64,000 nucleotides of DNA, taken from NCBI RefSeq assembly GCF_030167915.1, contig NZ_JARGNB010000002.1:992001-1056000 (forward strand), written 5' to 3'. The translations under genes were made by a program, and so were the position numbers. The notes beneath the pieces were generated by a model. That model saw only the letters and a program-made list of their open reading frames with translations, did not search any database and was not told where the DNA came from. This DNA comes from Aquabacterium humicola (lineage in GTDB: Bacteria; Pseudomonadota; Gammaproteobacteria; Burkholderiales; Burkholderiaceae_C). Shown here piece by piece: positions 1 through 64,000 of this stretch (positions are counted from its first letter, which is position 1; every line of letters starts with the position of its first letter).

Positions 1-454
1 CGAGGTGGGCCCGGTAGCCGGGCCGGAAGAAGCGCTCGGTGCCCGAGAACAGGCAGGGATGGTGGTCGCCCCAGGACAGCGCGCCGTCGCCGCGCATCGC
101 GGTGGCGATCTTGTCCTTGTCGAGGTACATGCTGGCCAGCACCACGGCGCCGCCCGCGACGTAGACCGGCGAGTTCTCGTCGGCCAGCGCCATCGCCTGC
201 TCGGGCGGCAGGCGGAATCGCCCGTCCTCGTGCTCGACGTAGCCGCTGGCCGCCTGCGCGCTCAGCCACTCGCGCAGCAGCCGGGCATGGCAGCCGGTGC
301 GCTCGGCCAGTTGCTCCGGGGTCAGGAGCGCGCCGTCGGCCATCGCCCGGTACAGGCCCAGTTCCTCGCCGAGGATCACGTTGGCCATCACGGCGGCGCC
401 GCCCATGTCGGCCACCAGTCGTCCCATGAAGTCGTTCAGCTTGGCCTCGTCCAT
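1..454 (-). CDS. SAM-dependent methyltransferase with winged-helix N-terminus, partial
   Basis: Only the first 151 codons lie in the window; the 3' part runs off the left edge. The reading frame is open from ATG at 454, preceded by a GAAAGGGAA ribosome site. The visible part has a helix-turn-helix-like segment (LTPEQLAERTG followed by LLREWLSAQAASGYV). This is the dimerisation/winged-helix start of class I methyltransferases that carry a MarR-like N-terminal domain. The Rossmann SAM-binding half is not visible, so the substrate is unknown and the family call rests on the N-terminal domain alone. It lies 163 bases downstream of the PAS-GAF gene on the same strand and could be the last gene of that operon or separate. 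Confidence 0.6.
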   Translation of the reverse strand, partial: MDEAKLNDFMGRLVADMGGAAVMANVILGEELGLYRAMADGALLTPEQLAERTGCHARLLREWLSAQAASGYVEHEDGRFRLPPEQAMALADENSPVYVAGGAVVLASMYLDKDKIATAMRGDGALSWGDHHPCLFSGTERFFRPGYRAHL

Positions 455-617
455 AGTCCGGTTCCCTTTCCTGATCGGTTGCGGACCGACAGCGCATCGG
501 GCGGGACGGTCCGCGTTCCCGCCGACGAACTCGGGCGCCGCCGGCCCGACGACCGGCTCGACGCCTGGCGCTTCAGTCGCCGCAATGGCGCGCGGACTTA
601 CAGCGGCGCCGCCAGGT

Positions 618-1670
618 TCAGGCGGCCAGCGCCGCTGCGTCGAGGCGCTTCAGCGCCTGGTCCAGCTCGATCTCGACGCCGGCGCGGGCGGTGAAGATGC
701 GGTAGACCGACTCCAGCAGCACGTCGTCGCCGGCCAGCGGCCGGCCGTGCACGAACGCGAGGTGGCCGATGACGCGGCCCTCGCGGCCGACGATCGGCAG
801 GCCGAGGTAACCCTCCTGGCCGGCTTCGCGCTCGAAGGCGCGGCCGAGGCCGCTGGGGTGGAAGCAGGTGCGGCCCTCGCGGATCACGCGCTCGCACGGC
901 GTGCCGGCGAGCTCGTACTCGAAGTTGGCATCGAAGTCGCCGTCGCGCCAGTGGGCCAGCGTGCGCACGCGCGTCGGCGGCCGGTCGGCGCATTCGGTGA
1001 TGAAGGCCACGTCGACATGCAGCGCCCGCGCGAAGTGCATCACCAGCGCCTGGAAGAAGGGCGCGCCGGAGCGCGCGGCGGTGCCTTCGGCGATGGCCTC
1101 GATGATGGTCTCGGCGCGCTTGATGCGCGTGATGTCGGTGTCGATGCCGATCACCCGGTAGGGGCTGCCGGCGGCGCGGCGGATCGCGCTGGCCCGCGAC
1201 AGCACCCAGCGGTGGCGCCCGTCGGCATGCAGCACGCGGTGCGCGTGTTCGTAGCGTTCGCTGGCACCGGCCAGGTGCGCGCGCAGCGCCTGCAGCGCGC
1301 CATCGCGGTCGTCGGGGTGCAGGCGTTCGCTCCACTCGGCGACGCTCATCGTGTCCGGGTCCGGCCCGAGGCCGAACATGTGCTGCCAGCGCGGCGACAG
1401 GCTCACGCGCTCGCGCTCGAGGTCCCATTCCCACAGCCCGTCGGTCGAGCCGCGCAGCGCCAGCGCATAACGCTCCTCGCTCGCGCTCAAGGCGGCCTGG
1501 GCTGCGCGCGCTTGCTGCTCGGCGGCGGCCAACGCCTGGGCCTGCTGCGCGGCGCTCGACTGCAGCGCCTCGAGCTCGCGCTGCAACGCCTGCCGCGCCT
1601 CGGTGTCGCGGTGGCGGGCGGCCGCGGGCGAGCTCAGGCCGGGAAGGCGCAGCTTGAAGCGGATGGACAT
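618..1670 (-). CDS. solo PAS-GAF sensor protein
   Basis: A cytoplasmic 350-residue protein with three parts: an N-terminal Gln/Ala-rich coiled coil (about residues 15-65), a PAS_3-type domain (about 70-190, ending in the PAC-like DITRIKRAE) and a C-terminal GAF domain (about 200-340). No kinase, GGDEF, EAL or DNA-binding output is present, so it probably acts through a partner such as the adjacent histidine kinase. Its GAF domain closely resembles that of the kinase at 15649, sharing TRVRTLA, DGDF and AGTPCER. The start at 1670 overlaps the kinase reading frame by 37 bases, which suggests translational coupling; an upstream ATG at 1712 is also possible. Neither start has a clear Shine-Dalgarno sequence. 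Confidence 0.75.
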   Translation of the reverse strand: MSIRFKLRLPGLSSPAAARHRDTEARQALQRELEALQSSAAQQAQALAAAEQQARAAQAALSASEERYALALRGSTDGLWEWDLERERVSLSPRWQHMFGLGPDPDTMSVAEWSERLHPDDRDGALQALRAHLAGASERYEHAHRVLHADGRHRWVLSRASAIRRAAGSPYRVIGIDTDITRIKRAETIIEAIAEGTAARSGAPFFQALVMHFARALHVDVAFITECADRPPTRVRTLAHWRDGDFDANFEYELAGTPCERVIREGRTCFHPSGLGRAFEREAGQEGYLGLPIVGREGRVIGHLAFVHGRPLAGDDVLLESVYRIFTARAGVEIELDQALKRLDAAALAA

Positions 1671-2764
1671 GGAGGACGCTCCTCGGGGTGTTCGGCCGGC
1701 GGTGGGGCGCACAGCGGCAGCTCGAGGCTGAACACCGTGCCGACGCCGAGCGCGCTGGCGACGCGGATCTCGCCGCCGTGCAGCGCGACGATGCGCTTGG
1801 TGATCGCCAGGCCGAGGCCCGCGTTGGTGCGGCCGGGCCGCTCGTCGACGCGCGGCGCCTGGAAATAACGCTCGAAGACGTGCGGCAGGTGTTCGCTGGG
1901 AATGCCGCTGCCGGAGTCGCGCACGTTGACCCGTGCGCGTCCGGCGTCGCTGGCCACCTCGATGCAGACCTCGCCGCCGCCCGGCGTGTGGCGCAGCGCG
2001 TTCTCGACCAGGTTCTCCAGCGCGCGCTCGATCAGCCCGATGTCGCCATGCACGGCGACGTCGGCCTCGCCGCGCAGCAGCGCGCGCACGCCGACGTCGC
2101 GGGCCTGCGCGTGCAGCTCGAACTTCTGCGCGACGTCCTGGGCCAGCTCGCCGAGCGAGAAGCGCTCGCCGGCAATGGCCGCCGCCGGTCCGTCCAGCTT
2201 GCTCAATTCGAACAGGTCCGCGACCAGCCGGCCCAGCCGCTCGGCATGGCGTGTCGCCACCTCGATGCAGCCGCGCGCCTCCGCCGGCCCGAGCTCGCCG
2301 TGCCGCAGCAGCAGCGTCTCGAGGTAACCCTGCATCAGCGTCAGCGGCGTGCGCAGGTCATGCGACACGTTGGCGAGAAGCTCGCGCCGCTGCACGTCGT
2401 GGCGCTCGATCTCGGCCAGCTGGCTGCTGATGCGTGCCGACAGGTCGGCGAAGGCCACGGCGAGGCGGTCGATCTCGTCGCCGTCGGCACGCGCCCAGTC
2501 CAGCCGCGGCGACCGGGCGAAGCGGCTGTCGCGGAAATGATCCATCGCCAGCGCCAGCCGGTGCAGGCGGCGCGTCAGCAGGCTGAACACCAGCAACGCG
2601 GCCAGCAGCGCGAAGGCGATCGCCGCGGCCAGCAGCATCGAGCCGAGCTCGATCACCTGGTGCAGGTCCGGCATGCGCTGCGAGACGCCGACCAGCAGCG
2701 CCGCGACCACCGCGAACATGGCCGCGAGCATCGTCGCGAGCCGGCCGGACAGGGTGTTCAGCAT
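1634..2764 (-). CDS. two-component sensor histidine kinase (OmpR partner)
   Basis: A 376-residue membrane kinase. Two hydrophobic helices at about residues 8-28 and 40-62 flank a very short periplasmic loop. A HAMP-like linker, a HisKA domain with the phospho-acceptor in NVSHDLRTPL, and an HATPase domain with the N box NLVENALRHTP and the G box DSGSGIP follow. The tiny periplasmic loop argues for sensing in the membrane or through an accessory protein, for which the overlapping PAS-GAF gene downstream is a candidate. The gene starts 17 bases after the response regulator. The last 25 or so residues are Pro/Cys-rich and lie over the start of the PAS-GAF gene. The signal is unknown. Confidence 0.88.
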   Translation of the reverse strand: MLNTLSGRLATMLAAMFAVVAALLVGVSQRMPDLHQVIELGSMLLAAAIAFALLAALLVFSLLTRRLHRLALAMDHFRDSRFARSPRLDWARADGDEIDRLAVAFADLSARISSQLAEIERHDVQRRELLANVSHDLRTPLTLMQGYLETLLLRHGELGPAEARGCIEVATRHAERLGRLVADLFELSKLDGPAAAIAGERFSLGELAQDVAQKFELHAQARDVGVRALLRGEADVAVHGDIGLIERALENLVENALRHTPGGGEVCIEVASDAGRARVNVRDSGSGIPSEHLPHVFERYFQAPRVDERPGRTNAGLGLAITKRIVALHGGEIRVASALGVGTVFSLELPLCAPPPAEHPEERPPCPSASSCAFPA

Positions 2765-2781
2765 GGCATCGCCCGCGCAGC

Positions 2782-3522
2782 TCAGGCCGGCGAGGTGGCG
2801 CGCAGCTCGCGCGGGTCGTGGCAGCGGTAGCCCACGCCCCACACCGTCTCGATGATCTCGGGCCGGTTCGGATCGCGCTCGATCTTCGCGCGCAGCCGGT
2901 TGATGTGGGTGTTGACCGTGTGCTCGTAGCCGCTGTGGCTGTAGCCCCAGACCTGCTGCAGCAGCTGCATGCGCGTCATCACGCGGCCCGGGCTGCGGGC
3001 GAAGCAGGTCAGCAGGTCGAACTCCTTGGCGGTCAGATCGATGCGCTGGCCGTCGATGCGCACGTCGCGGCGGTCGACGTCGATGCGCAGCGGCCCGACC
3101 TCGATCGCCCGGGCGGCGGGCGCCGCGGCGGCGGCCGGCGCGGCCGGCGTGGCCACCCGGCGCAGCAGCGCCTTCGCGCGCGCCAGCAGTTCCAGCACCG
3201 AGAAAGGCTTGCCGAGGTAGTCGTCGGCGCCGAGCTCCAGACCGAGCACACGTTCGAGCTCGGCGCTCTTCGCGCTCAGCATCAGGATGGCCACGCGGCA
3301 TTGCGCGCCGCGCAGCCGGCGGCAGATCTCCAGGCCGTCGAGGCCGGGCAGCATCAGGTCGAGCACCACCAGGTCGTGGCCGCCGTGCTGCGCCTCGTGC
3401 AGGCCCGTGACGCCGTCGGCCACGCGCTTCACGCGGCAGCCCAGCGTCGCGAGGTGCATCTGCACGAGCTCGCCGATCTCGTCGTTGTCCTCGATCACGA
3501 GGATGCGCTTGTCGTCGTTCAT
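2782..3522 (-). CDS. OmpR/PhoB-family response regulator
   Basis: A 246-residue regulator. The receiver domain (residues 6-118) has the acidic pair E11/D12, phospho-acceptor D55 in VVLDLMLPG, and Lys in GKPF. A Pro/Ala-rich linker joins it to a C-terminal winged helix (about 145-240) with the recognition helix region TVNTHINRLRAKIE. ATG at 3522 has an AGGGGG ribosome site; the frame upstream codes only for Arg-rich filler. It is first in an operon with the histidine kinase and the PAS-GAF protein. A direct repeat with 11-base period (3628-3645) in the divergent upstream region fits an OmpR-type operator that could control both this operon and the cupin gene. Confidence 0.92.
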   Translation of the reverse strand: MNDDKRILVIEDNDEIGELVQMHLATLGCRVKRVADGVTGLHEAQHGGHDLVVLDLMLPGLDGLEICRRLRGAQCRVAILMLSAKSAELERVLGLELGADDYLGKPFSVLELLARAKALLRRVATPAAPAAAAAPAARAIEVGPLRIDVDRRDVRIDGQRIDLTAKEFDLLTCFARSPGRVMTRMQLLQQVWGYSHSGYEHTVNTHINRLRAKIERDPNRPEIIETVWGVGYRCHDPRELRATSPA

Positions 3523-3606
3523 GGCCGGTCGCCCCCTGTACGGCCGCCAGCATAGGCAGCGTTGCCGCGGGGCGGAATGCGTGCCGCTGCGCAGCCGGTT
3601 GCGGGC

Positions 3607-3614
3607 ACTACGGA
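3607..3614. promoter_or_regulatory. candidate shared regulator motif ACTACGGA (copy 1)
   Basis: ACTACGGA lies in the divergent region between the response regulator and the cupin gene. The same octamer, with partly conserved left flanks, occurs at 15613-15620 in the other divergent sensor region. Binding by the FixJ-like regulator is an inference from this recurrence. Confidence 0.35.
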
Positions 3615-3627
3615 GACGCGGCCGCCG

Positions 3628-3645
3628 ACGTGACACAAACGTGAC
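3628..3645. promoter_or_regulatory. direct repeat, candidate OmpR-family operator
   Basis: Two copies of ACGTGAC (3628-3634 and 3639-3645) are separated by ACAA, giving an 11-base period, one helical turn. This is the spacing used by tandem OmpR/PhoB-family dimers. It sits between the regulator gene and the cupin gene. Confidence 0.5.
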
Positions 3646-3737
3646 CGGCCCCGGACCGCCCCGTGAGCCCGGACGACGAACCTTGCATCACGGGCTTCGC
3701 ATCGAGCCCGGCCACCCACCAAAAGGAGCGTCAGATC

Positions 3738-4205
3738 ATGCAATCCAGGAACCTCTTCATCGCCGCCGCGCTGGCCGTGTGCGGCACCGCCTTCGCCGGC
3801 GAATGCCCGGCCGACAAGCGCGTGCCGGACGGCCAGGGCCAGAAGCCGGGCGCGACGGCCCCGGTCGGCGTCACCGACGTCGTGCGCGCGTCGACCGATC
3901 TCTCCCGCGAGCCGGCGCACATCGACGGCCGCCAGTTCCGCCTGCGCCAGCTCGAGATCCAGCCCGGCGGCGTGGTGCCCTGGCACAGCCACGACGACCG
4001 GCCGGCGATGATCTACATCGTCTCCGGCGAGGTGGTCGAGTACGCCAGCAGCTGCGCGGTGCCGATCGTGCACCGCGCCGGCGACATAGCGCCCGAGAAG
4101 AGCGGCACCTCGCACTGGTGGAAGAACCTCGGCGGCGCGCCGGCGGTGCTGATCTCGGTCGACCTGTTCCCGACCGCGATGAAGCACGAGCAGCACATGA
4201 TGTGA
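3738..4205 (+). CDS. secreted cupin-domain protein
   Basis: A 155-residue periplasmic protein with a clear signal peptide (residues 1-20, cleavage near TAFA/GEC). A Cupin_2 barrel follows, with the metal-site motif HSHDDRPAMIYIVSGEV at about 83-99 and a later His in GTSHWWKN. The substrate cannot be read from the sequence; single-domain cupins of this type include dioxygenases, isomerases and sensors. ATG at 3738 follows AAAGGAG at good spacing; an upstream frame to 3663 lacks a ribosome site and would bury the signal peptide. It opens a plus-strand run of redox and stress genes and is probably controlled from the operator-like repeat upstream. Confidence 0.82.
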   Translation: MQSRNLFIAAALAVCGTAFAGECPADKRVPDGQGQKPGATAPVGVTDVVRASTDLSREPAHIDGRQFRLRQLEIQPGGVVPWHSHDDRPAMIYIVSGEVVEYASSCAVPIVHRAGDIAPEKSGTSHWWKNLGGAPAVLISVDLFPTAMKHEQHMM

Positions 4206-4218
4206 CGGGGAGCGGACC

Positions 4219-4707
4219 ATGCACCATCGAATCCTCCCCGTGCTCGGCGCCGCGGCGCTGGGTCTGGCGCTGACGACCGCCGCCGCGCCGGCCGCCGCCG
4301 AAGCCGTCGTGCTGCAGGGCGACGGCATCGTGCGCGTTCGCAGCGCCTACGGCGTCGACGAGACCGTGTCGCGCCTGAAGGCCGACGTCGCCGCCAAGGG
4401 CATCCGCTTCTTCAGCGCGATCGACCAGGCGCAGCTGGCGGCCGACGCCGGCATCGCGCTGCGGCCGTCGACGCTGATCCAGTTCGGCAACCCGCCGCTG
4501 GGCGCGCAGTTCCTGACGGCCAATGCCAACGCCGGGCTCGACTGGCCGGTGCGCGTGCTGGTGACGCAGGACGCCGACGGCACGGTGTGGGCGACCTACA
4601 CCGACTTCGGATGGATCGCGCGCCGCCACGGCATCACGAACCGCATGCCGCAGTTCGAGATGGCCTCGCGCGTCGTCGAGTCGATCACTTCGACTGTCAG
4701 GAAGTAG
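4219..4707 (+). CDS. secreted DUF302 protein
   Basis: A 162-residue protein with a signal peptide (Ala/Leu-rich stretch to about residue 28, AAPAAAEA) and a DUF302 domain. The domain shows the family's paired features: SRLKADVAAKGIRFFSAIDQ, then LIQFGNPPLG and an LDWPVRVLV strand. DUF302 proteins are small cytoplasmic or periplasmic ligand-binding-like folds of unknown biochemical role, often found in stress and sulfur/metal islands. The start is 13 bases after the cupin stop with a GGGGAG ribosome site, so the two genes are probably co-transcribed. Confidence 0.85.
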   Translation: MHHRILPVLGAAALGLALTTAAAPAAAEAVVLQGDGIVRVRSAYGVDETVSRLKADVAAKGIRFFSAIDQAQLAADAGIALRPSTLIQFGNPPLGAQFLTANANAGLDWPVRVLVTQDADGTVWATYTDFGWIARRHGITNRMPQFEMASRVVESITSTVRK

Positions 4708-4754
4708 CGGCCCGAACGACCAAGCCCGACGAGCCCACCGGGAGACCGACCACC

Positions 4755-6143
4755 ATGCGCACGGATTTGGACGCCATCGTCATCGGCAGCGGCCAGGCCG
4801 GCCCGTTCCTCGCGTCGCGCCTGACCGCGGCCGGCCGCCGTGTCGCGCTGGTCGAGCGCGCGCAGCTCGGCGGCACCTGCGTCAACCACGGCTGCATGCC
4901 GACGAAGACGCTGGTGGCGAGCGCCCGCGCGGCGCACATCGCGCGGCGCGCGGCGGACTACGGCGTGCGCATCGGCGGGCCGGTGCAGATCGACATGCCG
5001 GCGGTGAAGGCGCGCATGGACCGCGTCGTGCAGCAGTCGGTCGGCAACCTGACGCGCTGGCTCGAGGGCATGCCGAACCTGAGCCTGCTGCGCGGCCATG
5101 CGCGCTTCGCCGGCCCGCACGAGATCGAGGTGAACGGCCGGCGGCTGCAGGCGCCGCAGGTCTTCGTCAACGTCGGCTGCCGGGCCGTGCTGCCGGACTG
5201 GCCGGGCATCGACAGCACGCCGGTGCTCGACAACGTCGGCCTGCTCGCGCTCGATGCGGTGCCGGAGCACCTGATCGTGATCGGCGGCAGCTACATCGGG
5301 CTGGAGTTCGCACAGATCCACCGCCGCTTCGGCGCGCGGGTCACGGTGCTCGAGGCGGCCGATCGCATCGTCGCCCGCGAGGACGAGCAGGTCTCGCGCG
5401 AGCTGGCGGCGATCCTCGGCGGCGAGGGCATCGAGCTGATCACCGGCGTCGGTGCGGCGCGCGTCGAGCGCACCGCGGACGGCCAGGTGCGCGTATCGCT
5501 GCAGAGCCGCGGCGTCGCGCACGAGATCGTCGGCAGCCACCTGCTGTCGGCGATCGGCCGGCGGCCGAACACCGACGACCTCGGCCTTGCCGCCGCCGGC
5601 ATCCGGACCGATGCGCGCGGCTTCATCACCGTCGACGACCAGCTGCGCACCAACGTGCCGGGCATCTGGGCGCTGGGCGACGTCAACGGCCGCGGTGCGT
5701 TCACCCACACCGCGTACCACGACCACCAGATCGTCGCCGCGAACCTGCTCGACGGCGAACAGCGCAGCGTGCGCGAGCGCATCCCGGCTTACGCGCTGTT
5801 CACCGATCCGCCGCTGGCGCGCATCGGCATGGACGAGGCGCAGGTCCGCGCCAGCGGCCGCCGCGCGCTCGTCGGCACGCTGCCGATGACCCGCGTGGGC
5901 CGCGCCCGCGAGCGCGGCGAGACCCAGGGCTACATGAAGGTCTGGGTCGACGCCCGGACGCAACGCATCCTCGGCGCGACGCTGCTGTGCATCGACGCCG
6001 ACGAGATCGTGCATTCGCTGCTGGACGTGATGGCGGCCGACGCGCCGTACACCGTCGTGCAGCGCTGCGTGCACATCCATCCGACGGTCAGCGAGCTGAT
6101 TCCGACCCTGCTCGGCAGCCTGACCGAACTGACCCCCGACTGA
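4755..6143 (+). CDS. class I pyridine nucleotide-disulfide oxidoreductase
   Basis: A 462-residue flavoprotein of the lipoamide/glutathione/mercuric reductase family. An N-terminal FAD fold (GSGQAG, residues 10-15), the redox-active pair in GGTCVNHGCMPTK (about 38-50), an NAD(P) fold (VIGGSYIGLE), the FAD motif ALGDVNG, and the C-terminal interface motif HIHPTVSELIPT with the catalytic His are all present. It lacks the C-terminal vicinal Cys pair and the N-terminal HMA domain of mercuric reductase, so MerA is unlikely. The physiological disulfide is unknown; the neighbouring EgtD-like and Cys-rich precursor genes make a low-molecular-weight thiol or thiol peptide worth considering. ATG 4755 follows GGGAG. 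Confidence 0.88.
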   Translation: MRTDLDAIVIGSGQAGPFLASRLTAAGRRVALVERAQLGGTCVNHGCMPTKTLVASARAAHIARRAADYGVRIGGPVQIDMPAVKARMDRVVQQSVGNLTRWLEGMPNLSLLRGHARFAGPHEIEVNGRRLQAPQVFVNVGCRAVLPDWPGIDSTPVLDNVGLLALDAVPEHLIVIGGSYIGLEFAQIHRRFGARVTVLEAADRIVAREDEQVSRELAAILGGEGIELITGVGAARVERTADGQVRVSLQSRGVAHEIVGSHLLSAIGRRPNTDDLGLAAAGIRTDARGFITVDDQLRTNVPGIWALGDVNGRGAFTHTAYHDHQIVAANLLDGEQRSVRERIPAYALFTDPPLARIGMDEAQVRASGRRALVGTLPMTRVGRARERGETQGYMKVWVDARTQRILGATLLCIDADEIVHSLLDVMAADAPYTVVQRCVHIHPTVSELIPTLLGSLTELTPD

Positions 6144-6168
6144 CCCCCACCGACTTCCAGGAGGCACC

Positions 6169-7170
6169 ATGAGCGCCATTGCTTTCGCCACCCCCCGGGT
6201 GGCGCGGACCGACACACCCTTCGCGCGCGACGTGGTCGCGGGCCTCAGCGCACGCGGCAAGCACATCAGCAGCACCTGGCTCTACGACGACCGCGGCTCG
6301 AAGCTCTTCGAGGACATCACGCGGCTCGACGAGTACTACCTGACGCGCGCCGAGATCGCGCTGCTCGAGCGCCACGCGCCGGAGGTCGGTGCGCTGGCCG
6401 GGCCGCGGGCGACGGTGGTCGAGTTCGGCAGCGGCTCCAGCCGAAAGACGCCGCTGCTGCTCGCCGGCCTGGACCGGCCGGGGCTGTACGTGCCGGTGGA
6501 CATCGCCGCGCAGTTCATGGTCGAGTCGGCGCATGCGCTCAAGCGCACGTTCCCGCGGCTGCTGGTGCAGCCGGCGATCGGCGACCTGCGCACGCTGACC
6601 TCGCTGCCGCTGCCGCCGCTGGACTGGCCCTGGGACCCCGACACCGGCCCCGGCCGGCGGATCGGCTTCTTCCCCGGTTCGACGATCGGCAACTTCGCCC
6701 CCGAGGACGCCGCGGTGCTGCTGGCACGGCTGGGCCGCATCCTCGGCCCCGGCGCCTTGCTGTGGCTGGGCCTGGACGGCACGCAGGACCCGGGACGGCT
6801 GCTGCCGGCCTACGACGACCGCGAGGGGGTCACCGCGCAGTTCAACCTGAACCTGCTGTCGCGCATCAATGCCGAGCTCGGCGGCGACTTCGAGCCCGAG
6901 ACCTTCAAGCACGAGGCCCGCTGGGACACCCACGATCGCTGCGTCGAGATGCACCTGGTGAGCCGCTGCGCGCAGACGGTGGAGGTGCTGGGCCGCAGCT
7001 TCTGGTTCGCCGCCGGCGAATCGATCCACACCGAGAGTTCGTACAAGGTCGGCGCGCTGCGGGTGCAGGCGATCGCGCGTATCGCCGGCTGGTCGACGCT
7101 GCGCGTGTTCTCCGACGAGCACTCGGGCTTCAACGCCTACCTGCTGCAGCGCGACGTGACCGAAACGTGA
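6169..7170 (+). CDS. EgtD-like histidine N-alpha-methyltransferase family protein
   Basis: A 333-residue SAM methyltransferase of the EgtD family, which trimethylates histidine to hercynine, the first step of ergothioneine synthesis. Family hallmarks are STWLYDDRGSKLFEDIT, LDEYYLTRAE, the SAM loop VVEFGSGSSRKT and GFFPGSTIGNFAP. AGGAGG lies four bases before the ATG. No EgtB sulfoxide synthase or EgtE lies in the window, so the product could be hercynine, a different methylated amino acid, or an intermediate completed by genes elsewhere. It lies between a disulfide reductase and a Cys-rich DUF2282 precursor, which fits a thiol-redox island. Confidence 0.82.
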   Translation: MSAIAFATPRVARTDTPFARDVVAGLSARGKHISSTWLYDDRGSKLFEDITRLDEYYLTRAEIALLERHAPEVGALAGPRATVVEFGSGSSRKTPLLLAGLDRPGLYVPVDIAAQFMVESAHALKRTFPRLLVQPAIGDLRTLTSLPLPPLDWPWDPDTGPGRRIGFFPGSTIGNFAPEDAAVLLARLGRILGPGALLWLGLDGTQDPGRLLPAYDDREGVTAQFNLNLLSRINAELGGDFEPETFKHEARWDTHDRCVEMHLVSRCAQTVEVLGRSFWFAAGESIHTESSYKVGALRVQAIARIAGWSTLRVFSDEHSGFNAYLLQRDVTET

Positions 7171-7257
7171 TCTCCATGCCATCGGCGCGTGAACCGGCGC
7201 GCCGATGCTTCTTCCGTGCCTTCCCCCACCACCCCTGTTGAACCAAGGAGAGTCTCC

Positions 7258-7569
7258 ATGAATGCCCACCAACCCCTCGTCCGCCATGCGCTCGCCGGCC
7301 TCGTGCTGCTGGGCCTCGGCGCCACCGCCGATCTGGCCGTCGCCGCCAAGGGCGACAGCGAGAAGTGCGCCGGCATCGCCCGAGCCGGCGGCAACGACTG
7401 CGGCACCAGCAAGAGCGCCTGCGCCGGCACCGCCAAGGTCGACCGCGATCCCGAGGCCTGGGTGCTGGTGCCCAAGGGCACCTGCGCCAAGATCGCCGGC
7501 GGCAAGCTGACCGACAAGCCCGAGAACGTGCACGGCGGCGCCGAGGCGCTGAAGGCCAAGAAGGGCTGA
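7258..7569 (+). CDS. bufA1: DUF2282 bufferin-type precursor (BufA1/GigP family), copy 1
   Basis: A 103-residue secreted small protein with a signal peptide (1-30, ending ADLAVAA) and four conserved Cys (37, 48, 55, 76). The core matches DUF2282: [32 protein letters not shown] and [14 protein letters not shown]2282 proteins are ribosomal peptide precursors (bufferins) whose Cys are modified by a DUF692 MNIO enzyme with a DUF2063 partner, and which buffer copper or related metals in the periplasm. AAGGAG precedes ATG 7258; a start at 7189 would destroy the signal peptide. DoxX follows after 11 bases. The maturation genes are about 6 kb away on the other strand. Confidence 0.88.
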
Positions 7570-7580
7570 AGGAGCGCGCC

Positions 7581-8045
7581 GTGCTTGCCACCCGCATCGC
7601 CAACCCGATCGCGCTCGTGCAGAGCTCGATCTCGCGCCTCGAATGGGGCACGCCGGCCCTGGACCTGCTGGTGCGGGTGTTCGTCGCCAGCGTGTTCTTC
7701 AAGGCCGGCCTGACCAAGATCGCGAGCTGGGAGACCACGCTCGCGCTGTTCGAGAACGAGTACGCGGTGCCGCTGCTGCCGGTGGCGCTCGCCGCCTTCC
7801 TGGCCACCGCGGCGGAGCTGGCGTTCCCGGTGATGCTGGTGCTGGGCCTGGGCACCCGCATCGCTGCGCTGGGCCTGTTCGTGCTGAATGCCGTCGCGGT
7901 GATCTCGTACCCGGAGATCGGCGAGGTCGGCCTGAAGGACCACCAGCACTGGGGCCTGCTGCTGCTGGTGAGCCTGCTGCACGGGCCGGGCGCGCTGTCG
8001 CTCGACCACCTGATCGGCCGCCGCTTCGGCGCGCGCCGCGCCTGA
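7581..8045 (+). CDS. DoxX-family membrane protein
   Basis: A 154-residue inner-membrane protein with about four hydrophobic helices. The first contains VRVFVASVFFKAGLTKI, a typical DoxX start, and later segments are LAAFLATAAELAFPVMLVLG and WGLLLLVSLLHGPG. DoxX proteins accompany DUF2282/DUF692/DUF2063 genes in bufferin and gold-induced (gig) operons, and are proposed to support redox chemistry at the membrane. The GTG start at 7581 has GAAGGAG at good spacing and is 11 bases from the precursor gene, so co-expression is very likely. Confidence 0.85.
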   Translation: MLATRIANPIALVQSSISRLEWGTPALDLLVRVFVASVFFKAGLTKIASWETTLALFENEYAVPLLPVALAAFLATAAELAFPVMLVLGLGTRIAALGLFVLNAVAVISYPEIGEVGLKDHQHWGLLLLVSLLHGPGALSLDHLIGRRFGARRA

Positions 8046-8057
8046 GGTCGGACGGCC

Positions 8058-9335
8058 GTGCGCAACATCGTGATCGTCGGCGGCGGCTTCGCCGGCACGA
8101 CGCTGGTGCAGTCGCTGCAGCGCCGGCTGCCTGAAGGCTGGCGCCTGCTGCTGCTCAGCGAGGAGAGCTACACCACCTTCAACCCGATGCTGGCCGAGGT
8201 GGTCGGCGCGGCGGTGTTCCCCGAGCACGTCGTCGCGCCGATCCGCCAGATGATCGACGCGCCGCGCACGCAGTTCGTGATGGGCCGTGCGCTGGAGGTG
8301 GACTTCGCACGCCGGTGCCTGCGTGCCTCGACGCTCGCCGGCCTGCAGGAGATCCCGTTCGAGCACCTGGTGCTGGCGGTCGGCACGCGCGCCAATACCA
8401 CGCTGGTGCCGGGCCTGGCCGAACATGCGTTGCCGCTGAAGCTGGTGGGCGATGCGCTGCACATCCGCAACCGCGTGCTGCAGCGCCTGGCCCGCATCGA
8501 GCTCGAGCACGATCCGATGGCGCGGCGCCGGCTCGGGCATCTGATCGTCATCGGCGGCGGCTTCTCGGGCGTCGAGGTCGCGGGCAGCCTGTCGGACTTC
8601 CTGCGCGGCGCGCTGCGCTTCTACCCGCGCGTCGCCCGCGACGAGCTGAAGGTCACGCTGCTGCAGGACGGCGAGCGGCTGCTGCCGGAGCTGCCGGCGT
8701 CGCTCGGCGTGTCGGCCGCGCGCTCGCTCGCCGCCCGCGGCGTCGACGTGCGGCTGGGTGCGCGTGCGGTGCGGGTGGAGGCCGACGGCGTGATGCTGGC
8801 CGACGGCGCCCGGCTGGACGCCTCGACCGTCGTCTGCACCATCGGCACGCGGGCCAACCCCTTCGTCGAGCAGCTCGACCTGCCGCTGCAGCGCGGGCGC
8901 ATCGTCACCGAGCGCGACCTCTTGGTGACCGGCCGGCCCGGCGTCTGGGCGCTCGGCGACTGCGCGCTGGTGCACAACGGCGATACGCTGGCGCCGCCGA
9001 CCGCGCAGTTCGCGGTGGCCGAGGCGCAGGTGCTCGCGCGCAACCTGCTCGCAGCGATCGAACAGCGGCCGACCGTGGCCTTCAGCCACCGCTCGCGCGG
9101 AATGATGGCCACCACCGGCCACCTGAAGGGGGTCGCGCAGATCGGACGGCTGCGCTTCAGCGGCCTGCCGGCCTGGCTGCTGTGGCGCGCCTACTACCTG
9201 CTGCGCATGCCCACCGCCGGCCGCAAGCTGCGCATCTGGGTCGAATGGACCTGGGCGATGGCCTTCGCGGCCGACATCACGCACCTGCGCTTCACGCGCA
9301 CCGCCGAGGCCGATGCCGACGCGACCCCACCTTGA
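8058..9335 (+). CDS. NDH-2-like NAD(P)/FAD-dependent oxidoreductase
   Basis: A 425-residue flavoprotein resembling type II NADH:quinone dehydrogenase. It has an FAD fold at the N-terminus (VGGGFAGTT), an NADH fold (IGGGFSGVEVAG, about residues 171-182), the second FAD motif ALGDCALV and a C-terminal amphipathic/hydrophobic segment (LLWRAYYLLRMP) typical of membrane attachment. The likely reaction is NAD(P)H oxidation with quinone reduction without proton pumping. Sulfide:quinone reductase is less likely because the paired catalytic Cys of that family are not in place. The GTG start at 8058 follows the DoxX stop by 12 bases, so it belongs to the same transcript. Confidence 0.82.
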   Translation: MRNIVIVGGGFAGTTLVQSLQRRLPEGWRLLLLSEESYTTFNPMLAEVVGAAVFPEHVVAPIRQMIDAPRTQFVMGRALEVDFARRCLRASTLAGLQEIPFEHLVLAVGTRANTTLVPGLAEHALPLKLVGDALHIRNRVLQRLARIELEHDPMARRRLGHLIVIGGGFSGVEVAGSLSDFLRGALRFYPRVARDELKVTLLQDGERLLPELPASLGVSAARSLAARGVDVRLGARAVRVEADGVMLADGARLDASTVVCTIGTRANPFVEQLDLPLQRGRIVTERDLLVTGRPGVWALGDCALVHNGDTLAPPTAQFAVAEAQVLARNLLAAIEQRPTVAFSHRSRGMMATTGHLKGVAQIGRLRFSGLPAWLLWRAYYLLRMPTAGRKLRIWVEWTWAMAFAADITHLRFTRTAEADADATPP

Positions 9336-9364
9336 TTCGACCTTCACTGAACGGAGATTTCCCC

Positions 9365-10147
9365 ATGCTCGACGGCAAGTCCGCCATCGTCACCGGTTCC
9401 ACCAGCGGCATCGGCCTGGGCATCGCGCGCGCGTTCGCCGCGGCCGGCGCCGACGTGATGCTCAACGGTTTCGGCCAGCCCGGCGAGATCGAGGCCACGC
9501 GCGCGATGCTGCAGCGGCAGTACGGCGTGAAGGTGCTGCACAGCGGCGCCGACATGAGCCGGCCGGAGCAGATCCGCGCGATGGCCGCCGAGGCCGCCGA
9601 GGCCTTCGGCCACGTCGACATCGTCGTCAACAACGCCGGCATCCAGCATGTCGCGCCGGTCGATCAGTTCCCGGACGAGCAGTGGGACCGCATCGTCGCG
9701 ATCAACCTCTCGTCGGCCTTCCACCTGATCAAGGCCGTGGTGCCGCAGATGAGGGCGCGCCGCTTCGGCCGCATCGTCAACATCGCGTCGGCGCACGGGC
9801 TCACCGCGTCGCCGTTCAAGTCGGCCTACGTCGCCGCCAAGCACGGCATGGTCGGGCTGACGAAGACGGTGGCCATCGAGCTGGCCGAGTTCGGCATCAC
9901 CGCGAACACCATCTGCCCGGGCTACGTGAAGACGCCGCTGGTCGAGGCGCAGATCGCCGACCAGGCCAAGGCCCACGGCATCTCGCCCGAGGCGGTGGTG
10001 CGCGACGTGATGCTCGCGCACCAGGCGCGCAAGGAGTTCGTCAGGGTCGACGAGCTCGCGGCGCTGGCGGTCTTCCTGGCGTCGGACGCGGCGGCCTCGA
10101 TGACCGCCACCGCGCTGGCGATGGACGGCGGCTGGACGCAGCACTGA
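9365..10147 (+). CDS. bdhA: 3-hydroxybutyrate dehydrogenase
   Basis: A 260-residue short-chain dehydrogenase. TGSTSGIGLGIA binds the nucleotide, VNNAGIQH follows, and the catalytic Ser-Tyr-Lys set is IASAHG and YVAAKHG. The C-terminal half (NTICPGYVKTPLVEAQI, then ALAMDGGWTQH) is characteristic of BdhA, which oxidises (R)-3-hydroxybutyrate to acetoacetate with NAD. This is the step that uses monomers released from PHB. GGAGA precedes ATG 9365. It is followed by a patatin-like hydrolase, a pairing common in PHB-accumulating betaproteobacteria, so the two may act together in PHB or lipid turnover. Confidence 0.92.
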   Translation: MLDGKSAIVTGSTSGIGLGIARAFAAAGADVMLNGFGQPGEIEATRAMLQRQYGVKVLHSGADMSRPEQIRAMAAEAAEAFGHVDIVVNNAGIQHVAPVDQFPDEQWDRIVAINLSSAFHLIKAVVPQMRARRFGRIVNIASAHGLTASPFKSAYVAAKHGMVGLTKTVAIELAEFGITANTICPGYVKTPLVEAQIADQAKAHGISPEAVVRDVMLAHQARKEFVRVDELAALAVFLASDAAASMTATALAMDGGWTQH

Positions 10148-10160
10148 ACGGGGCGACACG

Positions 10161-11255
10161 ATGGACATGTCCGTGAAGCCGCGCCGGGCGCGCAAGTCGA
10201 CGACGGCCGCGGCCGGCGCCTCCGCCGCGGCCAGCGCCGCGGCCGTCAAACCCGTCAACCTCGCGCTGCAGGGCGGCGGCGCGCACGGTGCCTTCGCCTG
10301 GGGCGTGCTCGATCGCCTGATCGAGGACGGCCGGCTCGCGTTCGAAGGCATCAGCGCCACCAGTGCCGGCGCGATGAACGCCGCGGTGCTGGCCTATGGC
10401 TGGACCCAGGGCGGACCCGAGGGCGCGCGGCAGGCGCTGGCCGGGTTCTGGCAGGCGGTGTCCGAGGCGGGCGCGCTGTACAGCCCGTACAAGCCGCTGC
10501 CGTGGGCCTCGGCGCTGGGCAACTGGTCGCTCGACCAGTCGCCGGGCTACCTGTGGATGGACATGGCGATGCGCGTGTTCTCGCCCTACCAGCTCAATCC
10601 GCTGAACTTCAACCCGCTGCGCGAGGTGCTGGAGCGCCACGTCGACTTCGCCGCGCTGCGCCGGCATTCGGCGATCAAGCTGTTCCTCGCCGCGACCAAC
10701 GTCGAGACCTGCAAGGTCCGTGTCTTCCACTGCCAGGACATCACCGCCGACGCGGTGCTCGCGTCGGCCTGCCTGCCGTTCATGTTCCAGGCCGTCCAGG
10801 TCGACGGCGAGTTCTACTGGGACGGCGGCTATGTCGGCAACCCGGCGATCTACCCGCTGATCTACGACTGCGAGTCGCGCGACGTGCTGATCGTGCACCT
10901 GAACCCGATCGTGCGCCGCGGCTGCCCACGCAGCGCGGCCGAGATCATGAACCGCCTCAACGAGGTCAGCTTCAACTCGTCGCTGATGCGCGAGATGCGG
11001 GCGATCGCCTTCGTCACCTCGCTGATCGAACGCGGCAAGCTCTCGCCGGGCGAGGCCAAGCAGATGTTGATCCACTCGATCCGCGCGGACGAGGAGATGA
11101 CGCACTACGGCGTCTCCAGCAAGCTGAATTCAGACTGGGGCTTCCTGACGCACCTGCGCGACAAGGGCCGCGCCCACGCCGAGCGCTGGCTGAAGGCGCA
11201 TGTCGACGCGATCGGCGTGCGCTCCAGCGTCGACGTGCGCGCGGAGTTCCTGTGA
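10161..11255 (+). CDS. patatin-like phospholipase/hydrolase
   Basis: A 364-residue patatin-family serine hydrolase. The oxyanion loop is LQGGGAHGAF (residues 36-45), the nucleophile elbow is ATSAGAM with Ser68, and the catalytic Asp is D221 in WDGGYVGNP. The elbow has Ala where most relatives have Gly (GxSxG), a small variation. The N-terminus is a basic, Ala-rich tail of about 30 residues with no signal peptide, so the enzyme is cytoplasmic. It is 13 bases behind bdhA, which favours a role with PHB granules or membrane-lipid turnover. The substrate is not proven by the sequence. The YeeE/YedE gene overlaps its stop codon. Confidence 0.88.
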   Translation: MDMSVKPRRARKSTTAAAGASAAASAAAVKPVNLALQGGGAHGAFAWGVLDRLIEDGRLAFEGISATSAGAMNAAVLAYGWTQGGPEGARQALAGFWQAVSEAGALYSPYKPLPWASALGNWSLDQSPGYLWMDMAMRVFSPYQLNPLNFNPLREVLERHVDFAALRRHSAIKLFLAATNVETCKVRVFHCQDITADAVLASACLPFMFQAVQVDGEFYWDGGYVGNPAIYPLIYDCESRDVLIVHLNPIVRRGCPRSAAEIMNRLNEVSFNSSLMREMRAIAFVTSLIERGKLSPGEAKQMLIHSIRADEEMTHYGVSSKLNSDWGFLTHLRDKGRAHAERWLKAHVDAIGVRSSVDVRAEFL

Positions 11256-12247
11256 CGGCGATGCCGGCCGGCCTGGCGCTGGCAGTCGCCGCCGCGGCGG
11301 TGCTGGTGATGGGCTTCGCGATCCAGCGCGGCGCGACCTGCACCGTGGCCGCGGTCGACGAGTGGGTCGACCGGCGCGGCACCGCGCGGCTGCGGGCGAT
11401 GCTCGAGGCGTCGGTGTGGGTGGCGGGCGGGCTCGCGCTGGCGTCGCTGCTGGGCGTGCTGCCCGCGGCGCCGCGGCCCTACGCCACGTCGGCGGCCACC
11501 GTGCTCGGCGGTGTGCTGCTCGGGCTGGGCGCCTGGCTGGGCGGGGCCTGCGTCTTCGGCGCGATTGCGCGTTTCGGCAACGGCGAGTGGGCCTACGCGG
11601 CGACGCCCGCCGGGTTCTTCGCCGGCTGCGCGACGATCGGCCTGGCCGGCCTGGCCGGCCTGTCGCCCGCCGCGCGGCTCGATCGTGTCTCGCCCTTGCT
11701 GCAGGCGCCGTGGGCGGTGGCGCTGCCGTTCCTGGCCTTCGCGCTGTGGCGCACCGTGCCCGGCGCGGTGCGCCTGCTGCGCGGGCGCGGCAACCTGCGC
11801 GAGGCCGCCGTGCGCGGCTGGACGCCGCACGCGGCCACCGCGGTGATCGGCCTGACCTTCCTGGTCGCGCTGCTCGCCGCCGGCGGCACCTGGGCCTACA
11901 CCGACGTGCTCGCCGAGTTCGCGCGCGGCATGGCGGCCGGCGTGCCCGCGCGGCTCGCGCTGTTCGGCTGCCTGCTCGCCGGTGCCGTCGTCGGCGGCCG
12001 GCTGGCCGATCGCTATCGCCCGAAAAGAGCGACCGCCGCCGGGCTGCTGCGCTGCTTCGCCGGCGGCGTGCTGATGGGCTGGGGCAGCCTGCTGATCCCC
12101 GGCGCCAACGATGGCCTGATCCTGGTGGGCATGCCGCTGCTGTGGCCGTATGCCTGGCTGGCGTTCGCGGCGATGTGCGTCTCGATCGCCGCGGCGATGC
12201 ACCTCGCGCGCCGCTGCCGCGAGCTGCCGGCCGGAGCGTCGCGATGA
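11252..12247 (+). CDS. YeeE/YedE-family transporter (sulfur-compound uptake)
   Basis: A 331-residue polytopic membrane protein with about nine helices and the two family repeats: IQRGATCTVAAV near the N-terminus, GAWLGGACVFGAIARFGNG (about residues 90-108) and GWGSLLIPGANDGLI near the end. YeeE/YedE proteins such as TsuA move thiosulfate or related sulfur compounds through conserved Cys; Cys occurs here in GATCT, GACVF and FAGCA. The GTG at 11252 overlaps the patatin stop (GTGA) and has GGAG at good spacing. An ATG at 11261 is an alternative. The next gene, a DUF2282 precursor, overlaps by four bases, suggesting a functional link between sulfur uptake and the Cys-rich product. Confidence 0.85.
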   Translation: MTAMPAGLALAVAAAAVLVMGFAIQRGATCTVAAVDEWVDRRGTARLRAMLEASVWVAGGLALASLLGVLPAAPRPYATSAATVLGGVLLGLGAWLGGACVFGAIARFGNGEWAYAATPAGFFAGCATIGLAGLAGLSPAARLDRVSPLLQAPWAVALPFLAFALWRTVPGAVRLLRGRGNLREAAVRGWTPHAATAVIGLTFLVALLAAGGTWAYTDVLAEFARGMAAGVPARLALFGCLLAGAVVGGRLADRYRPKRATAAGLLRCFAGGVLMGWGSLLIPGANDGLILVGMPLLWPYAWLAFAAMCVSIAAAMHLARRCRELPAGASR

Positions 12248-12522
12248 AGCGCCGCGTCGGCAATGCGCTGGTGCTCGGGGGGGCCGTGCTGGCGGCGCTG
12301 GCCGCGGTGCAGCGCTACACCCACCTGCTGCCGGGTTCGGGCGAGCGCTTCGCGCTGCCGCGCGAGCGCTGCCACGGCGTCGCGCGCGCCGGCGCGAACG
12401 ACTGCGGCACCTCGACGCATGCCTGCGCGGCGCAGTCGACCACCGATCGCGCCGAGGACGAATGGATCAGCCTGCCGGCCGGCACCTGCCTGAAGATCGC
12501 CGGCGGCCGGTTGAAGGGCTGA
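12244..12522 (+). CDS. bufA1: DUF2282 bufferin-type precursor, copy 2
   Basis: A 92-residue small protein. Cys 43, 54, 61 and 82 have exactly the same spacing (11-7-21) as Cys 37, 48, 55 and 76 of the first copy, in ERCHGVARAGANDCGT, HACAAQSTTDRAEDEW and PAGTCLKIAGG. It differs from copy 1 in lacking the C-terminal tail. Its N-terminal hydrophobic segment (about 7-22) lacks an obvious signal-peptidase site, so it may stay membrane-anchored. The ATGA overlap with the YeeE/YedE stop shows tight translational coupling. It is presumably matured by the DUF692/DUF2063 pair at 13904-15545. Confidence 0.85.
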   Translation: MKRRVGNALVLGGAVLAALAAVQRYTHLLPGSGERFALPRERCHGVARAGANDCGTSTHACAAQSTTDRAEDEWISLPAGTCLKIAGGRLKG

Positions 12523-12551
12523 AGGCGGCGACGCCCGGAGGGCTGACATCG

Positions 12552-13937
12552 ATGATGAGCGTCCACGACGCGCTGCGGCGCTGGCTGCTGCCGGGCGCCG
12601 CGCCGGCCGCCGCGCTGCCGCGGCGCGTGCAGCAGGAGGTCGAGCGCGAGCAGTTCCGCGCCGAGCTGCTGGTGACCGTGGTGCAGCTGCTGCTGGTGGG
12701 CCTGCTGGCGTTGCTGTACCGCGCGGTGCCGCAGGGCTTCTCGCCCGGCGCACCGATCGAGGCCGCGCCGCTGGGCCTGAGCCTGTTCGCGCTGCTGGCG
12801 CTGCTGCGGCTGTATGCGGCCTGGACCGGCCAGCTCAGCCGGCCGGTGCTGGCCGCGGGGGTGATCGCCGAGACGGCCGTGCTGCTGTTCGTGATCTGGG
12901 CCTACCACCTGCAGTACGAGCAGCCGCCGCAGTTCTCGCTGAAGAGCAGCGAGTTCGTCTACCTGTTCGTGCTGGTGGCGCTGCGCGCGCTGCGCTTCGA
13001 GCCGGCCTGGGTGCTGCTGTCCGGCGGCAGTGCGGCGCTGGGCTGGCTGGCGCTGCTGGGCTGGACGCTGCACGCGGCCGAGTCCAACCCGCTGACCTGG
13101 GATGTCGTGACCTCGATGCGCTCGACGCAGCTGCACCTGGGCGCCGAGCTCGACAAGGTGCTGGCGCTGGTGGTGATCACCGGCACGCTGGCGCTGGCGC
13201 TGGCCCGCGCCCGCCACCTGCTGCGCCATGCGGTCGCGCAGCAGCGCGCGGTGGCCGACCTGTCGCAGTTCTTCGACGGCCCGGTGGCGCGGCGCATCAC
13301 CGGCTCGGAAGCCGAAGCGATGCCCGGCCAGGGCGAGCTGCGCGATGCGGCGATCGTCTTCTTCGACCTGCGCGGCTTCACGCAGGCAGCCGCGCGCCTG
13401 ACGCCCGCCGAGCTGCTGGCGCTGCTGGGCGAGTACCAGCGCCTGGTGGTGCCGCGCGTGCATGCGCACGGTGGCAGCATCGACAAGTTCATGGGCGACG
13501 GCATCCTCGCGAGCTTCGGCGCGGTGGCCGCGGACGCGGCCCCTGCCGCCAATGCGCTGGCCGCGGTCGACGCGGTGCTGCGGGCGGTGGACGGCTGGCG
13601 TGCGCAGCGTGCGGCCGGCGGGGCGGTCGCGCCCGACGTCGGCGCCGGCGTCGCGACCGGCCGGGTGCTGTTCGGCATCATCGGCGACGGCCAGCGCCTG
13701 GAGTACACGGTGATCGGGGATGCGGTGAACCTCGCGGCCAAGCTCGAGAAGCACAACAAGGCCGAACGCACGCGGGCGCTGGCGACGCGCGCGGCCTACG
13801 AGCAGGCGCGCGCGCAGGGCTACGCCGGCGTGAAGCCGCTGCGCGAGGCGCGCACCGTCGGCGGTGTCGCGGCGCCGCTGGACCTCGCCGTGCTCGATGC
13901 GGGTCAGGCGGCGAGCAGCACGCCCAGCGCCGCATAG
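12552..13937 (+). CDS. membrane-bound class III adenylate/guanylate cyclase
   Basis: A 461-residue protein. Five or six transmembrane helices fill residues 35-230, and a cytoplasmic class III cyclase domain (about 265-440) follows. Metal-binding aspartates are in FFDLRGFT and FMGDGILASFG; LEYTVIGDAVNLAAKLE is the conserved region with transition-state residues. The Lys in DKFMGDG fits ATP selectivity, so cAMP is the likely product. ATG 12552 (or 12555) follows GGAGG and lies 29 bases after the second precursor, so it probably shares that transcript. Its 3' end overlaps the end of the convergent bufC gene by 34 bases. Confidence 0.86.
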   Translation: MMSVHDALRRWLLPGAAPAAALPRRVQQEVEREQFRAELLVTVVQLLLVGLLALLYRAVPQGFSPGAPIEAAPLGLSLFALLALLRLYAAWTGQLSRPVLAAGVIAETAVLLFVIWAYHLQYEQPPQFSLKSSEFVYLFVLVALRALRFEPAWVLLSGGSAALGWLALLGWTLHAAESNPLTWDVVTSMRSTQLHLGAELDKVLALVVITGTLALALARARHLLRHAVAQQRAVADLSQFFDGPVARRITGSEAEAMPGQGELRDAAIVFFDLRGFTQAAARLTPAELLALLGEYQRLVVPRVHAHGGSIDKFMGDGILASFGAVAADAAPAANALAAVDAVLRAVDGWRAQRAAGGAVAPDVGAGVATGRVLFGIIGDGQRLEYTVIGDAVNLAAKLEKHNKAERTRALATRAAYEQARAQGYAGVKPLREARTVGGVAAPLDLAVLDAGQAASSTPSAA

Positions 13938-14674
13938 CGGCCGAGCGCCGCGGCCAGGTCGAAGCCCGCGTCCAGCGCCAGCGCCGCCGCGGCGGCCTGC
14001 GCCAGCGGCTGTCGTGCCTGCAACGCCGCCAGCAGCGCGTGCTCGGCGGGGGTGAGCGCATGCACGCGCACGTCCCCCTCCACCTGGCGCAGCAGCACCG
14101 CCTCGGCACCCGCGTCGAGGTCGATCTCCGGCCGCTCGTGCGGGGGCAGCTGGTGCCAGCGCCACAGCGCCAGCACCGGGTAGGGCGAGTGCAGCAGCGC
14201 GGCCGCGGGTTGCCAGCGCAGCACCGCGTCGCCGCGCCGCTCGTCGGGCAGGGCGGCCAGCGTCGACAGCGTCGCGCGGGCGTCGGCAGCGGCGGCCTCG
14301 GCGTGGAAGACCGCGTGCCACAGCCACTCGAAGCGCGCGACGTCGGCCAGGTAGGGCAGGGTGGCGGCCGGCTCGAAGCCTTCGAGGAAGCCCGCGAGCT
14401 CGCCGCCGAAGTCGTGCAGGTTGCCCGAGCGAGACGGATGGCGGTTGATGTACTGCTGCGCCGCGAAGCGGAAGAAGCCCCGCCCGACGAGCTCGGCCAC
14501 CGTCGGGTAGACCGCGCGCAGCGCCTCGGTCAGGCTGGCCTGCATGTTGTGGCGGTAGATCTCGAGCCGGCGCCGGGCGGACAGCGCCGTCGGCCGCACA
14601 TGCTGCGCGGCGAGGCCGTCGCCGCCGAACAGGTCGGCCAGCACCTCGCGCTGCAGCTCACGCAGCGCAGGCAT
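13904..14674 (-). CDS. bufC: DUF2063 bufferin maturation partner (BufC/GigB family)
   Basis: A 256-residue cytoplasmic protein of the DUF2063 family. The N-terminal putative DNA-binding-like domain includes RRLEIYRHNMQASLTEAL, YPTVAELVG and the F-x-x-AQQYI segment, and the C-terminal half (SPYPVLALWRWHQ) is conserved in partners of DUF692 oxygenases. Such partners recognise the precursor peptide and present it to the MNIO enzyme. It begins 17 bases inside the end of the DUF692 gene, so the pair is translationally coupled. The 3' end overlaps the adenylate cyclase gene tail to tail by 34 bases. Confidence 0.88.
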   Translation of the reverse strand: MPALRELQREVLADLFGGDGLAAQHVRPTALSARRRLEIYRHNMQASLTEALRAVYPTVAELVGRGFFRFAAQQYINRHPSRSGNLHDFGGELAGFLEGFEPAATLPYLADVARFEWLWHAVFHAEAAAADARATLSTLAALPDERRGDAVLRWQPAAALLHSPYPVLALWRWHQLPPHERPEIDLDAGAEAVLLRQVEGDVRVHALTPAEHALLAALQARQPLAQAAAAALALDAGFDLAAALGRYAALGVLLAA

Positions 14675-15545
14675 CGCGGCGGCCCTCGTGCGCCGGCGCC
14701 CGGTCCGCGGGCGCGGCCATCAGCCGCGCGGCGCGGGCGGCTTCGTCCAGCAGCTGCTGCAGCGGCGGCAGGTCGTTGTCGCGTTCGACGATCGTCGGCC
14801 GCGCGCCGAAGCGGCGCAGCGCGTGCTCGTACAGCGCCCACACCGCCTCGCACACCGGCGTGCCGTGGGTGTCGATCAGGATCTCGCAGGCGCGGCCGTC
14901 GTCGAGCGTGACCGGGTTGATGCTGTGCCCGCCGAGGTGGAACTGGGCCACCGCGTCGACCGGTAGCGCGTCGAGGTAGGCCAGCGCATCGAAGCCGTGG
15001 TTGTGCGCGCTGACGTGCACGTTGTTGATGTCGAGCAGCAGCGCGCAGCCGCTGCGCCGCACCAGCTCCGCCAGGAAATCCCACTCGCTGTGCTCGGCCG
15101 CGCCGAACTCGAGGTAGCTCGAGACGTTCTCCACCAGCAGCCGGCGGCCGAGCGCCTGCTGCACCTGGTCGATGCGCCGGGCGACGTGCCGCAGGGCCTC
15201 GGTGGTGTAGGGCAGTGGCAGCAGGTCGTTGACGTAGACGCCGCCGACCGAGGACCAGCACAGGTGGTCCGACACCAGCATCGGCTCGACACGGTCGGCC
15301 AGCCGCTTCAGCGCCGCGAGGTGGCCGCGGTCCAGCGCGTCGGTGGAGCCCAGCGACAGCCCGACGCCATGCAGGCTGACCGCGCAGTCGCGCCGCGCGG
15401 CGAGCAGCGCCTGCAGGTGGCGGCCGCCGCCGAAGCAGTTCTCGCTGTGCATCTCGATCAGCGCGATCTCGCGCGCACGGGGCGCGAAGTCGGCGTAGTG
15501 CGGCGAGCGCAGGCCGATGCCGGAGGGGGCGGATGACGTGCTCAT
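14658..15545 (-). CDS. bufB: DUF692 multinuclear iron oxidase (MNIO, BufB/GigA family)
   Basis: A 295-residue TIM-barrel enzyme of the MNIO family, which uses two or three iron ions to oxidise Cys residues of ribosomal peptides, for example to thiooxazoles in bufferins. Conserved segments that probably carry the iron ligands are EMHSENCF (31-38), SLHG (57-60), SDHLCWSS (92-99), LVENVSSY (137-144), LLLDINNVHVSAHNHG (169-184), QFHLGGH (201-207), DTHGTP (225-230) and IVERDND. ATG 15545 is the first Met of the conserved part. Divergent from the sensor kinase at 15649, it shares a 103-base control region that holds the ACTACGGA motif. Confidence 0.92.
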   Translation of the reverse strand: MSTSSAPSGIGLRSPHYADFAPRAREIALIEMHSENCFGGGRHLQALLAARRDCAVSLHGVGLSLGSTDALDRGHLAALKRLADRVEPMLVSDHLCWSSVGGVYVNDLLPLPYTTEALRHVARRIDQVQQALGRRLLVENVSSYLEFGAAEHSEWDFLAELVRRSGCALLLDINNVHVSAHNHGFDALAYLDALPVDAVAQFHLGGHSINPVTLDDGRACEILIDTHGTPVCEAVWALYEHALRRFGARPTIVERDNDLPPLQQLLDEAARAARLMAAPADRAPAHEGRRDACAA

Positions 15546-15612
15546 CGTGGAACCACTGTAGGCAGCGCGCCGGCCCGCGCCAATCCGTGCCGCCCGACGG
15601 CCGTTCGCGGCC

Positions 15613-15620
15613 ACTACGGA
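15613..15620. promoter_or_regulatory. candidate shared regulator motif ACTACGGA (copy 2)
   Basis: The octamer lies between bufB and the sensor kinase gene. Nine of the twelve bases on its left side match those at copy 1 (3607-3614). Both lie in divergent regions next to paralogous GAF sensors. The cognate protein is unproven; the FixJ-like regulator at 17652 is the first candidate. Confidence 0.35.
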
Positions 15621-15648
15621 TATCGCGGTCGGCGGCCGCTGCACCACA

Positions 15649-17655
15649 ATGCCGCCGTTCTTCCCTGGTCCCCATCCGATGTCCCTGCATGCCTTCGAGC
15701 CGGCCCGCGCCGCGGTGAATGCACCCGGCGCGGCGGCGCTGATCGATGCGCTCGACCATGCGGCCGCGCTGATCGACGCCGAGGGTCGCGTGATGCTGGC
15801 GAACGAAGGGCTTCGCAGCCTGCTGAAGCGGGCGCTGGCGGGTTCGTCCTGGCGCGAGCGCATCACGGGAGAAGGCCTCCCGGCCTGGGACGGCGCGCTG
15901 GCCGACGCGCTGCGCGGCGTGCCCGCGGCCTGCGCGGTCTCGGTGTGCGACGACGATGGCGCCGCGCATGCGGTGGACATCCGGCTGCAGCGCATCGACG
16001 ACGCCGGCGCCCCGGCGTGCCTGCTGCTGTCGCTGCGCGAGCCGGCGCAGCAGCCGGGCGAGGACAACGAGACGCTGCGCTGGCTGGCGCGTGCCACCGC
16101 GCCGCTGACCGGCGACGACTTCTTCCGCACGCTGATGCGCAACCTGGCGACGGCCTTCGGCTTCCGCCGCGCCTTCGTCGCCGAGTGCATCGACGAACCG
16201 ACGACGCGCGTGCGCACGCTGGCGGTCTGGCAGGACGGCGACTTCCGGCCCAACTTCGAGCTGCGGCTGGCCGGCACGCCCTGCGAGCGCACGCACCGCG
16301 ACGGCCAGATCTACTGCGTCACCGAAGGCCTGGGCGACCTCTACGCCTGGCCGCGGCAGAACGGCTTCGACAGCTACCTCGGCGCGCCTATCCTCGACAC
16401 CGCCGGCCTGCACCTGATCGGCCACGTCGCCTTCATGACCACCGGGCCGATGGACCGCGCGGTGCTCGACAGCCCGCTGTTCCAGATCTTCGTCTCGCGC
16501 ACCGCCGCCGAGCTGCGGCGCAAGCGCGCCGAGGACGTGCTGCGTGCCAGCGAGGAGAGCTACCGCCTGCTGGTGGAGCACCAGAGCGAGGTGATCGTCA
16601 AGTACGACGGCGAGCGACGGCTGCTGTTCGCCAGCCCGTCGTTCTGCCGGCTGTTCGGCGTGTCGGAGCCGGCGCTGGTCGGCTGCAGCTTCCGGCCGCC
16701 GGTGGCCGAGGACGACCGCGCGCGCTTCGAGCAGGCCTGGGACGCGCTGGCCGCGCCGCCGCACGAGAGCCGCTTCGAGGAGCGGGTGTCGACGATGCAG
16801 GGCTGGCGCTGCCTGGCGTGGTCGCAGAAGGCGATGCTCGACGAGCGCGGGCACATCACCGCCGTCGTCGCGGTGGGGCGCGACGTGACCGAACGGCTGC
16901 GCGCCGAGGAACAGGGCCGCCGCCACCTGCAGCAGCTGGCGCATGTCGGCCGCATCAGCGCGATGGGCGAGATGGCCACCGCGATCGCGCACGAGCTGAA
17001 CCAGCCGCTGACGGCGCTGCGCACCTATGCCCAGGCCAGCCAGCGCCGGCTGGCCGCGGGCACCGATCCGCAGGCCCTGACCGAAGCGCTGCAGGGCATC
17101 GCGTCGCAGGCCGAACGCGCCAGCGAGATCGTGCGGCGCCTGCGCGGCTTCCTGCGCCGCGAGGAAATGCGCACCGTGCCGGTCGAGCCGAACTACATCG
17201 TGCGCGAGGTGCTGGGCCTGGCGCGGGCCGAGGCGGCGCAGTGCGGCGTGCAGCTGACGACGCGCCTGGCCGATGCCCTGCCGCAGGTCGACGTCGATTG
17301 CATCCAGATCGAGCAGGTGCTGCTGAACCTGGTGCGCAACGGCATCGAGGCGATGCAGCAGGCGGGCAGCGTGGAGCGCCGGCTGGTGCTGACCAGCGCG
17401 CTGTGCGACGGCGAGGTCCGGCTGTCGGTGCGGGACAGCGGGCCGGGCGTCGCGGCCGACGCGCGCGATTCGATCTTCGAGCCCTTCGTGTCCGACAAGC
17501 CCTCGGGCATGGGCATCGGCCTGGCGATCAGCCGTTCGATCGCCGAGGCACACCGCGGCCGCTTGTGGCTGGACGCCGAGTCAGCGCCGGGCGCGCTGTT
17601 CCACCTCGCGCTGCCGACGTGGCAGCCCGCGGTCCGCGCCGGGAGCCAGCCGTGA
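15649..17655 (+). CDS. cytoplasmic PAS-GAF-PAS sensor histidine kinase
   Basis: A 668-residue soluble kinase with no transmembrane helices. An N-terminal PAS-like domain (about 25-125), a GAF domain (about 140-290) with the TRVRTLAVWQDGDF and AGTPCER segments, a second PAS (about 305-425), HisKA with the acceptor in AIAHELNQPLTAL, and HATPase with NLVRNGIEAMQQ and DSGPGV follow in order. The HELNQPL box is that of FixL/NtrB-type kinases. The start could be ATG 15649 or ATG 15679; neither has a strong ribosome site. The stop overlaps the GTG of the FixJ-like regulator. Its GAF domain is a paralogue of the one at 618-1670, so both sensors may see related signals. Confidence 0.88.
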   Translation: MPPFFPGPHPMSLHAFEPARAAVNAPGAAALIDALDHAAALIDAEGRVMLANEGLRSLLKRALAGSSWRERITGEGLPAWDGALADALRGVPAACAVSVCDDDGAAHAVDIRLQRIDDAGAPACLLLSLREPAQQPGEDNETLRWLARATAPLTGDDFFRTLMRNLATAFGFRRAFVAECIDEPTTRVRTLAVWQDGDFRPNFELRLAGTPCERTHRDGQIYCVTEGLGDLYAWPRQNGFDSYLGAPILDTAGLHLIGHVAFMTTGPMDRAVLDSPLFQIFVSRTAAELRRKRAEDVLRASEESYRLLVEHQSEVIVKYDGERRLLFASPSFCRLFGVSEPALVGCSFRPPVAEDDRARFEQAWDALAAPPHESRFEERVSTMQGWRCLAWSQKAMLDERGHITAVVAVGRDVTERLRAEEQGRRHLQQLAHVGRISAMGEMATAIAHELNQPLTALRTYAQASQRRLAAGTDPQALTEALQGIASQAERASEIVRRLRGFLRREEMRTVPVEPNYIVREVLGLARAEAAQCGVQLTTRLADALPQVDVDCIQIEQVLLNLVRNGIEAMQQAGSVERRLVLTSALCDGEVRLSVRDSGPGVAADARDSIFEPFVSDKPSGMGIGLAISRSIAEAHRGRLWLDAESAPGALFHLALPTWQPAVRAGSQP

Positions 17656-18254
17656 AGCCGCTGGTGCATGTCGTCGACGACGAGGCCGCGGTGCGCGACG
17701 CGGTGGCGATGCTGCTCGGCTCGGTCGGCCTCGCCTGCGTGCAGTACGGCTCGGCGCAGCAGTTCCTCGCCGACTACAGGCCCGGCGGACCGGGCTGCCT
17801 GCTGCTCGACGTGCGCCTGCCCGGCATGAGCGGCCTGGAGCTGCAGGACCGCCTCGCGAAGTCCGGCTTCGCGCTGCCGGTGATCGTGATGACCGGCCAC
17901 GGCGACATCCAGATGGCCGTGCGCGCGATGCGCGCCGGCGCGCTCGACTTCATCGAGAAGCCCTTCCACGACCAGGCGCTGCTCGACCGCGTGCACGAGG
18001 CCATCGAGCGCTCGATGCGCGCCCAGGACGATGCCGGCGAGCAGGCCGAGCTGATCCAGCGTTATCAACGCCTGACCGAGCGCGAGAAGGAAGTGATGGC
18101 CAAGGTGGTGGTCGGCCGGCCGAACAAGCTGATCGCCGACGACCTGGGCGTGTCGATCCGCACCGTCGAGAGCCACCGCGCGCACATCATGGAGAAGATG
18201 CAGGCGCAGTCGCTGTCGCATCTGGTGCGCATTGCGGTCGCGGTGACGGGGTGA
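17652..18254 (+). CDS. FixJ-family response regulator
   Basis: A 200-residue regulator. The receiver (residues 4-118) has D9/D10, phospho-acceptor D53 in LLLDVRLPG, a conserved Thr in VMTGHGD and Lys in IEKPF. A LuxR-type helix-turn-helix (about 135-195) has LTEREKEVM and IADDLGVSIRTVESHR. The GTG start overlaps the kinase stop (GTGA), so the pair is translationally coupled. FixJ-like regulators respond to oxygen, redox or aromatic signals, depending on the kinase. The adjacent bufBC genes are the most obvious targets. Confidence 0.92.
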   Translation: MKPLVHVVDDEAAVRDAVAMLLGSVGLACVQYGSAQQFLADYRPGGPGCLLLDVRLPGMSGLELQDRLAKSGFALPVIVMTGHGDIQMAVRAMRAGALDFIEKPFHDQALLDRVHEAIERSMRAQDDAGEQAELIQRYQRLTEREKEVMAKVVVGRPNKLIADDLGVSIRTVESHRAHIMEKMQAQSLSHLVRIAVAVTG

Positions 18255-18440
18255 GGTGGGTCAGGCGCGTGGCTGGACGCGGGATGGCAGATTTGCGGCG
18301 CAGCCGGGCCTAAGCGCTGAACACCGCTCGCAGATGCTGGCAGGCCGCGGCGAACGGAGCCGGTCGCGCTTCCGCCGGATTGCTGGCCATGTGCGTCGCT
18401 GCGATACTGCATCGTTCCAGCGTGCCGCGGGGGTATCGCG

Positions 18441-19310
18441 ATGAAGCTTCCATCTCCACCCTCCAATCCCGTCACCGATGCCCTCGAGCAGGCGGCCGGT
18501 CAGGTCGGCGATGCCGCGGAGCAGGTGTTCGAGGCGTTGATCGGTGCCGCTGGGGAGGTGTCGCCGGAGAACGCCGAAGAGGCATTGAAGGTGCTCAAAG
18601 CGAGCCTGCTGCTGGCGATGGCCGCCCAGGAAGAAGCTCGCGGTCGCCTCGTGGCACGCGTCGACGAGGGCGTGACGAGCGTGGTCGATGTGACAGGCGC
18701 CGTGATCATGGTCAGCGTGGCCGTGTTGGTCACGATCATCGGGATCGTCGTGGCCGGCTACAAGACGACGAGTCAGGCAGCGGAGCGCGTCGCGACTGGC
18801 GTCATCCGTGTCGGCGTTGCAGTGGCGGCGTTTGCAGTGGCGCGTACCGTCGCGGAGGGCCGGGAAGTCGGGAAACGCCTGCGCGGTGAATCGGCTTCGA
18901 TCCGGACGGCGGTGGCCAACCTCGAAGCCGAGATTGGCAGACTCCGGGCCCGCAGAGATGACGCCGACCGCATCGATGCCCGGCGTCCCGAGCGCGAAGC
19001 GATGCTCGAACACCTCAGGCGGGCCGCGAGGCTGGTCGGCGAGGCAGCCGCAGCGGTCGGCGGCCGAGCGCCGGCCGGCGGCGGCGTGACCCCAGGGCAG
19101 GGAGCGACTTCCGGCGCTGGCGGTGTCGGCAGCCTGGACAGGATCGAACGCCTGGTCGACCGACTCCGGGGGGTGGCCACGCGCAGCGGCAAGCTGCCGC
19201 CGGATGTTCGCGCGCAGTTCATCGAAGTGTGCAAGCCGATGCCTCGGATGGCGCGCGCAGGGATGCTACCCAGGGTCGGCACTGCGGTTCCCCCGGGCCG
19301 GCTGAAGTAG
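18441..19310 (+). CDS. hypothetical membrane protein with coiled coil
   Basis: I do not recognise this 289-residue protein. Residues 10-75 are helical and Ala/Glu-rich; two hydrophobic helices follow at about 81-107 (VIMVSVAVLVTIIGIVVAGY) and 119-137. Residues 150-200 form an Arg/Glu-rich coiled coil, and a Gly-rich linker and a basic tail end the chain. Codon use appears less uniformly GC at third positions than in neighbouring genes, which suggests recent acquisition. ATG 18441 follows a GGGGG tract. Flanking spacers are long and no neighbour hints at function. It could be a structural or phage-shock-like membrane protein, but that is a guess. Confidence 0.6.
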   Translation: MKLPSPPSNPVTDALEQAAGQVGDAAEQVFEALIGAAGEVSPENAEEALKVLKASLLLAMAAQEEARGRLVARVDEGVTSVVDVTGAVIMVSVAVLVTIIGIVVAGYKTTSQAAERVATGVIRVGVAVAAFAVARTVAEGREVGKRLRGESASIRTAVANLEAEIGRLRARRDDADRIDARRPEREAMLEHLRRAARLVGEAAAAVGGRAPAGGGVTPGQGATSGAGGVGSLDRIERLVDRLRGVATRSGKLPPDVRAQFIEVCKPMPRMARAGMLPRVGTAVPPGRLK

Positions 19311-19669
19311 CGCGCCGCAGGTCGATTGGCGTCCGGCCCGCTCGATGCGGCCTCGGAATTCGTCCAGGCGCACCCGGAGGCCGGGGGGCTGCGCCACCGC
19401 CTTGAGATCTCCCCGCGGAGGCGCTCACGCTGCGGTGATCCAATAGCTCGCGATGGGCGCGGCCATGACCGGTCGTGGCGATCCGCCGCGGCGCCATCAG
19501 TGCACCGTCCGCGGCGATGTCGGCGAGCCACGCTCGGTGTCGAAGAACGGCATCGATGGAGGGCTCCATGCCAGCCAGGCCAGTTGCCGTCGAAGTCATT
19601 CCTTGACGCCGGTCCAGGCGGCGCCGCCAAGCTGCCGCACACTCGGGTGTCCAGACAAGGAGAACGCCC
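19311..19669. other. 359-base spacer with no supported gene
   Basis: Short frames on both strands here lack ribosome sites and recognisable protein content. Base composition resembles that of the preceding unknown gene. The right end carries AAGGAG, the ribosome site of the uspA-like gene. I see no hairpin terminator or repeat. Confidence 0.5.
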
Positions 19670-20104
19670 ATGTTCAAGAAGGTTCTGATCCCGACCGACG
19701 GCTCCGACATCGCCAACGAGGCCGGCGTGCGCGCCGTCAGCCTGGCCCGGCTGGCCGGTGCCGCCGCCACGGTGGTGTACGTGCAGGACGTCTATGCCTA
19801 CGGCGGCATCGGCGAGGCCAACGCCGCCGGCGTGCTGGCCTACACGACCGCGGCCCGCGCGCAGGGGCTGGCCGCGACGCAGAAGATCGCCGAGGCCGCG
19901 CGCGAGGCCGGCGTGCCGGTCGACACCGTGGTGGTCGAGAACCACCACACCGCCGCCGGCATCGTCGACGCGGCGCAGGCCTGCGGCGCCGACCTGATCG
20001 CGATGGGCTCGCACGGGCGCAGCGGCCTGGAGCACCTGGTGCTGGGCAGCGTCACGACCAAGGTGCTGGCGCTGTCGAAGATCCCGGTGCTGGTGCTGAA
20101 GTAG
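19670..20104 (+). CDS. universal stress protein UspA family
   Basis: A 144-residue single-domain Usp. It starts with FKKVLIPTDGSDIA, has the ATP-binding signature MGSHGRSGLEHLVLGSVT near the C-terminus (about 117-134), and ends with VPVLVLK-like strand residues. Usp proteins of this ATP-binding type accumulate under growth arrest, low oxygen or oxidative stress. AAGGAG lies nine bases before ATG 19670. It is monocistronic as far as can be seen. A GC-rich hairpin (20115-20135) follows the stop. Neighbouring FixJ-type regulation and PHB genes make low-oxygen control plausible, but no FNR-type box is visible. Confidence 0.92.
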   Translation: MFKKVLIPTDGSDIANEAGVRAVSLARLAGAAATVVYVQDVYAYGGIGEANAAGVLAYTTAARAQGLAATQKIAEAAREAGVPVDTVVVENHHTAAGIVDAAQACGADLIAMGSHGRSGLEHLVLGSVTTKVLALSKIPVLVLK

Positions 20105-20114
20105 CCTTCGGCGC

Positions 20115-20135
20115 GCGCGGCGCCCCGCGCCGCGC
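20115..20135 (+). terminator. GC hairpin after uspA-like gene
   Basis: Nine-base perfect stem GCGCGGCGC/GCGCCGCGC with a CCC loop begins 10 bases after the stop codon. No U-tract follows, so it is a weak terminator candidate or an mRNA-stabilising stem. Confidence 0.3.
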
Positions 20136-20220
20136 CCAGCCGCCCTTCGGATCGACCTGCCGTGCGGCCGCAGCGGCGGCATGACCGCCGCCGTCGCAGA
20201 ATCCGCACCAGGAGACCGAC

Positions 20221-22273
<2,053 letters not shown>

Positions 22274-22275
<2 letters not shown>

Positions 22276-22331
22276 GCCGGGGCGAACCGGGTTGAGCCGG
22301 GCTGAGCCGGGCTCAAGCCGGGCGTACCCGG
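22274..22331. repeat. short tandem GAGCCGGG-type repeats
   Basis: After the paaZ stop there are five imperfect units of about ten bases built on (T)GAGCCGGG or AACCGGG/AAGCCGGG. The array can fold into alternative GC hairpins and may act in 3'-end formation. It has the look of slipped-strand expansion. Confidence 0.55.
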
Positions 22332-22422
22332 GGGCTTGGCAGGAAACGAGGCCGGAACGACATTGCCGCCACGGCGGCGGGCAGCGATGCTGAGGGGTCC
22401 GACCACCTTCGACATCGCCGCC

Positions 22423-23115
22423 ATGAACCCACCGCTGCACATCGGCTTCCTGCTCTTTCCGATGGTCACCCAGCTCGACCTGACCGGCCCGGCCCAGGTG
22501 CTGAGCCGGGTGCCGGACGCCAAGGTCCACCTGCTGTGGAAGAACCTCGACCCGGTGCCCACCGACGTCGGCTTCACCATCAACCCGACGACGACCTTCG
22601 CGGACTGCCCGCCGCTGACGGTGCTGTGCGTGCCCGGCGGCTTCGGCATCGGCGAGCAGTTGGAGGACGCGCAGACGCTCGACTTCCTGCGCCGCCAGGC
22701 CGAAGGCGCGCGCTACGTCACGTCGGTCTGCAACGGTGCGCTGGTGCTCGGCGCCGCGGGCCTGCTCAAGGGCTATCGATCCGCCTGCCACTGGCTCTGG
22801 CGGCCGTACCTCGCCCGCTTCGGCGCCCATCCGGTGGCCGAGCGCGTCGTGCGCGACCGCAACCGCCTGTCCGGCGGCGGCGTCACCGCAGGCATCGACT
22901 TCGGCCTGGCGCTGGCCGCGGAACTGGCCGGCGACGAGCTCGCCCGGACGCTGCAGCTGGCCTTCGAATACGACCCCGCGCCGCCCTTCGATTGCGGTTC
23001 GCCGGAGAAGGCCGGCGCGGCGCGTGTCGCCCACCTGCGTGCGCTGCAGGCGGCGCGCATCGCCGCGGTGGAAGAGCGCATCGCGCGCGCGGCCGCGCGG
23101 CTGGACCTCGCCTGA
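22423..23115 (+). CDS. inhA: isonitrile hydratase-like DJ-1/PfpI protein
   Basis: A 230-residue DJ-1/PfpI superfamily protein. It begins HIGFLLFPMVTQLDLTGPAQVL, a pattern very close to Pseudomonas isonitrile hydratase (about 228 residues), which hydrates isonitriles to N-substituted formamides. The nucleophile elbow Cys is in TSVCNGALVLGAAGLL (about residue 104), and TFADCPPL and CVPGGFGIG also match the family. ATG 22423 gives the family's normal length; upstream frame residues are unrelated filler. The next gene encodes a regulator with the same fold. The true substrate could differ; many annotated members are untested. Confidence 0.85.
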   Translation: MNPPLHIGFLLFPMVTQLDLTGPAQVLSRVPDAKVHLLWKNLDPVPTDVGFTINPTTTFADCPPLTVLCVPGGFGIGEQLEDAQTLDFLRRQAEGARYVTSVCNGALVLGAAGLLKGYRSACHWLWRPYLARFGAHPVAERVVRDRNRLSGGGVTAGIDFGLALAAELAGDELARTLQLAFEYDPAPPFDCGSPEKAGAARVAHLRALQAARIAAVEERIARAAARLDLA

Positions 23116-23131
23116 GCGTGCGCCGCGATGT

Positions 23132-23160
23132 TTGACAGCCCCGGTCGCGCTGCCTATCGT
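23132..23160 (+). promoter_or_regulatory. sigma-70 promoter of the AraC/GATase regulator
   Basis: TTGACA (23132-23137), a spacer of exactly 17 bases and TATCGT (23155-23160) form a strong consensus-like promoter. It lies inside the longest possible reading frame of the next gene, so translation must start downstream, at ATG 23197. Confidence 0.7.
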
Positions 23161-23196
23161 GCTGGCAGCCACAGCGAGGAAGCCTCCTTTTCTGCC

Positions 23197-24135
23197 ATGC
23201 CGCACCGGATCGCGATGCTGGTGTTCCCGCGCTTCCAGCTGCTGGATGCGGCCGGGCCGATCGCGGCCTTCGAGGTGGCCGGGCGTTATGGCCTGCGCGT
23301 GGTCTCGCGCGACGGCGGGCCGGTGCGCAGCTCGTCGGGCATCACCTGGATCACGGATGCGCTGCCGCGCGCCAGCGAGATCGATACGCTGCTGGTGTCC
23401 GGCGGCCAGGGCGTGGACGAGGCGCTGCAGGACGACCGGCTGCTGCGCTTCGTGCGCCGCGTCGCCGCGCGTGAGCGCGCGCGTGTGGCCAGCGTCTGCT
23501 CGGGCAGCCTGCTGCTGGGCGCGGCCGGCGTGCTCGACGGCCGCAGCGCCACCACCCACTGGTCGCGCAGCGATCAGTTCCAGCAGCTGTTCCCGCAGAT
23601 CCGGCTCGACGCCGACCGCATCTTCGTGAAGCAGGGGTCGGTGTGGACCAGTGCCGGCATCAGCGCCGGCATCGACCTGGCGGTGGCGATGATCGCCGAG
23701 GACCATGGCCAGGCGCTGGCGCGCGCGGTGGCGCAGGAACTGGTCGTCTACTACCGCCGGCCGGGCGGGCAGTCGCAGTTCTCGTCGCTGCTGGCGCTGC
23801 AGGGCGGCGAGAGCCGCTTCGATGCGCTGCTCGACCACGTGCGGCGCCACCTGGCCGACCGCCACAGCGTCGAGGACCTGGCGCAGCGCGCCTGCATGAG
23901 CCCGCGCCACTTCGCGCGCGAGTTCGGCGCCCGCACCGGCGTCACGCCGGCCAAGGCGGTCGAGCGCCTGCGCGTCGAGGCGGCGCGCACCGCGCTGGAA
24001 GAAGGCGCGGCCTCGGTGCAGCGCGTGGCGCTCGACTGCGGCTTCGGTGACGTCGAGCGCATGCGGCGCAGCTTCCTGCGCCTGCTCGGCGTGCCGCCGT
24101 CGGCGCTGCGCCGCACGGCGCCGGCCGACGCCTGA
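23197..24135 (+). CDS. GlxA-type AraC-family regulator with DJ-1/PfpI domain
   Basis: A 312-residue regulator. An N-terminal DJ-1/PfpI-like ligand domain (about 1-185) has the Cys elbow SVCSGSLLLGAAGVL, and a C-terminal AraC double helix-turn-helix (about 215-305) has VEDLAQRACMSPRHFAREF and VALDCGFGDVERMRRSFLR. Family members control amino-acid, carnitine or nitrile/isonitrile pathways. The adjacent isonitrile-hydratase-like gene is a probable target. The start at 23197 is chosen because a near-consensus promoter occupies 23132-23160, which rules out the longer frame from 23128. Confidence 0.9.
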   Translation: MPHRIAMLVFPRFQLLDAAGPIAAFEVAGRYGLRVVSRDGGPVRSSSGITWITDALPRASEIDTLLVSGGQGVDEALQDDRLLRFVRRVAARERARVASVCSGSLLLGAAGVLDGRSATTHWSRSDQFQQLFPQIRLDADRIFVKQGSVWTSAGISAGIDLAVAMIAEDHGQALARAVAQELVVYYRRPGGQSQFSSLLALQGGESRFDALLDHVRRHLADRHSVEDLAQRACMSPRHFAREFGARTGVTPAKAVERLRVEAARTALEEGAASVQRVALDCGFGDVERMRRSFLRLLGVPPSALRRTAPADA

Positions 24136-24185
24136 GTCGGGGACTACACTGCCGCGAACCGGCGTGATCGTTGTGCGCCGCCCCC

Positions 24186-26777
24186 ATGCCCGAGCACGCT
24201 GGCGCCTGCGTCTATCGATTCGCCCAGTTCGAGCTGCAGCCGGCCGAGCGCCGGTTGCTGGCCGGGGGCGAGCCGGCCGTGCTCACGCCGCGGGCGTTCG
24301 ACGTGCTGCTGGCCCTCGTCGAGCGCGCGAACCACCTCGTGACCAAGGACGAGCTGCACGAGCGGGTGTGGCCCGGGCTGATCGTCGAGGACAACAACCT
24401 GCAGCAGCAGATCGCGGTGCTGCGCCGCCTGGTCGGCGCCGACGCGATCAGCACGGTCACCGGTCGCGGCTACCGCTTCGAGCTGCAGCCGCAGCGGCTG
24501 CCGGAGCGCCGCGCGCCGCCGTCGGCGCCGGGGCGGCTGCCGGTGCAGCTGACCTCGTTCATCGGCCGCGAACGCGAGATCGCCGAGACCGCGCGGCTGC
24601 TCGCCGCATCGCGGCTGCTCACTTTGGTCGGCATGGGGGGCATCGGCAAGACGCGCCTGTCGCTGCGGCTGGCCGCCGATGCCGAGCACGCCGGCCCGGA
24701 AGGCGCGTGCTTCGTCGATCTCGCGCCGCTGCGCGATCCGTCGCTGGTCGCGAACCAGGTCGCGCAGGCGCTCGGTGTGCAGGAGGAGGCCGGGCGCGCG
24801 GTGATGGACACGCTGTGCGCGCACCTGCAGGCAAGCCGCGCCTTGATCGTGCTCGACAACTGCGAGCACCTGATCGACGCCTGCGCCGCGCTGTGCGATG
24901 GGCTGCTGCGCGCCGCGCCGGCCCTGCGCATCCTGGCCACCAGCCGCGAACCGCTGCGCGTGCCCGGCGAGCAGCTCTATGCCCTGCTGCCGATGGGCGT
25001 GGAGCCGCAGGGCGGCGCGGACGCGGCCGAGTCGGGCGACGCCGTGCGGCTGTTCGTCGATCGCGCGCGGCTGCACCAGCCCGGCTTCATGCCCGGCGCG
25101 GGCGAGCTGCCGCTGCTGGCCGAGGTCTGCACCCGCCTGGAGGGCATCCCGCTGGCGCTGGAGCTCGCCGCGGCGCGCATGCGCACGCTGTCGATCGGCG
25201 ACATCAACCGCCGCCTGCGCGACCGCTTCAGGCTGCTCGCCGATGGCGGTCGCGTGCTGGTCGAGCGCCAGCGCACGCTGCGCGCGCTGCTCGACTGGTC
25301 CTGGGAGCTGCTGTCGCCCGAGGAGCGCGTGCTGTGCGAGCGCCTGAGCGTGTTCTGCGGCGGTTTCGACGGGGCCGCCGCCGAGGCGGTCTGCGGCGAT
25401 GCGCCGCTGGCGCCCGAGGGCATCGCCGACCTGCTGTCGTCGCTCGCCGACAAGTCGCTGGTGCTGGCCGTGCCCTCGCGCGACGTCACGCGCTACCGCA
25501 TGCTCGAGACGATGCGCGACTACGCGCGCGACAAGCTCGCGGCGCGCGGCGAGGTCGAAGCGACGTCGCAGCGCCACTGCCATCACTTCCTGGCCGTCGC
25601 CAAGGCGGCCAACCAGGGCGTGCGGGGCCCGCAGCAGGGGGCCTGGACCGAGCGCATCGAGGCCGAGCTCGACAACCTGCGCGCGGCCATCGACCTGGCG
25701 CTGTCGGGCGGCGTCGATCCGATCGTGGCGGTGAAGTTCGAGGTCGCGCTGCTGAAGTTCCGTCTGGTGCGCGGCCATGTCGGCGAGGGCCGCAAGCTCA
25801 TCCATGCCGCACTCGAGCTGCCCGCGGTGCGCGCCGCCGACGTGGCCCATGCCCACGCGTTGTACGTGGCCGCCGGACTGGCGGCCAACCAGGGCGACTG
25901 CGCGGAGGCGGCGCGGCTGCTGCAGGCCTGCCTGGCGCTGCGCCGCGGCATCGGCAACCCCGTCGACACCGCGGCGACGCTGTCGACGCTGGCGCTGCTC
26001 CGGCTGCAGGAGGGCGACGCGGTGCGCGCACGCGAAGGCGAGGAGGCGGCGCTGGCGATCTTCCGCGAGCTCGGCGACCGCATCGGCGAAGCGATCGGCC
26101 TGCTGCACCTCGGCCAGATCGAGATGTTCGTCGACGACGACGGCCGGGCGCAGGAGCGCCTGGAGGCCTGCCTGGCGATCGCCCGCGAGCTCGGCCACGC
26201 CGAAGTGCGCAGCGAGTGCGAGCGCATGCTGGGCGAGCTGGCGCTCGAGCACGGCGACGTCGCCGGCGCGCGCCTGCGCTTCGGCTCCTCGCTGGCGGCA
26301 TGCCGGGAGGCGGGCGATCGGCGCAACGAGGCGATCTCGCTGTGCTGCATGGCGCGCGCCGACCTCGCCGCCGGCGACACCGCGCAGGCGCGTGGCCAGC
26401 TCGAGACCTCGATGCGTGTGTTCCAGGGCCTGGGGATGAAGCCCGAGATGGTCGCGTGCCTGGAGGACTTCGCCGCGCTGGCGCAGGCCTGCGGCGACCC
26501 CGGGCACGCCGTGCGCCTGTATGCCACGGCCTCCGCGGCGCGCGAGCGGCTGAGCCTGATGCGCACGCCGCGCGCCGAGCGCCGGCTGCACGGCGCACTG
26601 GCGCGGGCAGCGGGCGCGCTGGCCGACGCCGACTTCCAGGCGGCGCAGCGCCAGGGCTGCAATGCGCGGCTCGACGACGGCGTGCGCGACGCGCTTGCGG
26701 CGGCGGCGGCGGTGACGGCGTTGACGGGCGTGGCGGCATTGCCGGCACAAGTCAGGCCTGGGCGGAACACGCGCTGA
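24186..26777 (+). CDS. winged-helix/NTPase/TPR transcriptional regulator
   Basis: An 863-residue multidomain regulator. An OmpR-type winged helix (about 10-105; LTPRAFDVLLALVE, VTGRGYRFEL) is followed by an NB-ARC/AAA NTPase (about 120-480). The P-loop is VGMGGIGKTRLS and the Walker B-like strand is LIVLDNCEHL; GIPLALELAAARMR is the usual downstream motif. The C-terminal 350 residues are TPR-like helices. This is the signal-transduction-ATPase architecture that senses an inducer through the TPR region and binds DNA through the N-terminal domain. ATG 24186 is preferred to the TTG at 24171. It ends 66 bases before the end of the convergent gene. The target is unknown. Confidence 0.85.
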   Translation: MPEHAGACVYRFAQFELQPAERRLLAGGEPAVLTPRAFDVLLALVERANHLVTKDELHERVWPGLIVEDNNLQQQIAVLRRLVGADAISTVTGRGYRFELQPQRLPERRAPPSAPGRLPVQLTSFIGREREIAETARLLAASRLLTLVGMGGIGKTRLSLRLAADAEHAGPEGACFVDLAPLRDPSLVANQVAQALGVQEEAGRAVMDTLCAHLQASRALIVLDNCEHLIDACAALCDGLLRAAPALRILATSREPLRVPGEQLYALLPMGVEPQGGADAAESGDAVRLFVDRARLHQPGFMPGAGELPLLAEVCTRLEGIPLALELAAARMRTLSIGDINRRLRDRFRLLADGGRVLVERQRTLRALLDWSWELLSPEERVLCERLSVFCGGFDGAAAEAVCGDAPLAPEGIADLLSSLADKSLVLAVPSRDVTRYRMLETMRDYARDKLAARGEVEATSQRHCHHFLAVAKAANQGVRGPQQGAWTERIEAELDNLRAAIDLALSGGVDPIVAVKFEVALLKFRLVRGHVGEGRKLIHAALELPAVRAADVAHAHALYVAAGLAANQGDCAEAARLLQACLALRRGIGNPVDTAATLSTLALLRLQEGDAVRAREGEEAALAIFRELGDRIGEAIGLLHLGQIEMFVDDDGRAQERLEACLAIARELGHAEVRSECERMLGELALEHGDVAGARLRFGSSLAACREAGDRRNEAISLCCMARADLAAGDTAQARGQLETSMRVFQGLGMKPEMVACLEDFAALAQACGDPGHAVRLYATASAARERLSLMRTPRAERRLHGALARAAGALADADFQAAQRQGCNARLDDGVRDALAAAAAVTALTGVAALPAQVRPGRNTR

Positions 26778-26843
26778 TCGCGCATGAGCGGGCGCCGGGT
26801 GCACGCGGCACCCGCGCCCGCGATCGCGATCGCAGGCGGCCGG

Positions 26844-28178
26844 TCAGCAGGGGCGGGGCACCAGGACCTCGCGCGGGCGCCGTCCTCGGCAGTCGATGGC
26901 ACGCAGGCGGTCGATCAGCGCGGCCAGATCGGGCCCGCCGGTGCGTTCGAGCATGTCGGCTTCGGACAGGCTGTGCCGGCACGGCTGGCCGAGCGCCTGC
27001 TGAACGGCCAGCAGGTCGCGCCGGCACGCGTTCAGGATCACCCCGGTGCTGCGGCGGATGCGCTCGGCGGTGGCGACCGGGGTGGGCGGCGACGACGCGA
27101 GCGCCGACCCGGGGCCGTCGATCGGTGGCAGCGCCTGCAGCGTCTGCTCGTCGCCATGGTCGCGCAGCAGCGCGGCGAGCACTTTCCGGATGCAGCGCAG
27201 GACGGTCGCTTCGTCGCGCTCCGGCGAGGCTTTCACGTAGCTGCGGCGCAGCGCGACAGCCAGCACCGACTGCAGCGCCGGCTCGATCGCGCTGCCTTCG
27301 GCGACACGGCCGCGGTGCAGGGCGAGCAGGGCCGAGGCCGTCCAGGCCTGGCCGAGCTTGACCAGCAGCTCGACCCGCGACGAGGCCTGCATGTAGGCGT
27401 AGAAGCGATCCCAGTCGCCGATCAGCTCGAGCACGCGCTGCACCTCGGGCGAATTCACCTCGCCCTCGTAGCCGCCGTTCATGATGACGTCGAAGAACTC
27501 GCCGATCAGCCGCGTGCTCGCCGGGCAGACGCAGTCCCGCGGCGAGATCAGCACGCCGGATGCATCGGCCAGCTCGTAGAAGCGCTGCCCGCTCATCGGC
27601 GCCGGGTCGAGGCTGATCGCATCGCCACGGGCCATCGTCTGCCGCACGAGCATGAAGGGCGCCGTCGCCAGCATGTAGAACGCCGTCTCGAGCGGCCCGA
27701 GCTCGCCTTCCTGGACCGGACGCTCGCGGCGCCGCGTCAGGTAGGCCGGCAGGCCCACCGAGAACTTCGAGAACAGGTAGGCCTGGATGAGGTTGAAACG
27801 CGGGCCGGGCAGGCCCCGGTGCGCGATGTACCGGTCCCGCAGCGCCGTCGTCAGCCGGTAGGCGTCCTTGGCGTGCGGCATGATCAGCCGCAGGCTGGTG
27901 ATGTTCATCGGCATCCCGCGGCGCGAATCCGCGAACTTGCACGTCTCGTACCGGTTCTGCGTGACCTGCCCGTAGGGGTAGGGGCCGGCGTTGTCCTCGC
28001 CGATCTGGCGCCCGACCCGGTTATGCAGCGACGAGATGCCGGCCCACGCGTCGTACTCGAACTCCATGTTCGCCCGCCGGTACGGCGGCGGATGCTTCAC
28101 CGCGTACGCCTTCAGCGCCCATCGATGCAGGGTCGGATGACGCTTGACGCAGGCCATCACTTCAGCGGTCATGTTCAC
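26844..28178 (-). CDS. hypothetical protein, 444 residues
   Basis: I do not recognise a family. The protein is soluble-looking, without a signal peptide or membrane helix, rich in Arg and aromatic residues in the first 90 positions (HPPPYRRANMEFEYDAW) and helical thereafter. A Cys pair occurs in SPRDCVCPAS and a late Cys in DCRGRRP. No nucleotide-binding or catalytic motif is evident. The GTG start at 28178 has a perfect AGGAGGT six bases away; ATG 28172 is the alternative. It is monocistronic, with an 11-base tandem repeat upstream at 28250-28271. A role with the convergent regulator is only a positional guess. Confidence 0.6.
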   Translation of the reverse strand: MNMTAEVMACVKRHPTLHRWALKAYAVKHPPPYRRANMEFEYDAWAGISSLHNRVGRQIGEDNAGPYPYGQVTQNRYETCKFADSRRGMPMNITSLRLIMPHAKDAYRLTTALRDRYIAHRGLPGPRFNLIQAYLFSKFSVGLPAYLTRRRERPVQEGELGPLETAFYMLATAPFMLVRQTMARGDAISLDPAPMSGQRFYELADASGVLISPRDCVCPASTRLIGEFFDVIMNGGYEGEVNSPEVQRVLELIGDWDRFYAYMQASSRVELLVKLGQAWTASALLALHRGRVAEGSAIEPALQSVLAVALRRSYVKASPERDEATVLRCIRKVLAALLRDHGDEQTLQALPPIDGPGSALASSPPTPVATAERIRRSTGVILNACRRDLLAVQQALGQPCRHSLSEADMLERTGGPDLAALIDRLRAIDCRGRRPREVLVPRPC

Positions 28179-28249
28179 GCGGCACCTCCTGGGTCGACGT
28201 TGGCGGTAGGGCCAGTGTCGAGAGGGGGGTGCTGAAGCGTCCTTAGCGC

Positions 28250-28271
28250 GGCCTGAATTCGGCCTGAATTC
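28250..28271. repeat. tandem 11-base repeat with EcoRI-like cores
   Basis: GGCCTGAATTC occurs twice back to back, about 72 bases upstream of the unknown 444-residue gene. One helical turn per unit makes it a possible operator, though slippage would look the same. Confidence 0.5.
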
Positions 28272-28396
28272 GTGCGGCGCGATCGCCCCGGGCCGGGGCG
28301 ACGGCGCGCATCCGATTGACGCTTCGCAATGCCGCGGTGGGGGTGGCGCCGCATAAACCGCCCATGCGACTGTCGGGACGGCGACGCCGAGCCGGT

Positions 28397-28771
28397 TCAG
28401 CGGCGCCCTGCGCGTGGCGCCTTGGGCGGCTGCCTGGCGCCCTGTGCGAACGCCTTGTGGCCGTCGGCCGCACGTTCGAAGGCCCGGGCGATGTTGCCGC
28501 AGACCAGGTCGCACAGCGCGTAGACCGACTCGTCGGCGATGCGGTAGTACACCGACGTGCCGCGGCCTTCACGCTGCACCAGGCCGTTCTGCATCAGGAA
28601 CGAGAGGTGGCGCGAGATGTTGGCCGAGGTGTAGCCGCACAGCTGCGCCAGATCGCCCACGTTGCGCTCGCCGCTGCGCAGCAGGTTGAGGATCTGCAGG
28701 CGCGTCGGATCGGACAGCGCCTGGAAGTAGGTCGCGACGCGTTGCAGCGCCTCGGGCGGCAGGCCTTCCAT
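28397..28771 (-). CDS. ArsR/SmtB-family repressor
   Basis: A 124-residue winged-helix repressor. LSDPTRLQILNLL, the recognition helix SANISRHLSFLMQ and the wing GRGTSVYYRI are typical. Cys45 lies in LAQLCGY at the start of the recognition region, and Cys87/Cys91 in ALCDLVCG in the last helix. These are candidate metal or thiol-sensing residues, but their spacing does not match the SqrR/BigR disulfide pair that I know. The divergent RND operon with a DUF2892 protein is the evident target. ATG 28771 gives the usual length; TTG starts at 28843 or 28837 would add an unconserved leader. An inverted repeat at 28853-28876 is the likely operator. Confidence 0.85.
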   Translation of the reverse strand: MEGLPPEALQRVATYFQALSDPTRLQILNLLRSGERNVGDLAQLCGYTSANISRHLSFLMQNGLVQREGRGTSVYYRIADESVYALCDLVCGNIARAFERAADGHKAFAQGARQPPKAPRAGRR

Positions 28772-28852
28772 GAGCGGGCAGGGTGCGGGAACGGGATCGC
28801 GATGATGCCCCAACGCGTTGTTGCTCAGTGAGTTCAAGGTCAAACTGCCTAC

Positions 28853-28881
28853 TTGACTATTTGCGTATCTAGTTAAATACT
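28853..28881 (+). promoter_or_regulatory. RND operon promoter overlapped by ArsR operator
   Basis: TTGACT (28853-28858), a 17-base spacer and AATACT (28876-28881) form a promoter for the adaptor gene. The inverted repeat TTGACTA/TAGTTAA (28853-28859 and 28870-28876, one mismatch) covers it, as expected for a repressor site. Transcription would begin at or next to the ATG at 28888. Confidence 0.55.
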
Positions 28882-28887
28882 ATCGAT

Positions 28888-29988
28888 ATGAATCGAATCC
28901 TGCAAGCCCCCCGCCGATCGGCCGCCGTGATTGCCGCGACGGCCCTGTGCGCAGCCGCGCTGCTGGCCGACGCGGCGGCGGGCGGCACGCCCGCCGCGCC
29001 GGACGGCCCGGTCCGCGCGCCGCTGGCGACGGTGGCCGTGCGCAGTGCCGGGTCCGTCGACGGTGCCAGCTACGACGGCGTGGTGCAGGCCGTGCGCCAG
29101 ACGACGGTCGGCGCGCAGGTTCCCGGCGCGGTGGTGGCGATCGAAGTGCGGGCCGGCGATGCGGTCAAGGCCGGCCAGGTGCTGCTGCGCCTGGACGCGC
29201 GGGCGGCCGATCAGGTGGCGGCGGCTGGTGCCGCCCAGGTGCTGGCGGCGAAGGCGGCGCAGGACGCCGCGACGCGCGAGTTCGAACGGCAGCAGCAGCT
29301 CTACGAGAAGCAGTTCATCAGCCGCTCCGCGCTGGAGCGCGCCGAAGCGCAGCACAAGGCCGCCCAGGCGCAGGCCGCGGCGCAGCTGGCCAGCGCCGGC
29401 GCCGCGCGCACCGAGTCCGGCTTCTACGTCGTGCGTGCGCCGTACGCGGCGGTGGTGGCCGACGTCGCCGTCGTGCAGGGCGACATGGCGATGCCCGGCC
29501 GCCCGCTGCTGACGCTGTACGACCCGTCGGTGCTGCGCATCAGCGTCGCCGTGCCCCGGACCGCCGTCGCCCGCCTGAGCCAGTCCGCCGCGGTGACGGC
29601 CGACGTTCCGGGGGTCATCGCCGGCCGCCTGGCGCCGCTGCGCGTGCAGGTGCTGCCGATGGTCGATGCGGCCAGCCATACGCAGGAGCTGCGGCTCGAC
29701 CTGCCGCCCGGCCTCGCCGGGCTCGCGCCGGGCATGTTCGCGCGCGCCTGGCTGCCGGCGGATTCGGCCGATACGCGGCTGTACGTGCCGGCGGCGGCGG
29801 TGGTGCGCCGTGCCGAGCTGAGCGCGGTTTATGTCGTCGGGGCCGATGGCCGCCCGATGCTGCGGCAGGTGCGCCTCGGGCGCACCAGCGGCGGCGACGT
29901 CGAAGTGCTGACCGGCCTGTCCGCCGGCGAGCGCGTCGCGATCGAGCCGCAGGCCGCCGGCCGCAGCCAGCGCGAGGTCCGGCCATGA
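28888..29988 (+). CDS. RND efflux periplasmic adaptor (MFP)
   Basis: A 366-residue membrane-fusion protein. A signal peptide (residues 1-32), a barrel-sandwich/lipoyl half (VVAIEVRAGDAVKAGQVLLRLDARA), an Ala/Gln-rich coiled-coil hairpin (about 95-155), the second lipoyl half (VRAPYAAVVADV) and a C-terminal beta-barrel with LYVPAAAVVRR follow. It bridges the permease and an outer-membrane channel. No outer-membrane factor gene is in this operon. The stop overlaps the permease start (ATGA). There is no Shine-Dalgarno sequence before ATG 28888, and the promoter geometry suggests a leaderless message. Confidence 0.9.
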   Translation: MNRILQAPRRSAAVIAATALCAAALLADAAAGGTPAAPDGPVRAPLATVAVRSAGSVDGASYDGVVQAVRQTTVGAQVPGAVVAIEVRAGDAVKAGQVLLRLDARAADQVAAAGAAQVLAAKAAQDAATREFERQQQLYEKQFISRSALERAEAQHKAAQAQAAAQLASAGAARTESGFYVVRAPYAAVVADVAVVQGDMAMPGRPLLTLYDPSVLRISVAVPRTAVARLSQSAAVTADVPGVIAGRLAPLRVQVLPMVDAASHTQELRLDLPPGLAGLAPGMFARAWLPADSADTRLYVPAAAVVRRAELSAVYVVGADGRPMLRQVRLGRTSGGDVEVLTGLSAGERVAIEPQAAGRSQREVRP

Positions 29989-32900
29989 AGCTCGGGATCT
30001 CCGGCCGCATCGCGGGTTATTTCCAGGCGGCCCAGCTGACGCCGCTGCTGGCGCTGGTGGCGCTGCTGCTCGGCGCCTTCGCCGTGCTGGTGACGCCCCG
30101 CGAGGAAGAGCCGCAGATCAACGTCACGATGGCCAACGTGCTGATCCCGTTCCCCGGGGCCTCGGTGCGCGACGTCGAGCAGATGGTCGCCACGCCGGCC
30201 GAGCAGGTGCTGTCGCAGATTGCCGGCATCGAGCACGTGATGTCGGTCTCGCGCCCGGGGCTGGCGATCGTCACCGTGCAGTTCAAGGTCGGCGTGCCGC
30301 GCACCGAGGCGCTGGTGCGCCTGTACGACACGGTCAATGCCAATGCCGACTGGCTTCCGGCCGGGCTCGGCGTCGGCGCGCCGCTGGTCAAGCCCAAGGG
30401 CATCGACGACGTGCCCATCGTTGCGCTGACGCTCTTCACGCGCGATGCCGCCCGCGGCGCCTTCGACCTCGAACGCGTGGCCCACAGCGTCGAGGCCGAC
30501 CTCAAGCGCGTGCCGGGCACGCGCGAGGTCATCACCATCGGCGGCCCGGGACGCGCGGTGCTGGTCGAGATCGATCCGGCGCGCCTGGCCGGTGCCGGCG
30601 TCACGGTCACCGACCTGCGCCAGGCGCTGCAGTCGGCGAACCTGGGCCTGCCGGTGGGCGAGCTGCTGGGCGGCAACCGCGCCGTCGCGATCGAAGCCGG
30701 CCCCTTCCTGCGCGATGCGCGCGACGTCGCGGACCTGGTGGTCGGCGTGCGCGCGGGCAAGCCGGTGTTCCTGCACGAGGTGGCCGCGGTGCGCGACGGC
30801 CCGCTGCCGGCGCAGCGCCACGTCTGGCACGGCATCGCGGGCGCCCACGATGGCGCTCAAGATGGCGTTCAGGGCGGCGAGTACCCCGCGGTGACGCTGG
30901 CCGTGACCAAGAAGCCCGGCGAGAACGCCATCGACGTCGCCGACGCCGTGATCCGGCGCGTGCAGTCGCTGCACAACGCGGTGATCCCGCACGACGTCGA
31001 GGTCTCGGTGACGCGCAACTACGGCGAGACGGCGAACGACAAGGCCACCAAGCTGATCCAGAAGCTGCTGTTCGCGACCGCCTCGGTCGTCGCGCTGGTC
31101 TTCTTCGCGCTCGGACGGCGCGAGGCGGCGATCGTCGGCGCCGCGGTCGTGCTGACGCTGACGGTGACCTTGTTCGCGTCCTGGGCCTGGGGCTTCACGC
31201 TCAACCGCGTGTCGCTGTTTGCGCTGATCTTCTCGATCGGCATCCTGGTCGACGACGCGATCGTCGTCGTCGAGAACATCCATCGCCACATGGCGCTGCA
31301 TCCGGACAAGCGCCTGGTCGAGCTGATCCCCGGCGCGGTCGACGAGGTCGGCGGGCCGACGATCCTGGCGACGCTGACCGTCATCGCGGCGCTGCTGCCG
31401 ATGGCCTTCGTCAGCGGGCTGATGGGCCCGTACATGAGCCCGATCCCCATCAACGCGAGCATGGGCATGCTGCTGTCGCTGGCGATCGCCTTCGTCGTGA
31501 CGCCGTGGCTGGCGCGGCTGTGGATGAAGCAGGCGCCGCACGCGGGCCATGCCGAGGGTTCGGGCCTGGCCGGCCGCTTCGCGAAGGCCTCCGCCGCGGT
31601 CTTCGGCCCGCTGCTGGACGAGCAGCGCGGCGCCCGCCGGCGCCGTCTGCTGGGGCTGGCGGTGGCCGGCCTGATCGCGCTGTCGCTGGCGCTGCCGGTG
31701 CTCGGGCTCGTGGTGCTGAAGATGCTGCCTTTCGACAACAAGTCGGAACTGCAGGTGATCGTCGACATGCCCGCCGGCACGCCGGTGGAGCGCACCGCCG
31801 CGGTGCTGCGCGAACTGGGCGCGCACATCGCGCGCCAGCCCGAGGTCACGACGTACCAGGCCTATGCCGGCACTGCGTCGCCGATCAACTTCAACGGCCT
31901 CGTGCGCCAGTACTACCTGCGCGCCGGCGGCGAGGTCGGCGACCTGCAGGTCAACCTGGTCGACAAGCACCAGCGTGCCGCGCAGAGCCATGCCATCGCG
32001 ACGCGGCTGCGCCCCGAGCTGCAGCGCATCGGCGCGCGCTTCGGCGCCAACGTCAAGCTGGTCGAGGTGCCGCCCGGTCCGCCGGTGCTCGCCCCGATCG
32101 TGGCCGAGGTCTACGGGCCGGAGGCCGAGGGCCGGCGCCAGGTCGCCAAGGCCGTGCGCGCGGTGTTCGAACGCACGACGGGCGTCGTCGACGTCGACGA
32201 CAGCAGCATCGCCGCCGCGCCGCGCAAGCTGCTGCTGGTGGATCGCCGCAAGGCGGCGCTGCTGGGCGTGCCGCAGCAGGCGATCGTCGCCACGCTGCGC
32301 ACCGGGCTGGCGGGCGACGCCGCCGCGTACCTGCACGACGAGAGCAAGTACCCCGCGGCGGCGGTGGTGCAGCTGCCGGCCGAGCGGCACGGCGAGCTCG
32401 ATGCGCTGCTGCAGCTGGCCGTGCGCGGCGCGGCCGGGCAGCTGGTGCCGATCCGCGAGCTGGTGACGGTGAGCGACACCATGCGCGAGCAGCCGGTGCA
32501 TCACAAGGACCTGCTGCCGGTGAGCTACGTCGTCGGCGACATGGCCGGCCGGGTCGACAGCCCGCTGTACGGCATGTTCGGCATGCGCGCGGCGCTCGCC
32601 GGCATCGTCGCGCCGGACGGCGCCCCGCTGGCCGAGTACTTCATCCGCCAGCCCGACGACGCCTGGCGCGGCTATGCCGTCAAGTGGGACGGCGAGTGGC
32701 AGATCACCTACGAGACCTTCCGCGACATGGGCCTGGCCTACGCGGTGGGGCTGGTGCTGATCTACCTGCTCGTGGTCGCGCAGTTCAAGAGTTATCTGAC
32801 GCCGCTGATCATCATGGCGCCGATCCCGCTGACCATCGTCGGCGTGATGCCCGGCCACGCGCTGCTGGGCGCGCAGTTCACCGCCACCAGCATGATCGGC

Positions 32901-33239
32901 ATGATCGCGCTGGCCGGCATCATCGTGCGCAACTCGATCCTGCTGGTCGATTTCATCGAGCTCGAGATCAACCGCGGCGTCGCCTTGAAGGACGCGGTGA
33001 TGCGCTCGGCCGCCACGCGCGCGCAGCCGATCCTGCTGACCGGCCTGGCCGCGATGCTGGGCGCCTTCTTCATCCTCGACGACCCGATCTTCAACGGCCT
33101 GGCCGTCTCTCTGATCTTCGGCATCCTCGTCAGCACGGTGCTGACGCTGGTCGTGATTCCGCTGCTGTACTTCGTCGCCTGGCGACGGCGTGCGCAGCCC
33201 GCCCCGATTTCGTCCACCCCGCAAGGAGTTTCCGCATGA
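29985..33239 (+). CDS. RND efflux permease
   Basis: A 1084-residue inner-membrane proton antiporter with the RND pattern of 12 helices and two large periplasmic loops. The helix-4 motif SIGILVDDAIVVVENIHRH (about residues 418-436) has the paired aspartates of proton-coupled pumps, and IIVRNSILLVDFIELE is the helix-10/11 motif. The first helix segment LTPLLALVALLLGAFAVLV starts at about residue 15. The class is the long drug/other RND group, not the copper/silver HME group. It is coupled to the adaptor upstream and the DUF2892 gene downstream by stop/start overlaps. The substrate is unknown; ArsR control suggests a metal(loid), thiol or electrophile. Confidence 0.92.
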   Translation: MKLGISGRIAGYFQAAQLTPLLALVALLLGAFAVLVTPREEEPQINVTMANVLIPFPGASVRDVEQMVATPAEQVLSQIAGIEHVMSVSRPGLAIVTVQFKVGVPRTEALVRLYDTVNANADWLPAGLGVGAPLVKPKGIDDVPIVALTLFTRDAARGAFDLERVAHSVEADLKRVPGTREVITIGGPGRAVLVEIDPARLAGAGVTVTDLRQALQSANLGLPVGELLGGNRAVAIEAGPFLRDARDVADLVVGVRAGKPVFLHEVAAVRDGPLPAQRHVWHGIAGAHDGAQDGVQGGEYPAVTLAVTKKPGENAIDVADAVIRRVQSLHNAVIPHDVEVSVTRNYGETANDKATKLIQKLLFATASVVALVFFALGRREAAIVGAAVVLTLTVTLFASWAWGFTLNRVSLFALIFSIGILVDDAIVVVENIHRHMALHPDKRLVELIPGAVDEVGGPTILATLTVIAALLPMAFVSGLMGPYMSPIPINASMGMLLSLAIAFVVTPWLARLWMKQAPHAGHAEGSGLAGRFAKASAAVFGPLLDEQRGARRRRLLGLAVAGLIALSLALPVLGLVVLKMLPFDNKSELQVIVDMPAGTPVERTAAVLRELGAHIARQPEVTTYQAYAGTASPINFNGLVRQYYLRAGGEVGDLQVNLVDKHQRAAQSHAIATRLRPELQRIGARFGANVKLVEVPPGPPVLAPIVAEVYGPEAEGRRQVAKAVRAVFERTTGVVDVDDSSIAAAPRKLLLVDRRKAALLGVPQQAIVATLRTGLAGDAAAYLHDESKYPAAAVVQLPAERHGELDALLQLAVRGAAGQLVPIRELVTVSDTMREQPVHHKDLLPVSYVVGDMAGRVDSPLYGMFGMRAALAGIVAPDGAPLAEYFIRQPDDAWRGYAVKWDGEWQITYETFRDMGLAYAVGLVLIYLLVVAQFKSYLTPLIIMAPIPLTIVGVMPGHALLGAQFTATSMIGMIALAGIIVRNSILLVDFIELEINRGVALKDAVMRSAATRAQPILLTGLAAMLGAFFILDDPIFNGLAVSLIFGILVSTVLTLVVIPLLYFVAWRRRAQPAPISSTPQGVSA

Positions 33240-33457
33240 GCACCCCCATGACGTCCTGGCAGATCGTTCGCATGTTCGCCGGCACCTTCATCCTCGTCTC
33301 GCTCGCGCTCGGCATCCCGGGCAGCCCGCTGTTCGTCAGCCCCTGGTGGCTCGCGCTGACCGCCTTCGTCGGCGCGAACCTGCTGCAGAGCGCGTTCACG
33401 CGCTGGTGCCCGCTGGAGATCATCCTGCGCAAGCTCGGCGCCAGGGGCGGCGCTTGA
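33236..33457 (+). CDS. DUF2892 membrane protein
   Basis: A 73-residue protein with two hydrophobic helices and the family ending RWCPLEIILRKLG. DUF2892 is the membrane part of YgaP-type rhodaneses and occurs as a stand-alone protein in ArsR-controlled sulfide/persulfide operons. The Cys in RWCPL is conserved. AAGGAG lies seven bases before the ATG, which overlaps the permease stop. Its presence is the main hint that the upstream pump and repressor deal with reactive sulfur or thiol-reactive metal. Confidence 0.88.
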   Translation: MSTPMTSWQIVRMFAGTFILVSLALGIPGSPLFVSPWWLALTAFVGANLLQSAFTRWCPLEIILRKLGARGGA

Positions 33458-33487
33458 AAGCATGCCGAGCCCGCGCTGCGTCGGGCG

Positions 33488-33601
33488 TCACCCGCGGGCG
33501 CCGGCCGCCGGATCCGACTTCCGCGCCTTCGCGCGAAGGCGGCGGCTTTCGAGCATGCGCCAGAAGATCCTGGCGAGGCCTGCGATGAGGGCGATGGTCA
33601 T
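33488..33601 (-). CDS. small basic membrane-associated peptide, tentative
   Basis: A 37-codon frame with an N-terminal hydrophobic stretch (TIALIAGLARIFWRML) and a basic tail. CAGGA lies eight bases before the ATG. No family is recognisable. It sits alone between the DUF2892 and cueR genes and may be chance coding. Confidence 0.25.
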   Translation of the reverse strand: MTIALIAGLARIFWRMLESRRLRAKARKSDPAAGARG

Positions 33602-33681
33602 GGCGTGAGTCCTGAAGTGCGGTCGCAACAGCGCGACAGGCCGCAGGTTCGTCCTTGCCGCCAGGGCAAGGTCAAGCGCAA

Positions 33682-34245
33682 TCAGGGATGTCCGGCCGCC
33701 GTGGTGCGGTGCAGGCCCTGCATCCAGGCCATCAGGCCGCCGTGCGCCGTGCTCTCGTCGCGCAGGCCGGCTGCCCGCGCGGCACGTGCCGGGCGGGCCG
33801 ACTTCGGCGCCGGCGCAGCCGGCGGCCGGGCCGCCGGGGCGGCCGATTCGCCGGCGAGCTGGCCCAGGATGGGGCAATCCGGCCGGTCGTCGCCATGGCA
33901 GTGCTGCGACAGCTGCTGCAGCGCGGCCTTCATCTCGGCCATTTCGGCCATCTTGCGATCGAGCTCGGCGATGTGCTCGCGCGCCAGCGCCATCACCTCG
34001 CGGCTCTCGCGCTGCGTATCGGCCCACAGGCCGAGCAGCTGTTCGATCTGCTTGATCGAGAACCCCATCGAGCGGGCCTGGCGGATGAAGCGCAGCACGC
34101 TCACGTCGCGCGGGCCGTACTGGCGGTAGCCGCCGTCGCTGCGGCTGGCCTGCGCAATCAGCCCCAGGCTTTCGTAGTGACGGATCATCTTGGCCGTCAC
34201 GCCGGCGGCCTGGGCTGCCTCGCCAATGTTCATCGGGTAGGCCAT
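33682..34245 (-). CDS. cueR: CueR-type MerR-family copper regulator
   Basis: A 187-residue MerR regulator. A winged-helix DNA domain (NIGEAAQAAGVTAKMIRHYE), a dimerisation helix and a metal loop with C116 and C124 (CHGDDRPDC) are present. If counted from the second Met these become C112 and C120, the E. coli CueR Cu(I) ligands. The loop sequence is very close to that of CueR (C-x-GDD-x3-DC). A Pro/Ala-rich tail of about 60 residues extends past the usual end. AGGAG lies seven bases before ATG 34245. The gene has its own MerR-type promoter with a CueR-like dyad at 34284-34304, suggesting autoregulation. Confidence 0.9.
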   Translation of the reverse strand: MAYPMNIGEAAQAAGVTAKMIRHYESLGLIAQASRSDGGYRQYGPRDVSVLRFIRQARSMGFSIKQIEQLLGLWADTQRESREVMALAREHIAELDRKMAEMAEMKAALQQLSQHCHGDDRPDCPILGQLAGESAAPAARPPAAPAPKSARPARAARAAGLRDESTAHGGLMAWMQGLHRTTAAGHP

Positions 34246-34276
34246 GGTGCGTCTCCTGTGGGTCAGCGGTACCGGC

Positions 34277-34307
34277 AGTCTCGACCTTGCCATCATGTCA
34301 AGGTCAA
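34277..34307 (-). promoter_or_regulatory. CueR-type promoter/operator of cueR
   Basis: On the minus strand TTGACC (34302-34307), a 19-base spacer and GAGACT (34277-34282) form the long-spacer layout needed by MerR activators. The spacer holds a 21-base dyad with perfect ACCTTG/CAAGGT arms (34284-34304). It is 31 bases upstream of the start codon. Confidence 0.75.
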
Positions 34308-34384
34308 GCGATTTGCCACGCACCGGCCAGGGGCTCGCCGAGCTGCCGGGCCTGCGCCCGGCGCCTGGCGACGACGGCACGCCG

Positions 34385-35776
34385 TCATGCGCTCGTACCG
34401 AGCGCGCGCAGCACCGCGACCACCTGGAGCCGCTGCTGCGCGAGCCCCTGTGCCAGGGCCATCTGCGCCTGCTGCGCGCCGCGCTGGGCATCGAGCAGCT
34501 CCAGCAGGTCGGAGGCCCCCGCGTCGTAGCGCACGCGGGCGAGCCGCTCGGCGGCCGTCGCCTGGCGGCTGCGCTCATGCAGCGCCGCAAGCTGCAGCTG
34601 TGCCTGGCGGTAGCGCGCGAGGGCGCTCTCGACCTCTTCCAGCGCCAGCAGGATGCGCTGGCGGTACGCGGCCAGCGCCTCGCGCTGCTGCGCCCGGGCC
34701 GCGGCCAGCCGCGCGTCGATGCGGGCGTGGTCGAACAAGGGCACCGTCAGCGCCGGCGCGGCGAGCCAGGATGCGCTGCCCGCGGCGCCCAGTCCGCTGG
34801 CCGAGCCCGCGACGAAGGCGAGCAGGCCGGTGACCGATACGCGCGGCATGAACTCCGCGCGCACCGCGGCGACGTCGAGCGCCTGGGCACGCAGCGCGGC
34901 TTCGGCCTCGGCGACGTCGGCACGCCGCGACAGCCACTGCGCCGGCGCCGGCACGTCGACGGCGACCTGCGACGCATCGATGCCCTGCAGCGGCGGCAGC
35001 TCGAAGTCCGACGGCGCGCTGCCGAGCAGCACCGCGAGCCGGTGCGTCGCCACCGTGGCCTCGGTCTCGTGCACCGGCGCCTGCGCCTCGGCAGCGGCGA
35101 GATCGGCGCGCGCGCGCGCATCGTCGATCGGCGCCACCAGGCCGGCGCGGGCGCGCCGTTGCACCAGGTCGACGGTGCTGCGCCGGTTGTCGATCAGCGT
35201 GCGCGCCAGCTGCAGCTGCTCGCGCGCGCCGATCAGCGTGAAGTAGGCCTGGGCGATCTCGGCGCTGACGGCCAGGCGCATCGCGGCCGCCTGGGCCTCG
35301 GTGGCCTGCAGGCGTGCGCCGGCGGCGGCGGCCTGCGCCCGCAGGCGGCCGAACAGGTCGAGCTCCCATTGCAGCTCGATGCCGACGCTCGTGGTCTCGA
35401 CGCGGCGCCGGTCGCTGCTCAGCCCGGGCGCCTCGTGCGCGCTGGCCTGGGCGGCCTGCATGCGCATCGACGCGCCGCCGGCGGGGGCCAGCGCGGCGCG
35501 GCTGCCGGCTGCCAGTGCGCGCGAACGCTGCACGCGCTCGCCGGCCTGCACGAGGTCCAGGTTGACCTGCAGGCCGCGCTCGATCAGCTGCGCCAGCACC
35601 GGGTCGGGCAGCGCCAGCCACCACGCCCGGTCGGCTGTCGCCGCCTGCGGCAGGCCTTGCGCCTGGCTGAAGGCGGGCGGCAGGGAGGGCGCCGGGGCCG
35701 ACGGATCGGGCACCGCCGCGCAGGCGCCCATCAAGGCGGCCGCAGCCGCGACCAGGGTGAGTCTCAGTGCACGCAT
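34385..35776 (-). CDS. outer-membrane efflux lipoprotein, NodT family
   Basis: A 463-residue TolC/NodT-type outer-membrane factor. A lipoprotein signal ends at LMGAC, so Cys18 or close by is lipidated. Two OEP repeats follow, recognisable by WELDLFGRLRAQAAAA, AYFTLIGAREQLQLA and LDVAAVRAEFMPRVSVTG. A typical late segment is DLLELLDAQR. It forms the outer-membrane channel of the tripartite pump with the two genes upstream. AAGGAG precedes ATG 35776, 11 bases after the permease stop. It ends 77 bases before the cueR promoter. Confidence 0.92.
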   Translation of the reverse strand: MRALRLTLVAAAAALMGACAAVPDPSAPAPSLPPAFSQAQGLPQAATADRAWWLALPDPVLAQLIERGLQVNLDLVQAGERVQRSRALAAGSRAALAPAGGASMRMQAAQASAHEAPGLSSDRRRVETTSVGIELQWELDLFGRLRAQAAAAGARLQATEAQAAAMRLAVSAEIAQAYFTLIGAREQLQLARTLIDNRRSTVDLVQRRARAGLVAPIDDARARADLAAAEAQAPVHETEATVATHRLAVLLGSAPSDFELPPLQGIDASQVAVDVPAPAQWLSRRADVAEAEAALRAQALDVAAVRAEFMPRVSVTGLLAFVAGSASGLGAAGSASWLAAPALTVPLFDHARIDARLAAARAQQREALAAYRQRILLALEEVESALARYRQAQLQLAALHERSRQATAAERLARVRYDAGASDLLELLDAQRGAQQAQMALAQGLAQQRLQVVAVLRALGTSA

Positions 35777-35787
35777 GACACGCTCCT

Positions 35788-38700
35788 TCAGGCGGCCGTC
35801 GCCGCCGGCGCGGCCGCGGAAACCGCACGCCGCCGCTGCAGCAGCACGTAGAACATCGGGGTGAAGACGAGGCCCGCCAGCGTCACCGCCAGCATGCCGG
35901 CGAAGACCGCGATACCGACCGCCTGGCGCATCTCGGCGCCCGCGCCCGTCGCGAAGACCAGCGGCAGCACGCCCATCACGAAGGCCAGCGAGGTCATCAG
36001 GATCGGCCTCAGCCGCAACCTTGCCGCCTGCACGATGGCCTCCAGCGCGCTGAGGCCCTCGCGCTGCAGCGTGCGCGCGAACTCGATCATCAGGATCGAG
36101 TTCTTCGTCGCCAGCCCGACCAGCACGACGAAGGCGATCTGCGTGAACAGGTTGTTGTCGCCCCGGGCGAGCCACACCCCGCCCAGCGCGCCGAGCACGA
36201 CGGTGGGCATGACGGCGAGCACCGCGAACGGCAGGCTCCAGCTGCCGTAGAGCGCCGCCAGGATCAGGAACGCCAGGCCCACGGCGAGCGGGAAGACGAG
36301 CAGGCCGCTCGAGCCCTCGCGCTGCTGCTGGTAGCTCAGGTCGGTCCATTCGTAGCCGAAACCCGGCGGCAGCTCGCGCGCCAGGATCTCGCGCATCGCA
36401 TCGAGCGCAACCCCCGCGCTGACGCCCGGCGCCGGCCCGCCGGAGAGGTCGGCCGACGCATGGGCGTTGTGGCGGCTGACCGGATCGGGCCCCACCGCCG
36501 GCCGCGTGCTGACGAGCGAAGCGAGCGGCACCATGTCGCCGGTGGTGTTGCGCGTCCACAGCCGCGACAGCGCATCGCCGTCGGCGCGGTAGGCGGCATC
36601 GGCCTGCACGTTGACCTGCCAGGCGCGGCCGAGGTGGTTGAAGTCGTTGACGTAGACCGAGCCCAGGTAGGCCTGCAGCGCTTCGGCCACCGCGGGCAGC
36701 GGCACGCCGAGCGCCTGCGCCTTCTCGCGGTCGATGTCGACGGCGAGCTGCGGCACGTTGGCCTGGTAGCCCGAGTACAGGCCGGCGATGCGCGGGTCCT
36801 GGCCCGCGGCGGCCATCACCTTCTGCAGCGCCTCGTTCAGCGCCTCGGGCCCACGCTGCGCGCGGTCCTGCACCTGCAGCTTGAAGCCGCCGGTCATGCC
36901 GAGGCCCGGCACCGGTGGTGGCGGGAAGATGGCGACGAAGCCTTCGTCGATGGCGCCGAACTTGGTATTGAGCGCACCGGCGATCGCGCCGGCCGCGAGC
37001 GACTTGTCCCGGCGCCGCTCGAACGGATCGAGCATCGCGAACAGCACCGCGGCGCTCGGGCTGTTGACGAAGCCGTTGATCGACAGGCCCGGGAAGGCGA
37101 CGACGCTCTCGACCCCCGGATGCTTCAGCGCGATGCGCGTCATCTCGCGCGTCACCGCCTCGGTGCGGTCGAGCGACGCGCCGGGCGGCAGCTGCACGAT
37201 GCCGACCAGGAAGTACTTGTCCTGCGCCGGCACGAAGCCGGTGGGCATCGCATGGAAGCTCCACGCGGCCCCGGCGACGAGCGCGGCGTACAGCACCAGC
37301 AGGCGCCCCGTGCGGCGCACGCCGGCCCGCGCGAGCAGGCCGTAGCGCGCCGCGGCCGCATCGAAGGCGCGGTTGAAGCCGCCGAGCCAGCGCGCCAGCC
37401 CGCGCGGCGCGCCGTCGTGATGGGCTTGCAGCAGCAGCGCGGCGAGTGCCGGGCTCAAGGTCAGCGAATTCACCGCCGACAGCAGGGTCGAGATGGCGAT
37501 CGTCAGCGCGAACTGCCGGTAGAACTGGCCGGTCAGCCCGCCCATGAACGCGGTGGGCACGAAGACGGCCGCCAGCACCGCGGTGATCGCCAGGATCGGG
37601 CCGGTGACCTCGCGCATCGCGGCGAGTGCCGCGTCGCGCGGCGAACGGCCCGTGCGCAGGTGGCGCTCGACGTTCTCGACGACCACGATCGCGTCGTCGA
37701 CGACGATGCCGATCGACAGCACCAGGCCGAAGAGGCTCAGCGTGTTCAGCGAGAAGCCCAGCAGCTGCATCACGGCCAGCGTGCCGATCAGCGACACCGG
37801 CACCGCGGCGATCGGGATCAGCGACGCGCGCCAGCGCTGCAGGAACAGCAGCACGACGAGCACCACCAGCACCACCGCCTCGCCCAGCGTCTGCAGCACG
37901 TTGGCGATCGAGGCCTTGACGAAGATCGTCGGGTCGTAGGCGACGCGGTGCTCGATGCCGGCGGGGAAGTCCTGCTGCAGCGTGGCCATCGCCGCGCGCA
38001 CGGCCTGCGCCACCTCGATCGCGCTGGCCGACGGGTCCTGCACGATCTGCAGCGCGACGGCCGGCTGGTTGTCGAGCAGGCTGCGCAGCGCGTACTGGCT
38101 GGCGCCGAGCTCGATGCGCGCGACACGCTTCAGCGGCAGCTGCTCGCCCTGCGGCCCGGTGCGCACCACGATGTCGCCGAAGGCCTCGACCGAGCCGAGG
38201 CGGCCGCTCACCGTCAGCGGCAGCTGCTGCGCCGTGCGCACGTCCGGCGGCGCGCCGACCGAGCCGGCCGCCACCTGCATGTTCTGCGCGCGGATCGCAG
38301 CGATCACATCACCGGCGGTGAGCCCGAGCGCGGCCATGCGGTCCGGGTCGAGCCAGACGCGCAGGCTGTAGTCGCCGGCGCCCCACACGGTGACGCGCTG
38401 CACGCCAGGCACGCGCAGCAGCGCATCGCGCACGTTCAGCTGCGCGAAGTTCGACAGGTGCAGCATGTCGTACCGCTCGCCGGGCGAGACCAGGTGCACC
38501 ACCATCAGCATGTCGGGCGCCACGTGCTCGCTGACCACGCCCAGCCGCTGCACCTCGGCAGGCAGCCGCGGCAGCGCCCGGGCGACGCGGTTCTGCACCT
38601 CGGTCTCGGCGCGCGCGGGATCGATGCCCTGCGCGAAGGTCAGCCGCAGGCTGTAGCGGCCGTCGCCGGTCGACTGCGAGCCCATGTACTGCAGGCCGGC

Positions 38701-38922
38701 GAGTCCGGTGAGCTCGGCTTCCAGCGGCGTGGCCACGGTGTCGGCGATGACCTGCGGGTTGGCGCCGGGGTAGGCCGCGCGCACGGTCACCGTCGGCGGC
38801 ATCACGTTCGGGTATTCGGTCAGCGGCAGCCGGCCGAGGCTGGCCAGTCCGGCGAGCAGCATCATCAGCGACAGCACGATCGCGATGATCGGCCGGTCGA
38901 TGAACAGGCGTGCGAACTTCAT
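35788..38922 (-). CDS. HAE1-type RND efflux permease (AcrB/MexF class)
   Basis: A 1044-residue RND permease. It starts with KFARLFIDRPIIAIVLSL, carries the helix-4 pair in LSIGIVVDDAIVVVENVERHL-type sequence (about residues 396-416) and RLPLTEYPNVMPPTV. GGFKLQVQDRA and FVLVGLATKNSILMIEF follow in the second half. These mark the hydrophobic/amphiphilic efflux 1 class, which exports drugs, solvents or biocides. The charged HME motif of copper/silver pumps (CusA) is absent. Yet the operon is preceded by a CueR-type promoter, which is unusual. The AAAGG ribosome site and start match those of the adaptor gene, ten bases away. Confidence 0.93.
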   Translation of the reverse strand: MKFARLFIDRPIIAIVLSLMMLLAGLASLGRLPLTEYPNVMPPTVTVRAAYPGANPQVIADTVATPLEAELTGLAGLQYMGSQSTGDGRYSLRLTFAQGIDPARAETEVQNRVARALPRLPAEVQRLGVVSEHVAPDMLMVVHLVSPGERYDMLHLSNFAQLNVRDALLRVPGVQRVTVWGAGDYSLRVWLDPDRMAALGLTAGDVIAAIRAQNMQVAAGSVGAPPDVRTAQQLPLTVSGRLGSVEAFGDIVVRTGPQGEQLPLKRVARIELGASQYALRSLLDNQPAVALQIVQDPSASAIEVAQAVRAAMATLQQDFPAGIEHRVAYDPTIFVKASIANVLQTLGEAVVLVVLVVLLFLQRWRASLIPIAAVPVSLIGTLAVMQLLGFSLNTLSLFGLVLSIGIVVDDAIVVVENVERHLRTGRSPRDAALAAMREVTGPILAITAVLAAVFVPTAFMGGLTGQFYRQFALTIAISTLLSAVNSLTLSPALAALLLQAHHDGAPRGLARWLGGFNRAFDAAAARYGLLARAGVRRTGRLLVLYAALVAGAAWSFHAMPTGFVPAQDKYFLVGIVQLPPGASLDRTEAVTREMTRIALKHPGVESVVAFPGLSINGFVNSPSAAVLFAMLDPFERRRDKSLAAGAIAGALNTKFGAIDEGFVAIFPPPPVPGLGMTGGFKLQVQDRAQRGPEALNEALQKVMAAAGQDPRIAGLYSGYQANVPQLAVDIDREKAQALGVPLPAVAEALQAYLGSVYVNDFNHLGRAWQVNVQADAAYRADGDALSRLWTRNTTGDMVPLASLVSTRPAVGPDPVSRHNAHASADLSGGPAPGVSAGVALDAMREILARELPPGFGYEWTDLSYQQQREGSSGLLVFPLAVGLAFLILAALYGSWSLPFAVLAVMPTVVLGALGGVWLARGDNNLFTQIAFVVLVGLATKNSILMIEFARTLQREGLSALEAIVQAARLRLRPILMTSLAFVMGVLPLVFATGAGAEMRQAVGIAVFAGMLAVTLAGLVFTPMFYVLLQRRRAVSAAAPAATAA

Positions 38923-38932
38923 GGGGTGCCTT

Positions 38933-40180
38933 TCAGGAGTGGGCCGGCTTCGACGCCGCGCCTGGCGCGGCGGGTTCGGCACGCGCGGCCTGCGCGGCGG
39001 GCGCCGCGGTCATGTCGGTCATCTGCGGCTGCACCGTCATGCCGGGACGGGCGCGCATCTGGCCCGAGACGACGATGCGTTCGCCGGCCTTCAGGCCGGA
39101 CGTCACGATGCGCAGGCCGCCGTGCAGCGCGCCCAGCGTCACGGGGCGGTACTCGACGGCGCCGCCGTCGTCGACGACGAGCACGAAGCGCCGGCCCTGG
39201 TCGGTGCCGACGGCCTTGTCCTGCACCAGCAGCGCCGACGTCGCGTCGCCCGTCGTGAGCTGGGTGCGCACGAACTGGCCGGGCACCAGGTGCGCGCCCG
39301 GCTGGTCGATGCGCGCGCGCAGGCGCAGCGTGCCCGAACCGGGGGCCATCTCGTTGTCGCTGAAATCGACCGGGGCGACCGCGAGCTCCCGGCCGCTGCG
39401 CGCATCGAGCACGCGCGCACGCCAGTCGCCCTTGCCACGACCGGCACCCAGCCGTTCGAGCGTCGACGGGTCGGCGACGTCGAAGTGCACGTGCAGCGGC
39501 GCGGTGGCCACCAGCGTCGCCAGCGGCGGCTGCGCGGCGCCGGCCGCGACGACGTTGCCGGCGGTCACCAGCGCGCGGCCGATGCGGCCGTCGATCGGCG
39601 CCCGCACCACGCTGAACTCGAGGTCCAGCGCCGCCGTGCGCAACGCGGCGTCCGCGGCTTCGGTGCGCGCACGCGACTCGGCGAACGCGGCACGGCGGCG
39701 CTCGAGCTCCTCGGCGGCGATCGCGTTGTCGGCGGCCAGGCGTTGCGCGCGTTCGAACTCGTTGCGGGCGAGCATCTCGCGCGACTGGGCCATGGCCAGG
39801 TCGGCGCGTGCACGCGACACGGCGGCTTCGAAGGGTCGCGGATCGATGCGGAACAGCGGCTGACCCGCGCGCACGCGTTCGCCTTCGGTGAAGAGCACCG
39901 CGTCGACGTGACCGGCCACGCGCGGCCGCAGCTCGACGCGCCGGGAGGCCTCGACGCGGCCCACCTGCGTGACCGGCTGCTCGATCGTGCGCTCGAGCAC
40001 CGGCGCAACCATCACGGCGGGTGCGGCCGGCGCGGCCCTGGCCGGTGCCGCCGACGCCGGCGCGATCGCCGGCTGGCAGGCCACCAGCACCGCTGCGGCG
40101 AGCAGCGAGGCGGCGGCGACGAGACCGACGCGATAGGCCGCGGCGGCGGGCGTCGGGGGAAGATCGTGAGGCGTCGTCAT
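38933..40180 (-). CDS. RND periplasmic adaptor lipoprotein of the HAE1 pump
   Basis: A 415-residue membrane-fusion protein with a lipoprotein signal (AAVLVAC, lipidated Cys at about 35). An HlyD/AcrA core follows: RVAGHVDAVLFTEGERVRAG, a coiled coil (about 105-160), FSVVRAPIDGRIGRALVTAG and a C-terminal barrel ending in VSGQMRARPGMTV. The last 30 residues contain several Met and Ala, otherwise unremarkable. It is first in the operon adaptor-permease-channel and follows the CueR-like promoter at 40215-40245 by 34 bases. An AGGG tract eight bases before the ATG is a weak ribosome site. Confidence 0.92.
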   Translation of the reverse strand: MTTPHDLPPTPAAAAYRVGLVAAASLLAAAVLVACQPAIAPASAAPARAAPAAPAVMVAPVLERTIEQPVTQVGRVEASRRVELRPRVAGHVDAVLFTEGERVRAGQPLFRIDPRPFEAAVSRARADLAMAQSREMLARNEFERAQRLAADNAIAAEELERRRAAFAESRARTEAADAALRTAALDLEFSVVRAPIDGRIGRALVTAGNVVAAGAAQPPLATLVATAPLHVHFDVADPSTLERLGAGRGKGDWRARVLDARSGRELAVAPVDFSDNEMAPGSGTLRLRARIDQPGAHLVPGQFVRTQLTTGDATSALLVQDKAVGTDQGRRFVLVVDDGGAVEYRPVTLGALHGGLRIVTSGLKAGERIVVSGQMRARPGMTVQPQMTDMTAAPAAQAARAEPAAPGAASKPAHS

Positions 40181-40214
40181 GGGGTGCCCTGGGGTGGTTG
40201 GTCGAAGTGGCGCG

Positions 40215-40245
40215 ATGCTCGACATTGCTGCGGTGGCAAGGTCAA
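40215..40245 (-). promoter_or_regulatory. CueR-type promoter/operator of the HAE1 pump operon
   Basis: TTGACC (40240-40245), a 19-base spacer and GAGCAT (40215-40220) on the minus strand. The 21-base dyad at 40222-40242 has ACATTGC and GCAAGGT arms (six of seven pairs). This is the same layout as at cueR and copZ. Confidence 0.68.
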
Positions 40246-40259
40246 GCGCGGCGGTGTGT

Positions 40260-40766
40260 TCAGTGGCCGCGCGTCTTCCACGCGCCGATCGCGGCCGCGA
40301 TGCCGCAAACCAGGTTGGCGGCCACCTGCCAGAACGCGTCGTAGACGAGGGCGTTGCTCAGCCACAGCGCATTGACGAGCGCCAGCGCCCAGCGCAGCGA
40401 GGCCCCGCGCAGGTAGAACATCGCGTAGGTGCCGAGCAGCGAGCCGGCCACGGCGAAGAGGCCGAGGGCGCCGCTCCACAGGATCGTGGCGAGCGCCAGC
40501 GTGACCGCCACGAAGGCCGCGAAGGCCGCGGCCTTCAGCCGGCCGGGGCGGTTCAGCAGCGCGGCGGCGCTGGCCTGGCGTCCGACGCTGAGCGCGTTCA
40601 ACGCGGCGGCCGTCGGTGCGCCGAGCATCAGGCTGTTCAGCGCCCACAGGGCCGACGCCCAGCCCGACGTCCTGAGCAGGCGACCGTCACCCGGTCGGAC
40701 GAGGCCGCTGATGTTCAGCGACAGCGCGGCGATGCCGGTGGCATCGATCAGGTGCATGAGCAGCAT
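40260..40766 (-). CDS. YgjV-family inner-membrane protein
   Basis: A 168-residue polytopic membrane protein with about five or six helices. Features that fit the bacterial inner-membrane YgjV-like family are RTSGWASALWALNSLMLG, the central FVAVTLALATILWSGALGLF, and WLSNALVYDAFWQVAANLVCG. Its function is unknown. It ends just upstream of the pump promoter. A perfect-arm CueR-like dyad lies 55-75 bases before its ATG at 40766, so copper control is likely. A second Met at 40757 is an alternative start. Confidence 0.72.
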   Translation of the reverse strand: MLLMHLIDATGIAALSLNISGLVRPGDGRLLRTSGWASALWALNSLMLGAPTAAALNALSVGRQASAAALLNRPGRLKAAAFAAFVAVTLALATILWSGALGLFAVAGSLLGTYAMFYLRGASLRWALALVNALWLSNALVYDAFWQVAANLVCGIAAAIGAWKTRGH

Positions 40767-40810
40767 GGCGGTGATGACCTGCGGACGGCCAGTGGTTGGC
40801 GAGGCCCTGC

Positions 40811-40841
40811 AGGTTCATCGTTGACCTGACGGGAAGGTCAA
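40811..40841 (-). promoter_or_regulatory. CueR-type promoter/operator of the YgjV-like gene
   Basis: A perfect dyad TTGACCT/AGGTCAA with a seven-base centre spans 40821-40841. On the minus strand TTGACC (40836-40841) is 19 bases from GAACCT (40811-40816). The -10 is the weakest of the four sites. Confidence 0.58.
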
Positions 40842-40952
40842 GGTCCGCATGCGGGACGCCCGCGAGCGACCCGTCCCGCGGCCGCTGCGGCGGGGCGTCA
40901 GCGCGGTCGCTGCCCGCGCGGGACTACGCCCCGCGAGCGCCGGCCGGGCAGG

Positions 40953-41567
40953 TCAATGCCGGTGGACAGATTCCGTGCTGGCCGCGTAGCCACGCGCGCG
41001 GTTGTAGGCCGCCACCTGCTCGTCGGACAGCAGCCCGCGTGTCTTCAGGTGGGCGACGAGGTGGACCGCGCGCAGCTGGCCCTGCAGCGATGCGATGTGA
41101 CGCGTCGCCTCCTGCACCCCGCGTTCGTCGATCGAACGGGTCCGGAACGCCCTGTCCAGCGTCTCTTCCGCGACGATCAGCTGCGCGCCCAGGTGCTGTG
41201 CCTGGACCTTCATCTCGGCGGTGAGGCGTTCGAGCGCGTCGCGCTGCGGCGGCGTGACCTCGAGCTGCTGCGCCAGCTGCAGCACATGCAGCGGTCCGGG
41301 CACGCCGTTCAGCTCGGCCGGCAAGGAGGCGCCCATGCCGCGCCCTTCACGCAGGTCGGCGACCTGCTCGGGCGACAGCGCCTTGATCTCGCGCGACTGC
41401 ATGCCGGCATAGCCGCTTTGTTGGGCCGATGCTGGATGCGCCGCGGCCGGATGTGCCGCAGCCGGATGTGCCGCATGCTGGGCGACGCTGTGGCCCGGCA
41501 TCGCACTCACCACGATGGCGCAGGTGGCCGCGACGGTCGCGGCGGCACGGATGGAGAGCATCTTCAT
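40953..41567 (-). CDS. Spy/CpxP-like periplasmic protein with His-rich N-terminus
   Basis: A 204-residue secreted protein. A signal peptide (residues 1-29) is followed by a low-complexity stretch of HPAAA units (AAHPAAAHPAAAHPASA, residues 32-48). A helical domain with the LTXXQ-like turn of Spy/CpxP proteins follows: LAQQLEVTPPQRDALERLTA and then LLSDEQVAAYN. The relatives are envelope-stress chaperones or metal sensors. The His repeat could bind copper or zinc. It has no strong ribosome site. It is between the YgjV-like gene and the His/Cys-rich protein, within the copper cluster. It ends CHRH-like (ESVHRH). Confidence 0.78.
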   Translation of the reverse strand: MKMLSIRAAATVAATCAIVVSAMPGHSVAQHAAHPAAAHPAAAHPASAQQSGYAGMQSREIKALSPEQVADLREGRGMGASLPAELNGVPGPLHVLQLAQQLEVTPPQRDALERLTAEMKVQAQHLGAQLIVAEETLDRAFRTRSIDERGVQEATRHIASLQGQLRAVHLVAHLKTRGLLSDEQVAAYNRARGYAASTESVHRH

Positions 41568-41767
41568 AGGAAGCAGCTGCGTGTCGGAAAGCCATCCACC
41601 CGGCGGTGGGGACGAGCGCAGCGCAGCGCGCGCTGGCGGAAGGACATGGTCATGGTTCGGGACCCCGTGATTCATCGGTGCGGCGATGCCGCAGCCTGGA
41701 GACGCTCGCGACGACCGCGCAGCGGACGCACGAGCTCCATCGGCCTCTCGGCGGAGGCCGCGCGGAG

Positions 41768-42181
41768 TCAGCGTGATTTCGGTGGACGCTCCGGCCCGTC
41801 CGACTGGAAGGTCGGTGCCGGTGCGCGCAGGCGCGGGAAGGTCGCGGCGCGTCGCGCCGGCGGCTCGGCCACCGCCACCGCCGCGCTCGGCAGCGGCGGC
41901 ACGGCGCAGGATGCGGAACAGGGGGTGTGCTGGCCGGGGCCGGCGGGGTTGTATGCGGGGTCCGCGCCGTCGTCGTGCGCGGGCGCGCGCTGCGTCTCGG
42001 CCAGGCAGGGATGCCCGTGTCCGGTGGCTGGATCAGCGTGCGGCTGGTGACTGTTCGACCCCTGCAGGTCCACGGCGTGCACGTCGCCTGCCGAGACGCG
42101 CGGCATCGTCACGGCCATGGCGCCCTTGAAGGGCAGCAGACAGGCCAGCAGGACCACGAACCACACGCGCAACGCTTTCAC
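41768..42181 (-). CDS. secreted His/Cys-rich small protein, candidate metal binder
   Basis: A 137-residue protein with a signal peptide (RVWFVVLLACLLPFKGAMA). A His-rich region (SNSHQPHADPATGHGHPC) and a Cys pair in TPCSASCAVPP follow. A Pro/Arg-rich tail ends the chain. It recalls CzcI- and CopL-like accessory proteins of metal-resistance operons in layout only; I cannot assign a family. The GTG start at 42181 is the first that gives the signal peptide and has a poor ribosome site. The gene is divergent from copZ. Confidence 0.6.
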   Translation of the reverse strand: MKALRVWFVVLLACLLPFKGAMAVTMPRVSAGDVHAVDLQGSNSHQPHADPATGHGHPCLAETQRAPAHDDGADPAYNPAGPGQHTPCSASCAVPPLPSAAVAVAEPPARRAATFPRLRAPAPTFQSDGPERPPKSR

Positions 42182-42277
42182 GGCGAGCAGCGTAGCAGAG
42201 CGTCCGGCGTGCGCGTTTGGCGCCGGCCGGATGTTGCGCGCGCATCGGGGGCCGCCTTCGGCTCGACGCGCGACCGC

Positions 42278-42308
42278 TTGACCTTGCCACGGCGTCAAGC
42301 CCGAGACT
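42278..42308 (+). promoter_or_regulatory. CueR-type promoter/operator of copZ
   Basis: TTGACC (42278-42283), a 19-base spacer and GAGACT (42303-42308). The spacer holds the dyad arms ACCTTG and CAAG; a second GCTTGAC/GTCAAGC pairing overlaps it. The -10 is identical to that at cueR and is 29 bases before the copZ ATG. Confidence 0.72.
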
Positions 42309-42337
42309 GGGCGCATCCATCCACCAAGGAGCCTGCG

Positions 42338-42598
42338 ATGCTGACCTACCGAGTCGACGACATGACCTGCGGCCATTGCGCCAGCACCATCACCAGCGCC
42401 GTGCGGGCGGTCGACCGCGGGGCCCGCGTGCAGATCGATCTCGCGCAGCACGTCGTCGCCGTCGAGACGACCGAAGCCGATGCCCGCGAGGTGGCCGATG
42501 CCATCACCGAAGCGGGTTACACGCCGGTGGCCATCGAGGCGGCGCCGGCCGGGAATGAGCCCGCGAAGAAGGGCAGCTGCTGCGGCTGCGGCGGGTGA
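42338..42598 (+). CDS. copZ: copper chaperone CopZ-like (HMA domain)
   Basis: An 86-residue heavy-metal-associated protein. The Cu(I) site is MTCGHC (C11, C14). The beta-alpha fold continues to GYTP at about 60-63. A C-terminal tail CCGCGG adds three Cys (81, 82, 84), a potential second metal or thiol site. AAGGAG lies six bases before the ATG. It is monocistronic under its own CueR-type promoter. The usual partner, a copper P-type ATPase (copA), is not in the window, so the chaperone may deliver copper to an ATPase encoded elsewhere or act as a buffer. Confidence 0.9.
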   Translation: MLTYRVDDMTCGHCASTITSAVRAVDRGARVQIDLAQHVVAVETTEADAREVADAITEAGYTPVAIEAAPAGNEPAKKGSCCGCGG

Positions 42599-42645
42599 CG
42601 CTGCGCCAGCCCGGTGTTGATGCGGGCGGCCACCGCCCCTGCGGA

Positions 42646-43956
42646 TCAACGGCCGGCGGCGAACAGCACGCGCGCCTCGAGGCCCGGGCCGTTCTCCGGC
42701 GCCCGCAGCTCGAGCCGCGCGCCGTGGCGGCGGGCGGCCTCGGCGGCGATGGCCAGGCCCAGGCCGCTACCGGGCGCAGCGCCCTCGCCGCGATGGAAGC
42801 GCTCCAGCATGCGCTCGCGCAGGCCGGGGTCGATGCCGGGCCCGTGATCGCGCACCGAGAGCGCGACACCGCCGGGCCCGCCCGAGATGGTGACGACGAT
42901 GCCGGTGCCCGCCGGCGCGTGCTTCAGGGCGTTGCCCACCAGGTTGTCCAGCAGTGATCGGATCGCGCGCGGGTCGGCGTCGATCCAGTGTTCGCCGCGG
43001 CTGTCGAGCGCCAACTCCATGCGCCGCACCGCGGCCTGTGCCGCCAGGTCGACCAGGCAGTCGCGTGCCAGCTGCACCAGTTCCACGCGCGTGCGCCGCT
43101 GCATGGACGAGGATTCGATGCGCGCCAGCTCGAGCAACTGCTCCACCAGGCGCTGAAGGCGTTCGATGCCGCCCCGCAGCTGCGTCATCGCCGCCTCGCG
43201 TTGCTGCGCATCGGCCGCGTGCGCGACGTTGTCGGCCTGCACGCGCACGGCGGCCAGCGGCGTGCGCAGCTCGTGGGCGGCGTCGGCGATGAACTGCCGG
43301 TGCAGCGTCAGGCTCGCCTGCAGGCGCTCCAGCAGCGCATTCAGCGTCGTCAACGCGCCTTGCAGTTCACCCGGCGCCTGCGGCAGTTCGATCGGCGCCA
43401 GCGACTGGGCGTCGCGGCGGGTGAGCTCCTCGCCCAGGTCGCGCAGCGGCGCCAGCGAGCGCCGCACCGTCACGACGATCAGCAGCGACAGCGCCGCCAG
43501 GCCGGCGAGGGCGGGCGCGAGGATCTCGAGCCCGGCCTCGCGGGCCAGCTCCTGGCGCAGCGACAGCGGCTGCGCGACCTGGATCACGCGGCCACCGCTG
43601 CGCAGCGTGAAGACGCGCAGCGTCACGGCGTCGGGCTGGCTGCCGCTGTCCATGCGGGAAAAGCCCGGCGGCGCATCGAAGCGCAGCTCGAGCTCCGGGC
43701 TGGAGCGGTACAGCAGCCGTCCCGTGTCGTCCCAGGCGACGACGGCCAGGTGCATGGCGGGGTCTTCCTGCGACGCCATGCCCGCGCGGGCGAAATCGTG
43801 GTCGACCAGCGTGCGGGCGACCTGCTCGAGCTGGTAGTCCAGCAGGTCCCGCACCTGGCGCCCGACCCACCACCAGGCGGTCAGCCCGAGCACCGCGCTG
43901 AGGCCCAGGCTGCCCAGCAGCAGCCGCCACTTGATGCGCGACTCGATCGAGCGCAT
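42646..43956 (-). CDS. QseC-like sensor histidine kinase
   Basis: A 436-residue membrane kinase. Transmembrane helices occur at about 9-31 and 145-165, and a periplasmic domain of about 110 residues lies between them. A HAMP region, HisKA (ADAAHELRTPLAA) and HATPase (NLVGNALKHAP; DHGPGIDPGL; GSGLGLAIAAEA) follow. The periplasmic domain has no Cys/His-rich copper motif of the CusS type; it looks like the QseC/PmrB/TctE group. The ATG overlaps the regulator stop (TGATG). It shares an operon with the regulator and, upstream, a small secreted Lys-rich protein. Cations, pH or metals are possible signals. Confidence 0.9.
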   Translation of the reverse strand: MRSIESRIKWRLLLGSLGLSAVLGLTAWWWVGRQVRDLLDYQLEQVARTLVDHDFARAGMASQEDPAMHLAVVAWDDTGRLLYRSSPELELRFDAPPGFSRMDSGSQPDAVTLRVFTLRSGGRVIQVAQPLSLRQELAREAGLEILAPALAGLAALSLLIVVTVRRSLAPLRDLGEELTRRDAQSLAPIELPQAPGELQGALTTLNALLERLQASLTLHRQFIADAAHELRTPLAAVRVQADNVAHAADAQQREAAMTQLRGGIERLQRLVEQLLELARIESSSMQRRTRVELVQLARDCLVDLAAQAAVRRMELALDSRGEHWIDADPRAIRSLLDNLVGNALKHAPAGTGIVVTISGGPGGVALSVRDHGPGIDPGLRERMLERFHRGEGAAPGSGLGLAIAAEAARRHGARLELRAPENGPGLEARVLFAAGR

Positions 43957-44615
43957 CAGGACCGCGGCACGAAGTAGCCCACGCCGCGGATGTTGTGGAT
44001 GCGCTCGGCGCCGACCTTGCGGCGCAGGTGGTGGATCTGCACCTCGATCGCGTTGCTGACCACCTCTTCACCCCAGCCGAGCAGCTGGTCCTCGATCTGG
44101 GCGCGTGACAGCGGCACGCCGGGTCGCCTCAGCAGCAGCTCCAGCAGCGCGAACTCGCGCGCCGACAGCGCGATCTGGCGGCCGTCGACGAAGACCTCGC
44201 GCCGCGCCGGATCGAGGCGCATGCCCGCGGCCTGCAGCACCGGCGCTGCGGGCCCTTCCTGGCGCCGCACCACCGCGCGCAGGCGCGCGGCCAGCTCGTC
44301 GATGTCGAAGGGCTTGGCCACGTAGTCGTCGGCGCCGGCATCGAGACCTGCGATGCGGTCCTCGACGCCGTCGCGCGCGGTGATGATGATGACCGGCACC
44401 CGGCATGCACGGTCGCGCAGCTCGCGCAGAACGTCCAGGCCATCGCGGCGCGGCAGGCCGAGGTCGAGCAGCACGGCTGCGAAGGGCTCGCTGCGCGCGG
44501 CGGCGATGCCCGAAGCGCCGTCGGCCACCCGATCGACCGTGATGCCCGCGCGCGCAAGGCCGACGCACACGGCGCTGGCCAGCATGTCATCGTCCTCGAC
44601 GAGCAGGACTCTCAC
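43956..44615 (-). CDS. OmpR-family response regulator (QseB/PmrA-like)
   Basis: A 219-residue regulator. The receiver has E7/D8 and phospho-acceptor D51 in VLLDLGLPR, and Lys in VAKPF. The winged helix (about 125-215) has REFALLELLLR and the recognition segment SNAIEVQIHHLRRKVG. This IEVQIHHLRRK form is typical for QseB/PmrA/TctD. The GTG start at 44615 lies 34 bases after the small secreted gene. A PmrA-like direct repeat (44955-44972) is upstream of that small gene, which suggests autoregulation of the three-gene operon. Confidence 0.92.
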   Translation of the reverse strand: MRVLLVEDDDMLASAVCVGLARAGITVDRVADGASGIAAARSEPFAAVLLDLGLPRRDGLDVLRELRDRACRVPVIIITARDGVEDRIAGLDAGADDYVAKPFDIDELAARLRAVVRRQEGPAAPVLQAAGMRLDPARREVFVDGRQIALSAREFALLELLLRRPGVPLSRAQIEDQLLGWGEEVVSNAIEVQIHHLRRKVGAERIHNIRGVGYFVPRS

Positions 44616-44649
44616 GGCCTGGCGTGCCGGCGGTCGGGCGGGCAGCGGT

Positions 44650-44892
44650 TCACGAGGGCTGGGAGGCCTTCTTCGGGCTGTCCGCCGACGTCTTCTTCGA
44701 CTTCGCCTTCGCGGCGTGCTTCTTGACCTTCTTGTGGGCGGCCGGCGATGCCGGCGGCTGCGCGCCGGTTTCCTGGGCGGTCTTGGCGGTGGGCGCCTCG
44801 GTGCCGGCGGCCGCGGTTCCGGCCGCCATGGCCAGGCTGGTCAGGGCGCTCAGCCCGGCGGTGATGAGGAGCGTGCGAATCGGAGTCTTCAT
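44650..44892 (-). CDS. secreted Lys/Ala-rich small protein (acid-shock-like)
   Basis: An 80-residue protein with a signal peptide (1-23, ending LAMA). A disordered Ala/Thr/Pro segment and a basic tail (HKKVKKHAAKAKSKK) follow. The layout recalls the enterobacterial acid-shock protein Asr, although no alignment was possible. It is first in an operon with a QseBC-like pair, and PmrA-like direct repeats stand before its promoter. A regulator target that buffers charge in the periplasm would fit. GGGAA nine bases before the ATG is a weak ribosome site. Confidence 0.68.
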   Translation of the reverse strand: MKTPIRTLLITAGLSALTSLAMAAGTAAAGTEAPTAKTAQETGAQPPASPAAHKKVKKHAAKAKSKKTSADSPKKASQPS

Positions 44893-44940
44893 GGTGTATT
44901 CCCGTTGGCGTGACGGCCGGTCGACGAACGGCCTGGCCAC

Positions 44941-44972
44941 ACTATCGGTGCCGCGGCTTAGCGCAGGCTTAG
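44941..44972 (-). promoter_or_regulatory. PmrA/QseB-like direct repeat and promoter
   Basis: On the minus strand CTAAGCC occurs at 44966-44972 and 44955-44961, with a four-base gap giving an 11-base period. A GATAGT -10 element follows (44941-44946). The second repeat covers the -35 position, typical for activation by OmpR-family regulators. Confidence 0.62.
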
Positions 44973-45102
44973 AAGCGGGCGGCCGCGACCGGCGAGGGGC
45001 CATCGCCGCGGTCTCGGAACAGAACGGCCGAGCGATCCGCGTTGACAAGCCGCGAGCGCGCGACGCACGATCAGCCGGCACATCGACTTGGCAGGAGCCG
45101 GC

Positions 45103-45516
45103 ATGGACATCACCGCGCGCGTGCGCAACGCAGGTCTGCAGCATGACGTCGAGGTCAGCGCCGCCGGCGTGAGCAAGCGGCTCACGCTGCCGGCCCGGGG
45201 CAGCGAAGGCGGGTCGGCGGTGAACGGCGGCGAGCTGCTGATGCTGGCCCTGGCCACCTGCTACTGCAACGACCTCTACCGCGAGGCGACCCGCCTCGGC
45301 ATGGTGCTGCGCGCGGTCGAAGTGCAGGCCAGCGCGGACTTCGCCGGCCGCGGACTCGCGGCGACGAGCATCCGCTACAAGGCCAGGATCGATACCGACG
45401 AGCCGCATGAACGCGTCGTCCAGCTGCTGCGCGAAACCGACGCCGTGGCCGAGGTGCACAACACGCTGCGCTCGGCCAACGACGTGGCACTCGTCGAGTG
45501 GAGCGAGACGGTCTGA
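45103..45516 (+). CDS. OsmC-family protein
   Basis: A 137-residue OsmC-like protein. The central helix GELLMLALATCYCNDLYREA (split by two Cys) carries the expected reactive-Cys position. The strand pattern ends with VAEVHNTLR and a short tail. OsmC proteins reduce organic hydroperoxides with lipoyl or thiol donors; one usual Cys of the canonical pair cannot be placed with certainty here, so this may be a YhfA-like relative. AGGAG lies before ATG 45103; an upstream TTG is unlikely. It is monocistronic and divergent from the QseBC-like operon. Confidence 0.82.
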   Translation: MDITARVRNAGLQHDVEVSAAGVSKRLTLPARGSEGGSAVNGGELLMLALATCYCNDLYREATRLGMVLRAVEVQASADFAGRGLAATSIRYKARIDTDEPHERVVQLLRETDAVAEVHNTLRSANDVALVEWSETV

Positions 45517-45559
45517 ACGCGCGGCGGCCGGTCTGCCGGCCGGCAACGGGCTTGCCGCG

Positions 45560-45871
45560 TCATTTGCGGGTCAGCAGCAACTGGCCCGCCTTCTGCAAGG
45601 GGCCACGCAGCCGGCCGGCCAGCGTGCCCAGCAGGCCCGGCAGCTCGATCTCCATCGTCACTTCCGACTCCAGCACCTCCAGCACCCCGCTGACCGCCTG
45701 GCCCATCACGGCGACGCTGAAGCTCAGGCGGTCGCCCTCCCAGCGCTGACTGACGGCGCCGGCGCTGCCCGGCATCTGGCGTATCAGGTCCGCGAAGCCG
45801 GACTCGATGCGGCGATGGGCTTCGACGCGTCCGAGCTGGTGAGGGATGCTGAGCTTGATCGGCATGGGCAT
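45560..45871 (-). CDS. polyhydroxyalkanoic acid system family protein
   Basis: A 103-residue cytoplasmic protein. The pattern fits the PHA-granule-region family: IPHQLGRVEAHRRIESGFAD at the N-terminus, RWEGDRLSFSVAVMGQAVSG and then VTMEIELPGLLGTLAG. Such proteins are encoded near PHA genes and are thought to affect granule formation; the mechanism is not established. It is convergent with the OsmC gene and apparently monocistronic. With bdhA and patatin earlier in the window it supports a PHB-storing organism. Confidence 0.85.
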   Translation of the reverse strand: MPMPIKLSIPHQLGRVEAHRRIESGFADLIRQMPGSAGAVSQRWEGDRLSFSVAVMGQAVSGVLEVLESEVTMEIELPGLLGTLAGRLRGPLQKAGQLLLTRK

Positions 45872-46048
45872 GCTGGGTGTGCTGGGCGGGCGTCAAACCC
45901 TGGGCAATGAACATGCCATCGCCTGCCCTGATGATCTCTTGCAAGGCGTCAAGTCTGGATCGAACTGCTACGCGCCAACCCACTCGGCCGCCGCTTGGGC
46001 TGCGGCGGTGTCAATTCGGCCGGTGGCGTCGTCGATGAACTCGACGGG

Positions 46049-46624
46049 CTACAGCGTCGAGAGGCGCCGCGCCATCTCGAGCAGGTCCTTCGGCGTGGCC
46101 GGGCTGCGCGACTCCACCCACCAGCTCAGCAGCTCGAACAGCGCGCCGGCCGTCCATCGTGCAGCGGCCGCGCGTGGCACGTCCGGCGGGACGGCCTGGA
46201 GCTCTTCCTCCACCAGCGCCACCAGCATCTGCTTGAAGCGCTGGTGCACGACGTAGCCGCTGCGCCGTCCGATCAGCGTGCGGAAGAGCTTGCGGTTCTC
46301 GCAGGCATGCTCGATGAGACCGAGCACGAAGGGCATGTCGGTCACGCCGCCGCCGGTGGCGGAGGAACGCGCCGCGCCGCCAGCGGGCGTTCCGCGCAGG
46401 GCCTGCCGCAGGTCGTCGAAGCCGCCGCTGAGCAGCTCGTCCTTGTTGCGGAAGTGCGTGTAGAAGGTCGAGCGCCCGACATTGGCGCGTTCGCAGATCT
46501 CCTGCACGCCGATCGCATCCCAGCCGCGCTCGCTCATCAGCGCGAGCAATGCGTGGCGCAACGCGGCCCGGGTGCGGGCCGTGCGCCGGTCCCCTGTGCT
46601 CGTTCCGGCTCGTTCGGCTGGCAT
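46049..46624 (-). CDS. TetR-family repressor
   Basis: A 191-residue regulator. The helix-turn-helix at about 18-62 has LLALMSERGWDAIGVQEI and ANVGRSTFYTHFRNKDEL. A ligand domain follows with LIEHACENRKLFRTLIG and WWVESRSP. ATG 46624 has AGGAG at seven bases; the ATG 18 bases upstream does not. It is divergent from an ABC exporter operon, and a 14-base palindrome (46717-46730) between them is the probable operator. The inducer is unknown. Confidence 0.9.
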   Translation of the reverse strand: MPAERAGTSTGDRRTARTRAALRHALLALMSERGWDAIGVQEICERANVGRSTFYTHFRNKDELLSGGFDDLRQALRGTPAGGAARSSATGGGVTDMPFVLGLIEHACENRKLFRTLIGRRSGYVVHQRFKQMLVALVEEELQAVPPDVPRAAAARWTAGALFELLSWWVESRSPATPKDLLEMARRLSTL

Positions 46625-46716
46625 CTTCGAACTCCTGGACATCGGGTGCGGTCTTGTTCAGTAGCGGACGCCGTGATGGCCGGCGTATTGGTGCCGCCGC
46701 CGCCGGCCACACAACA

Positions 46717-46730
46717 TGGGCACGTGTCCA
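46717..46730. promoter_or_regulatory. candidate TetR operator
   Basis: TGGGCACGTGTCCA is a palindrome with one mismatched pair (12 of 14 bases symmetric). It lies 20 bases before the ABC ATPase start and 92 bases from the tetR start. Confidence 0.55.
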
Positions 46731-46750
46731 TTTTCGAACGGGTGCCCAAG

Positions 46751-47506
46751 ATGATAGAGCTGCGACATGTCGGCAAGGTGTTCCCCGGACCCGCGGGCGG
46801 CACCGCCGCGCTCGTGGACGTGACCCTCGCCTTCGAGCCGGGGCGCTTCGTCGCGCTGGTCGGCAAGTCCGGCAGCGGCAAGTCCACGCTGCTGAACCTG
46901 GTGGCCGGCATCGACCGCCCGACGACGGGCGATGTGCTCGTCGCCGGCAGGGCAGTGCATCGCCTCGACGAGAGTGCGCTGGCGGCCTGGCGCGGCCGCC
47001 ATGTCGGCGTCGTGTTCCAGTTCTTCCAGCTGCTGCCGACCCTGACAGTGCTGGAGAACGTCATGCTGCCGATGGACCTGTGCGGCACGCGGCGCGGCGC
47101 CGATGCCCGGCGGCATGCCGCGGCGCTGCTCGAATCGATGGGCATCGCCGACCAGGCAGCGAAGCTGCCGGCCGAGCTGTCGGGCGGCCAGCAGCAGCGG
47201 GCGGCGATCGCCCGGGCGCTGGCCAACGATCCGCCGCTGCTGGTGGCCGACGAGCCGACCGGCAACCTCGACAGCCACACGGCGCGGCTCGTGGTCGACC
47301 TGCTGGTGGCCCTGGCCCGCCAGGGCAAGACGGTGCTGATGGTGACGCACGAACGCGATGTCGGCGCGCGCGCCGATCGGGTCGTGACGATGGCCGACGG
47401 CCGTGTCGTGGCCGACACCCGATCGCCCGCGGCCGCGCCGCCGGCCGCGCCCGCCACCGGGCCCCACGGACGCGCCGCCGAGCACCGGCATGCGGGGCTG
47501 CAATGA
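46751..47506 (+). CDS. ABC transporter ATPase, LolD/MacB family
   Basis: A 251-residue nucleotide-binding subunit. Walker A is VGKSGSGKSTLL (about 37-48), the Q-loop is VVFQFFQLLPTLTV, the signature is LSGGQQQRAAIARAL, Walker B is LLVADEPTGNLD and the switch His lies in MVTHERD. The LolD/MacB/FtsE group powers mechanotransmission exporters. The C-terminus is Pro/Ala-rich. The start ATG 46751 follows no strong ribosome site. The stop overlaps the permease ATG. TetR control suggests export of a toxic compound or lipid. Confidence 0.92.
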   Translation: MIELRHVGKVFPGPAGGTAALVDVTLAFEPGRFVALVGKSGSGKSTLLNLVAGIDRPTTGDVLVAGRAVHRLDESALAAWRGRHVGVVFQFFQLLPTLTVLENVMLPMDLCGTRRGADARRHAAALLESMGIADQAAKLPAELSGGQQQRAAIARALANDPPLLVADEPTGNLDSHTARLVVDLLVALARQGKTVLMVTHERDVGARADRVVTMADGRVVADTRSPAAAPPAAPATGPHGRAAEHRHAGLQ

Positions 47507-49878
47507 GCCCGCGCTGGTCGAAGCTCGCGCGCGACGTGGCCGCCGAACGCTGGCGTTATGCGCTGATGCTGCTGGCGATCGTCGTCAGCGTCGCGGCCTT
47601 CGGAACGGTGCTGGGCGTGCGCGACGTGCTGCGGCGCGAGATGGCGCGCAACTACCTCGGCACGTCACCGGCGCATGCGACGCTGGAGCTGCCGGGTGGC
47701 GTTGATGCGGCGGCGCTGGCCCTGGCGCGCCTGGATCCCGATGTCGAGACGGCCGAAGCCGGCGATGTGCTGCAGGCGCGTACACGGGTCGAAGGCGAGT
47801 GGCGTCCGCTGCTGCTGTTCGTGGTCGAGGACTTGCGAACGTTTCGCCTGAACCGCTTCGTCTCGCAGGACGGCCCCCTGCCGGGCGCTGAGGGCCAGGC
47901 GCTGATCGAGCGCACGGCGACCGGCATGCTGGGCGTCGCCGCCGCCGGCGGTCGGATCGACGTGCTGTTGCCGGGCTCGGCGCCGCGGCAGCTCACCGTT
48001 GCCGGCCTCGTGCACGACCCCAGCCTGGCGCCGGCCTGGCAGGAACGGGCCGGCTACGCCTACGTCGACGCCGCCACGCTGCGCGGCGCATGGCCGGGCA
48101 CCGGGCTGCACGAATTGCGCGTGCGCTGGCGCGACACGCCCGAGACGATGGACCGCATCCAGGCGAAGGCCGAACAGCTGGCGGCGCGGCTGCACGCGGC
48201 CGGGCATCCGGTGGACGAGGTGCGCGTGCCGCCGCCACGGCAGCATCCGCACCAGCGGCAGATGGAGACCGTGCTCTTCATGCTGCTGGCCTTCGCCGCG
48301 CTGGCCCTGGTGCTGAGCGCCGTGCTGGTGGCGAATGCGCTGGCCGCACTGCTGGCGCGACAGACCCGCGAGATCGCGGTGTTGAAGACCCTGGGCGCGC
48401 GCGCCGGCCAGCTGGCGTGGCTGTACGCGGCCCTCGTCGGTGCGCTGGGCCTCGTGGCCTGGCTCGTCGCCATGCCGCTGGCCCGGCTGGCCGCCGGCGG
48501 GTTTGCCGGCGCGGTCGGCAACTTGCTGAACCTGTCGCTCGCCAGCGATCACCCGGCGCCCTGGGTGTTCGGGGCGCAAGGCCTGGCGGCGGTCGTCGTG
48601 CCGCTCGCGCTGGCGACGGGGCCGATCGGCCGCGCCTGCCGCACCCGCATCCGCGAGGCGATCGATCAGCGCGGGGTGGCCGGTGAGCGCATCCGGCGGC
48701 TCTCGGCGCGGTGGCCCGCCGTGTGGCGCAACGTCGCCCGCCGGCCGGTACGACTCGCGCTGACGGTCGGACTTCTCGCTGCCGCGGGCGCGATGTTCAT
48801 GACGGCGCTCAACGTATCGAGCAGCTGGGAGCTCACGATCGACAAGGTCTACGCGACGCGCCACTACGACGTGGAGCTGCGCGCCGCGCGCGCCATCCCG
48901 TCGGCCGAGGCGGCTCGGATCGCGACGATGCCAGGCATCCGCACGGTCGAGACCTGGGGCTTCGCCGAAGCGGCGTTCGCGCGGCCGCAAGGCATCGACG
49001 TGTCGCATGCCTATCCCGATCGCGGCCACGGCAGCTTCGCGGTGATGGGCGTACCGCCGGCGGCGGCGATGGTGTCCTTCCCGGTGCTGCAGGGACGCTG
49101 GCTGCGTGCCGGCGACAACGCCGATGGCGTGGTGCTGAACCATGCCGCGCTCGCGCAGCAGCCGCACCTGCGGCTGGGCGATCCGGTGCGGCTGTCGTTC
49201 GGTGGCCGGGTCAGCCCGTGGCGGCTCGTCGGCGTCGTCGAGGAGATCGGCGCGGCGGGCATCGCCTATGTCGGTCGCGACGCCCTGGCCGCGGTGGCGG
49301 GTGAGGCCACCGACGCCCGCGTGCTGCGCATCTCGACCGATGCCGGCGATGCGCAGCGGCGCCAGCGGCACATCCACGAGATCGACGAGGCGCTGACCCG
49401 TGCCGGCGTCGCGGTGCAGAGCGCCCGGCCGCTGTCGGAGCTGCGCACGGCCATGGGCGACCACATCGTGATCCTGATCCGCGCGCTGGTGGCGATGGCG
49501 GGCGTGATGGCCGTCGTCGGCGGACTCGGGCTGGCGGCGAGCATGAGCGTCAGCGTCGTCGAGCGGCAACGCGAGCTCGCGGTGATGAAGACCCTCGGCG
49601 CCGGCCCGGCGCGGCTGGTCCGGATGGTGATGGGCGAGGCGCAGGTGGTCGCCTGGGTCAGCGCGGCACTGGCGCTGCTGCTGGCCTTGCCGGTGACCGC
49701 TGCGCTCGACGTGATGATCGGCCGCCTCGGCTTCGTGGCGCCGCTGCCGTTTGCCGTCGACACGGTGGGCGTGGTCGTGTGGCTCGCGCTCAATGCCACG
49801 CTGGCGGCGCTCGCCGCCTGGATGCCGGCGCGAACGGCAAGCCGCCAGCCGATCGCCGTGGCGCTCCAGGCCGTTTGA
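47503..49878 (+). CDS. ABC transporter permease, FtsX/MacB-type with two FtsX domains
   Basis: A 791-residue permease. One N-terminal helix (about 18-38) precedes a periplasmic domain. The first FtsX domain (about 255-390) has LFMLLAFAALALVLSAVLVANAL-like helices and IAVLKTLGAR, and the second (about 640-785) has ELAVMKTLGAGPARL. The duplicated architecture is typical of single-permease exporters related to YbbP and lipoprotein-release-like systems. It is translationally coupled to the ATPase. No adaptor protein gene is nearby. A GC hairpin at 49953-49968 follows. Confidence 0.9.
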   Translation: MSPRWSKLARDVAAERWRYALMLLAIVVSVAAFGTVLGVRDVLRREMARNYLGTSPAHATLELPGGVDAAALALARLDPDVETAEAGDVLQARTRVEGEWRPLLLFVVEDLRTFRLNRFVSQDGPLPGAEGQALIERTATGMLGVAAAGGRIDVLLPGSAPRQLTVAGLVHDPSLAPAWQERAGYAYVDAATLRGAWPGTGLHELRVRWRDTPETMDRIQAKAEQLAARLHAAGHPVDEVRVPPPRQHPHQRQMETVLFMLLAFAALALVLSAVLVANALAALLARQTREIAVLKTLGARAGQLAWLYAALVGALGLVAWLVAMPLARLAAGGFAGAVGNLLNLSLASDHPAPWVFGAQGLAAVVVPLALATGPIGRACRTRIREAIDQRGVAGERIRRLSARWPAVWRNVARRPVRLALTVGLLAAAGAMFMTALNVSSSWELTIDKVYATRHYDVELRAARAIPSAEAARIATMPGIRTVETWGFAEAAFARPQGIDVSHAYPDRGHGSFAVMGVPPAAAMVSFPVLQGRWLRAGDNADGVVLNHAALAQQPHLRLGDPVRLSFGGRVSPWRLVGVVEEIGAAGIAYVGRDALAAVAGEATDARVLRISTDAGDAQRRQRHIHEIDEALTRAGVAVQSARPLSELRTAMGDHIVILIRALVAMAGVMAVVGGLGLAASMSVSVVERQRELAVMKTLGAGPARLVRMVMGEAQVVAWVSAALALLLALPVTAALDVMIGRLGFVAPLPFAVDTVGVVVWLALNATLAALAAWMPARTASRQPIAVALQAV

Positions 49879-50341
49879 CGGTGCCGTGTCGTCGGACGGA
49901 ACACTCGAACCGACAATGTCACCGAAGCAGCGTCCGCGCCCGCTCGAGACGTCGAGCCGGGCGGCTCGCTGGACCCATCACGCGCCGCAGTAGCTCGGCA
50001 CCATCACCTCCAGCATGGAAACCACGCTCCGCCGCTCCGTTTGGGCGGCAGCGGCCAGGGCAGCTTTGAAGCCGGCGATGCCGCGCGAAAGGGATGCCGG
50101 CAGCATGCCGCCGGCGGTGTCGAGCCCTGCTCGTGGTCGCGACCCTGCCGGCGCTGCGTGCCAGGCGCGAGGTCGCGTTCCAGCAGGCGTGAGCACGGCG
50201 AGCGCGGCACACCCGGGCGGCCGACTCTTGCGAGACCGGGAATACTGACTTGGCGCCGGCGAGTATTCCGCCGCGGCGCGCTGTCGGACACAGTCACGGT
50301 CATGCGGCGCCGCTCGGGCGCCGCACCGTCCGGAGCCCCTC
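49879..50341. other. 463-base spacer without supported gene
   Basis: A perfect six-base stem CGAGCC/GGCTCG with GGGC loop (49953-49968) may help end the ABC transcript. The rest has short frames without ribosome sites or recognisable products. The promoter for the PNPOx gene must lie near the right end, where I cannot pick a convincing box. Confidence 0.45.
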
Positions 50342-50992
50342 GTGTCCCACGCGTTCGCCGACATCGCATTCACCCCCTCGGTCAAGGCCGCGCAGCAGCG
50401 CGACGGCAGCCGCGCCGGCTACGCGCGCAGCTTCGAGGGCGATGCCGAGGTGTTCAACGATCGCCTGGGCGAGGCCGAGCGCGAGTTCATCGCCGCGCAG
50501 CGCAGCTTCTACATGGCCACCGTCTCGGAGACGGGCTGGCCCTACGTGCAGCACCGCGGCGGACCGCGTGGCCTGCTGAAGGTGCTGGACGACAGGACCC
50601 TGGCCTTCGCCGACTACGCCGGCAACCGCCAGCTGATCAGCGTGGGCAACCTGGCGGCGAACGACCGCGTCGCGCTGATCCTGGTCGACTACGCGCAGCG
50701 CGTGCGGCTCAAGATCCTCGGCCGCCTGTCCGTGCGGGACCTGGCGCCCGGCGATGCGTCGGCCGCGGTCCTCGTCGACCCCGCGTACCGCGCACGGCCG
50801 CAGCGGCAGATGCGCGTCACCGTCGAGGGCTTCGACTGGAACTGCCCGCAGCACATCCCGGTGCGCTTCGACGCCGAGGATGTGCAGCGCGCCCTCGACG
50901 AACGCGACCAGCGCATCGCCGCGCTGGAGCGCAGGCTCGCGGCGCTCGACGGACGCGCCGGCCCCGCCGACGGTCCGCCCGCACCGGCCTGA
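50342..50992 (+). CDS. pyridoxamine 5'-phosphate oxidase-family flavoprotein
   Basis: A 216-residue PNPOx-like FMN split-barrel protein. Typical segments are EREFIAAQRSFYMATVSETGWPYVQHRGGP, in pieces FYMATVSETGWP and VQHRGGPRG, and LAFADYAGNRQLISVGNL. The substrate may be FMN, F420-like cofactors or heme; the true reaction is unknown. A coiled segment near the end (ERDQRIAALERRLAALD) is unusual and may mediate oligomerisation. The GTG start at 50342 follows GGAG. It heads a plus-strand run with GST and a second PNPOx protein. Confidence 0.82.
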   Translation: MSHAFADIAFTPSVKAAQQRDGSRAGYARSFEGDAEVFNDRLGEAEREFIAAQRSFYMATVSETGWPYVQHRGGPRGLLKVLDDRTLAFADYAGNRQLISVGNLAANDRVALILVDYAQRVRLKILGRLSVRDLAPGDASAAVLVDPAYRARPQRQMRVTVEGFDWNCPQHIPVRFDAEDVQRALDERDQRIAALERRLAALDGRAGPADGPPAPA

Positions 50993-51115
50993 CGCGGCGC
51001 GGCCGCCGCCGCGCGACCCCGACCCCGGTCCGCCCCTCGGTTCGTTCGCGCAGGGGCGCCGGCATGCCTTTTCCCGCGAACGACCGCTCTTCACCACCCC
51101 CACAAGGAGAACCCC

Positions 51116-51736
51116 ATGTCCGTCACGCTGTACCGCCATCCCCTGTCCGGCCACTCGCACCGCGCGCAGCTTGCGCTGTCGCTGCTCGGCGTCCCGCACG
51201 AGCTCGTCGACGTCGACCTGATGAAGGGCGCGCACAAGGCGCCCGAGTTCCTCAGGCTCAATCCCTTCGGCCAGGTGCCGGTGCTCGACGACGACGGCAC
51301 CGTGATCTTCGACTCCAACGCGATCCTCGTGTACCTGGCGACGAAGTACGACGCCGATCGCCGCTGGCTGCCGCGCGACCCCAAGGGGCAGGCCGACGTG
51401 CAGGCATGGCTGTCGGTGGCGGCCGGGCAGATCGCCTTCGGTCCGGCGGCGGCGCGCCTGATCACCGTGTTCGGCGCCAAGTACAACCCCGACGACGTCA
51501 TCGGCCGCGCGCATGGCCTGCTGAAGGTGATGGAGGGCGTGCTGGCCTCGCGCGGCTTTCTCGTCGGCGACGCTGCCACGCTGGCCGATGTCGCGGCCTA
51601 CAGCTACATCGCCGCCGCGCCCGAAGGCAACGTCGACCTCTCGGCGTACCCGAGCGTGCGCGCCTGGCTCGCCCGCGTCGAGGCGCTGCCCGGCTTCGTG
51701 CCTTTCCAGAAGACGGCCGTCGGCCTGGCGGCCTGA
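51116..51736 (+). CDS. glutathione S-transferase
   Basis: A 206-residue GST. The thioredoxin-like N-terminal domain starts [20 protein letters not shown], with [13 protein letters not shown] and the glutathione-binding [10 protein letters not shown]. The alpha-helical C-terminal domain has [17 protein letters not shown]. Ser or Tyr near residue 11-13 could be the catalytic residue (theta/beta-like). ACAAGGAGAA precedes the ATG. It lies between two PNPOx-family genes and probably serves electrophile defence under the LysR regulator nearby. Confidence 0.92.
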
Positions 51737-51774
51737 CGCGACGTCACGACTCCACCTGCCACCGAAAGCCGACC

Positions 51775-53841
51775 ATGGACGCCACCGTCGCCCGCCAGGA
51801 CAACCCGTTTCACCCCGGCGAGCAGGCCGTGCACGATCGGCTGGGCATCCGGGAGCGCATGCTCGGCGTCGGGCAGCGGGTGATCCGCCCCTTCATGCCC
51901 GAGCAGCACCAGCGCTTCTTCGAGCAGCTGCCGTTCATGCTGGTCGGCTCGGTCGATGCGGCGGGCCGGCCCTGGGCCTCCGCGCTGGTGGGCCGGCCGG
52001 GCTTCGTGCGGGCTCCGGGCCCGACGCGGCTGGACTTGCGCGCCCGCCCGATCCCCGGCGACCCGCTCGCCCAGGGGCTGGCGCCCGGCGCGTCGCTGGG
52101 CTTCCTGGGCATCGAGCTGCACACGCGCCGCCGCAACCGGGTCAACGGCCACGTCGTGGCCGCCGACGAGCACGGCTTCGCCGTCGACGTCGATCAATCG
52201 GTGGGCAACTGCCCGCAGTACATCCAGGGGCGTGAGTTCCGCTGGGTGCGCGACGCCGGCGACCAGCGCCCGCGTGCCGTCGACGCGCTGGAAGCGCTGG
52301 ATGCCCAGGCGCAGGCGCTGGTCGCGCGCGCCGACACCCTGTTCGTCGCCACCCATGCACCCGCGGCCGATGGCATCGCCGGTGCCCGCGGCAGCCGCGG
52401 CGCCGACGTCTCGCACCGCGGCGGCCGCGCGGGCTTCGTGAAGATCGAGGACGAGCGGACCTTGCTCGTGCCCGACTTCACCGGCAACTTCTTCTTCATG
52501 ACGCTGGGCAACCTGCAGCTCGACCCGCGCGCCGGCGTGCTCTTCATCGACTTCGACAGCGGCGACCTGCTCACGCTGACCGGCAGCGCGGAGGTCGTCT
52601 GGGACGGGGAGGACCTGAAGGCCTTCGAGGGCGCCGAGCGTGCGTGGCGCTTCCGCATCGAGTCGGGCTGGCGCCTGCGCGACGCGCTGCCGCTGCGCTG
52701 GGCGTTCCGCGACTGGTCGGCCAACTCGCTCATCACCGGCACCTGGCACGAGGCCGAGGCCAGGCGCGAAGCCGCGCAACTGGCGCAGTCCTGGCGGCCG
52801 TGGCGCGTGAACCGCGTGGTCGACGAGAGCGCCGTGATCCGCTCCTTCCACCTGGTGCCGGCCGACGGCCGCGCGGTGCCGCCGTTCCAGGCCGGCCAGC
52901 ATCTGCCGATCCGCCTCAAGACCGCGGCGGGAGACGAGCTGCGCCGCACCTACACCCTCTCTCAGGCGCCCGGCGACGAGGGCCTGCGACTGAGCGTCAA
53001 GCGCGAAGGCGCCGCGTCGAGCCACCTGCACGACCACGTGCGCGAGGGCGACGTGATCGAGGCGCTGGGCCCGCGCGGCCAGTTCACGATCGATGCCGCG
53101 CTGCGGCGGCCGGCGGTGCTGATCGGCGCGGGCGTGGGCATCACGCCGATGGTGGCCTTCGCGCGCCACCTGGTCGCCGAAGGGTTTCGCCACCGTCGCA
53201 CGCGTCCTTTGCATGTCATCCAGGTGGCGCACGACGCGTCGGTGCGCGCCTTCGGCGACGAACTGGACGAACTGGTCCGGCGCGCCCAGGGCGCGATGAG
53301 GCTGCACGTGGTGCTCGGCAGCCTCGACGGCGCGCCCGCGGGCGCGCTCCAGGGGCCGCTGACGATCGACCTGCTGAAGTCGTTGCTGCCGTTCGACGAC
53401 CACGAGTTCCTGCTCTGCGGACCGCCGGGCTTCATGCAGTCGCTGTACGAAGGGCTGCGCGACCTCGGCGTGCGCGATGCCCGCATCCGCGCCGAAGCCT
53501 TCGGGCCCTCGTCGCTGAAGCGGCGCCCGGACAGCCCCGACGCGGCGCCGGCACCGGTGCTGCCGCCGGCGCGGCAGGCGACGGTGAGCTTCACGCGCGC
53601 GGGCGAGGCCGCCGAGTGGACGCCGGCACGGGGCACGCTGCTCGAGTTCGCCGAGGGCAAGGGCCTCAGTCCGCCGTTCTCCTGCCGCGCCGGGCACTGC
53701 GGCTCCTGCGCCACCCGCATGACTGCGGGCCGCGTGACCTACCCGGAGCCCACGGCCTGGCGGCCCGCCGACGGCGAGGTCCTGCTGTGCTGCGCGGTGC
53801 CGGCCGCGGGCGGCGGCGAGCGCATCGAACTGGACCTCTGA
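51775..53841 (+). CDS. fused PNPOx-ferredoxin reductase-[2Fe-2S] ferredoxin oxidoreductase
   Basis: A 688-residue three-module flavoprotein. An N-terminal PNPOx-like FMN split-barrel half (about 1-320; FMLVGSVDAAGRPWAS) is followed by an FNR-type FAD/NAD domain (about 345-585; RTYTLSQAPG, GAGVGITPM, LLCGPPGFMQ). A plant-type [2Fe-2S] ferredoxin ends the chain (about 600-688) with Cys in CRAGHCGSC and a distal Cys in LLCCAVP. Electrons should pass NAD(P)H to FAD to the iron-sulfur cluster. The first module may bind FMN or the acceptor. The acceptor is unknown. ATG 51775 follows GAAAG; it lies 38 bases after the GST gene. Confidence 0.9.
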   Translation: MDATVARQDNPFHPGEQAVHDRLGIRERMLGVGQRVIRPFMPEQHQRFFEQLPFMLVGSVDAAGRPWASALVGRPGFVRAPGPTRLDLRARPIPGDPLAQGLAPGASLGFLGIELHTRRRNRVNGHVVAADEHGFAVDVDQSVGNCPQYIQGREFRWVRDAGDQRPRAVDALEALDAQAQALVARADTLFVATHAPAADGIAGARGSRGADVSHRGGRAGFVKIEDERTLLVPDFTGNFFFMTLGNLQLDPRAGVLFIDFDSGDLLTLTGSAEVVWDGEDLKAFEGAERAWRFRIESGWRLRDALPLRWAFRDWSANSLITGTWHEAEARREAAQLAQSWRPWRVNRVVDESAVIRSFHLVPADGRAVPPFQAGQHLPIRLKTAAGDELRRTYTLSQAPGDEGLRLSVKREGAASSHLHDHVREGDVIEALGPRGQFTIDAALRRPAVLIGAGVGITPMVAFARHLVAEGFRHRRTRPLHVIQVAHDASVRAFGDELDELVRRAQGAMRLHVVLGSLDGAPAGALQGPLTIDLLKSLLPFDDHEFLLCGPPGFMQSLYEGLRDLGVRDARIRAEAFGPSSLKRRPDSPDAAPAPVLPPARQATVSFTRAGEAAEWTPARGTLLEFAEGKGLSPPFSCRAGHCGSCATRMTAGRVTYPEPTAWRPADGEVLLCCAVPAAGGGERIELDL

Positions 53842-53862
53842 CGATGCGCGTCTTCGGCGGCG

Positions 53863-54762
53863 TCAGTGCAGCCGGGGGTCGCCGCGCAACCGCTGCACCA
53901 CCAGGTCGATGAAGGCGCGCACCTTCTGGGTCGCGCGCCGGCCCTCGTGGTGCACCACGTGCACCGGCAGCGGCGCCGTCTCGAAGTCCTGCAGCAGCAA
54001 CTGCAGCGCACCGCTGCGCACGTGTTCGGCCACCTGGTAGCTCAGCAGCCGCGTGATGCCCAGGCCGCCCACCGCCGCGGCGATGGCGGAGTCGTTGGTG
54101 GTGGTGCGCAGGCGCGGCAGCACGCGCTGCGACAGCGGCTTGCCGGCGTCGTTGAAGCGCCACTCCGACACCGGGGTCACGCCGGCGGCCGAGACGATGG
54201 CATGCCCGGCCAGCTCTTCGGGCCGCTGCGGCATGCCGTGCGCCGCCAGGTACGCGGGTGCGGCCACCAGCACGCGCCGGACGCGTCCCACGCGGGTGGC
54301 CTGCAGGGAGGAATCCGGCAGCTCGCCGATGCGCACCGCGACGTCGATGCCTTCCTCGACGAGGTTGACGACGCGGTCGAGGAACAGGCACTGCACGTCG
54401 ACTTCGGGAAATTCACGCAGGTAGTCGACGACGATCGGCGTCACGTGGAGCTGGCCGAACAGCACCGGCGCGGTCAGCGTGAGGGTGCCGCGGGGCGCGG
54501 CGTGGGCGCCGGTGGCGGCACTTTCGGCTTCCTCGATCTCGGCGAGGATGCGGCGGCAGTCTTCCGAGTACCGGGCGCCGGCATCGGTGACGCGCACGAC
54601 GCGTGTGGTCCGGACCAGCAGGCGCAGGCCGAGCCGCTCCTCGAGCTCGGCGATCGCGCGCGTGACGACCGGCGGCGAGAGGTTGAGCTTGCGGGCCGCG
54701 CTGGCGAAGCCGCCGCAGTCGACGACGGCGACGAAGGTGGCCATGGCTTGCAGACGGTCCAC
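53863..54762 (-). CDS. LysR-family regulator (CrgA/AaeR-like)
   Basis: A 299-residue LysR regulator. The winged helix (about 1-60) has FVAVVDCGGFASAARKLNLSPP, in pieces FVAVVDCGGFASAA and NLSPPVVTRAIAELE. The effector domain follows (about 90-295) with the group's DVAVRIGELPDSSL. The GTG start at 54762 has AAAGGG at eight bases. It is convergent with the oxidoreductase fusion and divergent from the NTF2-like gene. The latter and the lipoamide-dehydrogenase-like gene are the most likely targets. Confidence 0.92.
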   Translation of the reverse strand: MDRLQAMATFVAVVDCGGFASAARKLNLSPPVVTRAIAELEERLGLRLLVRTTRVVRVTDAGARYSEDCRRILAEIEEAESAATGAHAAPRGTLTLTAPVLFGQLHVTPIVVDYLREFPEVDVQCLFLDRVVNLVEEGIDVAVRIGELPDSSLQATRVGRVRRVLVAAPAYLAAHGMPQRPEELAGHAIVSAAGVTPVSEWRFNDAGKPLSQRVLPRLRTTTNDSAIAAAVGGLGITRLLSYQVAEHVRSGALQLLLQDFETAPLPVHVVHHEGRRATQKVRAFIDLVVQRLRGDPRLH

Positions 54763-54864
54763 GCTGTTTCCCTTTCAGAAAGGCTGTGTTGGCGGGCGCG
54801 GGGATTCTCGCCGCGGCCCGCAGGGCCGACAGTCCGGGTGTCGCGTCCCTGCGAAACCGCCACC

Positions 54865-55101
54865 ATGCTCAACGCCCCCTTCTACGGTGAAGTCCCCGAC
54901 GACCTCGGCTACGAGGCGGCCTGGCTGGGCCGCGACGTGATGCAGGCTTTGATGGGCCTGCTGCGACACCAGCCCGCCGATGACCAACCAGGAACTCCCC
55001 ATGCCCGAGACGACCTCGCCCCGCCCGCCGCTGCCGCCGTTCACCCTCGAGACCGCGGTGCAGAAGGTGCGCCTTGCCGAGGATGCCTGGAACACGCGTG
55101 A
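54865..55101 (+). CDS. short hypothetical frame upstream of DUF1348, tentative
   Basis: A 78-codon frame starting [19 protein letters not shown]. The first 40 codons read like protein, but the last 40 overlap the next gene in another frame and are Ala/Arg-rich, as shadows are. It could be a decayed gene end or a leader peptide for the downstream gene. No family is recognised. Confidence 0.25.
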
Positions 55102-55480
55102 CCCCGCGCGGGTGGCGCAGGCCTACACGGTGGACACCGTCTGGCGCAACCGCGCCGAGTTCCCGGTCGGGCGTGCCCAGGTGCAGGCCTTCCTCGAACG
55201 CAAGTGGGCGCGCGAGCTCGACTACCGCCTGATCAAGGAACTCTGGGCCCACGACGGCCGCCGCATCGCCGTGCGCTTTGCCTACGAATGGCACGACGAC
55301 GCCGGCAACTGGTTCAGGTCCTACGGCAACGAGAACTGGGAGTTCGACGAGCACGGCTACATGCACCGCCGCTTCGCGAGCATCAACGACAAGCCCATCG
55401 CCGCCGCCGACCGCAAGTTCCACTGGCCGCAAGGGCGCCGGCCGGACGACCATCCGGGCCTGAGCGCGCTGGGCCTGTGA
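55001..55480 (+). CDS. DUF1348/NTF2-like family protein
   Basis: A 159-residue cone-fold protein of the DUF1348 (SnoaL/NTF2-like) family. Conserved segments are [43 protein letters not shown] and [12 protein letters not shown]. Members are typically single-domain and of unknown ligand, often induced in redox/LysR neighbourhoods. ATG 55001 has AGGA at seven bases; ATG 54980 is possible but has none. It is followed after 13 bases by a lipoamide-dehydrogenase-like gene and is probably co-transcribed with it. Confidence 0.85.
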
Positions 55481-55493
55481 GCGGGAGGGCCGC

Positions 55494-56942
55494 ATGAACC
55501 CGTCTTCGCTCATCGAGACCGACGTCGCCGTCATCGGTGCCGGCACCGCCGGCATGTCCGCCTACCGCGCAGCGCTGGCCCACACGCCGGACGTGCTGCT
55601 GATCGAACGCGGCGTGTACGGCACCACCTGCGCGCGCGTGGGCTGCATGCCCAGCAAGCTGCTGATCGCCGCGGCCGAGGCCGCGCATGGCGTGGCCGAC
55701 GCGGGGCGGTTCGGCGTGACCGCCGGCGCCGCGGCGATCGACGGTCGGGCGGTGATGGCCAGGGTGCGCAGCGAGCGCGACCGCTTCGTCGGCTTCGTCG
55801 TCGATGCGGTGCAGGGCTGGCCGGCCGAGCGCCGCCTGCACGGCGAGGCCCGCTTCCTCGACGACCACCTGCTGCAGGTGGGCACGACACGCGTTCGTGC
55901 CCGGCGCATCGTCATCGCCACCGGCTCGCGGCCGGCGGTTCCGCAGGCCTGGCGCAGCGCGCTCGGCGACCGGCTGATCGTCAACGACGACCTCTTCGAC
56001 TGGACCGACCTGCCGCGATCGGTCGCGGTGGCCGGCGCCGGCGTGATCGGCCTCGAACTGGCCCAGGCGCTGCACCGCCTGGGCGTGCGCGTGCGCGTGT
56101 ACGGCCGCAGCGAACGCGTCGGCCCGCTGACCGATCCGGCGCTGCAGCGACTGGCCAGGCAGGTCTTCGAGGCCGAACTGCCGATGAGCCTGGACCTCAC
56201 GCACATGGAGCCGCGGCGCGAGGGCGACAGCGTCGTCGTGCGCGCCACGGGCCGCGACGGCCGCGTGCACGAGGAGCGGTTCGACTGGCTGCTCGCCGCC
56301 ACCGGGCGCCGGCCCAACGTCGATGACCTCGGCCTCGAGCGCACGACGCTGCCGCTGGACATCGCCGGCATTCCGGTGCACGACCGTGCCACGCTGCAGG
56401 TGGCCGACCGCCCGGTCTTCCTGGCCGGCGACGCCAGCGCGGACCGGCCGCTGCTTCATGAGGCCGCCGACGAAGGCCGCATCGCCGGCGACAACGCCGG
56501 GCGCTTTCCGGACGTGCGCGTGCGCCCGCGCCGCGCGCCGCTGGCGGTGGTGTTCAGCGCGCCGCAGATCGCGCTGGCAGGCGCCAGTCATGCCGAGCTG
56601 CAGGCCGCGGGCGTGGCCTTCGACACCGGCCACGCCTCGTTCGAGGACCAGGGCCGCAGCCGCGTGATGGGCCGCAACCAGGGTGCAATCCACGTCTACG
56701 GCGAACGCGGCACGGGGCGCTTCCTCGGCGCCGAGGTGCTGGGCCCGGCCGCGGAGCACATCGGGCACCTGCTGGCCTGGTCGGCGCAGCGCGGCGACAC
56801 GGTGCAGCAGATGCTCGACAGCCCGTTCTACCACCCGGTGGTGGAGGAGGGGCTGCGCACCGCGCTGCGCCAGTTGCAGCGCACGCTGCACATGGGACCG
56901 GTGCCGGTCGAGCGCTGCCTGGACTGCGGTCCGGGCGCGTGA
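55494..56942 (+). CDS. dihydrolipoyl dehydrogenase-like flavoprotein
   Basis: A 482-residue class I disulfide oxidoreductase. FAD motif AVIGAGTAGMSAY, redox-active TTCARVGCMPSK (about 45-56), NAD motif VAGAGVIGLELA and the C-terminal base region SPFYHPVVEEGLRTAL are present. The C-terminus ends in a Cys pair (ERCLDCGPGA), which is not usual for lipoamide dehydrogenase and could be an extra thiol relay. No pyruvate or oxoglutarate dehydrogenase genes are nearby, so the substrate is uncertain. It is the second such reductase in the window; the first (4755-6143) lacks the extra Cys. GGGAG precedes the ATG. Confidence 0.87.
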   Translation: MNPSSLIETDVAVIGAGTAGMSAYRAALAHTPDVLLIERGVYGTTCARVGCMPSKLLIAAAEAAHGVADAGRFGVTAGAAAIDGRAVMARVRSERDRFVGFVVDAVQGWPAERRLHGEARFLDDHLLQVGTTRVRARRIVIATGSRPAVPQAWRSALGDRLIVNDDLFDWTDLPRSVAVAGAGVIGLELAQALHRLGVRVRVYGRSERVGPLTDPALQRLARQVFEAELPMSLDLTHMEPRREGDSVVVRATGRDGRVHEERFDWLLAATGRRPNVDDLGLERTTLPLDIAGIPVHDRATLQVADRPVFLAGDASADRPLLHEAADEGRIAGDNAGRFPDVRVRPRRAPLAVVFSAPQIALAGASHAELQAAGVAFDTGHASFEDQGRSRVMGRNQGAIHVYGERGTGRFLGAEVLGPAAEHIGHLLAWSAQRGDTVQQMLDSPFYHPVVEEGLRTALRQLQRTLHMGPVPVERCLDCGPGA

Positions 56943-57029
56943 GCCCCCGCCCTGCCGTTCCGAAGCGGGCTCGCACCGCAGTGCGCAGCACGGAGGTTAC
57001 GCAGCGAGCGCCGCGCGGCCCGGCGCAGG

Positions 57030-57866
57030 TCAGGCCGGGAGATCGTCCCGGCGGGCCAGCCACTGCATGGGCGACACGCCCAGGCGTTGGGTGAACGCCC
57101 GCGTGAGCGCGTTCGGGCTGCCGTAGCCCACTTCGTCGGCGATGGTCTTGAGCTGCCGACCCTGCGCCAGCAGCCGCTGCGCCATGGCCAGGCGCCAGCC
57201 GGCGAGGTACTCGATCGCGGGCTGGCCGACCACCCCGGCGAAGTGCGCGGCAAAGCGGGCGCGCGACATGCCCGCCAGCTCGGCGAGCTCGCGCAGCGTC
57301 CACGGTGCGGCGGGTTCGGCGTGCATCGCGGTCAGTGCCCTCGCCAGGCGCGTGTCGGCCAGTCCGGCCATCACCCCCGCCTTCAGCAGCCCGCGCTCGA
57401 CCACGTGGCGCAGCAGGTGGATGAGCACCACCTCGGTCAGCCGGTTCAGCGCCGCGTCACGGCCGCTGTGTTCGGCAAAGGCCTCGGCGAACAGGACCTC
57501 CAGCACGCGCGCCATCGAGGGCACTTCGCTCAGGGGCAGCAACAGCACCGGCGGCAGGCCGTGCAGCAGCGGATGGCCTACCGAAGCGCCCAGTTCGACC
57601 GACGCGCAGACCAGGTCGGCGCCGTCACCTCCGCCGGCGTCCAGGCGGTGCCGGCTCGGGCGCGGCAGGAAGATCAGGCTCGGCTGGTCCAGATCGGTCA
57701 CCCGGGCATCCGGCGCCACCAGGCGCAGCCGTCCGGCATGGAGCAGGTGGAAGTGCCCCACGCCGTCGGCGGCGTCGAAGTCGACCAGGCTGCACAGGTT
57801 GCCCGCGTGGAACACACGGGCCTTGAGTTCGAAACGCCGCAGCAGCGGCGAGAGTCGGTCATCCAT
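57030..57866 (-). CDS. AraC-family regulator with cupin sensor domain
   Basis: A 278-residue regulator. An N-terminal Cupin_6-like domain (about 10-165) is followed by a double helix-turn-helix (about 180-275): LRELAELAGMSRARFAAHF and LKTIADEVGYGSPNALTRAF. ATG 57866 fits the start of the cupin part; the longer frame adds only Pro-rich filler. Such regulators act on neighbouring oxidoreductase operons. It is convergent with the lipoamide-dehydrogenase-like gene and lies downstream of the YHS gene on the same strand. Confidence 0.9.
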   Translation of the reverse strand: MDDRLSPLLRRFELKARVFHAGNLCSLVDFDAADGVGHFHLLHAGRLRLVAPDARVTDLDQPSLIFLPRPSRHRLDAGGGDGADLVCASVELGASVGHPLLHGLPPVLLLPLSEVPSMARVLEVLFAEAFAEHSGRDAALNRLTEVVLIHLLRHVVERGLLKAGVMAGLADTRLARALTAMHAEPAAPWTLRELAELAGMSRARFAAHFAGVVGQPAIEYLAGWRLAMAQRLLAQGRQLKTIADEVGYGSPNALTRAFTQRLGVSPMQWLARRDDLPA

Positions 57867-57965
57867 GAGTGGATGTTGGCGCCCCGGCGCTGGCGGGGGA
57901 ATCGCCGGCTGCGGCAAGAGTGCGTTGTGTGGCTCGCAATGGCCGGGGCGCGGGCCGCGGAACCG

Positions 57966-58469
57966 TCAAGCCAGCGACTTCGGCGTCCTGGTGCGGATCT
58001 TCGGCCAGTTGGCGTCGGCCTTCTTGTTGTTGCCGCTGACGTCTTCCAGGTACTTCTTCTGCACGTCCTTGTTGACGTTGAGGTAGAGCTTGTCGTTGGC
58101 GATCGTCCAGGCCGTCGGGTCGCCGTCGAGCTTCCTGTCCAGCGCCACGCCCATCGCGCAGAAGCCCCCGAACTGCGGCGCGTACTTCGCCGGGTTGGCC
58201 TTGAACGCGTCGCGGTTGGCCGCACTGGCGAACTGATAGGTGACGCCGTCGTGCGTGGCCGTGAACTCGGTCTTGCCGGCGGTCGGCGCGCCGACGGTGA
58301 AGTAGGCCACCGGGTCGTGGCCCTTCAGGCCGATGCCCTTGGCGTCGACGTTGACGGCGGCGGTGGAGTTCTCGTCGTACGCATGACCGGTCAGCGGCAT
58401 CAGGGTCGCGGCAGCGCCGATGAGGGCGGCGATGGCCAGCCGGCGGGCGCGGACGGGGGTCGGGTTCAC
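57966..58469 (-). CDS. secreted YHS-domain protein
   Basis: A 167-residue periplasmic protein. A signal peptide (residues 1-30, LIGAAATLMPLTGHA) is followed by a YHS domain with GHDPVAYFTVG, ASAANRDAFKANPAKYAP and GGFCAMGVA. YHS domains occur in copper ATPases and oxygenases and are thought to bind metal, yet here only one Cys (in GFCAMG) is visible. The GTG start at 58469 has AAAGGA at eight bases. It ends 99 bases before the AraC gene start and may be co-transcribed with it. Confidence 0.88.
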   Translation of the reverse strand: MNPTPVRARRLAIAALIGAAATLMPLTGHAYDENSTAAVNVDAKGIGLKGHDPVAYFTVGAPTAGKTEFTATHDGVTYQFASAANRDAFKANPAKYAPQFGGFCAMGVALDRKLDGDPTAWTIANDKLYLNVNKDVQKKYLEDVSGNNKKADANWPKIRTRTPKSLA

Positions 58470-58694
58470 GGAGGGTCCTTTCTTGCGGGGGTTGGGCCGC
58501 GTCGGTCGCGGCATGCCCGTCAATGTAGGAATCGCGGCCGCGTCGGAGGTGGCCCGGCGTCTCGCAGGCATGGCCGGGCGTCTCGCTCGTCTCGTGCGCG
58601 GCGCCCCGGGTGCGGCGCCGAAGTGGCGTGCCGCCGCAGGCGGTTCGTGTCACGCGGAAGTCGAGAGTCCCCCAAGACCCCAAAGTCCCCCAGC

Positions 58695-58734
58695 AAAAAA
58701 AAACGGGCTAGACGCTTCAAGCATCTAACCCGTT
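58695..58734 (-). terminator. rho-independent terminator of tRNA-Arg
   Basis: On the minus strand a 15-base stem (arms 58720-58734 and 58702-58716, two G-U pairs), a three-base loop and then a run of T (58695-58701) form a classic terminator. It is 20 bases downstream of the tRNA. Confidence 0.9.
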
Positions 58735-58753
58735 GATCCGTTTCTTGTTTTTC

Positions 58754-58830
58754 TGGCGCGGCTGGCAGGATTCGAACCCACGACCCCTTGGTTCGTAGCC
58801 AAGTACTCTATCCAACTGAGCTACAGCCGC
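58754..58830 (-). tRNA. tRNA-Arg (anticodon ACG)
   Basis: A 77-base tRNA with encoded CCA. The acceptor stem is GCGGCTG/CAGCCGC with discriminator G. The D arm holds TAGCTCAGTTGGATAGAG, the anticodon loop is CTACGAA within a CTTGG/CCAAG stem, and the T arm has GGTTCGAATCC. Anticodon ACG (read as ICG after editing by TadA) decodes CGU/CGC/CGA. Confidence 0.97.
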
Positions 58831-58867
58831 GAAGCCTCGCAGTATAGCAGCACTTTTTGGAAGCGGG

Positions 58868-61702
58868 CTAGCTGCGTTGCATCGTCGCGCGCAAGGCTTC
58901 GGTCAGCGTGCCCAGGCTGTCGTTCAGGTGGGCCTGCGTCTCGATCGACAGGCCCGGTTTCGCGGCGGCCTTGCGCAGGTCGGCCTGCAATTGCGCGGCA
59001 TGCAGGCGCGCCAGGCTCAGCGCATCCGGCGGCAGCGTGGCCGGCGCGCGGGTCAGCAGCGTCTGCACGCGCTTCAGGTGCTCGCGCTGCAGGTTGCGGC
59101 GCAGGCGGTCGATGTTGCTGCCGGTCTTCAACTCGCTCCAGATCGACGACTGCACCGTGCCGTAGACCTCGGCCAGCGAGATCAGGCCCTTGCGCTGGCC
59201 TTCCGGCACGTAGCCCGGCAGGTCGAGCAGGCGCTGCGCGGTCGGCGCGCCGAGCAGGCGGTCCAGCGCGACGAGCTGCACGCGTGCGACGGCCGCCGGC
59301 ACGTTCACCGCCGGACGCTCCCATTCGCTGTAATCGACCGTCAGCGAGCTCAGGAACTCGGGCTTGAAGCGGAAGCTGTCGATGCTGAAGAGACCCGTGG
59401 CCAGGAACTGCAGCGCCTCGCGCTGCTTCGCCGGATCGACCGGCTTCAGGCTGGCGCGGCCGGTGGTGCCGGGCAGGTCGCGTACCGCGTGCATGCCGCC
59501 GACGTACTTGCCGACGAGCTCGGCGGCGTTGTAGAGCTGGCGGAAGCCGGACATCAACGAGCGCGGGCGACGCAGCGGGTCCTCGCCGGCCTGCGGCGGG
59601 CGTTCCTGCACGCGGGTCCACAGCTCCTGGCTCAGCTGGAGCCGGCGCTTGTAGTAGGCCAGCGGGTCGTCGCCGAGGTCGAAGCGGTTGGCCAGCGGGT
59701 CCATGCCGTCGTAGGGGCCGAAGCCACCGGCGTCGGTGTCGTCGGCGAAGGCCAGCGCCGGCTCGGTGCTGCGCGCGGCGATGCGGCCCAGCTCGGCGGC
59801 CTCGTCGGCGGGCGCGATCGGCTTGTACGCGTACTCGATCGCCCAGTAGTCGTAGGGGCCGAGCGTCGTCATGTGATAGGCCGCCTGAGGCTCGCCCTTG
59901 AGCGCGAGGTTGGGGGCGTTGTAGTCCATCACCGAGCCGGAGATCGCGTTGGCGTCGGTGAAGGCCTTGTCCTTCAGCTGCGCGCGCGTGATCGTCGTCG
60001 ACGCCTTGAAGTTGTGCTTCAGGCCGAGCGTGTGCCCGACCTCGTGCATGATCGTGTCCTTGATCACCTGCTGCACGAAGGCCTCGGCCTCGGGGCTGTC
60101 GGGCGCGATGTCGCCGCGGGCCTCGAGGATGTCGAGCGCGAAGCTCATCTCCTGCGCGGCTTCGTGGGCATAACTGCAGAAGTGCGCGTCAGAGCCGTAG
60201 CCGCCGAACGACGGCAACGCCCCCGGCGCGCCATGGGCGTGGGGCAACGTCGCGGCGAGCGCGGTGCGGCCGACGTCCTCGACGAACTGCCGGCGCGAGC
60301 CGCGCGCGAAGACGTCGCTCATGCCGATGTCGGCATCCAGGATCTCGCCGGTGCGCGGGTCGGCGCGGCTGGGGCCGATCGCGAAGCCGACGTCGGCGCC
60401 GACGAACCAGCGGATCGACGCATGGTTGCCGTCCATGTTGTCCCAGGTCGCGTCGTCGGGCTGCTGCTTCGCGACCACGGCGTTCTTGAAGCCGATGCGC
60501 TCGAAGGCCTTGTTCCACTCGACGATGCCGGCCTCGACCGCGCCGCGGTAGCGCGGCGGCACGTTCTTGTCGATCCAGTAGGTGATCGGCGTCACCGCCT
60601 CCGACAACTCGGCGGCCGGGTCCTTCTTCTCGAGGCGCCAGCGCTTGACGTAGTGCACGCGCGGGTTCGCCTTCAGGTCCGACGACAGGTCGGTGTGCGA
60701 CTGCGGGAAGTGGCCGACACGCGGATCGATCAGCCGGGCCCGCATCGGCGCCTCGGGCAGGGCCTGGAAGTTGTAGACGTAGGTGACGAAGAAGCTGCGC
60801 GGATCGGGCACGGCCTGCGGTGGCGGCGGCACCGGGAAGGGGGTCGGCGTCAGCGGCGGCGCGGGGATGCGCGGCGTCGCGAAGTGCATGCGGGCCGACA
60901 GCGTCGTCAGCGTCGCCTCGGCGCGCGTCGCCTCGAAGTAGGAGTTCGCGCGGTCCGGGCCGTAGGGCAGGCGGAACGCCGCCTCGATGCGGGTGGAGTA
61001 GCCGGGGATGTCGCTGAGCAGGAAGCTGGCGTCGACCAGGAAGGCCTTGCGTTCGGGATCGTCGGCGCTCGCGGCGCTGATCGAGCCGAGCAGGCTGGGC
61101 GAGAAGGCCTGCTCGACGGCGCGCTGGTTGCCGCCTTCGGCGCGGAACGCGGTGTTCAGCGCAATCAGCTGCACCTGGTTGCCGATGCGGCGCCATTCGA
61201 CCAGCGCCGACGGGCCCATCTGGCTGGCGTACAGGCCGCGCTCGCCGATCGAGCTGGCGATGTTGACGTCGAACATGAAGGGCTTGTTCAACGCGCTGCG
61301 CGGGATCTCGAGCCAGACCTTCTCGTCCTTGCGCCAGATCGGGAACAGGCCGTCCTGGCGCGTCGCGCCCTTGGAGATCTCGGCGAAGGGCTTCAGCGCG
61401 CTCGGGTCCGGCGGCGTCGGCCGCGCGGCGGCGGTGGCGGTCGGACCGGAGGCGGCCGAGGCCGGGCCGGCGGCGGCCTGCGCGGGGGCCGACGGTGCGG
61501 CGCCGGCGGTGGCCGGGGCGACCGGCGACGCCGGCGTGGCCGCGGCGGCAGGTGCGCCGGACTGTGTCGTCGCGCAGGCGCCGAGCAGCAGCGCGGCGGC
61601 GGCCAGCACGCTCAGTCGCAGCGCGGCCGGCGGGCGGGGGATCGGGGGGGTATTGGGCCGGGAATCAGCGGACGGGGTGTGCGGGTCGTGAAGGGGCAAC
61701 AT
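58868..61702 (-). CDS. zinc-dependent metalloprotease lipoprotein (DUF5117/DUF4953)
   Basis: A 944-residue exported protein. A lipoprotein signal ends LLLGAC at about residue 48, and an Ala/Pro-rich linker follows. An N-terminal DUF5118/DUF5117-type domain precedes the catalytic zinc motif HEVGHTLGLKHN (H553, E554, H557, H563), in the metzincin-like HExxHxxGxxH form. A Met-turn candidate is SVMDYNAP, about 30 residues later. The C-terminal domain (about 640-944) is helical. The family is found in Bacteroidetes and proteobacteria and acts outside the inner membrane, probably on the outer-membrane face. ATG 61702 leaves a long n-region; a later start is possible. No adjacent partner. Confidence 0.88.
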   Translation of the reverse strand: MLPLHDPHTPSADSRPNTPPIPRPPAALRLSVLAAAALLLGACATTQSGAPAAAATPASPVAPATAGAAPSAPAQAAAGPASAASGPTATAAARPTPPDPSALKPFAEISKGATRQDGLFPIWRKDEKVWLEIPRSALNKPFMFDVNIASSIGERGLYASQMGPSALVEWRRIGNQVQLIALNTAFRAEGGNQRAVEQAFSPSLLGSISAASADDPERKAFLVDASFLLSDIPGYSTRIEAAFRLPYGPDRANSYFEATRAEATLTTLSARMHFATPRIPAPPLTPTPFPVPPPPQAVPDPRSFFVTYVYNFQALPEAPMRARLIDPRVGHFPQSHTDLSSDLKANPRVHYVKRWRLEKKDPAAELSEAVTPITYWIDKNVPPRYRGAVEAGIVEWNKAFERIGFKNAVVAKQQPDDATWDNMDGNHASIRWFVGADVGFAIGPSRADPRTGEILDADIGMSDVFARGSRRQFVEDVGRTALAATLPHAHGAPGALPSFGGYGSDAHFCSYAHEAAQEMSFALDILEARGDIAPDSPEAEAFVQQVIKDTIMHEVGHTLGLKHNFKASTTITRAQLKDKAFTDANAISGSVMDYNAPNLALKGEPQAAYHMTTLGPYDYWAIEYAYKPIAPADEAAELGRIAARSTEPALAFADDTDAGGFGPYDGMDPLANRFDLGDDPLAYYKRRLQLSQELWTRVQERPPQAGEDPLRRPRSLMSGFRQLYNAAELVGKYVGGMHAVRDLPGTTGRASLKPVDPAKQREALQFLATGLFSIDSFRFKPEFLSSLTVDYSEWERPAVNVPAAVARVQLVALDRLLGAPTAQRLLDLPGYVPEGQRKGLISLAEVYGTVQSSIWSELKTGSNIDRLRRNLQREHLKRVQTLLTRAPATLPPDALSLARLHAAQLQADLRKAAAKPGLSIETQAHLNDSLGTLTEALRATMQRS

Positions 61703-61916
61703 GGGAACGGCGTCGACGGGCCGCCCGAATCCGGCACACCGCGGGTAGCGGCGCACCGCAACAGGCGTGCGGATGGGATGAAGCCTGCGACTGTTGCCGG
61801 CAGCCCACGCTCCGTCAATTCGGACTTCCGCCGTCTGTGCCCAGGAATCCGCAGTTCGTCACATGCGCCGGCTTCCCGAGGGGGCGCGAGCCGCCTTGGG
61901 GCGGCCCGGCGGCGGC

Positions 61917-62978
61917 TCAACCGTCCGTCAGCCCGAGGAAGTGGTCGAGCATGTGGAAATGGTCGTCGTGGAACTGGTCCTCCAGGCCGGCCAGGCGCTC
62001 GATCGGCACCCATTCCACCCGCGCCGCGTCGTCGCCGGCCAGCACTTCGGGCCGCTCGCGCTCGCCGAGGTCGAAGTAGAACGCGTGGGTGATCGTGCGG
62101 CCGCGCTGGCTGCGGTCGGGGTGGTCGAAGACGACGTTGGCCTTCAGGGCCATGCGCATCGAGCCGTCCAGCAGCGACAGCTTGGTCTCTTCCTTCAGCT
62201 CGCGCAGCGCCGATTGCCAGGCCGTCTCGCGCGGGTCGATGAAGCCGCCGGGCAGCGCGTAGAGGCCCTTGCCCGGCGCTTCGCCGCGGCGGATCAGCAG
62301 CACCTCGGCGCCGCAGCGCACCAGCGCGTCGACGGTGACGAAGACCGGCGGGTAGGGCACCTGGGACCACGCTTCGCGGTAGGCCTGGATGAAGCGCCAC
62401 TCGGCGGTCAGCAGCCGGTACTGCGGCAGCGCGGCCCACGCGCGCAGCATCGCCAGGGTCGACGGCGGCGCCTGGTCGACCAGCGCGGCCAGCGTCGCAT
62501 CGAGGTTCTCGCCCGCGCAGCCGAAGTAGGCGTCGCGCAGCCCGGTGGCATCGACCGGGCCGCTGCGGTCGATGCTGTGCAGCGTCCAGCCGGGGAAGGC
62601 GCGCAGGTAGTCGCTGGTGGCGTCCTTGAAGTGGCCGACCAGCGTCACCCGCGGGTTCTCGATGCCCGCCAGCGCCAGCAGTGCATGCACGCCGGTGCGC
62701 ACGCGCTGCGTCCAGCGCTCCTCGTTGTAGTAGTCGCGCACCGGCAGGAAGCGCAGGCGCTCGCGCTGCTCTTCGGGCAGCGCCAGCCGGAACATCTCGG
62801 CGCGCTCCTGCCAGCTGAACGGGTTCTTCGGCGTGCGGGCCTGGAAGGCCGAGCCGATGACCACGACGCACAGCGGCGCCGCATCGAGCGCCGCGCGCAG
62901 CAGCGCCGCATGGCCGGAATGGAAGGGCTGGAAGCGGCCGATGAAGACGGCGGCGTCGTGGTGTTGTCCGGTGGTCAC
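61917..62978 (-). CDS. nadM: bifunctional NMN adenylyltransferase/Nudix hydrolase
   Basis: A 353-residue fusion. An N-terminal nucleotidyltransferase (about 8-175) has GRFQPFHSGH, the NTP-binding HxGH-like motif, and FSWQERAEM. A C-terminal Nudix domain (about 200-345) has the box GGFIDPRETAWQSALREL plus KEET. It makes NAD from NMN and ATP and hydrolyses ADP-ribose or related compounds. The GTG start at 62978 has GAAAG. It is 32 bases downstream of nadE on the same strand, and the pair forms an NAD-synthesis operon. Confidence 0.93.
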   Translation of the reverse strand: MTTGQHHDAAVFIGRFQPFHSGHAALLRAALDAAPLCVVVIGSAFQARTPKNPFSWQERAEMFRLALPEEQRERLRFLPVRDYYNEERWTQRVRTGVHALLALAGIENPRVTLVGHFKDATSDYLRAFPGWTLHSIDRSGPVDATGLRDAYFGCAGENLDATLAALVDQAPPSTLAMLRAWAALPQYRLLTAEWRFIQAYREAWSQVPYPPVFVTVDALVRCGAEVLLIRRGEAPGKGLYALPGGFIDPRETAWQSALRELKEETKLSLLDGSMRMALKANVVFDHPDRSQRGRTITHAFYFDLGERERPEVLAGDDAARVEWVPIERLAGLEDQFHDDHFHMLDHFLGLTDG

Positions 62979-63010
62979 GAAGGGCTTTCGGGGTTCGGGC
63001 AGAGAAAGGC

Positions 63011-64000
63011 TCAGTGGTGCTTGGCGGCGATCGGCATCTGCCGGCCGAAGCCGAAGGCGCGAGAGCGCACGCGGATGATCGGCGGCGACTGCCGGCGCTT
63101 GTATTCGTTGCGCGCGATCATGCCGCGGATGCGGTCGACCAGCGCCGCGCCGTCGGGCGTCGCGCGCAGCCTGGCGACGAAGGCCTCGGCTGAAGCGCGT
63201 TCATGCGCGGCCAGGCGCTCGCCTTCGACCAGCACCTTCAGGATCTCGTCGAGCACCTCGTACGGCGGCAGGCTGTCGGTGTCGCGCTGGCCGGGCGCCA
63301 GCTCGGCCGACGGCGGCTTGACGAGGATCGGCTCCGGGATCAGCTCGCGGCCCGCGGCCTCGTTGACATGGCGCGACAGCGCGAAGACCTCCGTCTTGTA
63401 CAGGTCGCCCAGCAGCCCGAGGCCGCCGTTGGTGTCGCCGTACAGGGTGCAGTAGCCCACCGCCACCTCGCTCTTGTTGCCGGTGGTCAGCAGCAGGTGC
63501 CCGAAGCGGTTCGAGTAGGCCATCAGGATCGTGCCGCGGATGCGCGCCTGCAGGTTCTCCAGCGGCAGGCCTTCGAGCGGCGTCGCGAACGCAGCGTCGA
63601 AGCCGGCGGAATAACCCGCCACCAGCTCGGCGATCGGATGGGTGTGCAGCTCGATGCCGAGGTTGCGGCACAAGGTCACCGAATCGTCGACCGAGCCGGC
63701 CGACGAGAAGCGCGAGGGCATCGTCACCGCCGCGACGTTCTCAGGCCCCAGCGCCTGCGCGGCCAGCGCCAGCGTCAGCGCGCTGTCGATGCCGCCGGAC
63801 GAGCCGACCACCACGCGCGAGAAGCCGCAGCGCCGCGCGTAGTCCGCCAGCCCGAGCTGGATCTGCGCCTGGTAGAAGGCCATCGTCGGCAGGCCCGCGG
63901 CCGGCACCGGCGGCAAGGGGCTGCCGTCCAGCTGCGCGAAGCGGCCCGAGGCGGCGTCGAAGCGCAGCGTCGTCACGTCCTCGACGAAGCGCTTCGCCTC
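63011..64000 (-). CDS. nadE: NAD synthetase, glutamine-dependent, partial
   Basis: The 330 codons in the window cover the C-terminal synthetase domain: SSGGIDSALTLA (P-loop), TMPSRFSSAGSVDD, the ATP site LLTTGNKSEVAVGYCTLYGD and PEPILVKPPSAELAPGQRD. The upstream frame stays open to the right edge (EAKRFVEDVTTLRF), so the N-terminal glutaminase domain lies outside. The protein amidates nicotinate adenine dinucleotide to NAD. It is followed closely by nadM-Nudix. Confidence 0.95.
   Translation of the reverse strand, partial: EAKRFVEDVTTLRFDAASGRFAQLDGSPLPPVPAAGLPTMAFYQAQIQLGLADYARRCGFSRVVVGSSGGIDSALTLALAAQALGPENVAAVTMPSRFSSAGSVDDSVTLCRNLGIELHTHPIAELVAGYSAGFDAAFATPLEGLPLENLQARIRGTILMAYSNRFGHLLLTTGNKSEVAVGYCTLYGDTNGGLGLLGDLYKTEVFALSRHVNEAAGRELIPEPILVKPPSAELAPGQRDTDSLPPYEVLDEILKVLVEGERLAAHERASAEAFVARLRATPDGAALVDRIRGMIARNEYKRRQSPPIIRVRSRAFGFGRQMPIAAKHH

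Follow-up and report, generated by a model that had tools for sequence, protein, structure and literature searches.

A conserved block of bufferin, respiratory and storage-polymer genes in Aquabacterium humicola, apparently under one dedicated switch

Bufferin peptides have usually been reported from gene clusters of very small size, whereas the genes considered here form a conserved block of approximately 17,000 bases that combines two types of probably copper-binding peptide with respiratory and storage-polymer enzymes. The block lies in a window of 64,000 nucleotides (the whole stretch that was analysed) of contig NZ_JARGNB010000002.1. The locus raises the question whether two bufferin precursors that stand far apart, with their maturation genes on the opposite strand, represent a divided cluster or an expanded system with its own regulation. 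The whole block is apparently under one dedicated control switch, and as judged from the sequence we consider it somewhat more probable than all other readings taken together that it is a regulated bufferin super-island, comprising an OmpR-type switch, two short-loop bufferins, respiratory, storage and sulfur genes, and an adjacent BufB/BufC pair.

Layout of the block

Profile searches confirmed the families and positions of the genes named in the original prediction (Table 1). The genes of the two precursors, PRE1 and PRE2, are separated by 4,674 bp, as the 4.7 kb given earlier implies. The description as a "split" locus is misleading: between PRE1 and the cyclase gene no gap exceeds 29 bp, and two gene pairs overlap by 4 bp. 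This stretch looks like a single predicted transcription unit. The island is also larger than previously recognized and extends upstream (618-7170) to a two-component system and genes for cupin, DUF302, FADox and EgtD proteins. Homologues of the PAS-domain protein adjoin the response regulator and histidine kinase genes in many island loci, and the second sensor kinase has an equivalent position in locus L094.

Table 1. Features of the block, with positions counted from the first letter of the window
Feature	Position	Strand	Evidence
PAS-domain protein, third gene of the island two-component system	618..1712	-	PAS_3 70.2 bits; GTG start 1712 or ATG 1670
Sensor histidine kinase	1634..2764	-	HisKA + HATPase_c; start 2764 by inspection
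OmpR-type response regulator, predicted operator binder	2782..3522	-	Response_reg + Trans_reg_C
Operator copy 2, between divergent regulator and cupin genes	3628..3687	+	Matrix and profile scores
Cupin protein, opening the upstream unit	3738..4205	+	Cupin_2
DUF302 protein	4219..4707	+	DUF302
Pyridine nucleotide-disulfide oxidoreductase (FADox)	4755..6143	+	Pyr_redox_2 + Pyr_redox_dim
EgtD-like histidine-specific methyltransferase	6169..7170	+	Methyltransf_33, 316.9 bits
Operator copy 1 with the PRE1 -10-like element, overlapping EgtD end	7154..7213	+	Matrix and profile scores
PRE1, bufferin precursor	7258..7569	+	DUF2282 81.4 bits (cut-off 22.4); alignment
DoxX (BufD-like)	7581..8045	+	DoxX (PF07681) 61.9 bits
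Type II NADH dehydrogenase-like flavoprotein (NDH2)	8058..9335	+	Pyr_redox_2; solved NDH-2 9mqy
3-hydroxybutyrate dehydrogenase (bdhA)	9365..10147	+	TIGR01963 366.3 bits (cut-off 307.05)
Patatin-like protein, type occurring with PRE2 and cyclase	10161..11255	+	Patatin 87 bits
YeeE/YedE-type sulfur transporter	11252..12247	+	Sulf_transp 105.8 bits
PRE2, bufferin precursor, probable membrane anchor, 4-bp overlap with YeeE	12244..12522	+	DUF2282 76.5 bits (cut-off 22.4)
Membrane class III nucleotide cyclase	12552..13937	+	Guanylate_cyc 34.6 bits
DUF2063 partner protein (BufC)	13904..14674	-	PF09836 75.8 bits
MNIO maturase (BufB)	14658..15545	-	NF050167 360.8 bits (cut-off 310)
Second sensor kinase, divergent from MNIO	15649..17655	+	HisKA, HATPase_c, PAS
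LuxR-type response regulator of second system, start approximate	17649..18254	+	Response_reg + GerE

The gene families alone suggest putative roles of the neighbouring genes in sulfur uptake, quinone redox and cAMP. Class III adenylyl cyclases bind metal through two Asp, recognize adenine with Lys and Thr, and rely on Asn and Arg in the transition state; in the alignment of the window cyclase, Asp, Asp, Lys, Thr and Asn are present and Lys replaces Arg (the structure model is poor, mean pLDDT 41.3). The transporter belongs to the broad Sulf_transp family and scores below the equivalog for the thiosulfate transporter TsuA (28.8 bits against 400). NDH2 matches the solved NDH-2 9mqy over nearly the full chain (residues 3-405, E 2.5e-43), at a level of remote similarity to solved type II NADH dehydrogenases. 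It differs from them in having no CxxC motif (Cys only at 87, 260 and 302), which marks the Cu(II)-reductase subset of NDH-2 proteins (PMC1847454). The E. coli NDH-2 has cupric reductase activity (PMC3817396); the missing CxxC weakens such a function for the window protein and counts against the super-island reading.

Precursors and maturation genes

Both precursors are DUF2282 proteins with four conserved cysteines, located at 37/48/55/76 in PRE1 and 43/54/61/82 in PRE2, which confirms the shared 11-7-21 spacing noted before. The spacing occurs in all 27 distinct island sequences and in none of 62 others; it is informative, since the non-island DUF2282 proteins of the family sample have 11-8-21 or 11-9-21 in 40 of 40 cases. 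In a tree built without the loop (40 columns, with many unresolved forks) PRE1 and PRE2 fall within one short-loop Buf1 clade (support 98/90). A recent tandem duplication is not favoured as their origin, because PRE2 forms one well-supported group across genera. By inspection of alignments, PRE1 carries a cleavable-looking Sec signal of the AxA type and the N-terminus of PRE2 resembles a signal anchor, such that PRE2 is probably membrane-anchored (structure model poor, mean pLDDT 51.8). In each of the nine loci that carry PRE2, the class III cyclase gene follows it directly. The link to the cyclase is confined to this subset and does not extend to the remaining islands.

The MNIO protein scores above the cut-off of the BufB equivalog model and retains the metal-ligand motifs in alignments; the BufB/BufC pair beside the precursors looks intact by sequence. 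DUF2063 and DoxX exceed their Pfam cut-offs (PF09836 and PF07681), but stay below the narrower NCBIfam cut-offs HvfC and HvfX, which argues against the super-island reading. Place and strand of MNIO/DUF2063 differ between lineages: among the 18 island loci in which either gene was seen, the pair is convergent in 2 (the window and L094) and follows YeeE on the same strand in 7. The separate control of maturation proposed in the original prediction is therefore lineage-specific at most. It may apply to the window itself, where PRE1 is preceded by an operator and the operator scan gave no match in front of MNIO; the latter also counts against the super-island reading. We do not claim co-descent of island MNIOs with the precursors, since the island MNIOs do not group together in the MNIO tree, which L075 and L105 enter on long branches. 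Around L107, the fourth MNIO of the genome, a search for precursors with Lys-Cys repeats returned none.

Conservation and the predicted operator

The gene order PRE1-DoxX-NDH2-bdhA-patatin-YeeE(-PRE2-cyclase) recurs in other Burkholderiales, with 19 distinct island loci in total. In a genome from a different genus almost the whole architecture is present, including the convergent DUF2063/MNIO. The additional genes are thus a conserved set, in line with the expanded bufferin system proposed; the random scatter of non-bufferin genes in related genomes, named beforehand as evidence against it, is not seen. The 16 sampled genomes with the NDH2 homologue contain 22 DUF2282 genes, of which 9 are no more than 8 kb away from that homologue compared to 0.07 expected; two of the nine are the window's own precursors.

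In favour of the super-island reading, the order NDH2-bdhA-patatin-YeeE is found in 21 of 33 loci and short-loop bufferin genes in 11 of the 33. Several observations count against it: the NDH2 block occurs more often without bufferin genes than with them (21 of 33 loci have no DUF2282 match, some of them ended by contig ends), L125 lacks NDH2, the fetched DNA of L080 and L113 has no match to bdhA or patatin, and L112 has no MNIO or DUF2063 within 25 kb. The bufferin-less block (Pelomonas, Roseateles, Aquabacterium, Caenimonas, Piscinibacter) shares the core genes and their order with the window, but has no DUF2282 or MNIO, and most of its loci carry a LysR gene in divergent orientation and lack the operator; the Piscinibacter loci L054-L056 possess an OmpR-type regulator and operator, as in the window. 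Three plasmid relatives carry no annotation in the stretches concerned.

PhoB/OmpR-type operators are direct repeats with an 11-bp period, a regulator encoded beside them and a -10-like element downstream. In 18 of 18 islands, PRE1 has a direct-repeat operator with this period in front of it. This operator shares with that type the downstream -10-like element and the neighbouring OmpR-type regulator gene (Trans_reg_C domain), as in an OmpR-type regulon; it differs in its CGTGA half-sites and in its predicted targets, which are limited to the island and to a small number of genes for envelope proteins (DUF4148, LRAT, lactonase propeller) with no evident copper link. The operator stands in front of both units, cupin-DUF302-FADox-EgtD and PRE1-DoxX-NDH2-bdhA-patatin-YeeE-PRE2-cyclase. 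Copy 1 scores 51.3 with the matrix (42.0 leave-one-out) and 41.2 bits with the profile (E 9.3e-10); copy 2 is the weaker site, with 22.5 in its own matrix, outside whose training set it lies, and 34.6 bits (E 1.1e-7) in a later profile whose training includes it. The sites before the cupin gene and before NDH2 in L054-L056 were untrained. The organism's own 7.4-Mb genome has three sites at E < 1e-6, all in or beside the island (the next at 0.1), and 9 of 250 genomes have a match at E up to 1e-4. No score above 8 was obtained at 982,392 background positions, and no operator in ten LysR-type loci. We note, as points against the super-island reading, that the pattern was chosen after looking, that L062 and L063 encode homologues of the regulator yet have no operator match, and that L051 has an operator and no regulator match in the fetched DNA.

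Comparison with known clusters and interpretation

Buf1 (DUF2282) clusters, including gig of Cupriavidus metallidurans (gigT, a DoxX gene, gigB, gigA, gigP), share the four-Cys DUF2282 precursor, the BufB-type MNIO, DUF2063 and DoxX with the window. The window island differs in having two precursors of the short-loop clade, one probably anchored, a distance between precursor and maturation genes of at least 2.3 kb compared to less than 1 kb, fixed respiratory, storage and sulfur genes in between, and a predicted OmpR-type operator, where bufferin and gig clusters have been described as controlled by ECF sigma factors. The compact order precursor-MNIO-DUF2063-DoxX is absent from the window island; this order is the usual layout and not a defining trait, since the main survey also lists stand-alone precursors (PMC12452194). 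None of the titles and abstract openings listed by the literature searches names this block, the operator or the short-loop clade; on bufferins together with two-component systems, these searches gave one paper, on C. metallidurans mutants.

The best reading is a regulated envelope-stress island that would make one soluble and one tethered bufferin, together with sulfur import and a path from 3-hydroxybutyrate to quinone that avoids Fe-S clusters. The phosphorylated regulator would bind the operator and switch on both units, with copper as the presumed signal. In the cytosol, BufB/BufC would turn the two central cysteines of each precursor into thiooxazoles; PRE1 would be exported and cleaved to a soluble periplasmic copper buffer, and PRE2 would remain on its membrane anchor. 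Under envelope metal stress, 3-hydroxybutyrate would be released from the storage polymer, perhaps with the help of patatin, and the NADH from its oxidation would enter the quinone pool via the Fe-S-free NDH-2, while YeeE imports sulfur and the cyclase may report or tune the response. We infer the thiooxazole chemistry and the electron route.

Foremost among the alternatives, though improbable at roughly one chance in a handful, the island acts chiefly in respiration and the use of storage polymer, as a redox or thiol-stress module, with accessory bufferins and copper not the main signal. EgtD, FADox and DoxX suit thiol or oxidant stress, operator and regulator also serve the bufferin-less L054-L056 (L051 having the operator only), and the lack of a copper link among the envelope targets points the same way; against it, the short-loop precursors, which within the sample occur in these islands only, retain the Cys pattern for metal binding, and the literature describes their Buf1 relatives as copper buffers. 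Slightly less probable still is maturation of PRE1 only, with PRE2 as an unmodified, disulfide-bonded membrane peptide that acts as ligand or sensor domain for the cyclase. The N-terminal segment of PRE2 differs, and such a segment has been suggested as part of maturase recognition (PMC12452194); PRE2 is always accompanied by the cyclase, and islands with PRE1 alone retain MNIO and DUF2063. All nine PRE2 sequences, however, keep the four cysteines and the NDC core, as expected if still modified, both precursors belong to one clade, and L075 has only PRE2 and yet MNIO and DUF2063. An ordinary cluster broken by rearrangement, with neighbours by chance, would suit the variable place and strand of MNIO/DUF2063, but is rejected as next to impossible given the co-location count and the conservation of operator and, across several genera, gene order.

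It is conceivable, if rather unlikely, that PRE2 and the cyclase form a new kind of metal sensor, in which a modified, tethered RiPP would serve a transmembrane class III cyclase as receptor subunit and copper or another soft metal on the thiooxazole peptide would be translated into cAMP, while soluble PRE1 would buffer bulk metal.

New here are the short-loop bufferin clade of both precursors, the pairing of PRE2 with a cyclase and the direct-repeat operator before PRE1. The main survey reports further conserved genes in the vicinity of bufferin genes in extremely low proportions only (PMC12452194), whereas here bufferin genes of a distinct clade belong to a fixed block of respiratory and storage-polymer genes that has a predicted operator and regulator of its own, and a second bufferin, apparently held at the membrane, is tied to a cyclase. 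The block makes testable whether bufferins have switches besides ECF sigma factors, whether one MNIO pair may serve two precursors, and what role DoxX and the respiratory partners play.

Gene organization and conservation of the block

Translation and family scans placed every gene named in the original prediction where it had been drawn. Both precursors, PRE1 and PRE2, belong to DUF2282, their Cys residues spaced 11, 7 and 21 apart, and the DUF692 maturase (MNIO) scores above the threshold of the BufB equivalog model. Gene spacing suggests that the plus-strand genes form two units; the 3' ends of the convergent cyclase and DUF2063 genes share 34 bp. Over 146 residues, the PAS protein of the first two-component system and the kinase of the second are 45% identical, perhaps reflecting a shared sensor domain.

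Features of the bufferin region in window coordinates
Feature	Position	Strand	Remark
OmpR-type response regulator, histidine kinase, PAS protein	618-3522		divergent, upstream
PAS protein	618-1712	minus	
Cupin-DUF302-FADox-EgtD	3738-7170	plus	upstream unit, gaps 13-47 bp
PRE1-DoxX-NDH2-bdhA-patatin-YeeE-PRE2-cyclase	7258-13937	plus	downstream unit, gaps -4 to 29 bp
PRE1	7258-7569	plus	
PRE2	12244-12522	plus	
DUF2063 partner	13904-14674	minus	
MNIO	14658-15545	minus	
Second kinase and LuxR-type regulator	15649-18254		beyond MNIO
Second-system kinase	15649-17655	plus	

A scan of the genome_contigs collection for NDH2, the type II NADH dehydrogenase-like flavoprotein, gave 33 loci (L-handles), which were compared by tblastn first with 16 window proteins and then with 27 query proteins. 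The order NDH2-bdhA-patatin-YeeE occurs in 21 of the 33; several loci are truncated at contig ends, and L062 has the block genes in a different order. Short-loop (11-7-21) bufferin genes are found in 11 of these loci, and in one further locus (L071) a canonical bufferin cluster adjoins NDH2. Including further genomes and plasmids, and leaving out L095 (the L058 locus again), a short-loop precursor is present in 19 distinct island loci: eight with both PRE1 and PRE2 (the window, L077, L092, L093, L094, L112, L125, L126), ten with PRE1 alone, and L075 with PRE2 alone and an acetoacetate decarboxylase gene at the place of YeeE. L125 lacks NDH2, and no bdhA or patatin was found within the fetched DNA of L080 and L113. 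The layout of the window, from the PAS, kinase and regulator genes to the second two-component system, recurs in L094, which belongs to another genus; there a carbonic anhydrase gene is added, and DUF302 and FADox gave no match. An ECF sigma factor gene lies inside the block after bdhA in L053-L056, L062, L069 and L070 and after the cyclase in L075; many other loci have a carbonic anhydrase gene between patatin and YeeE.

Among 250 sampled family genomes, 16 harbor NDH2 homologues (E up to 1e-60) and 146 harbor DUF2282. In the 16, 9 of the 22 DUF2282 genes are no more than 8 kb away from NDH2, compared with 0.07 expected, the nine coming from five genomes including that of the window. On the NDH2 tree (42 sequences, several forks weak) the bufferin state changes at least three times, by parsimony six, consistent with recurrent loss or recurrent joining.

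The position of MNIO/DUF2063 varies: after YeeE on the same strand in seven loci (L052, L057-L060, L078, L079), upstream on the opposite strand in five (L075, L092, L093, L125, L126), upstream on the same strand in four (L077, L080, L113 and L053, the last judged from a DUF2063 fragment at the edge of the locus), and convergent downstream in two (the window, L094); none was found in L112. The convergent layout emphasized originally is therefore a lineage variant.

Two precursor types within a short-loop clade

In every island precursor the spacing is 11-7-21; the DUF2282 proteins read elsewhere have 11-8-21 or 11-9-21 (22 in the earlier loci and L071, and all 40 retrieved from the family sample). 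In a tree built without the loop, all 27 distinct short-loop sequences fall on one side of a branch (support 98/90) from the 62 others, and PRE2 forms a single group (95/93); with 40 columns, finer forks are unresolved. The genome as a whole gave four matches each to DUF2282 and DUF692. For the two DUF2282 genes that lie beyond the window, an MNIO starts 233 and 247 bp away, and the fourth MNIO has no adjoining DUF2282. The latter (371 bits; in L107, C1:2206000-2218000) adjoins a DUF2063 gene; no precursor was found for it.

By inspection, PRE1 proteins have a signal sequence with an AxA end close before the domain. PRE2 proteins have a membrane segment, which in eight of nine (L075 excepted) is directly followed by a conserved [QK]-[RQ]-[YN]-T-[HQ] stretch, with a linker ahead of the domain; those of L092, L093 and L094 carry 13-35 residues N-terminal to this segment, more than is usual in a signal peptide. 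PRE2 is probably a signal-anchor protein; a cleaved signal, for which AxA-like triplets in some members would allow, is less likely.

The cyclase gene immediately follows PRE2 in 9 of 9 loci, all of which have the window-type patatin; other patatin loci best match the DUF3734-type query. Of the class III catalytic residues, the cyclase keeps both metal Asp, the Lys/Thr pair and Asn, but carries Lys where Arg is expected. It occurs (E up to 1e-70) in 11 of 399 family genomes, the six closest with PRE2 and the other five (40-47%) without. Twelve looser relatives (L098-L104, L127-L131; 36-47% identity) gave no PRE1 or PRE2 match in their fetched flanks, some of them short. About 3 kb from one of these (L102:5631-11099, 40%) are a DUF302 gene and a different type of MNIO-DUF2063 pair.

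A predicted direct-repeat operator

The 260 bp upstream of PRE1 contain CGTGA-type repeats with an 11-bp period and a -10-like CCAnACT. OmpR-type regulators usually read direct repeats of this kind. All 18 PRE1 islands contain the pattern TGA-N8-TGA-N19-TGA, versus a mean of 0.03 under Markov resampling, a contrast that is descriptive only, because the pattern was picked post hoc and the loci are related. Stronger support comes from untrained sites found by a matrix built from the PRE1-upstream sites: before cupin in the window, L052, L058, L092, L093, L094, L125 and L126; upstream of NDH2 in L113 and in L054-L056 (regulator present, no bufferin genes); and upstream of FADox in L051. The matrix found no site in ten LysR-type loci and no score >8 in 982,392 background positions.

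A sequence-only profile from 25 sites gave three matches at E<1e-6 in the window's own genome (next best 0.1): PRE1 and cupin, both in the training set, and an untrained site 1.9 kb before the window start. The last precedes a lipoprotein with a lactonase-type seven-bladed propeller (L202:6051-7362). In 20 scanned genomes, the best E is ≤3.4e-9 in the eight with an operator-bearing island and ≥0.002 in the other 12. Nine of the 250 family genomes match at E up to 1e-4, seven of them among the 16 with NDH2; in genome G120 the operator precedes cupin, and in G153 (the weakest match, without NDH2) it is flanked by a regulator homologue (56%) and an ECF sigma gene. Exceptions are L062 and L063, with regulator homologues and no operator match, and L051, whose fetched DNA contains the operator and no regulator.

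Further operator sites close to the island stand ahead of small LRAT-domain proteins (L053:8898-9377 and L077:1993-2508 by Pfam; L112:6603-7157 LRAT-like by look of sequence). In other genomes (L203-L207) such sites precede DUF4148-type secreted proteins (Pfam applied to L205 alone) and, in L203, an EF-hand-like protein scoring below the Pfam cut-off.

Proposed working of the island

The component genes are of known families. A bufferin survey notes precursors in tandem, MerC fusions and stand-alone precursors, and further conserved genes only in extremely small proportions; the words 'two-component', 'NADH' and 'spacing' are absent from its main text (PMC12452194). E. coli NDH-2 reduces Cu(II) (PMC3817396), and a CxxC motif defines the Cu(II)-reducing subset (PMC1847454). 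The window NDH2 however lacks this CxxC, and we therefore favor an Fe-S-free NADH:quinone route as its role over Cu(II) reduction. Such a route would withstand copper damage to Fe-S enzymes.

Read from its sequence, the island combines a predicted operator, a regulator, two precursor types, an intact-looking maturase pair, and joined respiratory and transport genes. The regulator would activate the island genes, the window MNIO/DUF2063 pair would mature both precursors, and their products would bind copper, an assignment based on work on Buf1 bufferins (PMC12452194), on PMC13097082 and on the gig cluster of Cupriavidus metallidurans (PMC11647585, PMC13192273). Oxidation of 3-hydroxybutyrate would feed NDH-2, with sulfur import as a putative further function and cAMP as a possible output.
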